A stretch of 64,000 nt of DNA, taken from the NCBI GenBank assembly GCA_034620365.1, contig JAQGEQ010000255.1, positions 62,001 through 126,000 of the forward strand, given 5' to 3'. The stretch comes from Pegea sp. RAD2-039. Its lineage: Eukaryota > Chordata > Thaliacea > Salpida > Salpidae. Below the pieces are notes generated by a model. The model saw only the letters and a list, made by a program, of their open reading frames with translations. It searched no databases and was not told the DNA's origin. Both the position numbers and the translations under genes were made by a program. Position 1 is the first letter of the stretch; every line of letters begins with the position of its first letter. Of the stretch, positions 1-64,000 are shown in pieces.

Positions 1-1860
1 ATCACAAACTTAATTAATATTATTCAGTTTAATTTTGAATTTCTACAGAATTTGAATTATAAATAAAAATAAATAATTCTTTTTAAAATAGTATTCCAAC
101 TTTACATATATTTTTATAAATAAAAACTATGCCAAAACATTTAAAATTGTTTATGTAAAGTAAACCCTTTTCTCATAAATATAAATATATTTTGTAAGTT
201 AAGGAATTTTACTACAATCAAAAGTTAAAGAAAAACAAGTTATAAAAATTCAAGTCAGTTATTAACTGTTTATATTAATATTTTATGTCAAAATCAAAAG
301 CTTTTTATCATTAATGAATATACTATATAGAATAAAATTTGAATTAATTATATAAGTTTACACAGAAATAAAGAATGCCTTATTATAAATAAATCTTATA
401 TTTATTAAAATAGAATTATATTAATTAGATTATATTAACTGAAAACTAACCATATTACATACAAAAGCTATACGCCAAATGAACTTCCACTTTATGAAAA
501 CACAGACAAAATACCCACACCCTATTCTAAGCTAGGTTGTTTATTATTCAACAAATAAAACGGTTTTTTTTAAAACACTATAATGAAATAACTCGCTTTA
601 CCAACGTTAGCTAAACTTTAAGAGAAACCCGAATCTAAAAAGTAATAATGACGTATACTGTAATAAGTTATATATACATAATATTTAACTTTCAAAAAAC
701 TAAATAGTTTATATGGAGACAAATTAGTCTTTTTAAAATAAAATAAATGAATAATTAAACATAAAAATAGTACCTGAATATTCGCGCAGAGGAGAGAAAA
801 TAAATCTGTATAACCATGACATCCGTTTTAGTTTATAATCATATATACCGTAAATATCAATTTTCTATACCAAGGTAAGTAGTCTTATATTACAGGTGAT
901 ATATATTAGAGGAAATTGAATTTAGTTTATATTAGCTTTTAAGCATTATATGTTAACTTGAAAAAATAAATGCTCAATTTTTTTGTAACATGCTTATTTT
1001 ACTTTATGTTACTAATTTTAATCATGAGTTATTATTAATACATTTTGTCATCATCTCATCATAGAGCCTTTTAAAAATGACTTTCTATGGATTGCTTGAT
1101 GTGCTTTTTCTATAATGTAATAAAGTAATTTCATTATACGAAACATGTCGTTTTTATTTTTGAACAATTTATATTATTGCTTTTTCAGATTACTTAATTC
1201 TTATTTAAAATAGATAAGCTTTTCTTCTACTCTTAAAACGTTCCCTAGCTGTTCTAATTATTTCATTTTGTATATTTTAAAAGTACTTAACATTTCGTGG
1301 GCAAATTATGGTATCTTAAGATGCATTCAGCTATTTGTTTGTTCTGCTAATTTGTTTGTTGAACGATTGAATATATATCTTTGTGTTAATTTATCTTTTT
1401 ATGAAACAGTCATTTTTCCTTTCAAAATATTTTATCTATATAATCATTTTACAGAAAAAACTTTTTGATTTAATTATAATTAATTACTTTAATTTAATTG
1501 CAATCAAATTTAAAAAGTTTGATAAAGATTCAAGTTGTAATTTAAGATGATTTTAAATTCTTATAAAACACAAAGTTACTAATAATCTTTTGTCATTGCT
1601 TAAAAATATATACATTGCTCTTTTTTATAATAAGAACTTTATAGAAAGCCCGTTGAATTTATCAATACTAGAAATTGTGTTAATTGCTGGTAATAGAAAC
1701 TTCATTAAATTAGTAATAGAAAGATTCTCTTTTATTTTTGTTCAATTCTGACTAAAAATAGTTATTTTGATAAAGCTATGGCTATAAATAAATGTCAATC
1801 TATATACTTTAGAAATCCGAAGAATTAAATACGACCTTATTCTGATTTTTAAAATTATTC
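1..1860. other. AT-rich intergenic DNA, no gene seen
   Basis: This stretch is very AT-rich. The only open frame of note (1268-1468, 66 codons) has the composition expected of random AT-rich sequence and no recognisable motif. I see no exon, RNA gene or repeat here that I can support. Confidence 0.6.
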
Positions 1861-2310
1861 ACAACCTAATTGATCTTCAGTTTGATGACTTTTTCTCCAT
1901 TAGTCCCTCCCTCAAGTTATATCAACTTAGAAGACATAAATTACATCTTAATAAGCCCACTCCACCAGCTACGTTAACCAGATTAAGTTTTTTCTCATAC
2001 CGCACAATCAGTACATGGAACAATCTACCATCAGAGATTGTCATGTCAAAATCACTTATGCTGTTCAAGAAAAAGCTGAATTGTTATAATATAGCCAACA
2101 TTGCCATTTTTAAACTGTGAATTTTTCTCTTTTACAATACTATGATTCTGTGCAATTCTTCATTGTCATATGCTTTTTCGTTTACACGTCAAATAGATCT
2201 AATTTGTGAGAATGTGTGTTAGCGAGAGGTGCTCTCTTTAGGCACCCTCCTTCACATTTATTGTAATAAATAAATAAATAAATAAATATAAGTAAATAAA
2301 TAAATGTATA
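1861..2310 (+). mobile_element. 3' end of a CR1/L2-type LINE, 5'-truncated
   Basis: The plus strand reads through the carboxyl-terminal end of a LINE ORF2. It includes the family-typical pattern FFSYRTISTWNNLPSEIV and a final FKKKLNCYNIANI segment ending at a stop at 2118-2120. A 3' UTR of about 145 nt follows, with the phrase gctctctttaggcaccctcc, and then a run of TAAA repeats from about 2265. The same 3' end occurs at 47.57-47.78 kb, so it is a dispersed family. The rest of ORF2 is absent, as expected for 5' truncation during target-primed reverse transcription. The CR1/L2 assignment rests on the ORF2 ending and the short-repeat tail. The 5' limit is approximate. Confidence 0.8.
2265..2310 (+). 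repeat. TAAA-type microsatellite tail of the LINE
   Basis: A run of imperfect TAAA units directly follows the LINE 3' UTR. CR1/L2-type elements end in short tandem repeats rather than a poly(A) tail, so this is read as the element terminus. Confidence 0.7.
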
Positions 2311-3640
2311 TGTGTAACTATTTATAACTATTTTTATCTTATTGAAAACACAATAATATTTAAAAAGCTAAAAACACATTTGTTATGTTTAGCAATTAAA
2401 AATATAATTTGTTTTTAAACACAACTAAAGTTTTCATAACTGAGAAATTAAGTTTAAATTTAATTGATCAAGTCATAGGTAACATAAGCTATAATCAATT
2501 TTAGCACGAGCACACTTTTTGAATTGTCATTTTTAACATATTACTTTTATTATTACTACTATTATTATTGTATACTACTTTAAGACAGCATTTATCTGTT
2601 TATATCAATTTTATATAGATTTTTTCTGTTTTAAAGTTTACTTTCTGTAAAAATTTATATAGATTTAAAGAGATAGATTTGAAAAACCTTTTTTCTCAAA
2701 AAGTTTTAATTGGATTTTATTTATAAATAAAAGTTAGTCACAATGACTTCAGAATTTATCTTACTTACTATTTATCTAAAAAAGGTAACACTGTAGTTAA
2801 TTATTTATTCAGCGATCATAATTCAACTGCCACATAAGATTTAGTTCAAGGAAAAGCTGGAAAAAAGATCTGTTAATAACAAAGATCACTCTGGTATATG
2901 TTTAAAAAAATCGTAAATTTATAAAACTTGCAAAAAATTGTATGAGTGATAAGGATTTTCTACTTTCGAGTAGTAAAACGACTAACTAGATTATGACATC
3001 AAAAAAAGAACAAAAAATGGTCACTAATCAACAAATTAAAACAAATTTATATTTGTTGGTATATTGACCAAGTAAAAAATTATTATCTGTAATAACATAA
3101 TCAAAAGTACAATGAATATTTTTAAGTTTTACACTAAACCCTAAAATCGATAAAGATAAGTAATAAGCTTGATAACGTTTGTTATTTTTTAAGTACTAGA
3201 TACACCAGATTAATTTCTCATATATGACTACCATTTTTGAATAGATCATAATAAACTTTATAAATCTAGGACTAATTCTATCAAAAGTTCTTGAAATTTG
3301 TATAATCAGCTGTTTTATTCTACTGTATATCATTTTTTATTTATCGAAATAGTCTAAATTTGTTCAAATAATCTACATTCAACTATACTGATAGTTATAA
3401 TAATTATAACGTTATATTTATTTTTAAAACAAGTTTAATGAAAGTGTTCATAAAGTAATTTCAGTTTTGTGAAGCAAAAATCTTTTTACAGTTTAGATTA
3501 AATTAAAAATTCATTATAATTTTTTACGAGTACTCTATTATCAATAATTTCTTTGTAAAATTTTGAATAGAACTTTTGACATAGAAATGTTTGTTTGAAA
3601 TACTTTTTGGATTTAATAAAAGCCATATTAGTATTTTTCG
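2311..3640. other. AT-rich intergenic DNA, no gene seen
   Basis: Between the LINE tail and RPL14 I find no open frame, exon or repeat I can support. The RPL14 promoter must lie in the last part of this stretch, but no clear core element stands out against the AT-rich background. Confidence 0.5.
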
Positions 3641-3743
3641 ATTTTAGCACGAACCGTTGTGAACAAAGTAGAATTATTTCGTTTTCGAGCGAGCTGTGTT
3701 CTTTTAGCTACTACTCGAGGAGCCTGTAGGATAGTTTAAAATC

Positions 3744-4157
3744 ATGACTTTTACAAAGTTTGTTGAGGTTGGAACCGTTGTTTATATTTGCTCAGGACGT
3801 TATAAGGGCAAATTGGCAGCAATTGTCAATATTGTTGACCAAGCCCGTGTTCTTGTGGATGGACCATGCTCAGCAGTTCCACGAGAAGTGATTAACATGA
3901 AACAAATCCAACTTACCAAATTCTCCATCAACATTTCAACTGGAGCTCGAACTGGAACCGTCAAAAAGTTCTGGGATGCTGCTGAAATCAACCAGAAATG
4001 GACTGAAACAGCATGGGCCAAGAACCTGGAAAACAAAGCCAAAAGACAGGCCCTGACCGATTTTGACCGATTCAAGCTGATTAAGTTGAAGCAGAAAAGA
4101 CGTACCATCATCAACAAGGAATTCAAACGTCTTGCAAAAGAGCAAAAATCTGCTTAA
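3744..4157 (+). CDS. RPL14: 60S ribosomal protein L14 (eL14), single coding exon
   Basis: This 137-residue protein is a structural component of the large cytosolic ribosomal subunit. The amino-terminal KOW-like barrel is recognisable (FVEVGTVVYICSGRYKGKLA, then VDGPCSAVPRE). The conserved helical part follows (NQKWTETAWAKN, then TDFDRFKLIKLKQKRR). The length suits invertebrate L14, which lacks the long alanine/lysine tail of vertebrates. The ATG at 3744 starts directly at the conserved amino terminus. Splice-acceptor-like sites lie upstream (tttcgattttag to 3647; gttcttttag to 3707), so the 5' UTR may be spliced or trans-spliced. An AATAAA signal sits 18 nt after the stop. There is no intron in the coding sequence, unusual for this gene in animals, but the frame is intact and I see no poly(A) scar, so I call it functional. 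Confidence 0.95.
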   Translation: MTFTKFVEVGTVVYICSGRYKGKLAAIVNIVDQARVLVDGPCSAVPREVINMKQIQLTKFSINISTGARTGTVKKFWDAAEINQKWTETAWAKNLENKAKRQALTDFDRFKLIKLKQKRRTIINKEFKRLAKEQKSA

Positions 4158-4174
4158 AGTTATCTGTATTTGAT

Positions 4175-4180
4175 AATAAA
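4175..4180 (+). terminator. Polyadenylation signal of RPL14
   Basis: An AATAAA hexamer lies 18 nt downstream of the RPL14 stop codon and fits a very short 3' UTR. Confidence 0.6.
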
Positions 4181-4199
4181 GTTATGGTTTAAATCATTT

Positions 4200-6384
4200 T
4201 TGTGTTTTCTTTCATAAAGTTAGATGAAAAAGTGCTTTATTCTGATCTATAATTGATCAGTTTATAAGTTGAGCAGTTAGAAAACAGTTTTTAAATTTTA
4301 TCCTGAGATTTGATATTAATTTTTACTTTATTAGTTAATAAAGTTTATAGTTTTATGTTGGATTCTCTTCTATTTTGCTACAATCAGGTTGGTGCTACTT
4401 TCTGTACTTACTTTTTAATATATATTTTACTTTTTATTGTTTAAACTTTATTCTTTTAGATCATAAAATGATTTTTTAAATTATTTATACTTTGATTATA
4501 ATTGTTAGCAGCTGTATAAAGTTTATAAATAATTAATGAATATTTTATAAGTAATTAAAAATATATTTTTTCTTGACTTTTTATTTAAAAATTCAATTAT
4601 TAATAAAAACAAGAAATTATTTTTTTATTTTAATAGGTTTGATCTTTCATGGTTTCATCTCAAATGTTTTTATACTTCTGTTGATGATAAAATCTTATGG
4701 TGATGGCTTATATAAGTTGTAAGTAATAAATTTTATATAACCTGCTTACTTTTTTTAATTAATTTTTGATACTACTAGTTAAACATTTTTTCCAATTTTA
4801 ATTTCTTTGTAGATAGAACTATAAAGTTTTATCTATACTCTTTTTTATGTTATTTCTTTATTAAACTTTTTATAATCATAAAATTATTATTTCTTTCATC
4901 AGTACCAATAGAAAGCTATATTATTTAATTTCATTTTTTTTGAAGAATTATGATTTTATATATTTAATTTATTACAGCATAAGCTACTTAAAATTTTATA
5001 AGTTTTTAGTTTGATTTTTATATAATTTATTATTTAATTTAATTATTATAATTATATGTCATTTTTCTCTTTAAAATTTGAAAACTTTGATTATATTTAG
5101 TTAGGTATAATTATATATTTTATAATGTATATCTACATTATATAATTATATTTTCATAGTTGTATATATAACTCTTAGTGATTTTAAATAATTATATTTT
5201 TTGTTAACTTAACTTTGATAATAAATTAAATTGTGCTTATATAAATCAACTTGACTTTTTTTTTGTATTTATATTTTGTTTATTACTCTGCACATGTTCT
5301 TGAGTTGATGTCTCTGCCCACTCCATGGCAAACCCAATGAAACATCAATGAGTCTTTGTGTGCTAAAACAATTTCTATTTTTCTTTGCAGAAAATATCTT
5401 ATTGATATTTTAGTACAAAGTTTAATGGACATTTATTCACATTTAGCAAAGTTCAACTTGATTCGTTTTTTAATAAAATACTTTAAACTCATGATATGAA
5501 TTTTTTTATTAAAGAACAGTGTGCCCCACTTGTCCGATGTTCAGTGGCACGGCCCAGTGACTTGGGACAGTGGCATGTTGGTCAACAGATTGTAGATTTT
5601 ATATTAAACTTTCCTTGTCTTATCAAGCTGCTTACCAGGGCTGATGAGGATTTTTTCATTCTTTTAAATTGAGTTTTCTGTCTTGGTTTGCTTTGGCCTT
5701 AGTGATATAATTGGGCAGCGACCTTATTTGACCACAGTTGAGTCATATGTAGTAGTAGGTCATTAAGTAGTACAAGATACTACAGTAGATACAAATACAG
5801 TAGATAACAAATTTGTTTTGACTCTTAGTCTCATTAAGAAGCCAGATAAGAACTTTTGTAATACCAAAGGCACCAGTTCAAAACTCATGTTTTCAGTTTA
5901 GAGCAATTGGCTTGATTTTTGCCTGTCTCGAAGCCCAACCAGGAAAACTTGGTTATATGGACAAGTCTCACACTGCGATTAAGAGACAAGTGTCTTGGCA
6001 CAACTTAATATCTTGTGTCCCTCTCACAAAGAGTCGTCACGTGATGCAACAATTTATTTATAAGTTGTGCAAAAGCTAAATAAGGAGTAATTATCAGCAG
6101 AGGTATATTCAGAAGCAGATTGTTGAGGTGACAAACTCAAGAATATCAATTAAGTAGTAAGTGAGATTACAAGATACATATGATGAATTCAAAGTTTTAG
6201 CAACAAGATTTTGGTGTATACGAGGCTATGTTTTAAAGTCTAATGTTAGATGGTAAAATCTCCACCTAGATTTAAGGTGTTCCATTAAGAATTAAAAAAC
6301 TTACAAATTTTCTTACTAAAGTTCTTGGAAAGTGTAAAGACTATTTACAAAATTGTATCGAAACATTTTCACCGTTGGTATTAG
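4200..6384. other. Intergenic DNA; 5.27-6.07 kb is less AT-rich and unexplained
   Basis: The first kilobase is plain AT-rich sequence. From about 5270 to 6070 the base composition rises noticeably, with phrases such as ggcacggcccagtgacttgg, yet no open frame or splice pattern emerges. Part of it (about 5511-5600) resembles the reverse complement of about 31690-31790, so a decayed dispersed repeat is the likeliest explanation. Confidence 0.4.
5511..5600 (+). repeat. Diverged dispersed repeat, copy 1
   Basis: About 50 nt ending in ggtcaacagattgta can be aligned with the reverse complement of about 31690-31790, with numerous substitutions and one gap. The family is not recognised and the ends are unclear. 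Confidence 0.35.
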
Positions 6385-7809
6385 TTACAGCTTTGTTTTT
6401 ATCTCATTAAACTCTGCAGTTTTATCACTTTTGTTTGTTTTCTTCATTTTTCTACTAATGTAAACGATTTTGTAAATAGGGTGAATAGTTGCAAGCACAC
6501 ACAAGCCCAAAAAGACCAAATAAATGGATTGAAAATCATAATTTAAAGATCTAGATACAAGTAGTGTTATAGGGTATTGTAAGAGTAATGTTAATCCGCC
6601 TATAGCAATAGTTAAACCATAAATAACACCAAAATGTTGAGACGGATAACAAACTGATATAAATGCTGCAGCAGATGCATAGAAGATAGAACGACCAAGT
6701 AAAAAAGTAACAAAAAAAGCATATTGAAGTTTCGCACTAGGTATTAGCATCAGTATTATCATTATTATCACAACACCATCACACACTAATTGGGTTGTTG
6801 CTACTGCTTTTAGAGAAGCCAAGTTTGATGGCAAGCTATCAGAAAACTTTTTTCTAAAGTAATCGATTAACAGTCCACCGACTGGTGCCATAAAAATTCC
6901 ACAGCAAAGTATAATGCTAAAAACTGTTGTGTACCTACCAACTTCATCTTCAGGTACCTTGGTTCTAATCCAAGAGTTAAATACTCCAAGCGTATAGAGT
7001 AGACTAAACTGGATTACACAGAAGTGTAAGCAATGTGTCCATGTGTAGAACTCTTTCAAACATTCTTTAAGTGATTTTTCATCAGGGTTCACATCATTAG
7101 CTGTCAGTGTTGAAGCTGCTTTTTTCTCTCTCTGTTCGTTTTCTTTTTTAGAATAACAAATTAGTTCTCGATAACCATAAGCATAGTTTTCCGGTATAAT
7201 ATAAGGAGTTGGTTTTCTAGGTGTCAATATAAAAGTTCTTAAATGAAAAACTAAACTGCATCCACAGAAAAAGTAAAAGATCCCATCGAAACTGAAGTCT
7301 GCACTATAGAGTTGTTTTATCACTAAAAACACAATTGTCGCTGAATCAAATGAGCCACTAATTAAAGCAGCAACTGACCCACGAAATTTGGGTAGAAGAT
7401 TACATGTTTGTATATTAACTATGAATAAGCCATACCCTCCAACAGCAATACAAGAAAAAGAAATATAAAAAAGCCAAGATGTTGAGCCAGACTTTGAAAT
7501 TGCTGTTAATAGGAACCCTATACTACTCATAAAAATAAAAATACTTCGTGTTATCCAACCGCCAGTTTTGTCTAATAATATACCGGTAAAAAAACATAAT
7601 ATTGGAGCTATCGAGGTTGCTATTGAATATACCAAGCTAAGTGATTCGATTTGAACGATGCAGTTGTTTGATTCATCTTCACAATATTCTGAGAAATATT
7701 CTTCTTCTATTAATACTGGATAGATAGAAGGCCACCCATAAGTGACACCACAGTAAAATATAGTCTCAAATACGGCTGTAGTTACACTTAAAAACACCTG
7801 AATTTTCAT
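6385..7809 (-). CDS. SLC43A3: SLC43A3-like equilibrative nucleobase transporter, copy 1
   Basis: This 474-residue multi-pass membrane protein is of the major facilitator superfamily, SLC43 family, most like SLC43A3 (ENBT1), which carries purine nucleobases across the plasma membrane in mammals. Family landmarks are the amino-terminal TYGWPSIYPVL segment, LSLVYS before the second helix, VGGYGLFIVNIQTCNLLPK, the intracellular LTPRK segment after the sixth helix, and PSQHFGVIYGLT followed by LLLQYPI in the carboxyl half. Roughly twelve hydrophobic segments can be counted. Length matches SLC43A3 (about 490) better than SLC43A1/A2 (about 560). The coding sequence is one uninterrupted exon. An acceptor-like tttctag lies about 18 nt before the ATG. 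A paralogue in the same orientation starts about 4.6 kb upstream. Substrate is inferred from family only. Confidence 0.88.
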   Translation of the reverse strand: MKIQVFLSVTTAVFETIFYCGVTYGWPSIYPVLIEEEYFSEYCEDESNNCIVQIESLSLVYSIATSIAPILCFFTGILLDKTGGWITRSIFIFMSSIGFLLTAISKSGSTSWLFYISFSCIAVGGYGLFIVNIQTCNLLPKFRGSVAALISGSFDSATIVFLVIKQLYSADFSFDGIFYFFCGCSLVFHLRTFILTPRKPTPYIIPENYAYGYRELICYSKKENEQREKKAASTLTANDVNPDEKSLKECLKEFYTWTHCLHFCVIQFSLLYTLGVFNSWIRTKVPEDEVGRYTTVFSIILCCGIFMAPVGGLLIDYFRKKFSDSLPSNLASLKAVATTQLVCDGVVIIMIILMLIPSAKLQYAFFVTFLLGRSIFYASAAAFISVCYPSQHFGVIYGLTIAIGGLTLLLQYPITLLVSRSLNYDFQSIYLVFLGLCVLATIHPIYKIVYISRKMKKTNKSDKTAEFNEIKTKL

Positions 7810-7829
7810 TCCAAGATTTCAGAGTAGCT

Positions 7830-9668
7830 AGAAAGTTGCACAATCAATTTTGTTTATAAATGACACGTCATCTTGTTTAACATTTACTAAATGTTATATA
7901 ATCACGATCTACTAATATTTGCCAGACTTTCTTATTGTACACAATAGAAACTAAAAGTACCTACCACAGGGTTTGGTAGTATTTGTTCACTTATAAATAT
8001 TGATTACTTTTCGGACAAAAGGTTAAAGTTTTCTATAGCAATAATATCTTTAGATCTTTGTAAACTAATTTAATTTGAAAGTCAAAAACAGCTTGGTCCA
8101 TTTAAGCTAAGTTTTCAAACATTTCTAGTTATGTATTTTAGAAATCTAAAATATCATAAACTAATGAATAAATAGATTTTTAACGACTTAAAGCAATTTA
8201 TGTAAATCCAATGAATACAACGTTTAATTTTTATTTCGTTTTATTTTTTGTTCTTTTAATTAATGAGTAATTCTTGTTGTATAGTTTGTTGCCTAATTTG
8301 ATTATCACTAATAAGTACTATGAAAGTAAATCAGTCAGCAAATTAGAAGCTTTGAATAGTGATACCAGCAATACAAGTTAAAACCCTAACCAAGCTATCA
8401 AAGACAAAAAAACTTTATCAGCTTAGCAACTTTGTCTTTTTATTCTTGTTTAAGAACATGAAGCCAAATAAATATTAATAATAATTAATTCAAAACACAA
8501 ATTATGTATGCATTTGTAAGTGCTGTGTAAAAAACTAATCGCTAAATAAATAATACATAAATAAATAAAGTTTATAAATAAAAGCTGTTGATAAATTCTT
8601 ATATCTCGTTAAAAATTAACTTATACTAACATATACAAACCTTTATTCTGAGCTCTTTTACCAGATAAAAGTTTGATTTCTGCATTACAAATAATTACTT
8701 TAATAAAACTTTTTCTTCAAAACGAGTCAATCGAAATAAATGTTTGCTTAAAATCTCCAATTGTTCACTATAGTTACAACCGTTCTTTTATCAAATAAAA
8801 AAGTAAAAATGTTTTTATTAAAACTAAACAACTAATAGTTTAATATAATATATATAATAATTTAAATTCACTTTTGACTGTTTTAAAGAATTTGTTGCCT
8901 TATAAAATGTTTATACTCCCCAAAAATTTATAAATAAGATTTTCTTGTTTTGTTTCTTCATCTACGTATTTTGAAAAGTATTAATCAAAATGTGTCACTT
9001 TTAAATAACTTTAATAAAAATCATTTAATTTTAATAACTAATTTCTTAAAAGTTTTCGTAAAATATCAAGTTGTTAAAATGTTTATTATATTTTTATTGT
9101 ATTTGTAATTTATTCATTATACAATATTTATATTCATTTTAAAATTTTTTTTATGATATCCATCTACTAGAGAGTATAAAATTTCAAATTTTCAATTAGC
9201 AACACTATAAATAAAAAAGTGCTTCTTGTTCAGTTTTGAGTAAATAAGATATTAGTATCAAAACCATATTTTGTGTATTAGTATCTTATCCATTTACTGA
9301 TATAAATTTAAAATTGGATTAATAAAATTTAATTTAAGTAGCAAGATAAGAAAGCAAAATATTTTTCTACTTTTTGGAAAGTAGCCATCAACAAATACCT
9401 AAGAAAATCTAGAATCTTTCGGTTTCATGCTTGATATCATTTTAATAATACCTCCTTGCCTAAAAGGTTTGAACAAATTTGGTAAATTTAGAAAACTTTT
9501 GAAGGTTAACATTCTTTTCTTTTGTTTTTGAGTAAAGTTTGAAGTTTGTGAACTGTAAAAGTAGGTAATGAGCCTTTCATGTAGGTTTTCCTCTTCTTCG
9601 AATCGTCTAAATAATCAAAAGTTGTGTTAGTAACTTAAAAATGTTATTAATCATTGCTATTAATATCC
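7830..9668. other. AT-rich intergenic DNA, no gene seen
   Basis: No open frame, exon or repeat is supported here. It separates the first SLC43A3-like gene from a LINE fragment. Confidence 0.5.
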
Positions 9669-10400
9669 TGCTTCGGCTGAGAACGGCCTTGCTGCTAGTT
9701 GTGCTCAAGAGGTGTTGTCAAAAACACAGTGAAATGCGAAAGAAGACTTTTTGGGGTTTCTTCCTTTTCTTTTATGTTCTTTTTTGCCCTTTGATTGTTT
9801 GCAAAGTAGAGAACTTCGATTTGCTGCAATATCTTCCCAGTTGCTGCTGGTATTGATGTTGAGCGATTTCATATCGCGCTTGTTGTGATCTTTAAGCAAC
9901 AACAAAGGCAGTCCTTCAGATCCGTCTGACTTCCTTCTAATGGACGTGTCCCAGTCAGCAACGCTTTTGCTTAGCATGCTGTACATTGTTGTCAGACCGT
10001 TTGCTGCCACCTTACACGTAATTAGACGAAAATGAAAAGTTTATTTGTGTTGGCCTTCCACAAAATCCATCAATATGATACATTAGGGTATTGATAGGAC
10101 ACATCCCTGTTTTACTCCGTTTTTGATGGTAAATGGTTCAGAGCAGCTTTTATCATACTGAACTGTTGCTTTAGTGTTTGTGTGAAATAATCATATAAAG
10201 ATACTTGGTAGACAGCTAATTTTCAACAGTATTGAGAACAGATCTTTTCTACAGACGCGGTCAAAAGCTCCGTCAATGAATGCGATATGCAAAGATCTGT
10301 ATAATTCTTTACATTTTTCTTTTAGTTGATACACAGCAAACGTTCTGATCTGAAAACACTTTGTGACTCGGGGTATATTCTTTTAGTCCATATTTGCAGA
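9669..10400 (-). mobile_element. Internally deleted non-LTR retrotransposon, copy 1
   Basis: Read on the minus strand, this is a LINE reverse-transcriptase relic. In order it keeps YPESQSVFRSER (the PESQxGFR region), QLKEKCKELYRSLHIAFID..AFDRV (RT motif with its aspartate), and FTIKNGVKQGCVLS. It then jumps, without the YxDD active-site region, to the carboxyl-terminal part (KRDMKSLNINTSSNWEDIAANRSS). Frameshifts and stops interrupt it. The 582-nt core (9669-10250) is almost identical to the plus-strand copy at 39176-39757, including the same internal deletion. This copy extends further toward the element's 5' side. The 3' limit is set by loss of similarity between copies at the gccgaagca phrase. 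Confidence 0.8.
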
Positions 10401-10911
10401 CTAAGATACACAAACTTTGTACTCCATTTTAGGCAAGAAATATTATTACACCTAAGTAATATAAACCGTGATTTTTTAGGCTTTATTTGCTTAAGATTAC
10501 TCATTATTGTTTTATGTTATCTTATTATGTCCAAATTTTGAAACTTCCAAAATAATTCTATTCATATAATCTCAAACAAAAGGCATCATTGTAAAGGTTT
10601 ACAAATTTTAAACAATAAAGTTATCGGTTTGTAACGAAATAAAAAGTGAAAACGAAACGACGAATTTATGCAGGTAATCGATAGGTAAATAATCACTGGT
10701 AGTTTTAATTTATTGTGTCATAAAATTTGAACATATTTGAAAATAATGGTAACTTCTAAAGATTTTGGATAAAAAGTTTTCAATAAAAAGTAAAATCACA
10801 ATGAGAGTGAAAACAAAACTTTTAAAATTTAAGATTTCTAAATATTTTTGCTGAATGGTTAGGTAACAATCTTTAAATAATTTGAAATGATTGTATCAAT
10901 TATTATAAACA
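10401..10911. other. Intergenic DNA, no gene seen
   Basis: Short AT-rich spacer between the LINE fragment and the 3' end of the second SLC43A3-like gene; nothing further is supported. Confidence 0.5.
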
Positions 10912-12366
10912 TTATGCTGACCTCTTAGAAGAAAGCTCATCGGTTAGGAGAACTAAAACGGGTTCTGTAGAAACAGGACTTTTAAAGACTTTCTGGTAAG
11001 TTTTAATCAGGAGAAATACCGGATGAATGATTGCAACTAGACAAACAACAATAAAAATATAATAAAGATTGGTGTAGTTTCTTTTTAACGTTCGTACAAC
11101 TAGAATAGTTATTGGATACTGAAGAAATAAAACTATACCGCCAACAGCAATTGATAAGCCATATAACTTACCAAAATGTTCAGGCGGGTAATTATTTGCT
11201 AAAAATGAAGATAAAGCACCGTAAAGAAATATTCGGCTCAACAAAACAAATGTAAAAGTAAAATAGTTAATTTTATTGGTCTTTATGACTGCTGATAAAA
11301 ACATCAAAATCAGGAATATATCACTAAGAAGTACAAACACACTTGAGGTGATTTTGTTTGTAGATTTCAAATTGCTTTTTTTAAGAACTCGATTTCTAAA
11401 ACAGTCGACAAAGGCTCCACAAAGAGGAGAAACAGCAAATCCGAAAGATTGTATCACACTAAAAACTATTTTATTCATTTTAATTTCATCTTGGTCCACA
11501 GGATCAAATCTTGATTCAATCCATGAGTTGAGGTTACCAATGAAATATATCAAACCTAATTGAGTGAGACTAAAATGTAAAATATTTAGAATCATTTTAT
11601 GATGGCAGACACACTCTTTAAAACTTCTGTGTGCAGTTTTCTCTTGACTTCTTTTTGTGAATGGCTGATTGCTTTGGTCTACTTCAAACAATTTTTTAAA
11701 GCAAAAAAGCTCCTTGTAACCATATTGGTAATTATCAGACAGCTTGATTGGAACACTTTTACGCGGTGTCAGTGTCAAAGTTCGAATATGGAATATAAAT
11801 CCAATAGCAACTGCAATATACAACAAAACGTTGAATTGAACTCCAACCTCAAAGTATAGAAACTTCATTAAGAGAAAAGTAAAACTAGATGAGATAAAAC
11901 ATCCGTTCATCAGTGAGAGGAATGTGTCTTTATGTTTCGGAAAGAGATTACAAAGCTGTGAGTTAACTGTTAAAAGTCCATATCCTCCAATATCTAATAA
12001 AGGAATAGCAACAAACAGGATGTATGAGTAATCAGAACCAAAAATGGCAATTAAAAAATATGCCAATATGTCTAAGAATAGTATAATGGTCCGGGCCACC
12101 CAGATACCTTTGTAGTCCAGAATAGATCCAATGATAATGCTAACTATAGGAGTTAATGAGGTTGATACCGTAAAAACAAGACTAAGACTCTCAACTTGAG
12201 AGGAACACTCTTCTATTGAAGAGTTGAAGACAGAGCAGTTAATATTTTTAAAAAAACCTTGGCTTACAAAGATATCTTGAACAGCAGGCCAACCATAAAC
12301 CACACCAGAATAGATTGAAACTTCCAAAAAAGTTGTTATTAAGGTTAATACAAACTGAAATCTCAT
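10912..12366 (-). CDS. SLC43A3: SLC43A3-like equilibrative nucleobase transporter, copy 2
   Basis: This 484-residue transporter is a tandem paralogue of the gene at 6385-7809. The same landmarks occur: VYGWPAVQDIFVS near the amino terminus, VESLSLVFT, DIGGYGLLTVNSQLCNLFPK, LTLTPRK after the central helices, IYFIGNLNSWI, and PPEHFGKLYGLSIAVGG followed by LFLQYPI. By eye the two proteins share under half of their residues, so the duplication is old or the copies diverge fast. The amino-terminal loop after the first helix carries cysteines and Asn-Cys-Ser/Asn-Ser-Ser sequons, as expected for the extracellular side. The coding sequence is intronless. A tttag acceptor-like site ends one base before the ATG. 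Role inferred: facilitated purine nucleobase transport at the plasma membrane. Confidence 0.87.
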   Translation of the reverse strand: MRFQFVLTLITTFLEVSIYSGVVYGWPAVQDIFVSQGFFKNINCSVFNSSIEECSSQVESLSLVFTVSTSLTPIVSIIIGSILDYKGIWVARTIILFLDILAYFLIAIFGSDYSYILFVAIPLLDIGGYGLLTVNSQLCNLFPKHKDTFLSLMNGCFISSSFTFLLMKFLYFEVGVQFNVLLYIAVAIGFIFHIRTLTLTPRKSVPIKLSDNYQYGYKELFCFKKLFEVDQSNQPFTKRSQEKTAHRSFKECVCHHKMILNILHFSLTQLGLIYFIGNLNSWIESRFDPVDQDEIKMNKIVFSVIQSFGFAVSPLCGAFVDCFRNRVLKKSNLKSTNKITSSVFVLLSDIFLILMFLSAVIKTNKINYFTFTFVLLSRIFLYGALSSFLANNYPPEHFGKLYGLSIAVGGIVLFLQYPITILVVRTLKRNYTNLYYIFIVVCLVAIIHPVFLLIKTYQKVFKSPVSTEPVLVLLTDELSSKRSA

Positions 12367-12369
12367 CCT

Positions 12370-15166
12370 AAATTTTGAAATTAAACCACAAACTACAATT
12401 TAATAAACAACAAATAAACTGTAAACACATCAATGAATAATTTCAAGCGTACACATAATTCTAATACTTCTATCATGAATATTAAGCGTTAAAATTGAAG
12501 ACGGAAATAACATCATATTCACTTTGTGAGAGTGTTTGTACTTATGAAGAATTTCTCCTTCTGTAATTTACATGGTTGAAATTTTGATAGCTTTAAATCA
12601 AAAAATAAAAAATCAAGCTAAATATGTATTTATTTTTGAATTATTCACACTTATGCTTTTATGCAAACAAACTTAACATGTCATGCATACTAATCATGAC
12701 AAGCGTAACATCCTATATTATTTACAAAATGTTTGAATGACGCGCAACTTGTACAATTTAGAGACAACAAAATATGAGTTATTCTAAATTTGATAATTAG
12801 TCAAAGTTCAGGAACACTCCTTATTTAAATGGTGTATTATACTGCAATATATCTTCGCTATTCAGATAATAAATTGTCAATCTTTTTTTCTTTTTAGTCG
12901 TTTTAAAACATACTTTTAGAAAATACCATTTTCTACGTATTTCTTACAGATCAGGTAAATAAAGATAAAGAGAATTTCTATATCTCAGAGTTCTATATGT
13001 TCAGATTTTATGATAAATAACGATATTTTGTGGTAATTACCTCTTTTAACATAATATCTTATACGATGACACAATTTTAATATATATATTTAAAATAAAA
13101 TGACTGGAAAAGATTAAAATAATAAATATTAAAAAACAATTCACTTATATATTATATTCTTTAAAATCTCATACAAATCGAACTTCTGTACAACTTTTCA
13201 TAAGTTAAATAAATATTTATAAATCTATGTTTAACAAATGCGAATTAAAATAGTTTACTTTTTAATTAAAACGATTTCATGGGTAAATAGCTCCACCAAG
13301 CGGATTAAAAAAGTTTTTAACCTTCATGTGCAACCTCAAGAACTTTCTAATATTTATATCTGTATAAACAGATTTCTCATGAAATAAAAGCTGACTTTGC
13401 AATAAATTGCTTTGTACTAAGTTTGATTCAGTTTTAAACTAAAGTTTTTCGTGTAATTGTAAACAGATACAAATAATGTACTCATATTGATTTCTTAATT
13501 ATAACAAAATAATGATTCATATTATCTTTAATACTAGCTTATAAATAAGGTAGCGGTTGATAAGTGGCTTTGGTTCACATTTTCATTAAAGATAAAAACT
13601 AAATAATCAACTCACCACAACATATAAACTGATTCTACACTTTAATTATCAAAAAGCTCGCCAACCATACTTTACGCCAAACAATTTACTGTAAAGTAAA
13701 TGCAAAATAAATAGAAACTACATTGTGCTTAAGAACAAAAATAATTTTCATAAGTCCTATATTTATATTTAATATTAAGCTTAAAGTAAACACCTTGCCA
13801 GGTTAATTTAAGACTTTGACCTACAAAATCCCTAATAGATACAAAAACAAACTTTCATCTCAATTTATTTGTTCAAAACAAAATAGAAAAGAACATGGAA
13901 TTTGATAACTTGATTGCAGTATATAATATAAATAAAGTATTTGTCTTTAATTTAAAAAAACGCTTAATTGTCATTCTAATAAAAGTTAGAGAAATAGCAA
14001 AATTAAAATCTAATAAATTGCTTTGCTTTAAACCTAATCTATACTAGAATAATTGAGCCTTTGTAATAAAAGCTTTGGTAAAGAACTTTTGTGAATAAAA
14101 TACTGAACAATGCGAAACATCAGACCTAAAAAGAAAACATCTTATAGTAAAGCGACCCCTTTAACATTAAGGGCATGATTTGTTTCAAAAATAATTTTGT
14201 TTTTTTTAATAGGAAAGGTTACTTGTCATGCTAAGATAAAACTCAAACGAAAAGTCTAATGCTACCTGGCAAGTTTACTTTCTATTTGATGTAGTTAAAT
14301 AGTTACTATTGAAATAAAGTAGCAGCTTAATCGATTTATATAACTGCTGAGAGTATTCAAACACTGCTAACTTATCTGCACACGTAAGCTTCACACCGAT
14401 TTGACTAAGTTTCAATCGAAGAAGCTTTCTTAGCGACAAGCGTTTAATCTTAAACTGCTTATGAAAGTATTAAAGCTGACTAAACCTAATAACTAATACA
14501 GAAAGTTTGGTGATTACCGCATACTTCTATCGATTTGTTGTTATATTTAGAAGATAGTCACGACTTTGTCAGCATGTTTTTATTAGAGCAAAAAAGTTAT
14601 ATTTTTGTAGAATGAAAATAAGAGCTTTTAGGAAATGTTTCTTTTATTGTCTTTCATTTAATAATTCATTTTTTAGAATTGAGATAACAATCGTATGTCT
14701 GATTGATTGAAACTTTTAATCTTATTCAAGTTGGAAGTTGATAAATTACTAAACATAAATTATTATTTGAATATTTTGGACAAAAGTCTTCAGCCATCAT
14801 CACTAAGTCAAGACATTTTGTCAATCAGACAAATGTATAGATAACAAGTAAATAGTTTTTACTCAACTAGTACTTTAGTGGTGATCTCCTTTTAACTTTC
14901 ATGATAATACATCATATTTGAAGCTAAATAGTTTTTTGTCGACTACCAAGTTAGAGGTCTCCATCTCTATCTACCCAATACTAACTAGGTAAACCAATCA
15001 ATGACTAAAGTGGTCAGAAAACGAATTGGCACGAGAGGACAATATTGTGAAGTTATGTTATTTCTACATCGGCATTATTATAAATACTAAAGATAGAACT
15101 ATTTAACTAAATACAATATTAGTAAAAGTTAGCAGGTTTCACCACAACCACGTGACTTGAGGTTGT
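12370..15166. other. AT-rich intergenic DNA, no gene seen
   Basis: About 2.8 kb without a supportable gene, exon or repeat. It separates the 5' end of the second transporter from the 3' end of UMPS on the same strand. Confidence 0.5.
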
Positions 15167-18002
15167 TTACAAATTACATCGGGACAAATAAGCTGACCAC
15201 GCGGCATCTCGAAACGATTTTGCGGCCGTTTTACGGTTGGTTGAGTGGATGATGCCTCGACCGACGATAATAATGTCGCTGCCTCGATTCAAGATCGCTT
15301 CTGTGGGAGTAATATACTGCTGCCCAAGATTATCACTACCAGGTTCCAGCTTAACACCTAAGTACAAAAAATTCAAGATTTCATATTCGATATTCAGATT
15401 GTTGATATAAAAGATGTTAGATTATGAAAAAGTTGAATTAGGAATTTCATTTGAAGATTTTAAGTTTATTTTACTTCAAATTTTCTCTTTATTTACCAAC
15501 CAATGAAAGGTTATAAATTTTAAAACAAGTTTTAGTAATCGGTCAATAAATTTAGAAAAAAAGGGACATAAATATGTGCTCCGCGCACTTGCTGGTCGTT
15601 CTCGACTCAACAGCAAGATTGTTTTATTACAAAGACTGTTTGGCGAGGAGTTTTTACAGGCCAAGGTGCTAAATCACTTCAACTATTTTTTGCTCAATTT
15701 TATTATAAAAAAACGATGTTAAAAATGTTGATTTATTTTCAAATAGTTTTAAGAAAAGTGAGTGTGAAGTTACCTGGAGTAAAATGAAGATGTGACGGGT
15801 TGTTAGAAACTTTAGAAGTAGAAATAAATCCACAAACAAAATCACTAAACTGCTCAGCCATTTGTACAGTTTGTTTTGTATATTCATCAGTAATCAAACA
15901 TCCCTTTGAATAATCATTTCAATTTGACACCAGCTGAAATTTAAGTTGTGGTACCTTAGGTGACATTTGTGCAATTAAAAGCAACCCAAGTTTTGAATTA
16001 GCCTCCTTAGCACCTGCCTGCAGCCCACTAATAACTCCAGGACCAGGTAATGAGTGAGCATTGATAATATCTGCCCAATCGGCTATATGATGAAGTCCAC
16101 CTGAAGATATATTCGATTAGGACATTTACAAACTGTATATCAAATCACAGGTATCAAGTGGATTTATTTGTTGTTAAACCACAAAAGTGTTACCTGATAA
16201 CTGAGTTTTTACGGTGTTTCCTATATCAGCAAACTTTCTGTCTTCAAAAACCACAAAGTTTAGTTTTTGGGCAATTGTTTGTAGCTTGACCATTATATCA
16301 AGATTAAAATGGCTCAGGGCGTCGGCGTGGGTTTTGATACAGCAAATATAAGGACCTACAAAGATTAAACATCTAAATAGAATATTCATCAACTAAATAC
16401 CAATTCACCGAGTGACTCCGCAAGTTCCAGTAACTCAAAAGCACTTTCTACATCAGCAGATAGACACAAGTTAGTTTTTTTTGCTTCAATTATGCTCATC
16501 AATCTAACAGTGACAGAATTTTTGGACATCTTAGCACGTTCAGCAAATGTTGTTGATGCTTGTTTGATTAGTGGGTAGATTTTTTCATCTTTATCAACTT
16601 GAGTGTTTTGAAAAATTGCTTTTCCAGTTATTGAGTTGTTTTTTGCAACTGAATTTGTTGAAAGAAATTTCTTCACCTGAAAACATCAACAGATTTAGAA
16701 TTTATTTTTTTTTTAAATCGAAGATTTCAACCTCTTCTGCAGTCACAGAGCAGATCTTATCCGCTTCTACCAACACATCCAACACTTGTGGTAATGTAAA
16801 AAGACTTTTTAGTTGAATGCCATCTTTTAATAGTTCATCTGAACCTGAATTAATAAAACATTTGAAAATCATTTAGAAAAAGTTTGATCTTCAACAGTTG
16901 AAAGAGTCTCTCACCTCCCTGATTTCTATCTAAGATCACGACTGCATCTGTGACTATGATCCCTTCATTTCTGAGGACTTGTGCAGTTTCTTTGACACTA
17001 GATCCTGTAGTAACCACGTCTTCTATAATCAGACAGTTCTGACCTAAAATTAATTCTTATTAAAGTTGAAGCAAGAGTGAATAAAAATGAAAAACTTTAA
17101 TTTATTAAATTTAAAAATTAGTTTTTACAACTGAAAATGTTTACCAATAAAATATTTAGATTATTATTTTAAAATTATATTTTAATAATAGCAATTAGTT
17201 TTATCAACAACTAATAGACAGCAAATAATCATCATATAACAAAACTTCAAATATTCAAACCTTTTTCAAAAACTCCTTCAACCATCTTTCTTGTGCCATA
17301 ATCTTTCATTTCTTTTCTACGTATTAGCATTGGCATATCTTCTTGGACTGATATACAGGTTGCAATAGGTAGAGCAGTATAAGGAACTCCACATAACTGG
17401 TCAAATGATTTGGTACCTTTGGAAACCTTCCATAATAAATTAGAGATCTCTTGTAATGTTGAAGGATAAGAAATAATAACCTTTAAATAAAAATAAATCT
17501 TTAAAATCTAGTTTACTCAGTGTTTGCTGAATAAAATATAGAATGTTTTAATATATAAACAACATATCTTATTATAATTTGTGTTTAACTTAATGCTTTC
17601 TAGCAGTTTAATTGATTTTTTATATAATTATTGTTAATGGATATTATATCGATTAAATTACATTATAATTATAAGCTTGAATAACAAAATCATTAACATC
17701 TAAAACATTAAAAAAGTATAATATATATCAAAATAATAAAAAATAAAATTGACATTAATACAATTATTAATATATAATTAAAACTAATAGCTAGTTACTG
17801 AATAAAATATATATTTTATTTAGATTACTAAACATACTAAAATACTATTTCATACAAAAATCATTAAAATATTTACTCTTAAATCTATATACACTGGTGA
17901 AATTATATTAGACTTTAGTTTAAACTCTCCAAACTTGATAGCTCCAATGTCAAATAGTTTCAAAATAAGTTTTGAATAGTCTTTTGCAGTATCTTTTGTC
18001 AT
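15167..18002 (-). CDS. UMPS: Uridine 5'-monophosphate synthase (OPRT-ODC fusion), nine exons
   Basis: This bifunctional enzyme converts orotate to OMP (OPRT) and then to UMP (ODC) in de novo pyrimidine synthesis in the cytosol. Exons on the minus strand: 17877-18002, 17261-17480, 16915-17043, 16732-16844, 16409-16676, 16194-16355, 15955-16100, 15774-15903, 15167-15357. All junctions are GT-AG and the frame is preserved throughout, giving 494 residues (human about 480). The OPRT half carries [23 protein letters not shown] and the PRPP-binding [11 protein letters not shown] (residues 121-131). The ODC half carries IKTHAD (Lys293) and [12 protein letters not shown] with the catalytic Asp324, Lys326 and Asp329, and ends with [12 protein letters not shown]. 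Introns range from 51 nt (15904-15954) to about 420 nt. An acceptor-like site (atttcag) ends 15 nt before the ATG, suggesting a 5' UTR intron or trans-splicing. Confidence 0.95.
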
Positions 18003-18017
18003 CTTATCCACTTAAAC

Positions 18018-19040
18018 CTGAAATTATCATTAAAAAATAAAAGGTTTTAATATTTTCAAAGCTACTAAAAATCTAACAAAATATTATCAAGAGTTTTTAT
18101 CAACAAAACAATTAATTTAATAAAATTATAAGAAAATTAATAAACTATTAATTGAAAATATAAAGAAATCTACAAGCTTGAAATAAATGATGATATAAAG
18201 TAATATATATTGAAGAAATTAAATTGAAGGTAAAATTATAAACTTATTTCAATTATTCTTAAATGCATTTATACAAAAATTATAATTTGGCATTGAAGTT
18301 AGTTAAATGTAATAATTATATTTTCAATAAAATAATTAGAAGCAGGTTGTGGAAAAATTTAATTATTCACACATAAACTAAATCTATTAATTAAACTTAA
18401 GTCTATCAAACATATAAAAAATCATAAATTATGCCAAATATAAATTTCATTTAATACGAAATATAAAAAATATAAACAAAGCAGACAATTTTAATTAAAA
18501 GTAATTAAAATACTAATTAATTAAAGGTATAAAATTAAAAAAATTAATTAAAGTTATAAAAATTAATCAAAACAGCAGTAGCAGTTATCATAACTTACTG
18601 TATAAAAAGTAAATCAAATTTTGTATCAAGATAAAAAAAGAATTTCAAAACTTTTTAACTTTATAAAGAAAAACCATTTTTTTAATTATTAGAAAATAAC
18701 AATTACCAGCTTAAATATCAGTATAAGTAGAAATACTAAAAGTATGGCCAATAAAAAGACAAATTATAAATAGTAAATGTGCATTAACTTAACGATTTAA
18801 TAGTAATTAAGATTAGGTAGCTGCAAACATGAACCTAAAACTTTTGAACTTGTACCTCGTGTTTAGTGGATTATACCTTCAACATTTAGGCCAGTATAAT
18901 TCTGGGTTGAAATGCATTTCACAGTAATAACTAAATAAAAGTTATTAAAACGATTTTAAAAGAATAAAAACATTATTATATTATTATAAATTTCATAATT
19001 TAAATAGCGTTCAGTTAATCTATCTATATTTAAAATGTTT
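18018..19040. other. AT-rich sequence upstream of UMPS, no gene seen
   Basis: Very AT-rich sequence holding the UMPS promoter region; no open frame or repeat is supported. Confidence 0.5.
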
Positions 19041-19260
19041 GACTAAATTAAATCAGGATGAAAGATCTCTGATTAGCTACAGGCCAATTTTTTACTTATC
19101 CAAAGACTTTCATGAATTTGAATAAGTAGATCTATTTTTTTGAAAAGTGCGATACATACTACAATTGGGACACATTTTATATGGAAAGCTATCTAGAGCA
19201 AGTCTTTAATGAGCTCAAAATCACTGTACAGTGTTATGAATTCATTAAATTTAGAAATAA
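19041..19260 (+). mobile_element. Eroded LINE reverse-transcriptase fragment
   Basis: One plus-strand frame reads DERSLISYRPIFYLSKDFHE around 19057-19117. This resembles the conserved RT phrase SYRPISLLPxxSKxFE of non-LTR retrotransposons. Downstream residues such as ITVQCYEFIKF could match the following RT segment. Stops interrupt the frame after that point. No boundaries, tail or target-site duplication are visible, so this is an old relic and its clade is not assigned. Confidence 0.5.
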
Positions 19261-19784
19261 AACTTGCTAGATCAATTCAAAAAACTTTTTTATCGTATTT
19301 CTATCATTTGAACTAAAACTAGCAGACACCAATACTAAATTTTATTACGTAAGCTAAACAATCGTAGCGTTTTTAGACTCGCTAATTTCTGTAAAAAATT
19401 GTTTGTGGATGTATCTCATATATCTACCAACAGATTACAAAGCTTTATCAATGGATTGCTTAAACTTTTTGACTAATCAGTTATGATTTCTATCAGATTT
19501 TTTTTATATTTTCATCTCACCTCATTTTCTTACATCTATTTGTGAGTTGCGTTTTGTGTTTGTTCTACTTTGCTACAAAATTGCAATTTTTTTTGAAAAA
19601 TATTTTTGTAAAATTCAATAAGAAGCTCTCAATATTTTGTTTCACAAACTAATTTAAAAGGAATTATTGCTATTCTTGCATTTTTGTTGACTCAATATGA
19701 ACAAAATATTTATTATACTCATGTTGTAGGCCGTAAATTTGTTACATTAAAAAAGTTATAAAAGTAAAATAATTCTAGAAACAG

Positions 19785-20330
19785 CTAAATATTCAATTGA
19801 TGCCTTAAAAGTTCACGCAAAGTCGTTTTGTTGAGAAAATTGAAAATGATTGCTGAGTTGTTTGTACAAGATGCAATTAGCAAAACCTGCTTTATATGTT
19901 TAATCGACAGCAAAAATCTTTTCATTTTAAACATTTTATTGTAAAGTAAACTTGCATCTAGTTTTACAATATCAGCAAATGATTCTATTGAAGGTAAACA
20001 TTTATACATCTCTCCTATACGGCATCTGAGTTTGTCAACTAAGCTGCTAATAAGTCTTTGATATGCCTCAAAAGATTCGATAACTTACATAGGCTCACAA
20101 ACATATATTGTATTTTCATCATCAATTCGAAAAGGAAGTTCTTTAATAACATGAGCAACTACACTATATAAATTATTACACAGATTATTTTTTCTTGTAA
20201 GATGTAGCAATTGGTAAACTGTTTTTCAAGTATAAAGAAAATTGTATTTATTTGTCACGTGTCTTTTTTGATTTTTCAAAAAATTTTCTTTTACTAAATG
20301 GTTAGTCTTATCAACTATATTTGTTTTCAT
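19785..20330 (-). pseudogene. Broken or intron-interrupted coding region, unknown family
   Basis: On the minus strand a single frame reads coding-like sequence for about 180 codons, interrupted by a TGA near 20223 and a TAA near 20087. It includes LCNNLYSVVAHVIKELPF, IYVCEP, IESFEAYQRLISSLVDKL and a last open block of 74 codons (19785-20009) with YKCLPSIESFADIVKLDAS. The TAA lies inside a perfect donor-like cctat/gtaagt. Splicing there to ttagcag or agcttag would remove about 45-51 nt and keep the frame, so two real exons are an alternative. A faint resemblance to the cohesin loader NIPBL/Scc2 was considered but is too weak to name it. No flanking exons were found. Confidence 0.35.
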
Positions 20331-23160
20331 CATTTTGCGCCAATCAAATCATTGCGTCATTATTTGTAAAAATATTTGAATTGACGACATATTTAAATCT
20401 TTTTTGAATGAAACTTTATTTTTATTCAAATTATGTTATAAGCTTTGGTATAAATATAAGTTAAATTTTACCACTTGTGTTAGTCTTGTTTATAGTTTAT
20501 AATAAAAAAGTTATATAGAAAAAGAAGTATAAAGTCTCGTAGTAACTTAAATTTAAAAGACATTATATAGTTAGTGACAGAATAACTTACTGTAAAGTTA
20601 ATGAACTTAACATACTAGAATATTTGATAAATACTTTATTTAAAAATGAATGATTTGCAAACGTATTAAACAAAACTATTTTATGAGATGTGAAAGTATT
20701 TTTAATGTTAGTCTCAATTCAGTTTTATTCTAAGAATAAGACTCTTTAATAATTGGGAAGTTATATCTTAGTGGCATCTTGTAATTGTTAAAAATGTAAG
20801 TAAAAACAGGATTATAGTTTAGTGGTAGATCTTATTTTGCTACTGTTTTAAAAAGATACAAGCTTATCAAAATTTCGACTTAATTAAAAAAGTTATTTTC
20901 ATGTATTTTAAATATTTCAAAAAAATGTTGCTACAAATTTAAGAAAAGAATTTTTTTGCGTGAAATCCAGAAAAAGTAATTGATTTAACCCCTTTTTAAA
21001 CTTCAGATAGTTTAAGATCTGTATCTTGATTTAGAGATGTTTTCTCGTCTGATTAAAAATTATAATAACTTAAATGAGCTTGTATCACGCACTTAAAATA
21101 ATTTAAAATAACATTGCAAGAAAAATAAGACCAAAGTGCTTATAAATAAAAAAATAAGTTAATAAAATGCTTAAATAAATGATACGTCAAGTTTATTATT
21201 TTAAAATAATTCAAATTTCTGTTAGAATTTTGTCAAAGCTTTTGATAAATACAATTTTGTAATTTAAAGATTTTTAAAGACCTTTTAATTACCCTAAACA
21301 ATGTTATCATTTTAAATATATTTAAATCAATTACTAAAATATAAATTACATTCATTCAGTTTAAAAGGAAAATCTGTTGTTTAAGACATAAAAATTTGAA
21401 AATTAATTTAAATGTCATGTAACAAACAGCATAGTTTAAAGAAAAAAATTTTGAAAACTGAAATATTCTGTCTAGCCCTAACTAAGGGCGTTGTTAATTA
21501 ATATTCTTTGATTTAATCTACAACTTTTGACTGCACGCTATTATCAGTTGAGCTGATTAAGGTAAGCTTAGGATGAAAAATCAATTGTAGAAGCTTATTT
21601 TTAATAATTCTCATAATCACATTAAATATTATTTTTTAAAAACAGTTTAATAATAATAAAGAAGACTAACAGTAGACAACAATTGCTTGTAATATCTTGT
21701 TAAATCAAATTAAACAAATGTTTAAGTAAACATTAGAGGTATTTTAAAGTCTAATGACCAATTTAATCAGTTAGATGAATCTTTTTGACTCTTTTAATCT
21801 TGGTTTGTTAGGAAAAGAACAACAAGTCAGGCATCAAATTATTAAAAGAATCTTTTTTTGGCATTGAAACTTTTTATTTTTTCAATCAAATTTACTACTC
21901 TACCTATAAAACATAAAAAGTAATTTCTAAATCGTCAGAGCCAAATTTGAAAACTTCAAATAAAATAACGTCAAAGTTACATCACTAAAAGTTCAATAAA
22001 ACTTTTAAAACTGTTGATATTAAGCAATACGTCAATAATATTGTATCTGTCTTTAAACCAAACATAATTTTCTTTGTTGTTTAAAAATAAAATTGGTTAT
22101 CAGGGTACAATCGGAAATAAATGACGTAATAACAAGGTAGGCACATAACATAGTGTTGATGAAAGCATGTTGTCAAGGTAACCAAATCATAAACGTGATT
22201 TGAACTGAAAACTTGGCTGGAGCCATTTTTAAAGAACCATTAAAAGTGCGACACGACAAAAGTTTTTAATAGTTTGTACGTGTCTCTACTGAGTTTGCAT
22301 AGAGTTAAATGTGGTCAAAGTTGTTCTTTTAATCAGCTTTAATCACAACTGTTAACAATGTTGATAAAATGGCTTTATTTGGAAAGTACGTCATACTTTT
22401 AGATGATATGGTAGATACAAGCATAGGACAACAACAAACCCGGGTTCGTATTGTTAAACGAATTTTTGTTCGAATTATAAAAGAAAAATCAGTGAAAGTT
22501 TGACTTATGCTTCAATAGATTTTTACTACTTAAAAACTAAGAATAGATTTGGCATTTCTAGATATCAACACGTAATTTAAAAACCTCAAATTTCACAATT
22601 GATTTACGAAATGTTTAATTTGTAATTCGCAATTAACTGATAATTTGATAAAATTATTTTTCTGTATCAATTTTTCTTTTAGTTTAATTTCAAAAAAAAG
22701 ATCATTTGATAATCTGGTTTTCATAATATGATTGAACGTTCAGTGATGTTCTTTGAAAAGGGTTTTTAGGTGAAGAAGTATTCGTAGAAAGATTACAAAA
22801 AAAGATTAGAGAGAGAGGCTGGAAAAAGTTTCGACAACGGAAAACACCTACCAGAAATAAAAGGACAAAATCTAGCCTCGTCTCTTCATCAGATGAAGTT
22901 GAAAATCTTTGTATTTGAAAGAACAAAACAAGAAAAATAAAACTTGAAGAATTATGAGTTAGATTAGAAAGTAGTTTAACCGAAGCGTTCAAATCAAATC
23001 TCCCTAAAATGAAAATAGTAGCTGCTGATGAAGAATGCTAATAGTTTTATTTACAATTTTAATTAGCAGTTCTAATTTGCATAATTACAAAAAATTTTTA
23101 CGTAAACCTTTTAAAATCATATTTTGTAGATAATTGAAATCTTTTTATTTTATAACTTAA
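20331..23160. other. Intergenic DNA upstream of the FGF gene, no gene seen
   Basis: Mostly AT-rich. From about 22.1 to 23.0 kb the composition is somewhat richer and could hold regulatory sequence or 5' UTR for the FGF gene. The open frame on the opposite strand at 22702-22992 has no recognisable motif and is not called. Confidence 0.4.
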
Positions 23161-23179
23161 CTAAGAGGCGGTGGTCGTC

Positions 23180-24911
23180 ATGGAAACAACAACTAGGGTA
23201 GCAACAACAAATCTAATTCAAACTTCGACTCATCATGATCCTGTTTCCTCATCCTCTTCTACGATTCTTCTTATGATCCTACTGAAAAAACTCTTTCATG
23301 GTTCCACCTTGAGAAAGACACCAAAAAGCTTTCAGCATCGATTTGGAAGTCGAGAGCGTCGAGACATCGATTCATGGACGTCAGAAAGACTTGACTCTTA
23401 CTACGGTGTTCGTCTCGGATGGGTCACGCTACAATCTTACAACGGATTCTTCCTTCGTATCCATAACAACGGAAGCGTAGACGGGACTCAAGATATCTAC
23501 GATTTAAACAGTAAGTCAATTAAACAATTCGTTGAAATAAAGTTTTTGTTGATTAAAATTAAAAGAAAAAAATTGTCGAAAATGGAATTCAGTGAAAATT
23601 TCCGACAAATTTTTTAATAAATGAATCTAAATGGAAGTTAATTAAGGTGTTTCAGTGACGCAGACAAACTTATAGTTAGGTGAGAAGTGAAATGATTGTT
23701 TGAAGTCACCGAGTACGTGTTCATTAAGGCGTAAGCAACTGCAAAGGCTACTGAAACTACCCTCTTCACCAAAGTGCTAAATCTGCAAAATTATGTTGTG
23801 ATCCGTTAGAAAATATTTCTTTTTGTTCTTTGTTTTGACGCAGGTGCAAATAGAGTGATTTAAGGATTTAGTCTTTGCTTTGTATTTTGTTCTTTCTCAT
23901 CTTACTCCAGTCTGCCTAGGTGGCAGATATAGTGTGTGTTGTAGGTAGAAAAAGGTCGTTAAGTTCTTCATTTGAAATGAGACTGAAAACTTTAAAAGAA
24001 TTATTGATATTTTGTTCTTCTTAAAAACTTTTTTGAGAGAAATTTTAATCGATTATTTTTATAAATTTTGAATGAAAATTATTTTGATCCAAAAAAAAAC
24101 TTTCTTTATGAATTTAAGAGAGCTCTTAAAACTCCGCAAAATTTTCACGCCAAAACATCACACGACCATTTTTGCCAATTCAAACTAGCTTTACGATGGA
24201 CTCCTTTGTCACGTGATCAATTTTATTGCAACAAAAGTGACTATCACAACAACCGATCTCTTTACAGCTGCCCTAGAGTTCAATGTGGACAGAGTGGGCG
24301 AGATTTACTTGAGGGGCGTGTACAGTGGTCGCTTTCTTTCTATGGACAGCAAGGGTAAACTTACTGGACAGGTTAGTTGCTGTGCATTTTATAAAAATTA
24401 ATTTTCATCATCAAATTATATTATAATTTGTCAAAAGTCTCCGATAAAGATCAAAATCACTAGATATCTTTTGGGGCTTCCCCTTTTTTTGCTCGATCTT
24501 TTTAGTTGAGTCGCGAAATAACGTTATGCATGAGTAATTCTCTCACGCCCAAAACTTATTGTGAGGACATATAAATAGTACGTCACCACCTGATGATGTT
24601 TACCGTTCGCTTTCATGCGTTCTTGAGTTCTTTCAGCCTGCAAACGTCCTGAATTGTTTCTTTTTTTACAGAAGTTCGCCGACGAGTCATCGCGATTCAC
24701 AGAAAGGTTGCTGTCAAATAAATTCTCAGCGTTTTCAAATCGAAAAACTCGACCTTCTAGAAAGTTTAAAGATTGCTACATCACTTTGGATCGAAGAGGA
24801 CAATCAAAATCGGGATGTAGAGTCAACATCAACAACAGATCCACTCATTTTCTACCTAGATACATCAAAGTGAAAAATCAGTTGGAACTATTTGAAGGAG
24901 ATTTATTTTAA
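23180..24911 (+). CDS. Fibroblast growth factor family ligand, three exons
   Basis: Exons 23180-23510, 24268-24371 and 24672-24911 join at GT-AG sites with the frame kept, giving 224 residues from the ATG at 23180. The FGF beta-trefoil is spread over the three exons. Exon 1 ends with GFFLRIHNNGSVDGTQD. Exon 2 encodes GEIYLRGVYSGRFLSMDSKG, and exon 3 has the matching core (CYITLDRRGQSKSG) and THFLPR near the end. Exon 2 is exactly 104 nt and both intron positions match the classic FGF gene structure. The product should be a secreted ligand for FGF receptors with heparan sulfate. There is no obvious cleavable signal peptide at the amino terminus; only a short hydrophobic run (STILLMILL) precedes a basic stretch, so an uncleaved internal signal, an unfound upstream exon or an intracellular FGF remains possible. 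The subfamily is not resolved. Confidence 0.9.
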
Positions 24912-27900
24912 ATCTTACAAACTCCACTAATAGTCAACCAACTTCAAACTTGAAGTTTCAATTACTAACAGCTTGACTAATTGTTTCAATGTTTTCTTAT
25001 TACTTTGAAATCAATATTTTTATTTTATGACGTTTATGTGAAAGTTTTTGTGTTAAAACTGACCCACATACTATTGTACTTTTACCATTTGTATTTCCTT
25101 CAATATTTCCACGTTTTTACATACAAAGTCAAAACACACTCTTACTTTTTAACATCAATATGTAAGCATGAAACCATTCTATTACTTGACTAGCAGATTA
25201 TATATTTACTATACAGTCTGATCATAAGAGGTATTTGAAATCTCTAATCACTTGTTCCCAATATCTTAAGTTATCATCTACATCTTGCATGAGTTTGAAA
25301 TTTAGTATTTCATAATCGTTGCACGAATAAATACTTTAATATGATATAATTACGTGATGTAGAATTATTCTACAAAGAAATATAGAGATTAATGAATGAC
25401 TTTTCAATTAAAGAGTTTATTCAGTTATCACATGTTCTAAATAGACTAAAAAAGAAGATGAAAGTATATAAGACTTCGTCAATAGAATAATTCGAAATAA
25501 TTCAAAACAAATTGAGAGTATTGGTTCTTGTTTTACATTAATTAAAAAAATGTTATATGTTTTACTTTTATAAAAAAAATAAAGATATTTGATTTTCTAT
25601 TAAAAATTAGAACTATTGTTGTAATACAACATTTATTTTGAAGCAGTTACAAAGTTTTTCAACAAAAATAATTCTGTATAACTTCGAGTAAACTTTTTTG
25701 ATTTAAATATTTTCTAAATTCTAAAATAATTAAGAATTTGTTAAAAAATTTTGTCAAAACCTAAAAAAGGAAGAAAGTAACTAAATCACTTAAAAACAGA
25801 ATTGTTGATTTGTAATATAAAAACTGAATAAACTAAACACACTTATAAATATTTAAATTACAACTTTGCTTTTAGATAACATAATTTTAATCAATTTTTT
25901 AAACATTAGCAATTGTCTAGAAGATATTTCTAAAAATTAATAAGATAACAGATGAGTTGAATTTTTTCTTCGTTTTCATTTATCTTATCGCATTTATTGA
26001 AATAAATAAATAAAAGTTTATTGTTTTTCATGAATTATTTAGCTTATACTTTGCTAAAATCTGTTGTATGCTTTGTTCTGAAGCAAAATTATATTGTAAA
26101 TTATTTGGAGCATTACATAATCATTTTTATACTATTTAAGTTCATTGCTACAATAGAAGGTACTTTACAACTAACAGGTACATTTGCAGAAGAAGGTGAC
26201 TAGTTTACATTGTCTGGGCTAGGGCATAACCAAAGCAACTTTAGATAATAAATGAAAGTTTTAGATTATTACTTTTTTCTTGAAACTTTTTCTCAATTTG
26301 AGTAAAAAACTTTTGATTTTTCATTCTGCGTTTGAAATTTAGTTTAAAACATAAAATGGAAGTTCTTTTGACATTAAGTTGAGTTTAAAAATATTTTATG
26401 AAAGTTCATTGCTTTTAAAAGCATATTAATTTTCAGCACTATCTACTTCGACATTTTTATTCATAATTTGATGTTTGTTGTTAAGTTGATGTATTAGTTC
26501 CTCTTAAGTGGCTGTCACTAAATTTGTAGTTCTTTATATAGCATTTCAACCAGCTAAGCTAAATGCTTGAAACTAAAGTATATAGTACTTTGGTATATAA
26601 ACTTTGATTTAAGCATACAAAAGGAATGATTTTTCAACTATTAAATCATATATATATAATAACCATATAATATAATTGCTAATTAAGATATTGATAGTTT
26701 AAATATGGAAACTTTTATTTTCTAACCTGGGACCACAAAATTATAATAAAGATTTGCAACCATTTTGTTATTTACTAATGATTACTTCATAAAACTAAAA
26801 GAATTTTAAGAATTTAAAAACGCTTCATATGTAATATGAAAATATTTATCAGACTATCTGGCGAACTATAAGCGAGTTTGTTGTTGAAAATGATCAAAAC
26901 TATTAGTCTAATGAGTTAATTGGTATTTATATTACTGGATTTCTATGAAAATTTGAGCTTTAGTAATTTATGCAAAAATCCTATTTACATATTTTTTAAT
27001 GTTTAAAATTACATCTATTGATTTTTATTTATTTTTAAGTATTATCTTTGCTAATAACACAAACAAAATGCTTCTGTAAAATTGTAAACATAAAAAGATT
27101 CCTTTAAAACAAACCAATTTGTTTTTTATTTGTCTAAACAAAAGTATAAAATAGATATATTTTCAATTAAAACACTATTTTAATTCAACTTTGGTATCAA
27201 TGAACATAATATGCTGAAGGTATTTATTTCAATTAAATTATTTTTTACTAAACATATTAGTTGATCATAAAGAAAATAATCTAAAAAAGATTGGATTTTA
27301 TAAAATATTTTGATAAATAGTAATTTTAAATTTTTTCTAGGTAACGTGTTATCGTTTTCACATCATTGTTTATTTAGAAGATTTTCATTAAATATTGAAA
27401 TATGATCACATTTTACAATAAAAAACCATTTGGTTGAACTGGCAAAATTTGAAATGTTTTTATTCCTGTTAACATGTCAAGTTCTTTCTTGAAAAAATGT
27501 AATTTATTATTTTTATTTTTCTCTACGAAATAAAAATGCTTTTAAAAAACCACAATAAGTTTATTTCTAATGTTTAAATGGTTTTTATTTTTTGATGAAT
27601 ACTTATTTCCTTTTTTATTTTTGTTTAAAATTTTACAAGATCTGATGAGTTCTTTTATGACTATATAAATATTACTTTATAAATATTACTTTTATTATAA
27701 TTAATAATTTATAATATAACTTATTTTGCAGTTAACATCATACTGTTGAATTATTTCAACAAATACTCATCTCTTTTTCTACACTGTAGGAACACTAAAA
27801 ACTAGGATAGATTTAAAACATTTAATTTCCAAGTTTTTGTGGAGCATAAACAGTTTCCATAGAAACTTGATAAAACATCAGAAAAATAGATGAACCAAAA

Positions 27901-29234
27901 TTATTCATTATATTTGCTGGAGTTATCTATTCACTGTTACATGGCTTTAACTCTCATTGATAAACTTCAATTTTGTAAAATCGTTTAACAATTTTTCTTT
28001 TCAGTATCATCCAAAAATAATATAAACTTTACTTTTAATCAAGGAAGGTTTAGTATTTCAAAAACTAATAGATTCTAGTTAAAACCTTTTAAAACAAGTT
28101 ATAAATTATTTGATAATATAAAATAATTATAAGATGTTATGTAGTTGTAGTGATTTGTTTTGCTTTTATAATAAATAAGCGGCAAAATGTGCCAGCCTAA
28201 AAAAATTGCTTCTAACTACATGTACTAAGTTTTATTTTCAGATAAAATGGTAAAACTACAAATACCTGTAGTATATAACATTAATTTAAAAATAAATCAA
28301 AAATTAGTTAATATATGATAGAATAATTATCTAAAAATATTCAGAAATTACGCTTTAGCCGTTAGTAAAAAAAGCTTGATAGTATTTACCACATTTTGTA
28401 TTTTTGGTTTGTTTTAAGAACTGGCAAATAAAACTGTTTTAAAAATACAACTAAATTTTTTTAGTGTATATGTTTATGATTTTTGTTAAACTGAAAATGA
28501 TCTGAACTAGTTTTATGTAAGTTTGTACGAAATATATTGTAGTATTTTTTCACCACTTTGTTACAACAGACCTGATTTGCTTAATTCAATATTTAACCAG
28601 ATACTTAGAAACGATTCCAACTATGAAACTATTTCTTCTGCTTTCTGTAAATTCAAGTCAAAAGTGATTAATAGATCAATCATTTATGGATAAGACGAAC
28701 AATATAAAGTAAACAACTATTATCTATTTTATTTTGGTTAAGTTTAAGTGCTGCAAAACAATTCTCGAAAGCATTTGGGATGATGACGTTCTTTTAATCG
28801 ATTATAAATAACAATAAATTAAATTTTAATCGAGATTTTGTTGAAATTTTCCAAATAATAATGTAATTATCGGAATATTCATAAGAATATTTACACTAAA
28901 AAGAAACAAATTCAAATGTTAAAGCTGAAATTCAAAAAGTAATAAACAAACAAACTTTTACAACTTAAGAAATCACTTCGAAATTAAAGCAAAAGTTGAA
29001 AAGTAGATTTCGAAGCAAGAAAATTTCAAAAGTACAAAGGCATAAAACATTATGTACATAGAAAGACTTACTCTTCAAATGCAATTAACTGGGCCTTTCA
29101 TTTTCTCAAAAAATTGGCTTATTTTTACCTTATTGATTACAATTAAAACGAAAAGGCTTTAAAGATTAACTGGGAGTTGACCCATCTGTTAAATGTAATT
29201 TTTGCTTATGTATAGTTTCATTTACTTGAGATTT
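24912..29234. other. Long gene-poor AT-rich region
   Basis: About 4.3 kb between the FGF gene and the 3' end of the first receptor gene. Open frames such as 24981-25193 and 26021-26203 are short, hydrophobic and AT-driven, with no splice context or motif. Nothing else is supported. Confidence 0.5.
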
Positions 29235-31124
29235 TTATTTCTGAGTCCCAGTGATATTTGAACTCATAGGAATACTACAACTAGTAGTAGCAGTAATACC
29301 AGATTTTTGAGATTTAGATTCATTTTGAAACCGATTATTTCCATTTGTACGTGAAATTTTACGTAAGAGAGAAAAAAATCCTTTTCTAAACTCACGATTT
29401 TGAGCATTATAGATAATTATGTTCCCAATAGTATTGGACAACATAAAAGTAATTGCAACCTTTTCAACGATAAAATACTTATGTAGAAAAGAAAAATCAA
29501 CCTTTCTAGGTGTAGATAAAGCATTTAATGGTATAGATAGCTCAGCAATAAGCAAAATAAACATTGGCAAGATACTCACAGTAAATGCTCCAACCATTAT
29601 TAATAAATTTTTTGCCAATCGGACCTCCAAAGAGTTCTGTATGTTGCTTGTTTTAGCAACAAGTTTCTTTCCTTTTTTACTATGTTGAAGAGTTTTCCAA
29701 AAAGTCAAAATACTCAGAGTCCACATTAGTGGAATTGGCAAAGCAAAGCAAGTTATTAATACTAAGCTTGCAAAGCTTCCTTGCATGCTAGCAAGACCTC
29801 TGTTCTTACAGCGATAATATAAAGATGGTCCGACAACCACAGGTAACAGAGATACTATGAAAGCAATAAGCCAAACAATTGAAGCTAATCTAATTGATTT
29901 TTTTCTAGATTGTGTTTTGCGATATTTTAAAGGTTTTGAGATGGCATATAATCGGTCCCAAGCAGCAAGAATTAAAGTATAGACAGAAGCAAAGACAACA
30001 AGTGAAGAAAACATGCCAGATATATTTAGGTATGCAGAGTTGAATTTGTATGCCTTGTCAATCGTAGAAATTGTAATATTTTGTGTTTCACTTATCGGTA
30101 AGTTTATTTCATAGATATTTAGAAGTCGAAAAACTTGTTTGTATGTGTTGTAAAATATAGAAGGAAATACAAATAAAGATAAAATAACGTCTGATAAAGC
30201 TATCGAAGCTTTATAGATGAATTGTGTATGACGTAAACTTGGACTAAAATATATAACTGCCAACACAGAAATGTTAAGGATAGACCCTAATACAGAACCA
30301 ACAATTTCAAATACAAGTCCAAGAATAATTCCATTTTTGCATCTATTAAAATTGATTAAATTAAGTTGCATAAAAACATTAAGTGCTAAACTTATTTGTC
30401 TTAATTTAACACAAAAATAGTGTTGCTAATAATTTTTAGATTTTTTTATTTAAAAACTTAGTTGGCGTACTTACGTTGAATCAGCAAGTTCAAAGTACTC
30501 CACCGAAAGACTTTTATGGTCGCTGGCATTGAGTCCTCCCCACACAACTAAACAGCTATAATAGTTAAACTTCAAAATTTCGACAAAATTTTCCGGTTTA
30601 GAAATTTCTGATACGGCGACTTGTACACATGGATCTAATACTTCATTTTTACTTAATTCTGAAGTTTTAATCATCAAAACAGCATCTCTCCAGGATAGAG
30701 TCAAGTTCTTTTTGCTTCTCAAAACTGACTTCACTTTACTAAAGCATTTTTCTTCAAGTTTTGAGTGATTACAAAATGATAGATAAAGATTTTTACTGTA
30801 ATCATTCAACGCAAAAGTTTGGTACTGGCATTCTTTTTTCAGATTTTCAGAACAATTCCAAGACTTGAGTGTTTGAAAGTATCGTGAAAGATAAAAGTAA
30901 TCCTTTACCCATGAACATTCAAAAGTTTTAGTTAAATTGTTACAACACTCTTCTGATTGGCTGATTACTTGATCTTTAGGGACATATTGACATTTGATTG
31001 GCTGTGCACATTTTTCTTTAGTAAATAGATGAGCAATATTTGTTTGGTTATTAGTTTGAACGCTTGATGATATTAGTGAGTTGAATAGTATAAAAACAAT
31101 GAGCCAGGTAATTGAATAACCCAT
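29235..31124 (-). CDS. Class A GPCR with 12-cysteine ectodomain, copy A
   Basis: Two exons on the minus strand (30475-31124 and 29235-30342) join through a 132-nt GT-AG intron in phase 2, giving about 585 residues. Exon 1 encodes a signal peptide (residues 1 to about 20) and an extracellular domain with cysteines at 39, 45, 60, 61, 70, 91, 99, 118, 127, 166 and 191, plus one at 218 just after the junction. It has six Asn-X-Ser/Thr sequons. Exon 2 encodes seven hydrophobic helices. AAWDRLYAISKPLKYR stands at the end of helix 3 (a DRY-motif variant), SILPMFILL in helix 6 and NIIIYNAQNREFRKGF in helix 7/8 in place of NPxxY. The usual helix-3 cysteine is missing. Ligand unknown; G-protein coupling at the plasma membrane is inferred from class. 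The ectodomain family is not recognised. Confidence 0.85.
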
Positions 31125-34100
31125 AAATATCGTAATTCTTAAAGTATTATAAACTAAAACTTACAATTAAAGCAATTTTTATCTGAAATAAAACAGTTTT
31201 TAAACAACTTTTATGTTTGAGATTAATTACAACAAAGTACTTTCATTTCAAGTCATTAAAAAGAGAAGCAACATCATTAAGACTGAAATAAATGAGTCTG
31301 TTTTATTCAAAACACTAACTAAGTCATTTTAAAAGTAAAAACGTGTTAGAAGAAGTGATGATTTGATATCAATTTAGTTCAAAATTAAACCTTCAAATTG
31401 CTATTAAGATCGATCAACTAGAAATATCGAAACATATGCTAGCAAGCTTTGAAGCAGTTTCTGAGTAAACTAACCTTTTTAAAAAACTGAAGTTAACAAA
31501 CTGGCTCAACCATTAACAAAATAGCTGCCAAAACTATTCCAAACTATTCAGCTAAGTGTTTATTTATGTTCTTATATCTTAAATTATATAAATTAAACTT
31601 ACAAATAATTTATTTAGCCCCAGAAGTATGGGCACGTAGTCCCACTATCTTGTAGTTGTTTTGAGAGAAGCAAAGACTAAGGGTGTACCCCACAGAGAAT
31701 TTACAATCTGTTGACCTTGATGTCACTATTCAATGTCAAAGGGTCGTGTCGTCAACGAACAGAACTTAAAGTAATGATGGTTCAGCACACGCTATTCCTC
31801 ACTGTAATTAGCTAATGCTCAGGCAAGAAAATAGTATGACTGTCAGCATTCATTTACTTCTTCAGTTTTAGAATATAAATCAAAAAGTTTTTAAACTATT
31901 ATGAAAACGATTAACTTTCACAACACACTTAAATTTCAAAATACTTTTATATCTTAGCTTTCAAATGGAAATTAATTTAAATGAAACGCATTTTCATGAA
32001 GATTTGTTTTATTTTTACTATATCTTATTCAACAAATAGCTGCATGTGATAAATCATACAGTTCTTACAGCGAGCTAAAACAAAACAATATGAGCATAAA
32101 CACAATGAACTGGTCTTAAGTACCACAATGTAGCCTAATTAATATAGAAAGAATAGAAAAACTGCAAAGTGTAAAAGTAAAATATAAATTAAAAATCAAC
32201 GATTTATTACAAATCCGTAAAGAAAATGAATATACTGGTAGCATTAAAAGGCATTTGTTAACAAAATTACTTTAATCTTAATTCTTAACAACATTTTAAA
32301 GGAGGTGATAGATTCAATTTCATTTTGAAAAACTCTGTTGTAGAAGATAATGTGATGAGTTTTTTAATCAATTAAATTTGTGGTCGTACTATAAACGCTT
32401 CAACAAAAACATTTTGAATAGTTTTTGCTAAGAAAATTGTTCTTTAAATATCCATCACCTCATTATCTTAAAGTAGGGCTTGAACTGTTTTCGTATCTAC
32501 TCTATAACAACTTGCTTGCTCTATTATTATCGACAATAAATTATTCAAATTTTTTTTCGTTCTAATTTCTCGGTGTGCATCACATAAAAACCAACTTAAA
32601 CTTTATTTTAAAAGCTGAAATATATCAACTGTAATAATAATTAATAACTTTATTACCAATTACTAGAATCTTTGTACCAATTACTGAAATTATCTTAAGA
32701 TACAAATTTGTTACAATAAAAGTTAAAACATAAAAGTAATCTTAATTCATAAATTAAGTCTTATTAAATTAAGTGACAATTACTTTTTAATGCTACCTGT
32801 TTAATGAACTTTGATCTATTTAGAAAGCTCTATTATTTCCGATCTAATTAATTTAATAAACGCCTACAATTACGTATATCCGTTGTTAAGACTTTCTCTT
32901 GATAAATTTTGGAATGGCTCAAAGCTTTTAAAAGTAAAGTCTTGATTAGTTGTCGAAACTAGTTGCAACATTAAAACTTTCACTTATCATTAATAGTGTT
33001 AGATATATCTACGGTAATATTTATTAAAATACGTAATTGACCAATACTAAATTTAAGCATAAAAATCTTGAACTGAATTTTTGTTTTTTACTTCTAACTA
33101 CTTCTTAACTGTCATCAGGCTAGTTATTTTGTGGTTTAGAAAACTATAAAAACTTCCTTAAAATAATTACAAATTATATTATCTAATAAAGTTAAATTTT
33201 AATGTTTAATTTAAATAAAATTGTGTCATTGTAGATTACTAATCAAATAAATCGAAGTAGTTGCCGTTTTTTTAAAGGTAAAATTGCTCACAAATACAAA
33301 TTTTGGATTAAACCTGAAACTTAAAACAAAGTACTTAATACAAATTGTATTTTAACCAATTTAGTTCAAAATACAAAAAAGTTTTAAATTTTGTTTACAA
33401 TAAATTTTAATCAACAATCTTAAAGTAATCTAAAATTCAATTAAAATTAAAAACCTTTATAATAGCCGAAAACCGAAAAGTTTTTGTTAATAATAAGAAT
33501 TTAACAATTTAGGTTATCTGAAACATTTTAATTTTAGATTTTACTGGACTTCTATACTCACATTTTTTGATAGAAAGAACATTTTGAATCGTCAAAACTT
33601 ATAAATTGTAAATAAGTTCAAACAATATTTATCGTATAAATCAAAACAAAAAATAATTTCAAAAGTTTTATTTAAAAAAAGGCCTTTTGAAATTTGTAAT
33701 TATTTATATACACCCTTCCTTATTACAACTACCTAGCACTAAAAATAGTTTATGCTAAATACGATCAAAAGTTAAATTAAAAAAATGTGTTGTTAATTTG
33801 TTGAATGTTGATAATGTTAAATAGAAATAACAGCTATATCTAAAAGAAAGTAAAAATTGATTTTTTGAGTAATTAAATGGTAGATAATTTAAGATGAATA
33901 TTTGCGTTTAGATTAATTTTATTTTATTCAAATATACTTGAAAAAAACAACAGTTAGTTATTAAAAATAACTTTAATAAAATACTAATTATTGTTTTTTT
34001 AATTGTGTAATAATTACATATAAGTTAAATTAGTTTTAGAATTTGGATAGCTGTTTTATTATTAAAGTACAATTTGTTGAATATTGTCACTAAAGTGTAA

Positions 34101-34928
34101 CCATCAAGCTACAAAATAATTACTGTAAATGATGTCTTATCAAAGGTTTTTTGATCTGTGAACACGACAAACAGTTTAAAGCAAAAGTTTGTCCTTTTGA
34201 TTTTTTAATTTGTTGAGCTTTTTGTATAACACAAGAATTTTTTATGCTATATTGGCATCTGTTTTACAGAGAAATCTTAGTTGTTAAGAATATTATTTTT
34301 ATGTTTGCTACATGAAGTATAAAACAAAGCTTTATGATTAAGTAAACACATTGAAAAAGCAATCAACTTATAAAAATGTTAGTTTCTAAAATCTTTTAAA
34401 CCTGTCTTCGTTGATCATTCATTATCAAATGAGGCAACACTGTGTTCAGTTTTCTACTTTATAACTTTATTTTTGAAAAGCTGAAACCTCTTAAACAAAA
34501 ATGTTATCAATCAAGAATATTCTATGAAAATTATATTCAATCTTGAATATCTATAGTTAACATTTTAAGAAAAGTTAAAACTACTAACTACCTGCTGTTA
34601 AACTTTGGTATAGTTAAAGGCAACTTTATATCTAAGTTTTTATGAGTGAACTAAATAATTTCTATTTGCAAAAAAACAAAATATCAATCCTCAAAATTAT
34701 AATCAATTTGTATATCACAATACCTCATTATAAGTGGACAAAAACACAAGTATTTGAAGAGTATTTTGTAATTTACAACAGATAAATACAGAAAATCAAG
34801 GCTGTAGAAGCATTCTTAGTTAACTTTTAAGTCTAAATAATATATATATACATATAACAAAATATTATGTAAATAAAATATTCTTTAAACACGATTTTCT
34901 TGGAAACAGCGATATTGGGAAAAATCGA
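31125..34928. other. Intergenic DNA between the two receptor genes
   Basis: AT-rich spacer. A patch of different composition at about 31.6-31.8 kb includes a diverged dispersed-repeat copy. No exon or open frame is supported, and I found no leftover receptor exon here. Confidence 0.45.
31690..31790 (-). repeat. Diverged dispersed repeat, copy 2
   Basis: The reverse complement of this stretch aligns loosely with 5511-5600 and shares ggtcaacagattgta. The family is unknown and the boundaries are not visible. Confidence 0.35.
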
Positions 34929-36768
34929 TTATAGTTCTGATGTCGTGGTTGCGATTGATTTCTTTTTCTTAATACTATATTTATCTCGAATTTTTTTGTG
35001 ATAAGAAGTACAACCAAACTTTAAAGCAATTTTTGAAATCATGATAATAAAAGCTTTTCTGAACTGAGGGTTTCTTGCGCTATAAATAAAAAAATTCCAC
35101 ATGGTGTTTAACAACAATAAAATCTTACATATCTGTTCTGCTACAATGTATTTCCCAAAATAATCAAAATCAAAACTACGTGGAACTCTTAAGCCATTAA
35201 ATGGTGTAAACATATCGACAATAAAAAGAATAAAAAGAGGAAGAATGCTTATAGTAAAAGCTCCAACCATCAAAAGCAATGTTTTTGCCAAACGAAGCTC
35301 TACAGAAGTTACAGAGTTATTAGTGTTTGATCGAATTGATTTTGCTTTTTTACTAAACTTGTAAGTTCTCCAGAACGTCAAAAAACTAATTACCCACATG
35401 GCTGGAATAGGTAAAAAAGCAAAAACACCCAATAATAAAGAAGCATATCTACCACGGATAGATACTATGGCTTTAGACTTACCCTCATAATATAAATAAG
35501 GCTCGCAAAATATTGGTATAATTGAAACAATCAAAGCTACAAGCCAAGCCAAAGCAGAAAGTCTTACTGCAACTAGCCTACCATTTAATTTACGATATTT
35601 CAAAGGACTTGAGATTGCAAATAATCTATCCCAAGCTGCTATCACCATAGTATAGATAGAAACAAAAATAACAGTCAAAGTAAATACACCAAAAGCATTC
35701 ATGTAAGTCTTATTAAACATTATTGGTTCATCAGCAAATTGTAATGTTATGTTATTTTTTTGACTTGTTTTAAAAGTTGAATTATGAATGTTTAAAGGCC
35801 AATTAACTTGCTGAAAAACGTTATTTATCATTGAAGGAAATATCAAACATGACATCATTAAATCTGATACAGCAATTGAAAATCGGTAAATGAATTGTGC
35901 ATGGCGTAAGGTCGGTGTTATGAATATTACTGCAACTACACATGCGTTTAATATCAAACTTATTATATCAATCAAGAAAAGAAATGCAATGTAGCCTCTA
36001 AGTGAAGATTTGCAACTGAAAAAAAAATTATCAAATTTATTTTTGTTAGAGAGACTTTGCTTATTTACTAGTTGTTTAAATTTTCAGCTTAGTTGTAAAA
36101 TGTGATAAATATATTCACCTTTCTGACAATAAATCCATTATTTTGAACTCATAATTTTCTATAGTTTCTGAATTAAATCCCTTCCAGCCTATGAGACACG
36201 TAACAAAATTTATTTTCAAAAATTCGACAAAATTTTCCGGTTTAGAAATTTCTGATATGGCGACTTGTACACATGGATCTAATACTTCATTTTTACTTAA
36301 TTCTGAAGTTTTAATCATCGAAACAGCATCTCTCCAGGATAGAGTCAAGTTCTTTTTGCTTCTCAAAACTGACTTCACTTTACTAAAGCATTTTTCTTTA
36401 AGTTTTGAGTGATTACAAAATGACAGATAAAGATTTTTACTGTAATCATTCAACGCAAAAGTTTGGTACTGGCATTCTTTTTTCAAATTTTCAGAACAAT
36501 TCCAAGACTTGAGTGTTTGAAAGTATCGAAAAAGATAATTGTGATCTAAGGCCCATGAACATTCAAAAGTTTTAGTTAAATTGTTACAGCACTCTTCTGA
36601 TTGGCTGATTACTTGATCTTTAGGGACATATTGACATTTGATTGGCTGTGCACATTTATCTTCAGTAAATAGATGAACAATATTTGTTTGGTTATTAGTT
36701 TGAATGCTTGATGATATTGATGAGTTGAATAGTATAAAAACAATGAGCCAAGTAATTGAATAACCCAT
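34929..36768 (-). CDS. Class A GPCR with 12-cysteine ectodomain, copy B
   Basis: Tandem paralogue of copy A with the same structure: exon 1 36119-36768 (650 nt, identical in length to copy A), a 103-nt intron, and exon 2 34929-36015, phase 2, about 578 residues. The signal peptide and all twelve cysteine positions are conserved. Residues 1-186 differ from copy A at only 14 positions, whereas residues 187-217 and the whole 7TM exon differ widely (by eye under half identical). The 7TM part has AAWDRLFAISSPLKYR, SILPLFILFIVD and NFFIYSARNPQFRKAF. Neither the helix-3 cysteine nor an extracellular-loop-2 partner is present. An acceptor-like aatacag lies 26 nt before the ATG. Function is expected to be peptide, amine or other small-ligand sensing, with no basis to choose. 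Confidence 0.85.
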
Positions 36769-37613
36769 GAATATCGTTATATGTATTAATTTATCTGTAT
36801 TAAAATGAATTTTAACATGTTAATTATCGAAGAATTATCAAAATATATAATTTTTTACGACCACTTAAGATAAACTACTTTAATGTCCAGGCTTTTTAAA
36901 AAGATTTAATTTAAATAAAACGCATTATTATGACCAATACCCTATTAAGTTCGCATAAGTTAAATAATATACAACTTACAAAAATAATATGGTTCTTGAA
37001 AATAGTTTAAAAAAAAGTTCTCAAGATATGGCTTGCATATTATGACCTTACAAAAAGTTCTAGCAGAAAATTGTTCGGTAAAATTCTTTTAAATTTGTTT
37101 TAGTTCTTATAATAAAAGAAGATTATCGTTTCTTGAAAAACTGTCGAAGCCTTATCAGAAGTTAAAAAATCTTTTAAAAATTTGATTTGCTTAAAACACT
37201 AAAAATAAAGTATTAATGAGATAAAATTCAATTAGTAATAAACTAACCACAATTAACTAGTAAAATCAAAGCTAAATCTATAAAATTGATAAAAAATTGA
37301 AAAAAAATCTAAAAAAGGTTGAAAAAACATACTTTCCAACTGTATGTATCTAAATAATAAAATATTTTGCCATGAAATAATATAACTAAGTTAATAAAAT
37401 TTGTCTTAGCCAGCACTAAACAAATAAATTTATTATTTACTGTTACATTTTTATTCAATAAAATATTACAACAAAAGAAAACTGAAAACATTTCATGCTG
37501 CTTGAAACTAATCTATACACAAGTATCAACATTTTAAGATCTGATAGTTTTTGTAACTTAGGCAAGTATGACTACGAGAAGAACAAGAGAAAAGTTATAT
37601 AAAAGTTGACTAA

Positions 37614-37701
37614 ACTTTCAAAAGTTTTCAGTTAAATTGTCAAGGCACTCTTCTGATTGGCTAACTAAATTTCCAGGAACATATTGACATTTGATTGGTC
37701 A
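37614..37701 (-). pseudogene. Relic of a third receptor ectodomain exon
   Basis: On the minus strand this segment reads PIKCQYVPGNLVSQSEEC followed by LDNLTENF and a stop. That matches residues 42-68 of both receptor ectodomains (PIKCQYVPKDQVISQSEEC), with one codon deleted, the second Cys of the CC pair lost, and a TGA soon after. Flanking sequence on both sides has decayed beyond recognition. It sits about 0.85 kb upstream of copy B, as expected for an older third member of the tandem array. Confidence 0.75.
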
Positions 37702-37709
37702 TGATTATT

Positions 37710-38520
37710 CTCAGAGAATATCTAGGTAACTGTATAAAACTGCATGAACTGAAAGCATAGATAAATAAAAAAAATCTTCTATAAATAACATCTAATAAAT
37801 AGTCTAAAGAATTTAAATTGAAGTTTTACTAATTTTCATTTTAAAGAAGATTTATGAAAACTTGATAAATTCAAATTATGTCTTTCACCTTTAATTAGAA
37901 ATTCTTCTTTCAATTAAATATATTTTGAAATAAAACAACATCATATAAGTCCAAACTTGTGATCTGCATCATACACCTATTTCTCATGTAACTTGTATTT
38001 CATGTGGGCGATAAAAGTACCTTCTCAAAAAACTAACTTTTTTCTAATTCCTTAAATATCTCCTAAATCAGTTTATTGTAATTAATTAGTTTGATGAATC
38101 ATAGATAAAAGAAAGCAAATAATAGTTGTGTCAGTAACTTCCTGTTAGCTAGCTATGAAGTTTACTTCAATAGATTACTAGCTGAATGAATTCATGTTTG
38201 CTCTATCATAACTGCTATTAAAGGCTGTTGTCAATTAATTTACAGCTGATCAATTATTAAAAGTTAATTTCATTTGCATCAAGTAGCTAAATATCAATTT
38301 TTGTATTTTGATTGAAGTTTTTTTTATGGAAACAAAAAATACGTTCGAACTGTCCTACATTAAAAATAGAAAAATATTTGAAACATACATCTATAATTTT
38401 GTAATTTGTATATGTACAAAAGTCGCTTCTCTATTAAGGGGTTGGGATTTTCTACCAATCACCAAAAGATAAAGAATGTAACTAAAAATTATGATGGTGG
38501 CATCTTAATATGAAATCAAA
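37710..38520. other. Intergenic DNA, no gene seen
   Basis: AT-rich spacer between the receptor relic and the 3' end of the RBM26/27 gene; nothing is supported. Confidence 0.5.
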
Positions 38521-38525
38521 TAACA

Positions 38526-41500
38526 TTAAAGAAGATCCAAAGCATCTTCTTCTGTGAGAAGAACTTCTTCATCCATAATGTTATCATAAATAAAGTCATC
38601 TTCAGCAGCTGATTGAGTTGGAGAGATATTATAGATATCATCTTCCTGAGATTTAAGCAGCTTTGAAGCTTCACTTTCACTTAGAGATTGGTGGGAACCA
38701 TTACTATCAGATTTAGGTGAATGAGAATCAGAAGGTGGTTTTTGGGGGTTACTGATGGTGTCCGGAGCAGATACTGCTGCCTGCGTGTATATGAAGTAGT
38801 TAAGAAAGATGTGGATATGATTAGAGACTCACTTGTTGAAGGTTAGGTTTGTTTTCGTGAACCCAAATTATTGTCAAAGTTCGTTTTTTAAACTCTTTGC
38901 CGTGAGCTAATGCCTGCAAAAATATTGAAGTCAGTTTTGGAAAGCTTCAATAAGTAAATAAGGACCTGTTCAGCCCAGCAGCGGGAATTATATCTCATGC
39001 TGACAGCGGTATCGTTGTTATGGAAGGTAGCGTCTTCTGTCTCACCAAATTGCTGTAAAAATATTCAAGAATGTTAAAATTTGATGTTTTTTTAAAGTTT
39101 TTTTTAGAAATCTTAGAATTTATACCAACATATCATGTCTGTTAAAAAAGAAAAACTTTCAATTAATTATCATATAAAGATCTGTTCTCAATACTGTTGA
39201 AAATTAGCTGTCTACCAAGTATCTTTATGTGATTATTTCACACAAACACTAAAGCAACAGTTCAGTATGATAAAAGCTGCTCTGAACCATTTACCATCAA
39301 AAACGGAGTAAAACAGGGATGTGTCCTATCAATACCCTAATGTATCATATTGATGGATTTTGTGGAAGGCCAACACACAAATAAACTTTTCATTTTCGTC
39401 TAATTACGTGTAAGGTGGCAGCAAACGGTCTGACAACAATGTACAGCATGCTAAGCAAAAGCGTTGCTGACTGGGACACGTCCATTAGAAGGAAGTCAGA
39501 CGGATCTGAAGGACTGCCTTTGTTGTTGCTTAAAGATCACAACAAGCGCGATATGAAATCGCTCAACATCAATACCAGCAGCAACTGGGAAGATATTGCA
39601 GCAAATCGAAGTTCTCTACTTTGCAAACAATCAAAGGGCAAAGAAGAACATCAAAGAAAAGGAAGAAACCCCAAAAAGTCTTCTTTCGCATTTCACTGTG
39701 TTTTTGACAACACCTCTTGAGCACAACTAGCAGCAAGGCCGTTCTCAGCCGAAGCAAGACACATTTTTATCAACTTTCTCACCTTAAAATGTTCGAGAAT
39801 TTCCGCTTTTTCATCAGCACTGAAATTTGATACTTTAATTCGACAAGTTCGTCGATCAATGTTAGCACCAGATTGATAAAAACGATACGAGTTGCTGCCT
39901 CGTCCTCTGCCGGGATTTCTTCCTCGACCCCTGGCAGGACGTGAAAAACCGCCCCGATGTTTATTGGTGGATACGTTCTTGCATTTAGCCTGATACATCA
40001 AAGTTAGATGGTTCTTAGGGGGAGGGGGGAGGGTTATACCTTCAATCGATCAACCTTTTGTTTCAAGTTTTTGTAGCTTTCGCCAGACTCGTTGGTAGAT
40101 TCAGCATTATATAAATCAAGTTCAGAGTCGAGGAGATCTTTTCTGGTCTAAAAAAGAAGTGAGATTGAAGATGAGTAAGTGATTGGGAACAAGATTACTT
40201 GTAGGGAGCGCTTCGCGTGGTCGACTTTCGATTTTGATTCACAAATCTTTCGAGTTTGAGATATTGAAGCTTCTAAGACGGATAATTTCTACAAAATAAA
40301 TAAATGATGAAAAGATGATGGGTGATTAGTGAGTAGACAAACATCTTGTAGTTGTGTTTTTTCTTCTTCACCTATATCAGGATTCATTTTGAGTTTTTCG
40401 GTGATCGCCTACAAAATAGAAACAATTTAGCAAACAACTTTATCAGCAGACATCTTCTCTTACTCTTTGAGCCTTTAGTTGTTGAATGAGAAGATTTTTA
40501 CTCTGCTTCTGGAGAGCTTCTTGTCTTTTCTGCATCTCGATATTTTTTTCATTCAATGCTTTTTGTGCTTCAATCTCCTGAAAGTTAATATTTGAGATTT
40601 GAGGATGTAAAGATCAACTAAATCTAGATTGTAACAACTCCTTAAATCTTTGGAAGATGAAATTGTTAATTCCTCGGAAATTAAATTCATAAAAATTAAA
40701 TATTTTTTATCAACAGCCGGAATTTGACTTTAGATTTTTCTTAAAGGAGCAAAAGTAGTAATTTTAGGTTTAGTTGTTTTATAAACACAAATTTGATGAC
40801 TAAAGTTTGTAAATAAGAAAAGTTCTTCCTATCCAAATTCATTTAGGATCTTCTAGGAGCTACTAGCATCTTACAAAGTATCTATTTTGAATCCTACATA
40901 AGTAGAAAGTCACTTTCTTTAAAAGTCTTTTAAAAATTGATAGAGGTTTTTAATTTGGTAAAAAAAACCACAAAATTTAAATACTAGTTGATTTGAAGAG
41001 GTCCTGATAGAGGTTAGGACCGGGGAAGAAGCTTCAGAAGTCTTCTAATGATGAAGATCATCATTGATCAACCAACTTACTTTAATTGTAGCTTCGTTTT
41101 GCTTCTGCAGTTCCACAAATCGTTTCTGGATCGCCTCTCTAGTTTCTACTTCTGTCACTGCAGGGGCCGAGGGCTTATTTTCAGTAGCAGTAGTGGCTGG
41201 TGGTGGTGGCGGAGAAGTTTTCTGGTCAATTAGAAAATCAGTTGTATTTCATGAGAAAATATTTCGTTACTAATTAGCAAATAGTTGGAAGATCTCAACT
41301 TAATCTAAGAGTTTGGGGATTAAACAAACTAACCGGATTACTCTCAACTTCAGGAGCAACATATTTCAGATCTTTAGGTCTTGGTATCACTCCAATTCGA
41401 TCTTTGACAGAAGCCTATAAAAAAGTTGATTAATAATTTCAAATGAGATAATTTGGGTGATTCAAAACCTTAAAATCAGGGTTCCTGTTGTTGAATGAGG

Positions 41501-44471
41501 ATTTTTCGGGATCATACCAAAAGACTTTAATGAAACGATTATTAAGAACAGCACTAGTATCATGATGAGCGGCTCGCGCGCTGTTGTGGTGCGCGAATTC
41601 GACTATGGCTTGATCCGGTTTCAAGTCATATCTCACCTGAGAATGTTGATGATTTAGAAATTAGAAGTTCAAAAGTTCTTCACAAACTTGGATGTTGTTA
41701 ATTGCCCCAAATCGTGAAAAATGTTCATTTAATTTGGTGATGTTGTTTAGATGAAGAGGTATGTTGATGATATATAAAGTTCGTTTCGTGTTATCTGTTC
41801 AAAAATATCATTATCAGCTGATAAACGCATGAATTTGATAGTACTTACATCCAGAATTGTAAAATGTTCTTTTAATTTGAGGGGCACCATCTTGTTGGTT
41901 CACATTCTCATTAATAATTCGCTTCCGAAGATTTAGTTCTAAAAAAGTTTAAAATTGAAAATCTTCAACTGTAAGCTTATAGCGCCATCTAGCGACAGGG
42001 TCACAAATTGTTTTATTTTTGTGCTTAATCTCTCAAAAGATCAACAAAATAAAAGTTATTTGAACTGATCTACAACTCACCTGTCATATTTAGAGGAAGA
42101 TTTCCAATAGCACGGTCATTTTTGTTGAGAGAAGGTAATTCAGGGTTGTAAGGGGGTGGTACTGATAAAGAAATATGCTTGGTTACTAATAAAAAATAAA
42201 ACAGAAAGTTGTAGAGTTGTCAAAAGTAGAAATCAGCAACTTACTTGAATGAAGTATATTTGGTGGCGGGATATTTACGTTGATAGCAGCTGGTGGCGGG
42301 AAATTTCTCATTATATGATCAGGAGGAAGACCAATACCTGCTGGATGCTGTGGACACGTGGTTGTTGTTATACAAGGTCAAGATTAATAAGAATAAATTG
42401 AAAAGTAAACAAACCCCAGCAACTAAGGAAGGTGGGGGTAATGAGATGACGGGAGGATGCAGAGTTGAAGACATTTGTGGAGTTGGCCTGAGATTTTTAA
42501 CCATCGAATTACCATTTTCGGGATTAAGTGAAACAATTCTGTTTGGATTTTCTGTTTCATCATAATCAGGTTGATTCAAAGCGCTGCTAACAACATCATC
42601 TAGGTCTTCGTTGCCAACTGATATGGCATCAGTGCCATGGTCATATGGACAGTGGTCACCTTTCATACAGAAACCTTTTCCTACAGATAACTGGTCGTTA
42701 AATGAATCGATTACAACAACTACTAGACTAACCGTCATAGTCTGAACATCTTTCTATCTTTTTCCCATTTGAGTCCTGGTTTTTACGGATTGACTCGCTG
42801 CTTAGTGATCTGGATCTAGAAGACACAAATGAGATTAGATGATGTTGAGTTTAGTGGATGGAAATCACCTTTTTCGATGAGGTGATCGTCTGCTAGGAGA
42901 GTTGTTTCGATGCCTGTTAAAAAAAACATCAAAATTTGTTGATAAAAGTTGAAGAAGTTACTTTCTGCGATGGGGAGACGTTGAAAATCGCGCTCTTCTT
43001 CTTGGAGACATACTTCGTGACCTTCTCCGATTGTAGTACCTCCTGAATAAAATCGATTATCAACTGTTTGTTGCTAACAACCATCTTACTAACCTTGTGT
43101 CAGGAGATCTTCTTCTAGATCGATAATCTTCAACAGCTCTTCTTCTTCTGAAGAAAAATAAGGATTAGTGGATGTTGCTAAGTAACATGATGACTCACTG
43201 CTCAGCTGGACTGCGATGCCGCGCTTCCCTTGATCGAGGAGAACGGGAACGAGAGGGAATCACTTTCGAGTTTTTCGTCTCTTTCGTTTTTTCATTTGTT
43301 TTCTGAAAGAGAAATTATAAATTTTTATTCAAACTAATCTGTCACTATTTCATTCATTTGTTGGAATTTTTAATATTTTTTTTCAATTTAACTCACTTCT
43401 AATGTTGCAACTACATTTTGGCTCTCAGAACCTCTGAGGTAGGACTTACATTTGATTCCCTCGAATAAGTCTTCAACAAAAGATTCTGTTTCTGCAGATT
43501 AATTTTCAACATGTATTAGCAGTGGTTTTATCATTTAAATCAAATTATTGAAACTTATTATTTAAGAATTTTAATAAATAACATTCTTATAAAGAAAACT
43601 TAAAAGAATATGAAAAAAAAGTTAATTAGTTCAATTAATTAATATAAAAGATTTTAGATCAATTCTAGAAATTAATCACTTACAGCAATAAACTAGTATT
43701 CAAAGTAATAAAATATGACACGAAAATAAACCAATTATTAATTTATCTCTCTAATCATTTTACAGTTTATTATCTACAGAGTGTTTTTATAGATTATACT
43801 TATTTATTATATCTACATAAATACAAAATAAAATTTATAAGCATAAAATGTATACCTTTTTTTAGGAAAACATCTAATTGTTCAAGACAACAACTTTTTA
43901 ATTCATTTTCTGGTTTGTCTTTTTTCAACAAAGCCATTACATACTTAGCGAGGGCAGTAGGGTCAGCATCACAACTAGAAAACAAATAGTGGTTTAGTTA
44001 AAGCAAATAACAAAGAAACAATGAAAAGAACATGTATAAATTAATCCAATCAAAAGATAGAAAGTTGATTACCACTTATATTAGTCTAGGTGTTAATATA
44101 TATAAATTAAAAATTGTATATTATCTATAAATAAATCTATTTTTACATGATAAACTTTATTAAAAAGATTATTAAGCTTATTTTAATATTTACTAAATAC
44201 AACAATTATAAAAGAAATAAATAGAAATAAATAAACAAACTTGTTAACAATCATAATAATATGAATCATATAAAAAATCATAGTTTTAATATTTCATAAT
44301 CATAATATTGTATTACCAAGTCATTTTAAAATAATTTAATTATTTATTATAAAAAATTAAAGAAAATTTATCAGTACCACCTAATCAATAAATTATAAAG
44401 ATTACTTACACAGGCTGGAGCTTCTTCATTAACCAAGAACGAAATAATTCTGAGTCACCAATAGACACCAT
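38526..44471 (-). CDS. RBM26: RBM26/RBM27-type RNA-binding protein, 24 exons
   Basis: Minus-strand exons: 44410-44471, 43856-43974, 43397-43491, 43199-43302, 43094-43147, 42962-43042, 42869-42913, 42733-42815, 42415-42680, 42245-42347, 42081-42161, 41849-41938, 41688-41794, 41469-41636, 41334-41414, 41081-41221, 40464-40577, 40343-40408, 40199-40288, 40040-40147, 39783-39989, 38966-39052, 38833-38913, 38526-38780. The frame is continuous for about 895 residues. Order of parts: PWI-like amino terminus with CDADPTALAKYVMALLKKD; an Arg/Ser-rich segment; a CCCH zinc finger (Cys210, Cys219, Cys225, His229; spacing 8-5-3); a proline-rich linker; a first RRM (TLYIINIP); a charged helical region; an RG-rich patch (PARGRGRNPGRGRG); a second RRM; and an acidic tail. 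Mammalian homologues act in nuclear RNA surveillance and poly(A) RNA turnover. Most introns are about 47-60 nt. The intron at 39053-39782 is enlarged by a LINE insertion. An acceptor-like tattccag lies 27 nt before the ATG. Confidence 0.93.
39176..39757 (+). mobile_element. Internally deleted non-LTR retrotransposon, copy 2 (in an RBM26 intron)
   Basis: This 582-nt plus-strand copy is nearly identical to the minus-strand copy at 9669-10250. It runs from the RT segment DLFSILLKISCLPSIF through IKNGVKQGCVLS, across the same internal deletion, to KRDMKSLNINTSSNWEDIAA and the final segment. It lies in the intron between the last RG-rich/RRM exon (39783-39989) and the next exon (38966-39052), opposite to the host gene. 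The near-identity implies recent spread. No tail repeat or target-site duplication is obvious. Confidence 0.8.
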
Positions 44472-44499
44472 AATTAACTAAATATATATCTTTAAAGCC

Positions 44500-46050
44500 T
44501 GGAATAAAATATACATCAAGTTTAATGATAAACAAAAAAATTATAATATATATTAACTAAGAATAATTTTATATAATTTTTTACAAAATAAAACAAATTT
44601 TTGAACTAATATTTATCAAAACAAATTTAAAGAATTAATAGAAAAAATATGGTAAAAGAAATAGTATGAAACAAATTTATATTTAATTATTTGTGAAAAC
44701 TGATTAAATATAAAAAACGTCAGTTGAATAAATTACATATATGATACAAAATAAATAAATTATGTTACTTTAAAATATAAAAACTAATAAAGTTGATAAA
44801 GATTATATCATAAACATATGAAATAAATGAATAAACATATTATATGAACAAGGAAAATACCATTAAAATAAAATTTAGAAACAATTTTAATAAGTTTATA
44901 TATATAAAATATTTATATTTTAATTAAGTATTCAAAACATACTATTAATAATTATTATTATGTTTTTTGTCAATTACTTTTGTGTAACCAACAAAGACTT
45001 AAAATCAAGAATTAAATTTAAGATTAAAAAAAATATATTTTTAAAAAGATCTAATAACTAAAAGATATATGATGATAATCAAAGCAATAAAAAGTAGTTT
45101 TATATGCCAATATAATTAAATATATTTACAGTATTTTAAAACTAACCAAAAAAATTAAATAATTTGAAAACTGAAAATATACCATAAGTTTTAAATACAA
45201 AATTATTATATTTAAATAAAAGTTAAATAGTAAGTTTACACAGTTTTTAAGAAAATGGTGCCACCATAAAAACTATTTAATTATTTCAAATTTTAGAATG
45301 ATCCTAACTAATTATTAAAAGAGGGATCGAAAACAAAAATAGAATAGTTAGGCCAACATTTGACGATTGCAAAAATTAAGTAGTGAGTGTTATACTTTAA
45401 GGCTACCAAACCTTATTTTTTAAACTTCTGCTTTTTTTAAACATTCATAAAATATAGTTTTTAAATTAAAGCTGGTAACTAAAACATATATAAATTTGTT
45501 TAAACTAAATTCATATAAGCTAAATCAAGTTATTCGAGCAAAATATGTTATTTATCAATTTTTAGAATTTATTTTTTTATTATATAAACATACTTCTGAC
45601 ATATATAATAGTAAAACCTAAAATTAGTTGAAGACATAGATTAAGGAAATACTTTTAAATGTCAATAAATGTAGGTTATAAGTTTGGTTGATGTAAGAGA
45701 TTTTACTTTTTGCTTTGAATAATTTAAACTAATTTTAATTAAAAAAACAACTTTTGATTTTCTGTAACGAACTAAAAGTGAAATCCTGGCTGTTTTTTAA
45801 AAAACATTTTTAAAGTTTAACGAAAATTATCACTATCACTTTTACAATAGTTTTTAAGTTGACTTTGTAACTTTAAATTTAATTTCAGGGAGATTTAGGT
45901 AAGGGCAACAAACTGCTAACAGGTCTTTTGCTTAACAGGTCTCTGTAAAAGCTGCTGAATCGATCTAACTAGCCTTGGCCATGTTCTTGTGCTTCACTTA
46001 ATATTAGAGCAAGTATCAAAACCTTAATTCAAAAGTTTTCTTAATTTAAT
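44500..46050. other. AT-rich intergenic DNA, no gene seen
   Basis: Extremely AT-rich sequence between the divergently placed RBM26 5' end and the LINE; no open frame, exon or repeat is supported. Confidence 0.5.
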
Positions 46051-46052
46051 CA

Positions 46053-46125
46053 TTCTATTTGAATAAGTTTCAGGTTATAGGTTCTATTTGAATAAGTTTC
46101 AGGTTATAGGTTCTATTTGAATAAG
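46053..46125 (+). repeat. 29-bp tandem repeat, about 2.5 copies
   Basis: The unit ttctatttgaataagtttcaggttatagg occurs at 46053-46081 and 46082-46110, followed by a 15-bp partial copy to 46125. The two full units are identical. The array abuts the 5' part of the LINE, and its last partial unit leads into the element's first 5' repeat unit. Confidence 0.85.
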
Positions 46126-46426
46126 TGCTTATAAGTTGTGATAAAGTTATTTCTAGGAAGTGAATTGTTTATTATATATATATTATATATTGTGGTTGGT
46201 GACAGTAAAAATCTTTTATAAAACTTTGGTAGATACACATTTTTGAATAACTGCTAATAAGTTGTGATTAACTTTTGTGGTGTATTTATTTATATTTTTA
46301 CTTATTATTATTTATTATATATTATCAACTTGGTATATGTATTTATATATTTATTTATATACATATCACATACATTTATCTGACTTATAAATTTTATACT
46401 TTGGTGGGAGTTACTAAAAATCTATC
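46118..46426 (+). repeat. Two diverged tandem units in the LINE 5' region
   Basis: gaataagtgcttataagttgtgat at 46119 is repeated as gaataactgctaataagttgtgat at 46245. The phrase ending ggtagatacacat (about 46198-46240) recurs ending ggtagatacaaat (about 46404-46450), overlapping the ORF1 start. The second unit is longer because of inserted AT-repeat sequence. This looks like duplicated promoter/5' UTR monomers. Confidence 0.55.
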
Positions 46427-47385
46427 ATGGAAACTATGGTAGATACAAATGACAGGACCTTGCGGTCAAAAGCTCCAAAAAAACCAAAAAAAAACCCAAG
46501 CAAACCAAGTTCTTCAAAACAAGCTTGCAATGGCAATTGCCAAGCTTGTAACAAAACTTGCTCTGGTAAAGATCTGGCAATAGATTGCATCAAATGCCTC
46601 TCTAGGTTTCACCTCACTTGTAGTGATGTGAGTAAAAAATTTTATGATATATTTGAAAATAATAAAATGCAGCAAGTGGGATTTTGTTGGTCATGCATTA
46701 AATGTAGATCTATGGACAAAACAACTGCCTCGTCCAACACTAATACAAGCCTATTGTCCGACATCAGCAACACCATATCCACTGAATTGGCCAAATTTAA
46801 ATCCGAAATTGGCAACGATGTTGCCAAAATCAATGAAAAGATTTCTATCTTATCCAAATCTATGATTGAACTGGATGCCTCCACAAAGAAGCCTCTCACA
46901 CGGGCCTCAGTTGTTGGTATTCTGGATCCGAAAAGAATACTAGCGTGGTGCAACTTCTTGCCAAGAAGGTTACTGACACGCACAAAAAACTTACTCTGGA
47001 CCGGGAGGATAGAGAAAACAATGTCATCATCTTTGGTGTCTCTGAGACTGATAAAAACGATGACATCAAGACTTTTAATCAAATGTGCACTCAAAGCCTT
47101 GGTGCTGTAGACGCTCCAAAAGTTTCAATGACCAGACTCGGGGCAAAAAGATCAAATCATAAAAGACCGTTAAAAGTGTCCTTTCAGGAAAGATGGGACA
47201 AACGTAAGTTTCTTGCTAAGCTGTATAAACTTAAGCAGAACGAAAAATTCCAGGGCATCAGAGTAGCACATGATATGTGTGAAGATGATCGCTTAGAAAA
47301 TAAGCGTCTTCTAAAAGAGGCGTACAGCCAAAATCAGAAAGAGCAACCAACTGATTTTAAATACAAAGTTCGAGGTCCACCATAG
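46427..47385 (+). pseudogene. LINE ORF1 with PHD-like zinc finger, frameshifted
   Basis: The ORF1 starts at 46427 (METMVDTNDRTLRSK). Residues 34-88 or so hold a PHD/zinc-finger-like cluster (CNGNCQACNKTC, then CIKCLSRFHLTCSD, then CWSCIKC). A coiled-coil-prone stretch follows, where LAKFKSEIGNDVAKINEKIS gives regular heptad spacing. The frame then changes near 46920: the downstream half continues in another frame from about SGSEKNTSVVQLLAKKVTD into an RRM-like and carboxyl-terminal basic domain (RENNVIIFGVSETDKNDDI, KRPLKVSFQERWDKRKFL, GIRVAHDMCEDDRLENKRLL) to a stop at 47383-47385. Zinc-finger plus coiled coil plus RRM/CTD is typical of CR1/L2 ORF1 chaperone proteins that bind element RNA. 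One shift breaks the frame, so a full product is not expected unless ribosomal slippage occurs. Confidence 0.8.
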
Positions 47386-47789
47386 GCTTTAAAGATTGTG
47401 AAGGTCTTTTCAAAAAACGGAAGTGCAAAATAACCACTGGACCCACATCATCCTTATTCAACCTCTCTTCGCACAAAATTATTAATACTATGCTTCCAGC
47501 CCAAGATAACAGTACACAGAAGCCTACCACCAAATCTTACAAGTGTCAAAAAGACAATTTTTCTATTGTTCAAAAAAGCTGAATTGTTATAATATCGCCA
47601 ACATTGCCATTTCTAAACTGTGAATTTTTCGCTTTTACAATACTATGATTCAGTGCAATTCTTCATTGTCATATGCTTTTTCGTTTACACGTCAAATAGA
47701 TCTAATTTGTGAGAATGTGTGTTAGCGAGAGATGCTCTCTTTAGGCACCCTCCTTCACATTTATTGTAATAAATAAATAAATGATTACA

Positions 47790-50090
47790 TTCTTATCAGA
47801 TGCTTGCCCTAAAACAATTTTCAAAAAATTATTAAACTTTTATTTGAATTTGTTGGTATAAACGTAAATAAATAGTAAGATAGAATGTAAATCTTATCGA
47901 ATTTTAAAAAAAATTAAAGCAGGAAATAGAGGTGTAATTTAATAAGTCTGGTTTAATGCTCAACCATTGGCTGGTATAATATTTGTATCACGACTTCTTA
48001 TAAATATATTTCAATTACTTAAAGACTTTATTGATAAAATAAAATTTGCTGAGTAAGCTTATCTCATTTGCATTCAGTCTGTAGCAAATCATTCAGAATG
48101 TATATAAAAGACAACAGTTGAATGAAAATTAAAGAAATAAAAGTCTGCTTTACAAATTCTGCTTTTTTACTGATTTCATTCAACTTCCCCACTAACTAGT
48201 TTTGACAACTTTTTATAACTTACAAGTTTATTCAGACCACTTGACTCATTCGCCTTAGTTATTATTATTTTTATTGTAACTGGTATTTATGTAGCAAAAA
48301 CAAATTATATATCCAATATATCTTTCTCAACTTGTTTTCCTTATTCTTTAAAAAAAAGATCGTTTGAAATTTAATTAAAATTTCTTATTTAGTAGGCTAG
48401 TGCTTCAATCTTATAAAGAAAGGAATTATTAAGAAGTACTACCAGACAGAAACTTTTACAAATACAAACTAGCAAATAAAGAATCACCCTTATTCAAATC
48501 ATTGAGACAAGTTTGACCACCTTGCTTAACTAAATGGGAATTTATAAAAAAATATAAATTGAAAAAAATAATAGTAAGTAAGTTGTCAAAAGCTCCTGCA
48601 AAAGTTGAGTTAGAGTTTGTGTTCGGATTATGTTTTTAACTTTAAAATCAACTAGCTTTGCACTGATATAAAGTTTTCTTTAATTAAACAGATTTTTCTG
48701 ATGACTTATTTCGGCTGAGAACGGTCATGCTGTAAGCTATGACAGAAATTGTGGATATCTAATTGCTGCCCTTGCAGCAGAATTTCACTATCTACTCCAA
48801 CAAGGTTATGTAACGGAACAGACGGACTGATGCAGCTGCGCCCAGCTGGCATCATAGAAGCTGCCAGAACGACACTGAGTGAGAAACTGCCTACGTGGCT
48901 CCAAATTTGACTTTAAATTCAGAGTTTTGCCTCTCCTAGAAGTGTTGCCATAAAATAGACTAAAATGGTTTTTCTACTCGGGGTTTGTATGAACTTTTTC
49001 TTGTCGCAATTATGTATCCGCCTCAACTCAACTCTGTGAATTTCTTCATGACTTTATTTTATAAACATAGTTTACAGTTTTAATTTTTTTATGAAGACTT
49101 AAATAAAAAAATTGTAGCTTAATAATGATTCAGTAACCTTAATAGACATTTTAGTAGTAGTGATAAATATTTTAATATCTAAACTTAGAGTAGAGAGTTT
49201 TAGAAAAACCTAACTCTTTCTATATACATTGTCTAGTTTTTTTTGCTATAAACTGAAAAATGCAGATAGTGATAGATTCAAAAACGTTTTTATTTTATTA
49301 TTTGTGCAGTAGTTTTAAACTCTAACTTATTTGAAATACTATTTTGTAAAGAGCATAGCACTAGTTGACTAATAAAAGACGTCTTCTAAGTCGACCGTTA
49401 AGCAAAAAAACATTTGTCAGTAGAACAAGATGGGCCGAAGAGTTCAGCAGGTCAAAGTACTAAAGTGTCCTTTATGGATTTTAATAAAATTTCGGCCGAT
49501 CACGTCTATGTGCTTTATGCGAGATTCAAATTAATGATTGTTCTTACAACTTAGTAAGACCTCACCTTTTATAACAAAAATAGCTAATGGTAAACAAAGA
49601 AATATAAAGCAAACATTCTCTATATATAAATTATTAAGTAAAGCATTTAAAATAATAAAAAATAAATTAATTATTTTGTAGAACAATTTGTAGTTAAATA
49701 TTTACCTTTTTATTTGTTTAAGTTAAACATTTTTGACAAGTATAAACACTGCAAATGATTTGGTGAGTTCAAAGATATGTTTTAGTGTAAGATAGGTGTA
49801 GTAAACAGAACAACTATTGTACATAAGTACAGGTTAAAGAGCTTGATTGAAAAAAACTTAAGCATCGAACTGATATAAACAACTTCTGTGTTCGTTGTAT
49901 AAAGAATTAAATATTGTTACTTGTACTATTACCTACTTTTTTATTAAATCTAATAAAATATGGATGACCCTAATCTTACTTTTAGCAAACTTTGTAAGGT
50001 TTTGATGTTTGATGAAAGTTTACTAATTTCGGCTAATGTGCTTTAAAAGCTATTAAGAAATTAAGGATAAACAAATGTTGTTTATTTCAG
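47790..50090. other. Intergenic DNA with a small LINE-like patch at 48.7 kb
   Basis: AT-rich except for about 48700-48960, which is clearly richer and shares the phrase ttcggctgagaacgg with the end of the deleted LINE copies. No exon or open frame is supported elsewhere. Confidence 0.45.
48705..48960 (+). repeat. Fragment related to the end of the deleted LINE family
   Basis: The segment opens with ttcggctgagaacggtcatgctg, matching ttcggctgagaacggccttgctg at 9671 in the first LINE copy and the reverse complement near 39740. The following 200 nt are richer in G and C than the surroundings but are not shared with those copies. It may be a longer or different 3' region of the same family. Confidence 0.4.
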
Positions 50091-50147
50091 CAGTTTGATG
50101 GACAATTGTGAAACCAAAAGATACTAATTAAAACTAGAACTTGAATA

Positions 50148-51815
50148 ATGATTTTTGTTATCATAGCAACTCTTGGAACTCTAATCTTTACGCTTTTACT
50201 GAAAAACTTTGATTCGATTCGACACTATCTAACATGTTACCGGGCATCCACTAAGCTTCCAACTCTTTGTGACAAAGCTTATCCAATCTTGGGTCACGTG
50301 TACTTGCTACCGAAGAATCCTTTACACTTTTTAAGTAAGCAGAAAGACATATTTCTGAGGACTGCTCTTGCCACTAAAGCGAAGATAATTGTCATGTATC
50401 TTGGAATTAAAACTTTTCCAAACTTAGTTCATCCTGACGCTGCAGAGGTAATCCTCCGAAGTTCGGTTCAAATCCAGAAGCCGTCCACTTATCCAGAGTC
50501 CTTAAAATGGACTGGTGATGGGTTGCTGGTATCTAAAGGTCAGAAATGGTTTCAAAGACGACGCTTGATTACTCCTGCTTTTCATTTTAATATCTTGGAG
50601 CAATATATGGAAATTATGAACAATCAAGCCAGGATTCTTATTAACAAGATTGAGAAGAAAAAAGATAACCCAGGATTTGAATTAAGTCAAGCTTTGCAGC
50701 TGTGTACGCTAGACATCATTTGTGAAACTGCGATGGGCTGCTCAGTGGACGCACAATCGAACGAACACCATGCCTACGTGCAAACACTTGGAAAGTAAGA
50801 TTTTAAACTTTAAGATATATTCGTCGATTTACTGATAATTAATCTGAATTTTTTGTTGATTACTTCAAGCTTTAAACGGATATTTTTATATTTAGAGTGG
50901 CAAAAATAAACACAACGCGCACACAAAGCCCTCTCTTATCTGTTGATTTCATCTACAATCTTTCAAAGTATCGAACAGAGATGGATAAAGCCGTGATAGA
51001 TTTACAGAAGTTCACATTAGGTGTTATCGAAGAAAGAATGAAAAGTTTTGACGTCAACAAACCTCAAGTGAGTAAAAGAATGGCTTTTATGGATATCTTG
51101 ATGCACACTACCACTGAAGATGGTAAAAGATTATCAGTGGAAGAAATTCGTGAAGAAGTGGACACTTTTATGACGGCTGGTCATGATACAAATGCTGCTG
51201 CCCTAGCTTGGGTTTGTTATCTGCTATCAAGAAACCCAAAGGTACAGAAGAAAGTCCAGGACGAGGTTGATTTGGTTTTCAATCATAGAGGTAGTGATGA
51301 ATTAGTCACAGAAGATCTTAGAAAATTTCATTACCTTGAAATGGTAGTCAAAGAAGCTTTGAGGTGAGTGATTATTCTTTGAAACTCTAATCTAAGGACT
51401 TTCTGGATGCAGGCTGTATCCACCCGCCGCATTCATTGGAAGAAGGGTCTGTAAGCAATGTGAAATAGATGGGTACACACTTCCTGTGGGTTATGAAATT
51501 TATATAAACATTATGTCTATTCACCACCATCCAGAAGTTTGGGAAGATCCAGAGAGATTTGATCCAGAAAGATTTAGTAAAGATCGATCTGTAGGACGTC
51601 ATCCTTATGCGTTTATTCCGTTTTCTGCCGGTCCTCGTAACTGTATAGGACAAAGATTTGCTATGCAAGAGCAGAAGGTAGTGATCGCTCATATAATGCG
51701 CAATTTCAACTTAAAGTCTGATTTAAATGAAAATGATGTTGGTATGCATACTGGTCTTGTTACCAGGATTGCAAATTTTAGATGTTCAGTTACTAGAAGA
51801 AATGGAACAAGCTAG
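50148..51815 (+). CDS. Cytochrome P450, CYP4 family-like, three exons
   Basis: Exons 50148-50794, 50896-51363 and 51413-51815 join at GT-AG introns of 101 and 49 nt and give 505 residues. A hydrophobic amino-terminal helix (MIFVIIATLGTLIFTLLL) anchors it in the endoplasmic reticulum. CYP4 features are WTGDGLLVSKGQKWFQRRRLITPAFHF in the amino half (abridged: GDGLL, WFQRRR, PAFHF), the I-helix AGHDTN (310-315), EALR (369-372, split across exons 2/3), the PERF segments and the haem loop PFSAGPRNCIG with Cys449 as thiolate ligand. CYP4 enzymes use NADPH-P450 reductase to hydroxylate fatty acids or related lipids at or near the omega carbon; the substrate here is inferred. An acceptor-like tttatttcag lies 57 nt before the ATG. 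AATAAA occurs about 140 nt after the stop. Confidence 0.94.
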
Positions 51816-51956
51816 TCGTTTCAGTTTCTTCAGAAGCTTTCTTTCAAGTTAAAATTGATTTTGATTCAATGTTAACTTGTATGATTGGAATTGTTTTAAT
51901 TGTATTCAATTATTTGCAAACATATATGTCTAATAATCGTTAAGAATTTCTATGAG

Positions 51957-51962
51957 AATAAA
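51957..51962 (+). terminator. Likely polyadenylation signal of the P450 gene
   Basis: An AATAAA hexamer about 140 nt past the stop codon. AT-rich background makes chance occurrence possible. Confidence 0.4.
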
Positions 51963-51989
51963 TTTAATTGTACATTAAGAAAACTACAT

Positions 51990-54900
51990 TTTTAATTTGT
52001 GTTTAATTAAAAGATAATGACAAAAGAAAACTCATAGTTGTTATTTTACAAAATTAGAACGGTTGTATTTGTAGAGTTAAATTTAATATCAATAACTTTG
52101 TATTTGATTAGGGATTACATAAAAAAACAAAAAGTTGTAATGAAACTTTAATAAATTTGTTTTATTTTAGTTTGTTTAGATAACTTGATATGAAAGGTAA
52201 CTTTAGTTTGCAATATCTGTTTTGTAGTTTTATTATGCGATCGTTCAGAAAAAGTTAAAGTTGAGTTCAACTTCTGCATAAAACCTACTTTTTCTATATT
52301 ATAAAAAGATTTTGTAAAATATTACTAAAATACTTTAAGGAAATCAAATTCTACAAAAACTTGTAGTGACTATAAACGATGTGGGACAGCAACATTTGAT
52401 TCAAGACTCTATATAGTCACTACTAGATTTACTACATTTCGGTGAAGCTACTATTTTAGGAACACAATTCACATATGAACAGAGATAGTTTTTGAACGTG
52501 TTATTTATTTAAAAAAATATTATACTTTAGATTGTTCAATTTAATTTTTTAGTATTTTAAACGTTCTGTTGGTTTACTTACAAAACATACATTTAAACAA
52601 TGCAAAAATTAAACCACTTGAATCAAACCTCTTATAAAATTATCTAATCAGATAAAACTTAGGAATAGAACCTGATACTAAATAATCATATATTGATTAT
52701 AGTAAGTGAAAAAATATTCAGTTAATCTTAAATCTGTTATACTAGGACAAGTTGTCTGAGAGGAAAACTCCAGAAAAAAGTTGTTGAATAGTTTTAACAT
52801 TGATTTATTATTTGAATCAAAAGCTATAATTCCAAAGATACCATCCTTAAGTTAAAGACTCGTAAAAGCTTGAACGCTAATAGACCAATATATTAATTGC
52901 ATTCAAAGTATAGTTAATTAATAGCATATAAAAATGAGTCATTTTCTTAATCTAAAATCTATTAATGTAATTACATTATCCAGCGGTTTTAACATTTAAT
53001 TGAAGTAAGTCAAATGTTAAGTTCAAATAAAAAATGCAAACTTAAGTAAATAACAGTAGTTAAAAAATTAAACAGTTCATCAGTAAATTGAGAACTCATC
53101 TTTGTAAACAAATACCAGTGGAAAACCTAGATATAAAACTAAGTTACTCATATCAAAGGTTTATTTACGTTTACAATTAATTGTACATTTTCTAGATTTT
53201 GTAGCTGCTGGTCAATAAATTTACATCTATTCATCTTAACCATATTGCTATCATTTAATTTTGAAGATTTTGTTTTTGATAATAAAACTGTTTAATCAAC
53301 TTTTATTGTAACAAAATTTTATGATAATATTTTTTCATATATAACTTTTATTTGAATTAAAATTATAGAAGAATTATTACAGTAACAACTTTACGAGATC
53401 AATTTTTCGTTTTTTAGTTCCTTAGTCAGAATTTAAAGGACTTTTATATTTGTTCTTAACATACACATGACTGTATTAAATGTTTGATTACGTGATGAAA
53501 TATTTATTGATATTAAAATTGGTCCTTTTCTAAACAAAAATAAACACATTTATGACTCAGAACAAACACATCTAAAATGATCTTTAACGATTTTTGAACT
53601 TATAACGAAGCTCTTAAACTAACTATTTTTAACTAACCAAATACAATTTTAAAGACAATTGATTAACTCAAGTTTTATCTAATATTTCGGTGCAAATTTT
53701 TTACTATGCTGATGGAAGTTGGTGAGTCCTTATAACTCAGGGTCTGTCTTTTAAGATGATTAATCGAGTAAGTATATTTTGTAGGAAAAGTAGTTTAAAT
53801 CTTCAATGTATTAAACTCCAACAAGTTTCATATGAAATTGTGGTTAACTTCAATAATGTAGCAGATGAAAGATAAAACTTTAGCATGCAATGTTTGCATA
53901 ATTGCAAAATTTGAAAAAGAAAATGCGATTGAACTACAATTAACGTTTGTTCAATTTGATTGTAACCACATTTCAAATGAACTTACAATTTATGGAATTT
54001 TTATAATAACAGAGGCAATTAAAGTTTATTTACAAAATTTTTTATTTAAAGAACTTTTATACAAAGTAAGTATTGTAAATTATGGATTAATTGTTTTAAA
54101 AACTTAAATGCTAAGGAATAGTCCCACGAAAGAAAATGAAACTTGATTCTTCTTGAAGACTAAACAATAAAATAAAATATTTAGTAGTAATCTATCAATA
54201 ACAGATCAATATAAAATAATTGCTTCGATTTTTTTAGTATAAACTTAGAACAAAAAATCGTTCTTTTAATTTTAGTTACAAAACGAACCAACTAGATCAA
54301 ACTTAACGGCTTTAAATAAACTAGAAAGTTATTTTTGAAAAGATAAATAAAGATCTCCTTGTAGCAATCAATTCAAATCATCGTCAAGACATTTAGAAAA
54401 CTTAAAAAATAATTTAGAGCAAATTTTCAGAAGGTTTTTTAATCTGAATGCTTTTTAAATATCAGATTAGTTTATACTTGATATTATTATTTTTTCTTAC
54501 ATATTTTAATAATTTTTATATAAAAGACATATCAGATATTAGCTAATTGTATCAAAATAAAAGCAGGCTTTGTACAAAAGTTTTAAGATATTTGTTTTGT
54601 ATTTAGATAATGCATATAAACGACAAAATTAGATTAAGCAATTTATTTTCAACGATAAGAGATAAAACTAAGATAAATAAATTGAAAAGTTTGATTTTTA
54701 AAAATTAAATTCTAAACTAAATTTTCATAAAATTGTGGTTAACATTATTTCGAAATATTTCGTAAATTGATAGGCTTGTAAGAAATTTACGATTTAATTT
54801 AGTTTGGTTTCGTTGAAATCTTGTTTAAAACTCTTTTTTTTGTCATTTAGTTAGTATTTGACTTTATCAACTTAATAATAATTTCATTTAAACGATTTCA

Positions 54901-56500
54901 ATTTAAACTTAATCATTTATCAATTTATAAAATGAATTTTTGAAACAAATTTATAAATTCTTTTGATATAAATAGTTAAGCTTGAATTTTCTTGTACTAT
55001 TTAAAGAGTTTCTGTTATTTCAATCGATTTAATCTAAAAACCTAATGAAACTACCAAAATATTCTTGTCTTTGTATTTCAAACTCACTTCACATCTTAGA
55101 AAAACACTATAAATATTCTATTAAATTACATTTAATTACTTGTGTTATACTTTAAACATTTAATTTATTTGTTTTTGTATAGCTACAACATTCTGTATAT
55201 CATTAATTTATTTAGATATTTGAACTCAAATAGGTTTAAGGTTTTTATTCTAAAATTAAATAATTGGTAAAAAACATTTTAAGGAAATTTGAGGGTTTAT
55301 TAAAAAGAATTTAAGCATCATTTAAAATCTTTAAAAAGCATAAACATTTTATAAATAAAACCACAGCGTAAAATGGAATCGAATGAAAAAATAGAATAAA
55401 CGATAATACGTAAAATAAAACGACTTATTACAATATTATTAAAACAATCATTATTCAAACTATTATATACGAATTACGACGACAGTACAAGAAAAATACT
55501 CAAATAAAACAATTATCTTATCATCTGATATAAAAGAATTGTTATCAAACTTAATGTTATTGCAAGTGGACACCTAAGTTAACAATAAAATAAAGATAGA
55601 AAATATTTTTACTTAATATGTGCAAATATACATTAGATGTTTTTAAAACTAAATTGAAGTTGCTACAAATTAAATTAATGCGATTATACTAACAATTGAT
55701 TTTATATACATAAAAATGTTTATATATGTTTCTATTTATATACATAGAAAAGTAATAAACACTAGATATTGTGCTTCAATACCACCTTTGTGATTTAAAA
55801 GTATCATAAAGTTAAAAACAGTTTATTGATTAGAATTTTCAATTACAGTCAAGTTTTGTAAGATAAACAACAAGAAAATTATTGAAACAATTTAGTTTCA
55901 ATATCTTTTACTAGAGTAAAGTTGATTGAATATTCTATTAGTTTAGAATATTAAATTAAGTAAAAATTAATGTCATTTAGAATTACTGTTTTCAGAATAC
56001 TTTTATTGAAAGTTATTATTGTTTTTAAGTTTGTCTGGTTACTGATAATGGCAGTTTTTAATTTTAAATTGTTCAAATGACCGGTTTCAAAATAAAAAGT
56101 AAAAAAAAATTGAAAACACTAACGTGAAAAAATAAAAAAATATTCTAATTAAAACAAAAGAATCAAAATAAATGACAATTATAAAATTAAAAAAAAAAAA
56201 CAAACAAACGATCATCACATTTTAAAAATAAAAGTTGAAATTTGATGAAAAACTATGTAACAGAATATTTCAGATTTTTAATTGAGATAATCACTTAGTC
56301 TGAAGCAGCACCTAAAATAACCAACTTTAAGTTTGTCTTTCATCTAAGTAAATTTGTGATCAATTCAGAGCAGCATCAAAGATTCTTTTTATAGAATCAG
56401 AACTTAGATAAAGATCCTTCGGGTTTGTTGGCAAATCTATTAAGGCTATACAAGTTTTAACAGTGGCAGCACAAAAGCTTGTTGGTCATTTCTTTGTTAG
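51990..56500. other. Long AT-rich gene-poor region
   Basis: About 4.5 kb between the P450 and the 3' end of the adenylyl cyclase. The longest open frame (53865-54107, 80 codons) has no splice context or recognisable motif and is treated as chance. No repeat is supported. Confidence 0.5.
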
Positions 56501-56523
56501 TTTTCATTTTCCAAGTTGGATTT

Positions 56524-62735
<6,212 letters not shown>

Positions 62736-64000
62736 CTGAAATAGAACAGAAATTACTTTTTACTACTTTATTTTTTACTTCAATTTTATAGCTTCGATTA
62801 TTAAAACTATATGACAACAAACACGTAGGCTGTTTTACTGAAATTTTATTCCTGAATTTAAGTATCTTTTAAGTTAATAAAAAAAACAAATAATTTTGTT
62901 AAAGAAAACTTTTATTTTCAATTGAGTATTTCATTTTATTATATGGATGATAATAAAAATATTTTATTTGATTGCATTAATTAATTTAAATTTTTTTTAT
63001 AAATTGAAAAAATCATTGAATCGATTAACTATAATAAAAAGTCGATATTTTCAAATTAAAACTATTTAGAATAAAAATAATGGTAGATTAATGGTTACAT
63101 AAACTTTTAAAACACTTAAATAGTTTTTTTTGTTTTTGAGGATTTCCAAAAAAATTTAAAATAACTATTTCAAATAATTACTTGGTATTAAAAGAAATGA
63201 TGAAAATTGTAACGATGAAAAACTTTAAGTTATTTATAAATTTTACTGATTATTATAAGTTTTTGAGTGTTTTGACAGTAAACTTATCTCAAATAGAGTA
63301 ATATATTAATAATTTATAGGGTACAATGAGTTTTTTTTCTATCGTAATATTCAATTGTAGCTTAATCAATAAGTTAGTGTTATCTTCATATTTAAAAAAG
63401 TTGAAAAATTTGTTTTTTTAACAACTAGTAAAAGATTTAAAACGAATATAAAGTAATTTTTTAGTGTTACCTTTTTTCACAGTTTTTATGACTGAATTTT
63501 TCAAGACAAATAGCATTAAAATAACTTGTACAAATTTTTCAAATAATATTTTACCACAACTATATTAAAAATCTTAATAATTGAATAATAATTTATCTAG
63601 TTTAAAGTTTTTCTTTTTTTAAAGGTTAATTTTTTTACAATGAACAAAATAAGCTTTTACACAATCAACCCTTATACATTAAAGTTGTTTGTACAATTAA
63701 GCTTATATACAGGTTTATTTCAATCTAAGCTTAATTTGTTAGTGAACAGAGAATTGTTTTGGTAAACCGAATCAATTTAACCAGATTTTCTTGCAAAGTG
63801 CGTACAGCCAATATGCCTTAAAGATCACTTGCTAATTACTTACATTAAATTAGAAAACTATTCTTTAGTAATGTTAGATAAACTAGTGTTGATTGGTCTT
63901 CAGATTAGTAATAACCGTTTTTATAATTATTTTATAAGTTTATGTGTTCGGTTGGTTAGAAATAATTAAATAAGAAGTATATTAAGCTATTTTAAGAACA
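62736..64000. other. Upstream intron or flank of the adenylyl cyclase
   Basis: The first visible cyclase exon needs an upstream partner ending in phase 1. I could not find a convincing exon with a start codon in this very AT-rich stretch, so it is probably intron and the first exon lies beyond the window edge. Confidence 0.5.

Follow-up and report, generated by a model that had tools for sequence, protein, structure and literature searches.

We analysed a window of 64,000 nucleotides, i.e. bases 62001-126000 of contig C58 in an assembly of 105.7 Mb and 387 contigs. Its GC content is ~28% by base counts and its gene content points to an animal source. A ribosomal L14 gene is also encoded in the window. 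No Rfam family reached its gathering score there, and COX1 (PF00115) had no match anywhere in the assembly. Two receptor genes lie in tandem on the minus strand, B first and A second. Gene A occupies positions 29235-31124, with exon 1 at 31124-30475 and exon 2 at 30342-29235; gene B occupies positions 34929-36768, with exon 1 at 36768-36119 and exon 2 at 36015-34929. Both exon 1s are 650 nt long, as an earlier sequence-only reading of the window had claimed. The reading frames are intact, encoding 585 residues in A and 578 in B, and the introns, GT..AG in both genes, measure 132 bp in A (30343-30474) and 103 bp in B (36016-36118). Each protein has a hydrophobic N-terminus and an ectodomain with 11 cysteines and six possible N-glycosylation sites.

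Receptor class and ectodomain

The Pfam model 7tm_1 matched exon 2 of both genes, with 82.0 bits in A (scanned as the open frame 29235-30425) and 78.2 bits in B against a cut-off of 30.5. Alignment of the 7TM regions of eight of the ten family members described below (G1 and G3 were left out) revealed that the Asp-Arg pair at the end of TM3 (D157 R158) is invariant in all eight. Class A GPCRs carry the motif NPxxY in TM7 and a TM3-ECL2 cysteine pair. In the eight members N335 and Y339 are invariant and the proline is absent (NIIIY, NFFIY, NYFIY), and their 7TM alignment contains no invariant cysteine. Comparison of the 7TM profile with solved structures gave adrenergic, adenosine and other small-ligand receptors as the best-scoring matches (best 60 of 624), which say little for a distant class A profile. 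The ectodomains of A and B had no Pfam match above the cut-off; weak matches among eight ectodomains, to DUF2606 in two (best E 0.026) and to Tox-PLDMTX in one (E 0.0028), were taken as chance. A PDB profile search of the ectodomain returned nothing convincing (best of three matches, E 0.13), and the AlphaFold model built on the alignment of the A and B ectodomains had a mean pLDDT of 55.6 and was set aside. We infer that A and B encode intact orphan class A GPCRs whose N-terminus is signal-like and whose N-domain is rich in cysteines and glycosylatable.

Divergence of A and B within and beyond exon 1

Comparison of the two exon 1s revealed that bases 1-554 are 96% identical and that the identity stops sharply at base 554. 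The mismatches number 82, with 24 in bases 1-554 and 58 in the 96 bases from 555 to 650. A change-point fit was best at base 554 (log-likelihood -163.3 vs -246.4 for a single rate), i.e. at codon ~185, in agreement with the abrupt loss of identity that the sequence-only reading had placed near codon 187. Its count of 14 protein differences in residues 1-186 needs a small correction: the number holds for residues 1-185, the count for residues 1-186 being 15, and a further 23 differences fall in residues 187-216. The 7TM exons are identical at 160 of 369 aligned residues, less than half, as had been estimated by eye.

Between A and B, dS was 0.064 over codons 1-184 (6.7 of 108 sites), whereas in exon 2 it reached the saturated value of 1.53 (158 of 242 sites), a contrast of ~24-fold (Fisher p = 4e-27). 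Purifying selection alone, acting after a uniform duplication, could be thought to have kept the ectodomains alike, and the ectodomain is indeed conserved at some positions, with 20 invariant columns across eight family members. The synonymous contrast argues against this, as does the noncoding 5' flank that A has in common with two further copies of the gene, C1 and C2 (see below); we regard the explanation as negligible, and the comparison of synonymous divergence by exon rules out purifying selection acting alone. The earlier claim that uniform duplication is insufficient and that sequence must have been exchanged between loci is borne out by the dS contrast together with the change point.

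Further copies in the genome

A genome search with the ectodomain exon recovered two more loci, C1 and C2, with 95-96% DNA identity and located ~510 kb apart on contig C21. It also returned a short piece of the exon located upstream of B and, on contig C12, a distant relative, D. Protein searches added further diverged members on contigs C209 and C103 and three on C23. The family comprises at least ten genes with both ectodomain and 7TM. B, C1 and C2 are ~97% alike across exon 1, intron and exon 2. Exon 1 of B (36119-36768) matches those of C1 and C2 over its full length, the intron is near-identical in the three genes, and the protein encoded by exon 2 of B (34929-36015) is identical to that of C1 at 355 of 382 residues and to that of C2 at 340 of 367. 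The ectodomain, intron and 7TM body of B are thus of the type found in C1 and C2, hereafter C-type.

Among A, B, C1 and C2, only A has a different 7TM, which is identical to that of D at 148 of 369 residues. Bases 1-554 of its exon 1 (30571-31124) are 95-96% identical to B, C1 and C2, and the exon-1 tail has 7 of 31 residues in common with B and 9 of 31 with D. A tree of the ectodomain (144 columns, residues 45-185 of A) placed A in one group with B, C1 and C2 (95/99). The 7TM tree united the latter three (100/100) and left A and D beyond this group as long branches; the program issued a long-branch warning for this tree. The end branch of A measured 0.014 within the B/C group in the ectodomain tree vs 0.86 outside it in the 7TM tree. 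A search with the tail, 7TM and 3' side of A (27000-30570) found no close second copy, the sole other match listed being 67% to C1.

Upstream regions of A and B

The sequence-only reading had noted that the 5' flanks of A and B match for about 15 nt. A short match was indeed seen, extending 12 nt above the ATG, but it is short because the upstream region of B, not that of A, departs from C1 and C2. B matches C1 and C2 from -9 to the stop codon and departs from them upstream of -9. A matches them from codon ~185 across the start codon and onward through ~3.7 kb of 5' flank (31125-34826, minus strand), with indels and one dispersed repeat inside, so that the tract acquired by A measures ~4.2 kb. 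Blocks of the flank are mostly 90-96% identical, with one 156-bp block at 77%; against C2, one unbroken block of 2671 bp (92.5%) begins at codon ~185, crosses the ATG and reaches 2.1 kb into the flank. Of the 3702 bases of the flank, 3308 fall in blocks that are 90% or more identical to C1 or C2 (2699 for C1, 2707 for C2), and a looser alignment takes the match to about 34847. Among the matches listed for the A flank (46, with 40 of 201 candidates scored), the dispersed repeat aside, only C1 and C2 were found elsewhere.

The 5' flank of B (36778-39100, minus strand, taken from the -9 boundary to the end of the query) is unrelated to the upstream module of A, C1 and C2 and is probably the resident upstream region. 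A search with it found no second copy and, besides the shared bases adjacent to the ATG, only a decayed ectodomain-exon fragment matched exon 1. This fragment (37613-37698, minus strand, about codons 42-68) has a broken frame with stops inside and is identical at 75 of 85 aligned bases to B and at 41 of 54 to D; the 900-bp stretch around it scored 187 vs 144-152 for the best five of 200 single-base shuffles.

Gene A is near certain to be a chimera

Together, the comparisons make it near certain that gene A is a chimera of recent origin. The C-type lineage (C1, C2 and the body of B) evidently contributed the 5' flank and the first ~185 codons. An older, distinct lineage, which we call A0, supplied the ectodomain tail, the intron and the 7TM. 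The acquired tract does not include the final 96 nt of exon 1, and the last ~31 codons of the ectodomain (exon-1 bases 555-650; 30475-30570) stay with the old class A 7TM body of A (exon 2, 29235-30342, the splice junction being read from the DNA). The position of this break rules out exact exon shuffling or exact exon replacement, and the retained introns rule out retroposition. The exchange had been described as confined to the ligand-facing exon. This part of the sequence-only reading has to be given up, the tract of A taking in the 5' flank and ending before the exon does. A conversion restricted to a single exon would leave recipient sequence on both sides, and the 5' side of A is C-type over 3.7 kb.

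Misjoins are a risk where near-identical copies lie 510 kb apart on a single contig and again on a second one, and an assembly artefact might have joined a C-type copy to the 7TM of A or repeated one exon 1. However, the C-type part of A is a fourth distinct sequence, with 12 private sites among the 563 bases from -9 to 554 and 67 odd-one-out sites among 1955 of the flank, and the reading frame stays open through the join as far as a valid splice site. We consider an artefact of either kind very improbable; a misassembly merely repeating one exon 1 is unlikely because A has private substitutions in both exon 1 and flank.

Order of the C-type blocks

Alignment to C1, in the coordinates of a joined 29.9-kb stretch, placed window positions 30571-34826 (front of exon 1 and upstream region, in four main pieces) at 14704-18807 and positions 34945-36777 (nearly the whole gene) at 13434-15266. 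The match to C2 on the upstream side ends at window position 34406. The C-type blocks stand in swapped order compared with C1 and C2, are joined at ~34827-34928 and overlap only in exon 1. We thus read the stretch 30571-36777 as a C-type unit in permuted order, set within a resident receptor gene. The new junction (34827-34928), where the coding end of B meets the distal end of the C-type 5' flank, contains ~80-100 bp of unmatched DNA; positions 34826-34940 used as query matched only themselves.

The final coding bases of B differ from those of C1 and C2. A resemblance of the last codons of B to those of A was considered and dropped, A reading ACT ACT AGT where B reads ACG ACA TCA. In C1 and C2 a dispersed repeat stands directly after the stop codon, masking the original 3' flank, and the idea that their ends coincide tellingly with the window junction was dropped since the stop-codon end adjoins this repeat.

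A possible route of recombination

The tail and 7TM of A and the 5' flank of B have no close second copy while the C-type module is found elsewhere, and we therefore read them as the two ends of A0. A C-type unit comprising 5' flank, exon 1 and exon 2, present as a circle or as a head-to-tail tandem with its coding end joined to the far 5' flank, would have recombined with the resident A0 gene through exon 1, and repair would have copied the C-type exon 1 onto both sides. The outcome would be B, with the upstream region of A0 and a C-type receptor, and A, with a C-type upstream region and a C-type ectodomain on the 7TM of A0. The full explanation, a chimera formed by entry of a C-type unit into A0, seems to us moderately probable; for the route itself, a circular or tandem C-type copy recombining through exon 1, we see about an even chance.

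The A flank and the B body separated from the C lineage at roughly equal relative times. Over 1955 sites of the flank, the odd one out was A at 67, C1 at 43 and C2 at 37; over 1235 sites of the body it was B at 22, C1 at 12 and C2 at 16 (ratio test, p = 0.87). For the flank, a site counted only if each of the three pairs was more than 80% identical in the surrounding 50 columns, which removed poorly aligned parts. Four sites in exon 1 join A and B against C1 and C2.

Several points weigh against this route, among them the differing final bases of B and the masked 3' flanks of C1 and C2 noted above and the uneven private sites and mosaic patterns described below. Its direction, from C to the window or from the window to C, is not fixed by any outgroup; it does not account for the 80-100 bp at the junction; and a tandem duplication with two later breaks yields the same picture. 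In an ordinary stepwise history, a C-type tandem duplicate would have arisen upstream of A0, a deletion by unequal crossing-over between exon 1 of the second copy and exon 1 of A0 would have fused the two, and B would later have lost its C-type upstream region through an unrelated rearrangement. The junction at 34827-34928 resembles a head-to-tail join, and the decayed fragment upstream of B suggests an earlier extra copy at the locus. We nevertheless judge this history rather unlikely, for it needs three breaks, two of them landing at both edges of the exon 1 homology. The decayed fragment might be the lost exon 1 of A0; its sequence is nearer to the C-type exon than to D.

Later exchange among the four exon 1s

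Over the 563 bases from -9 to 554, A has 12 private sites and B has one (p = 0.003). Had both exon 1s been copied at once in a single step, this imbalance would not be expected unless conversion followed or A changed faster. Ten sites at which A is identical to C1 and B to C2 lie within 23 bp (CDS 218-240) and nowhere else in the 563 bp compared, and a cluster as dense was obtained in 1 of 20000 simulations. This dimorphic patch, located on the minus strand at 30885-30907 in A (the version of A and C1) and at 36529-36551 in B (the version of B and C2), alters five residues (VKDYFYLS vs ALDHNYLF). Sites 370 and 511 have the pattern A=C2, B=C1. Together with these two sites, the patch means that exon 1 was also shaped by short tracts exchanged later between the four copies, or else by allelic variation of old standing.

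Short later exchanges, which do seem to occur, would also fit a history in which the window came first. The tandem of A and B would then be old, its members differing in upstream region and 7TM while gene conversion homogenised exon 1, much as the sequence-only reading had proposed, and the stretch between the two exon 1s would have left as a circle or as the product of an unequal crossover and seeded C1 and C2. The structure of C1 and C2, the upstream region of A with the 7TM of B, follows directly, and the junction needs no filler. However, a separate event must homogenise only the stretch from -9 to base 554 between genes otherwise saturated in dS, exon 1 of the C copies has no switch from A-like to B-like, and none of the 12 private sites of A is present in C1 or C2. 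We thus hold this order of events to be unlikely and prefer entry of a C-type unit into A0.

Ligand-facing and signalling parts

With loop topology assigned by eye, ICL1 and ICL2 of A and B are alike at 18 of 28 positions vs 30 of 83 in the extracellular loops (p = 0.015). The comparison of A with D gave a similar result, with 16 of 28 vs 25 of 81. Elsewhere, identity between A and B was 13 of 29 in ICL3, 7 of 20 in TM7, 7 of 17 in helix 8 and 6 of 29 in the C-tail. The sequence-only reading had suggested that one ectodomain on two signalling bodies would let a single ligand trigger two outputs. That the putative G-protein-facing loops are the better conserved ones between A and B gives no reason to expect different G proteins, although ICL3 and the tail could confer different regulation. 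The two receptors probably bind similar ligands. Expression of A is predicted to follow that of C1 and C2 and expression of B to differ, a firmer prediction than that of a signalling difference.

Discussion

Exchange of ectodomains between receptor paralogues is of a kind already known. The immunoglobulin-family paired receptors CD300A and CD300C are described as having an exchanged ectodomain and different signalling parts (PMC12447643), and ectodomain exchange is reported to shape the N-domains of CEACAMs (PMC8860441; see also PMC5112662). As these reports present them, both cases resemble A and B in carrying near-identical ligand-facing domains (here the 14 differences in residues 1-185) on paralogues that differ elsewhere, and in exchange between loci. 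They differ in that the receptors belong to immunoglobulin families and conversion was found in several lineages, whereas A and B are class A GPCRs of a single genome, with ~3.7 kb of upstream DNA included in the exchange. In TLR1 and TLR6, a C-terminal-ward region of 300 residues (the last leucine-rich repeats, the transmembrane part and most of the TIR) is described as homogenised in nine species while the N-terminus diverged (PMC2077338). These too are neighbouring receptor genes of which one part was homogenised while another diverged, the parts being roughly reversed in comparison with A and B.

Segmental duplications through circular intermediates are reported to change block order from A-B/C-D to B-A/D-C, with breakpoints that have only microhomology and short indels (PMC7450558). 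A swapped block order is found in the window too, where a head-to-tail tandem would look identical. Unlike the microhomology breakpoints of that account, the ends in the window overlap in a homologous exon over 563 bp and two chimeric genes result; this overlap suggests homologous integration. Rearrangements that join the front and upstream region of one gene to the back of another are described as a source of chimeric genes (e.g. PMC6776367); in gene A, by comparison, donor and recipient are members of one family, joined in frame at a homologous site. In a literature search for ectodomain conversion in a GPCR pair we recognised no matching case among the best-ranked papers, which does not prove that none is in print. 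As far as these searches went, a class A GPCR chimera that includes upstream DNA is a new instance.

A broader and quite speculative possibility is that this GPCR family spreads and is shuffled as circular units, with upstream region, ectodomain and 7TM as separate modules. A and B would then form a GPCR pair that shares one ectodomain and differs in both 7TM body and upstream region, and the 23-bp cassette would still be exchanged between unlinked copies.

An apparent ectodomain-only conversion in a tandem pair can thus be a larger recombination that carries upstream DNA, once other copies in the genome are compared. The four genes amount to a natural GPCR domain swap, in which one ectodomain is found on two diverged 7TM bodies (A vs B, C1 and C2) and one 7TM body under two upstream regions (B vs C1 and C2). 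Comparison of the four would separate the contributions of ectodomain, 7TM and upstream region.

A dimorphic patch in the ectodomain exon and the surroundings of the receptor genes

Comparison of the ectodomain exons of the neighbouring class A GPCR genes A and B with those of C1 and C2, two further near-copies of the B-type receptor on another contig, revealed a 23-bp dimorphic patch (30885-30907 in A and 36529-36551 in B). The patch exists in two versions that differ at 10 bases, changing five residues, and these versions cross contigs, such that A carries the version of C1 and B that of C2. Upstream of B, 845 bp 5' of its start codon, we found a decayed fragment of an ectodomain exon (37613-37698), probably the relic of an earlier receptor copy at the A/B locus.

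Both A and B lie within a 29-kb stretch enclosed by the arms of a 584-bp inverted repeat (9666-10247 and 39176-39759; 99% identical). Among the 55 matches listed to this repeat (40 of 331 candidates scored), only the two arms are near-identical and full-length, the others being partial with identities of 67-92%. The window also carries a direct repeat (2062-2287 and 47567-47790; 96% identical) that is part of a dispersed element, and the same element breaks the 5' flank of C1.

Repeats and frame at the 3' ends of C1 and C2

At the 3' ends of C1 and C2, a dispersed repeat (positions 3223-3406 of L007, the stretch with C1, and the corresponding part of L008, the stretch with C2) is inserted beside the stop codons, at most about 20 bp away; 14 additional copies were aligned, and the repeat was not seen at B. 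Exon 2 of C2 loses the C-terminal frame of B and C1 near position 3454 of L008, adjoining a run of A; this break in frame is either genuine or an error of sequencing.

Distant members of the receptor family

A distant member of the A/B/C family is present at three loci on contig C23 (L029, L030 and L031) in near-identical form; of their 164-residue ectodomain frames two are identical and the third differs by 2 residues. We therefore concluded that recent duplication is recurrent in this receptor family.
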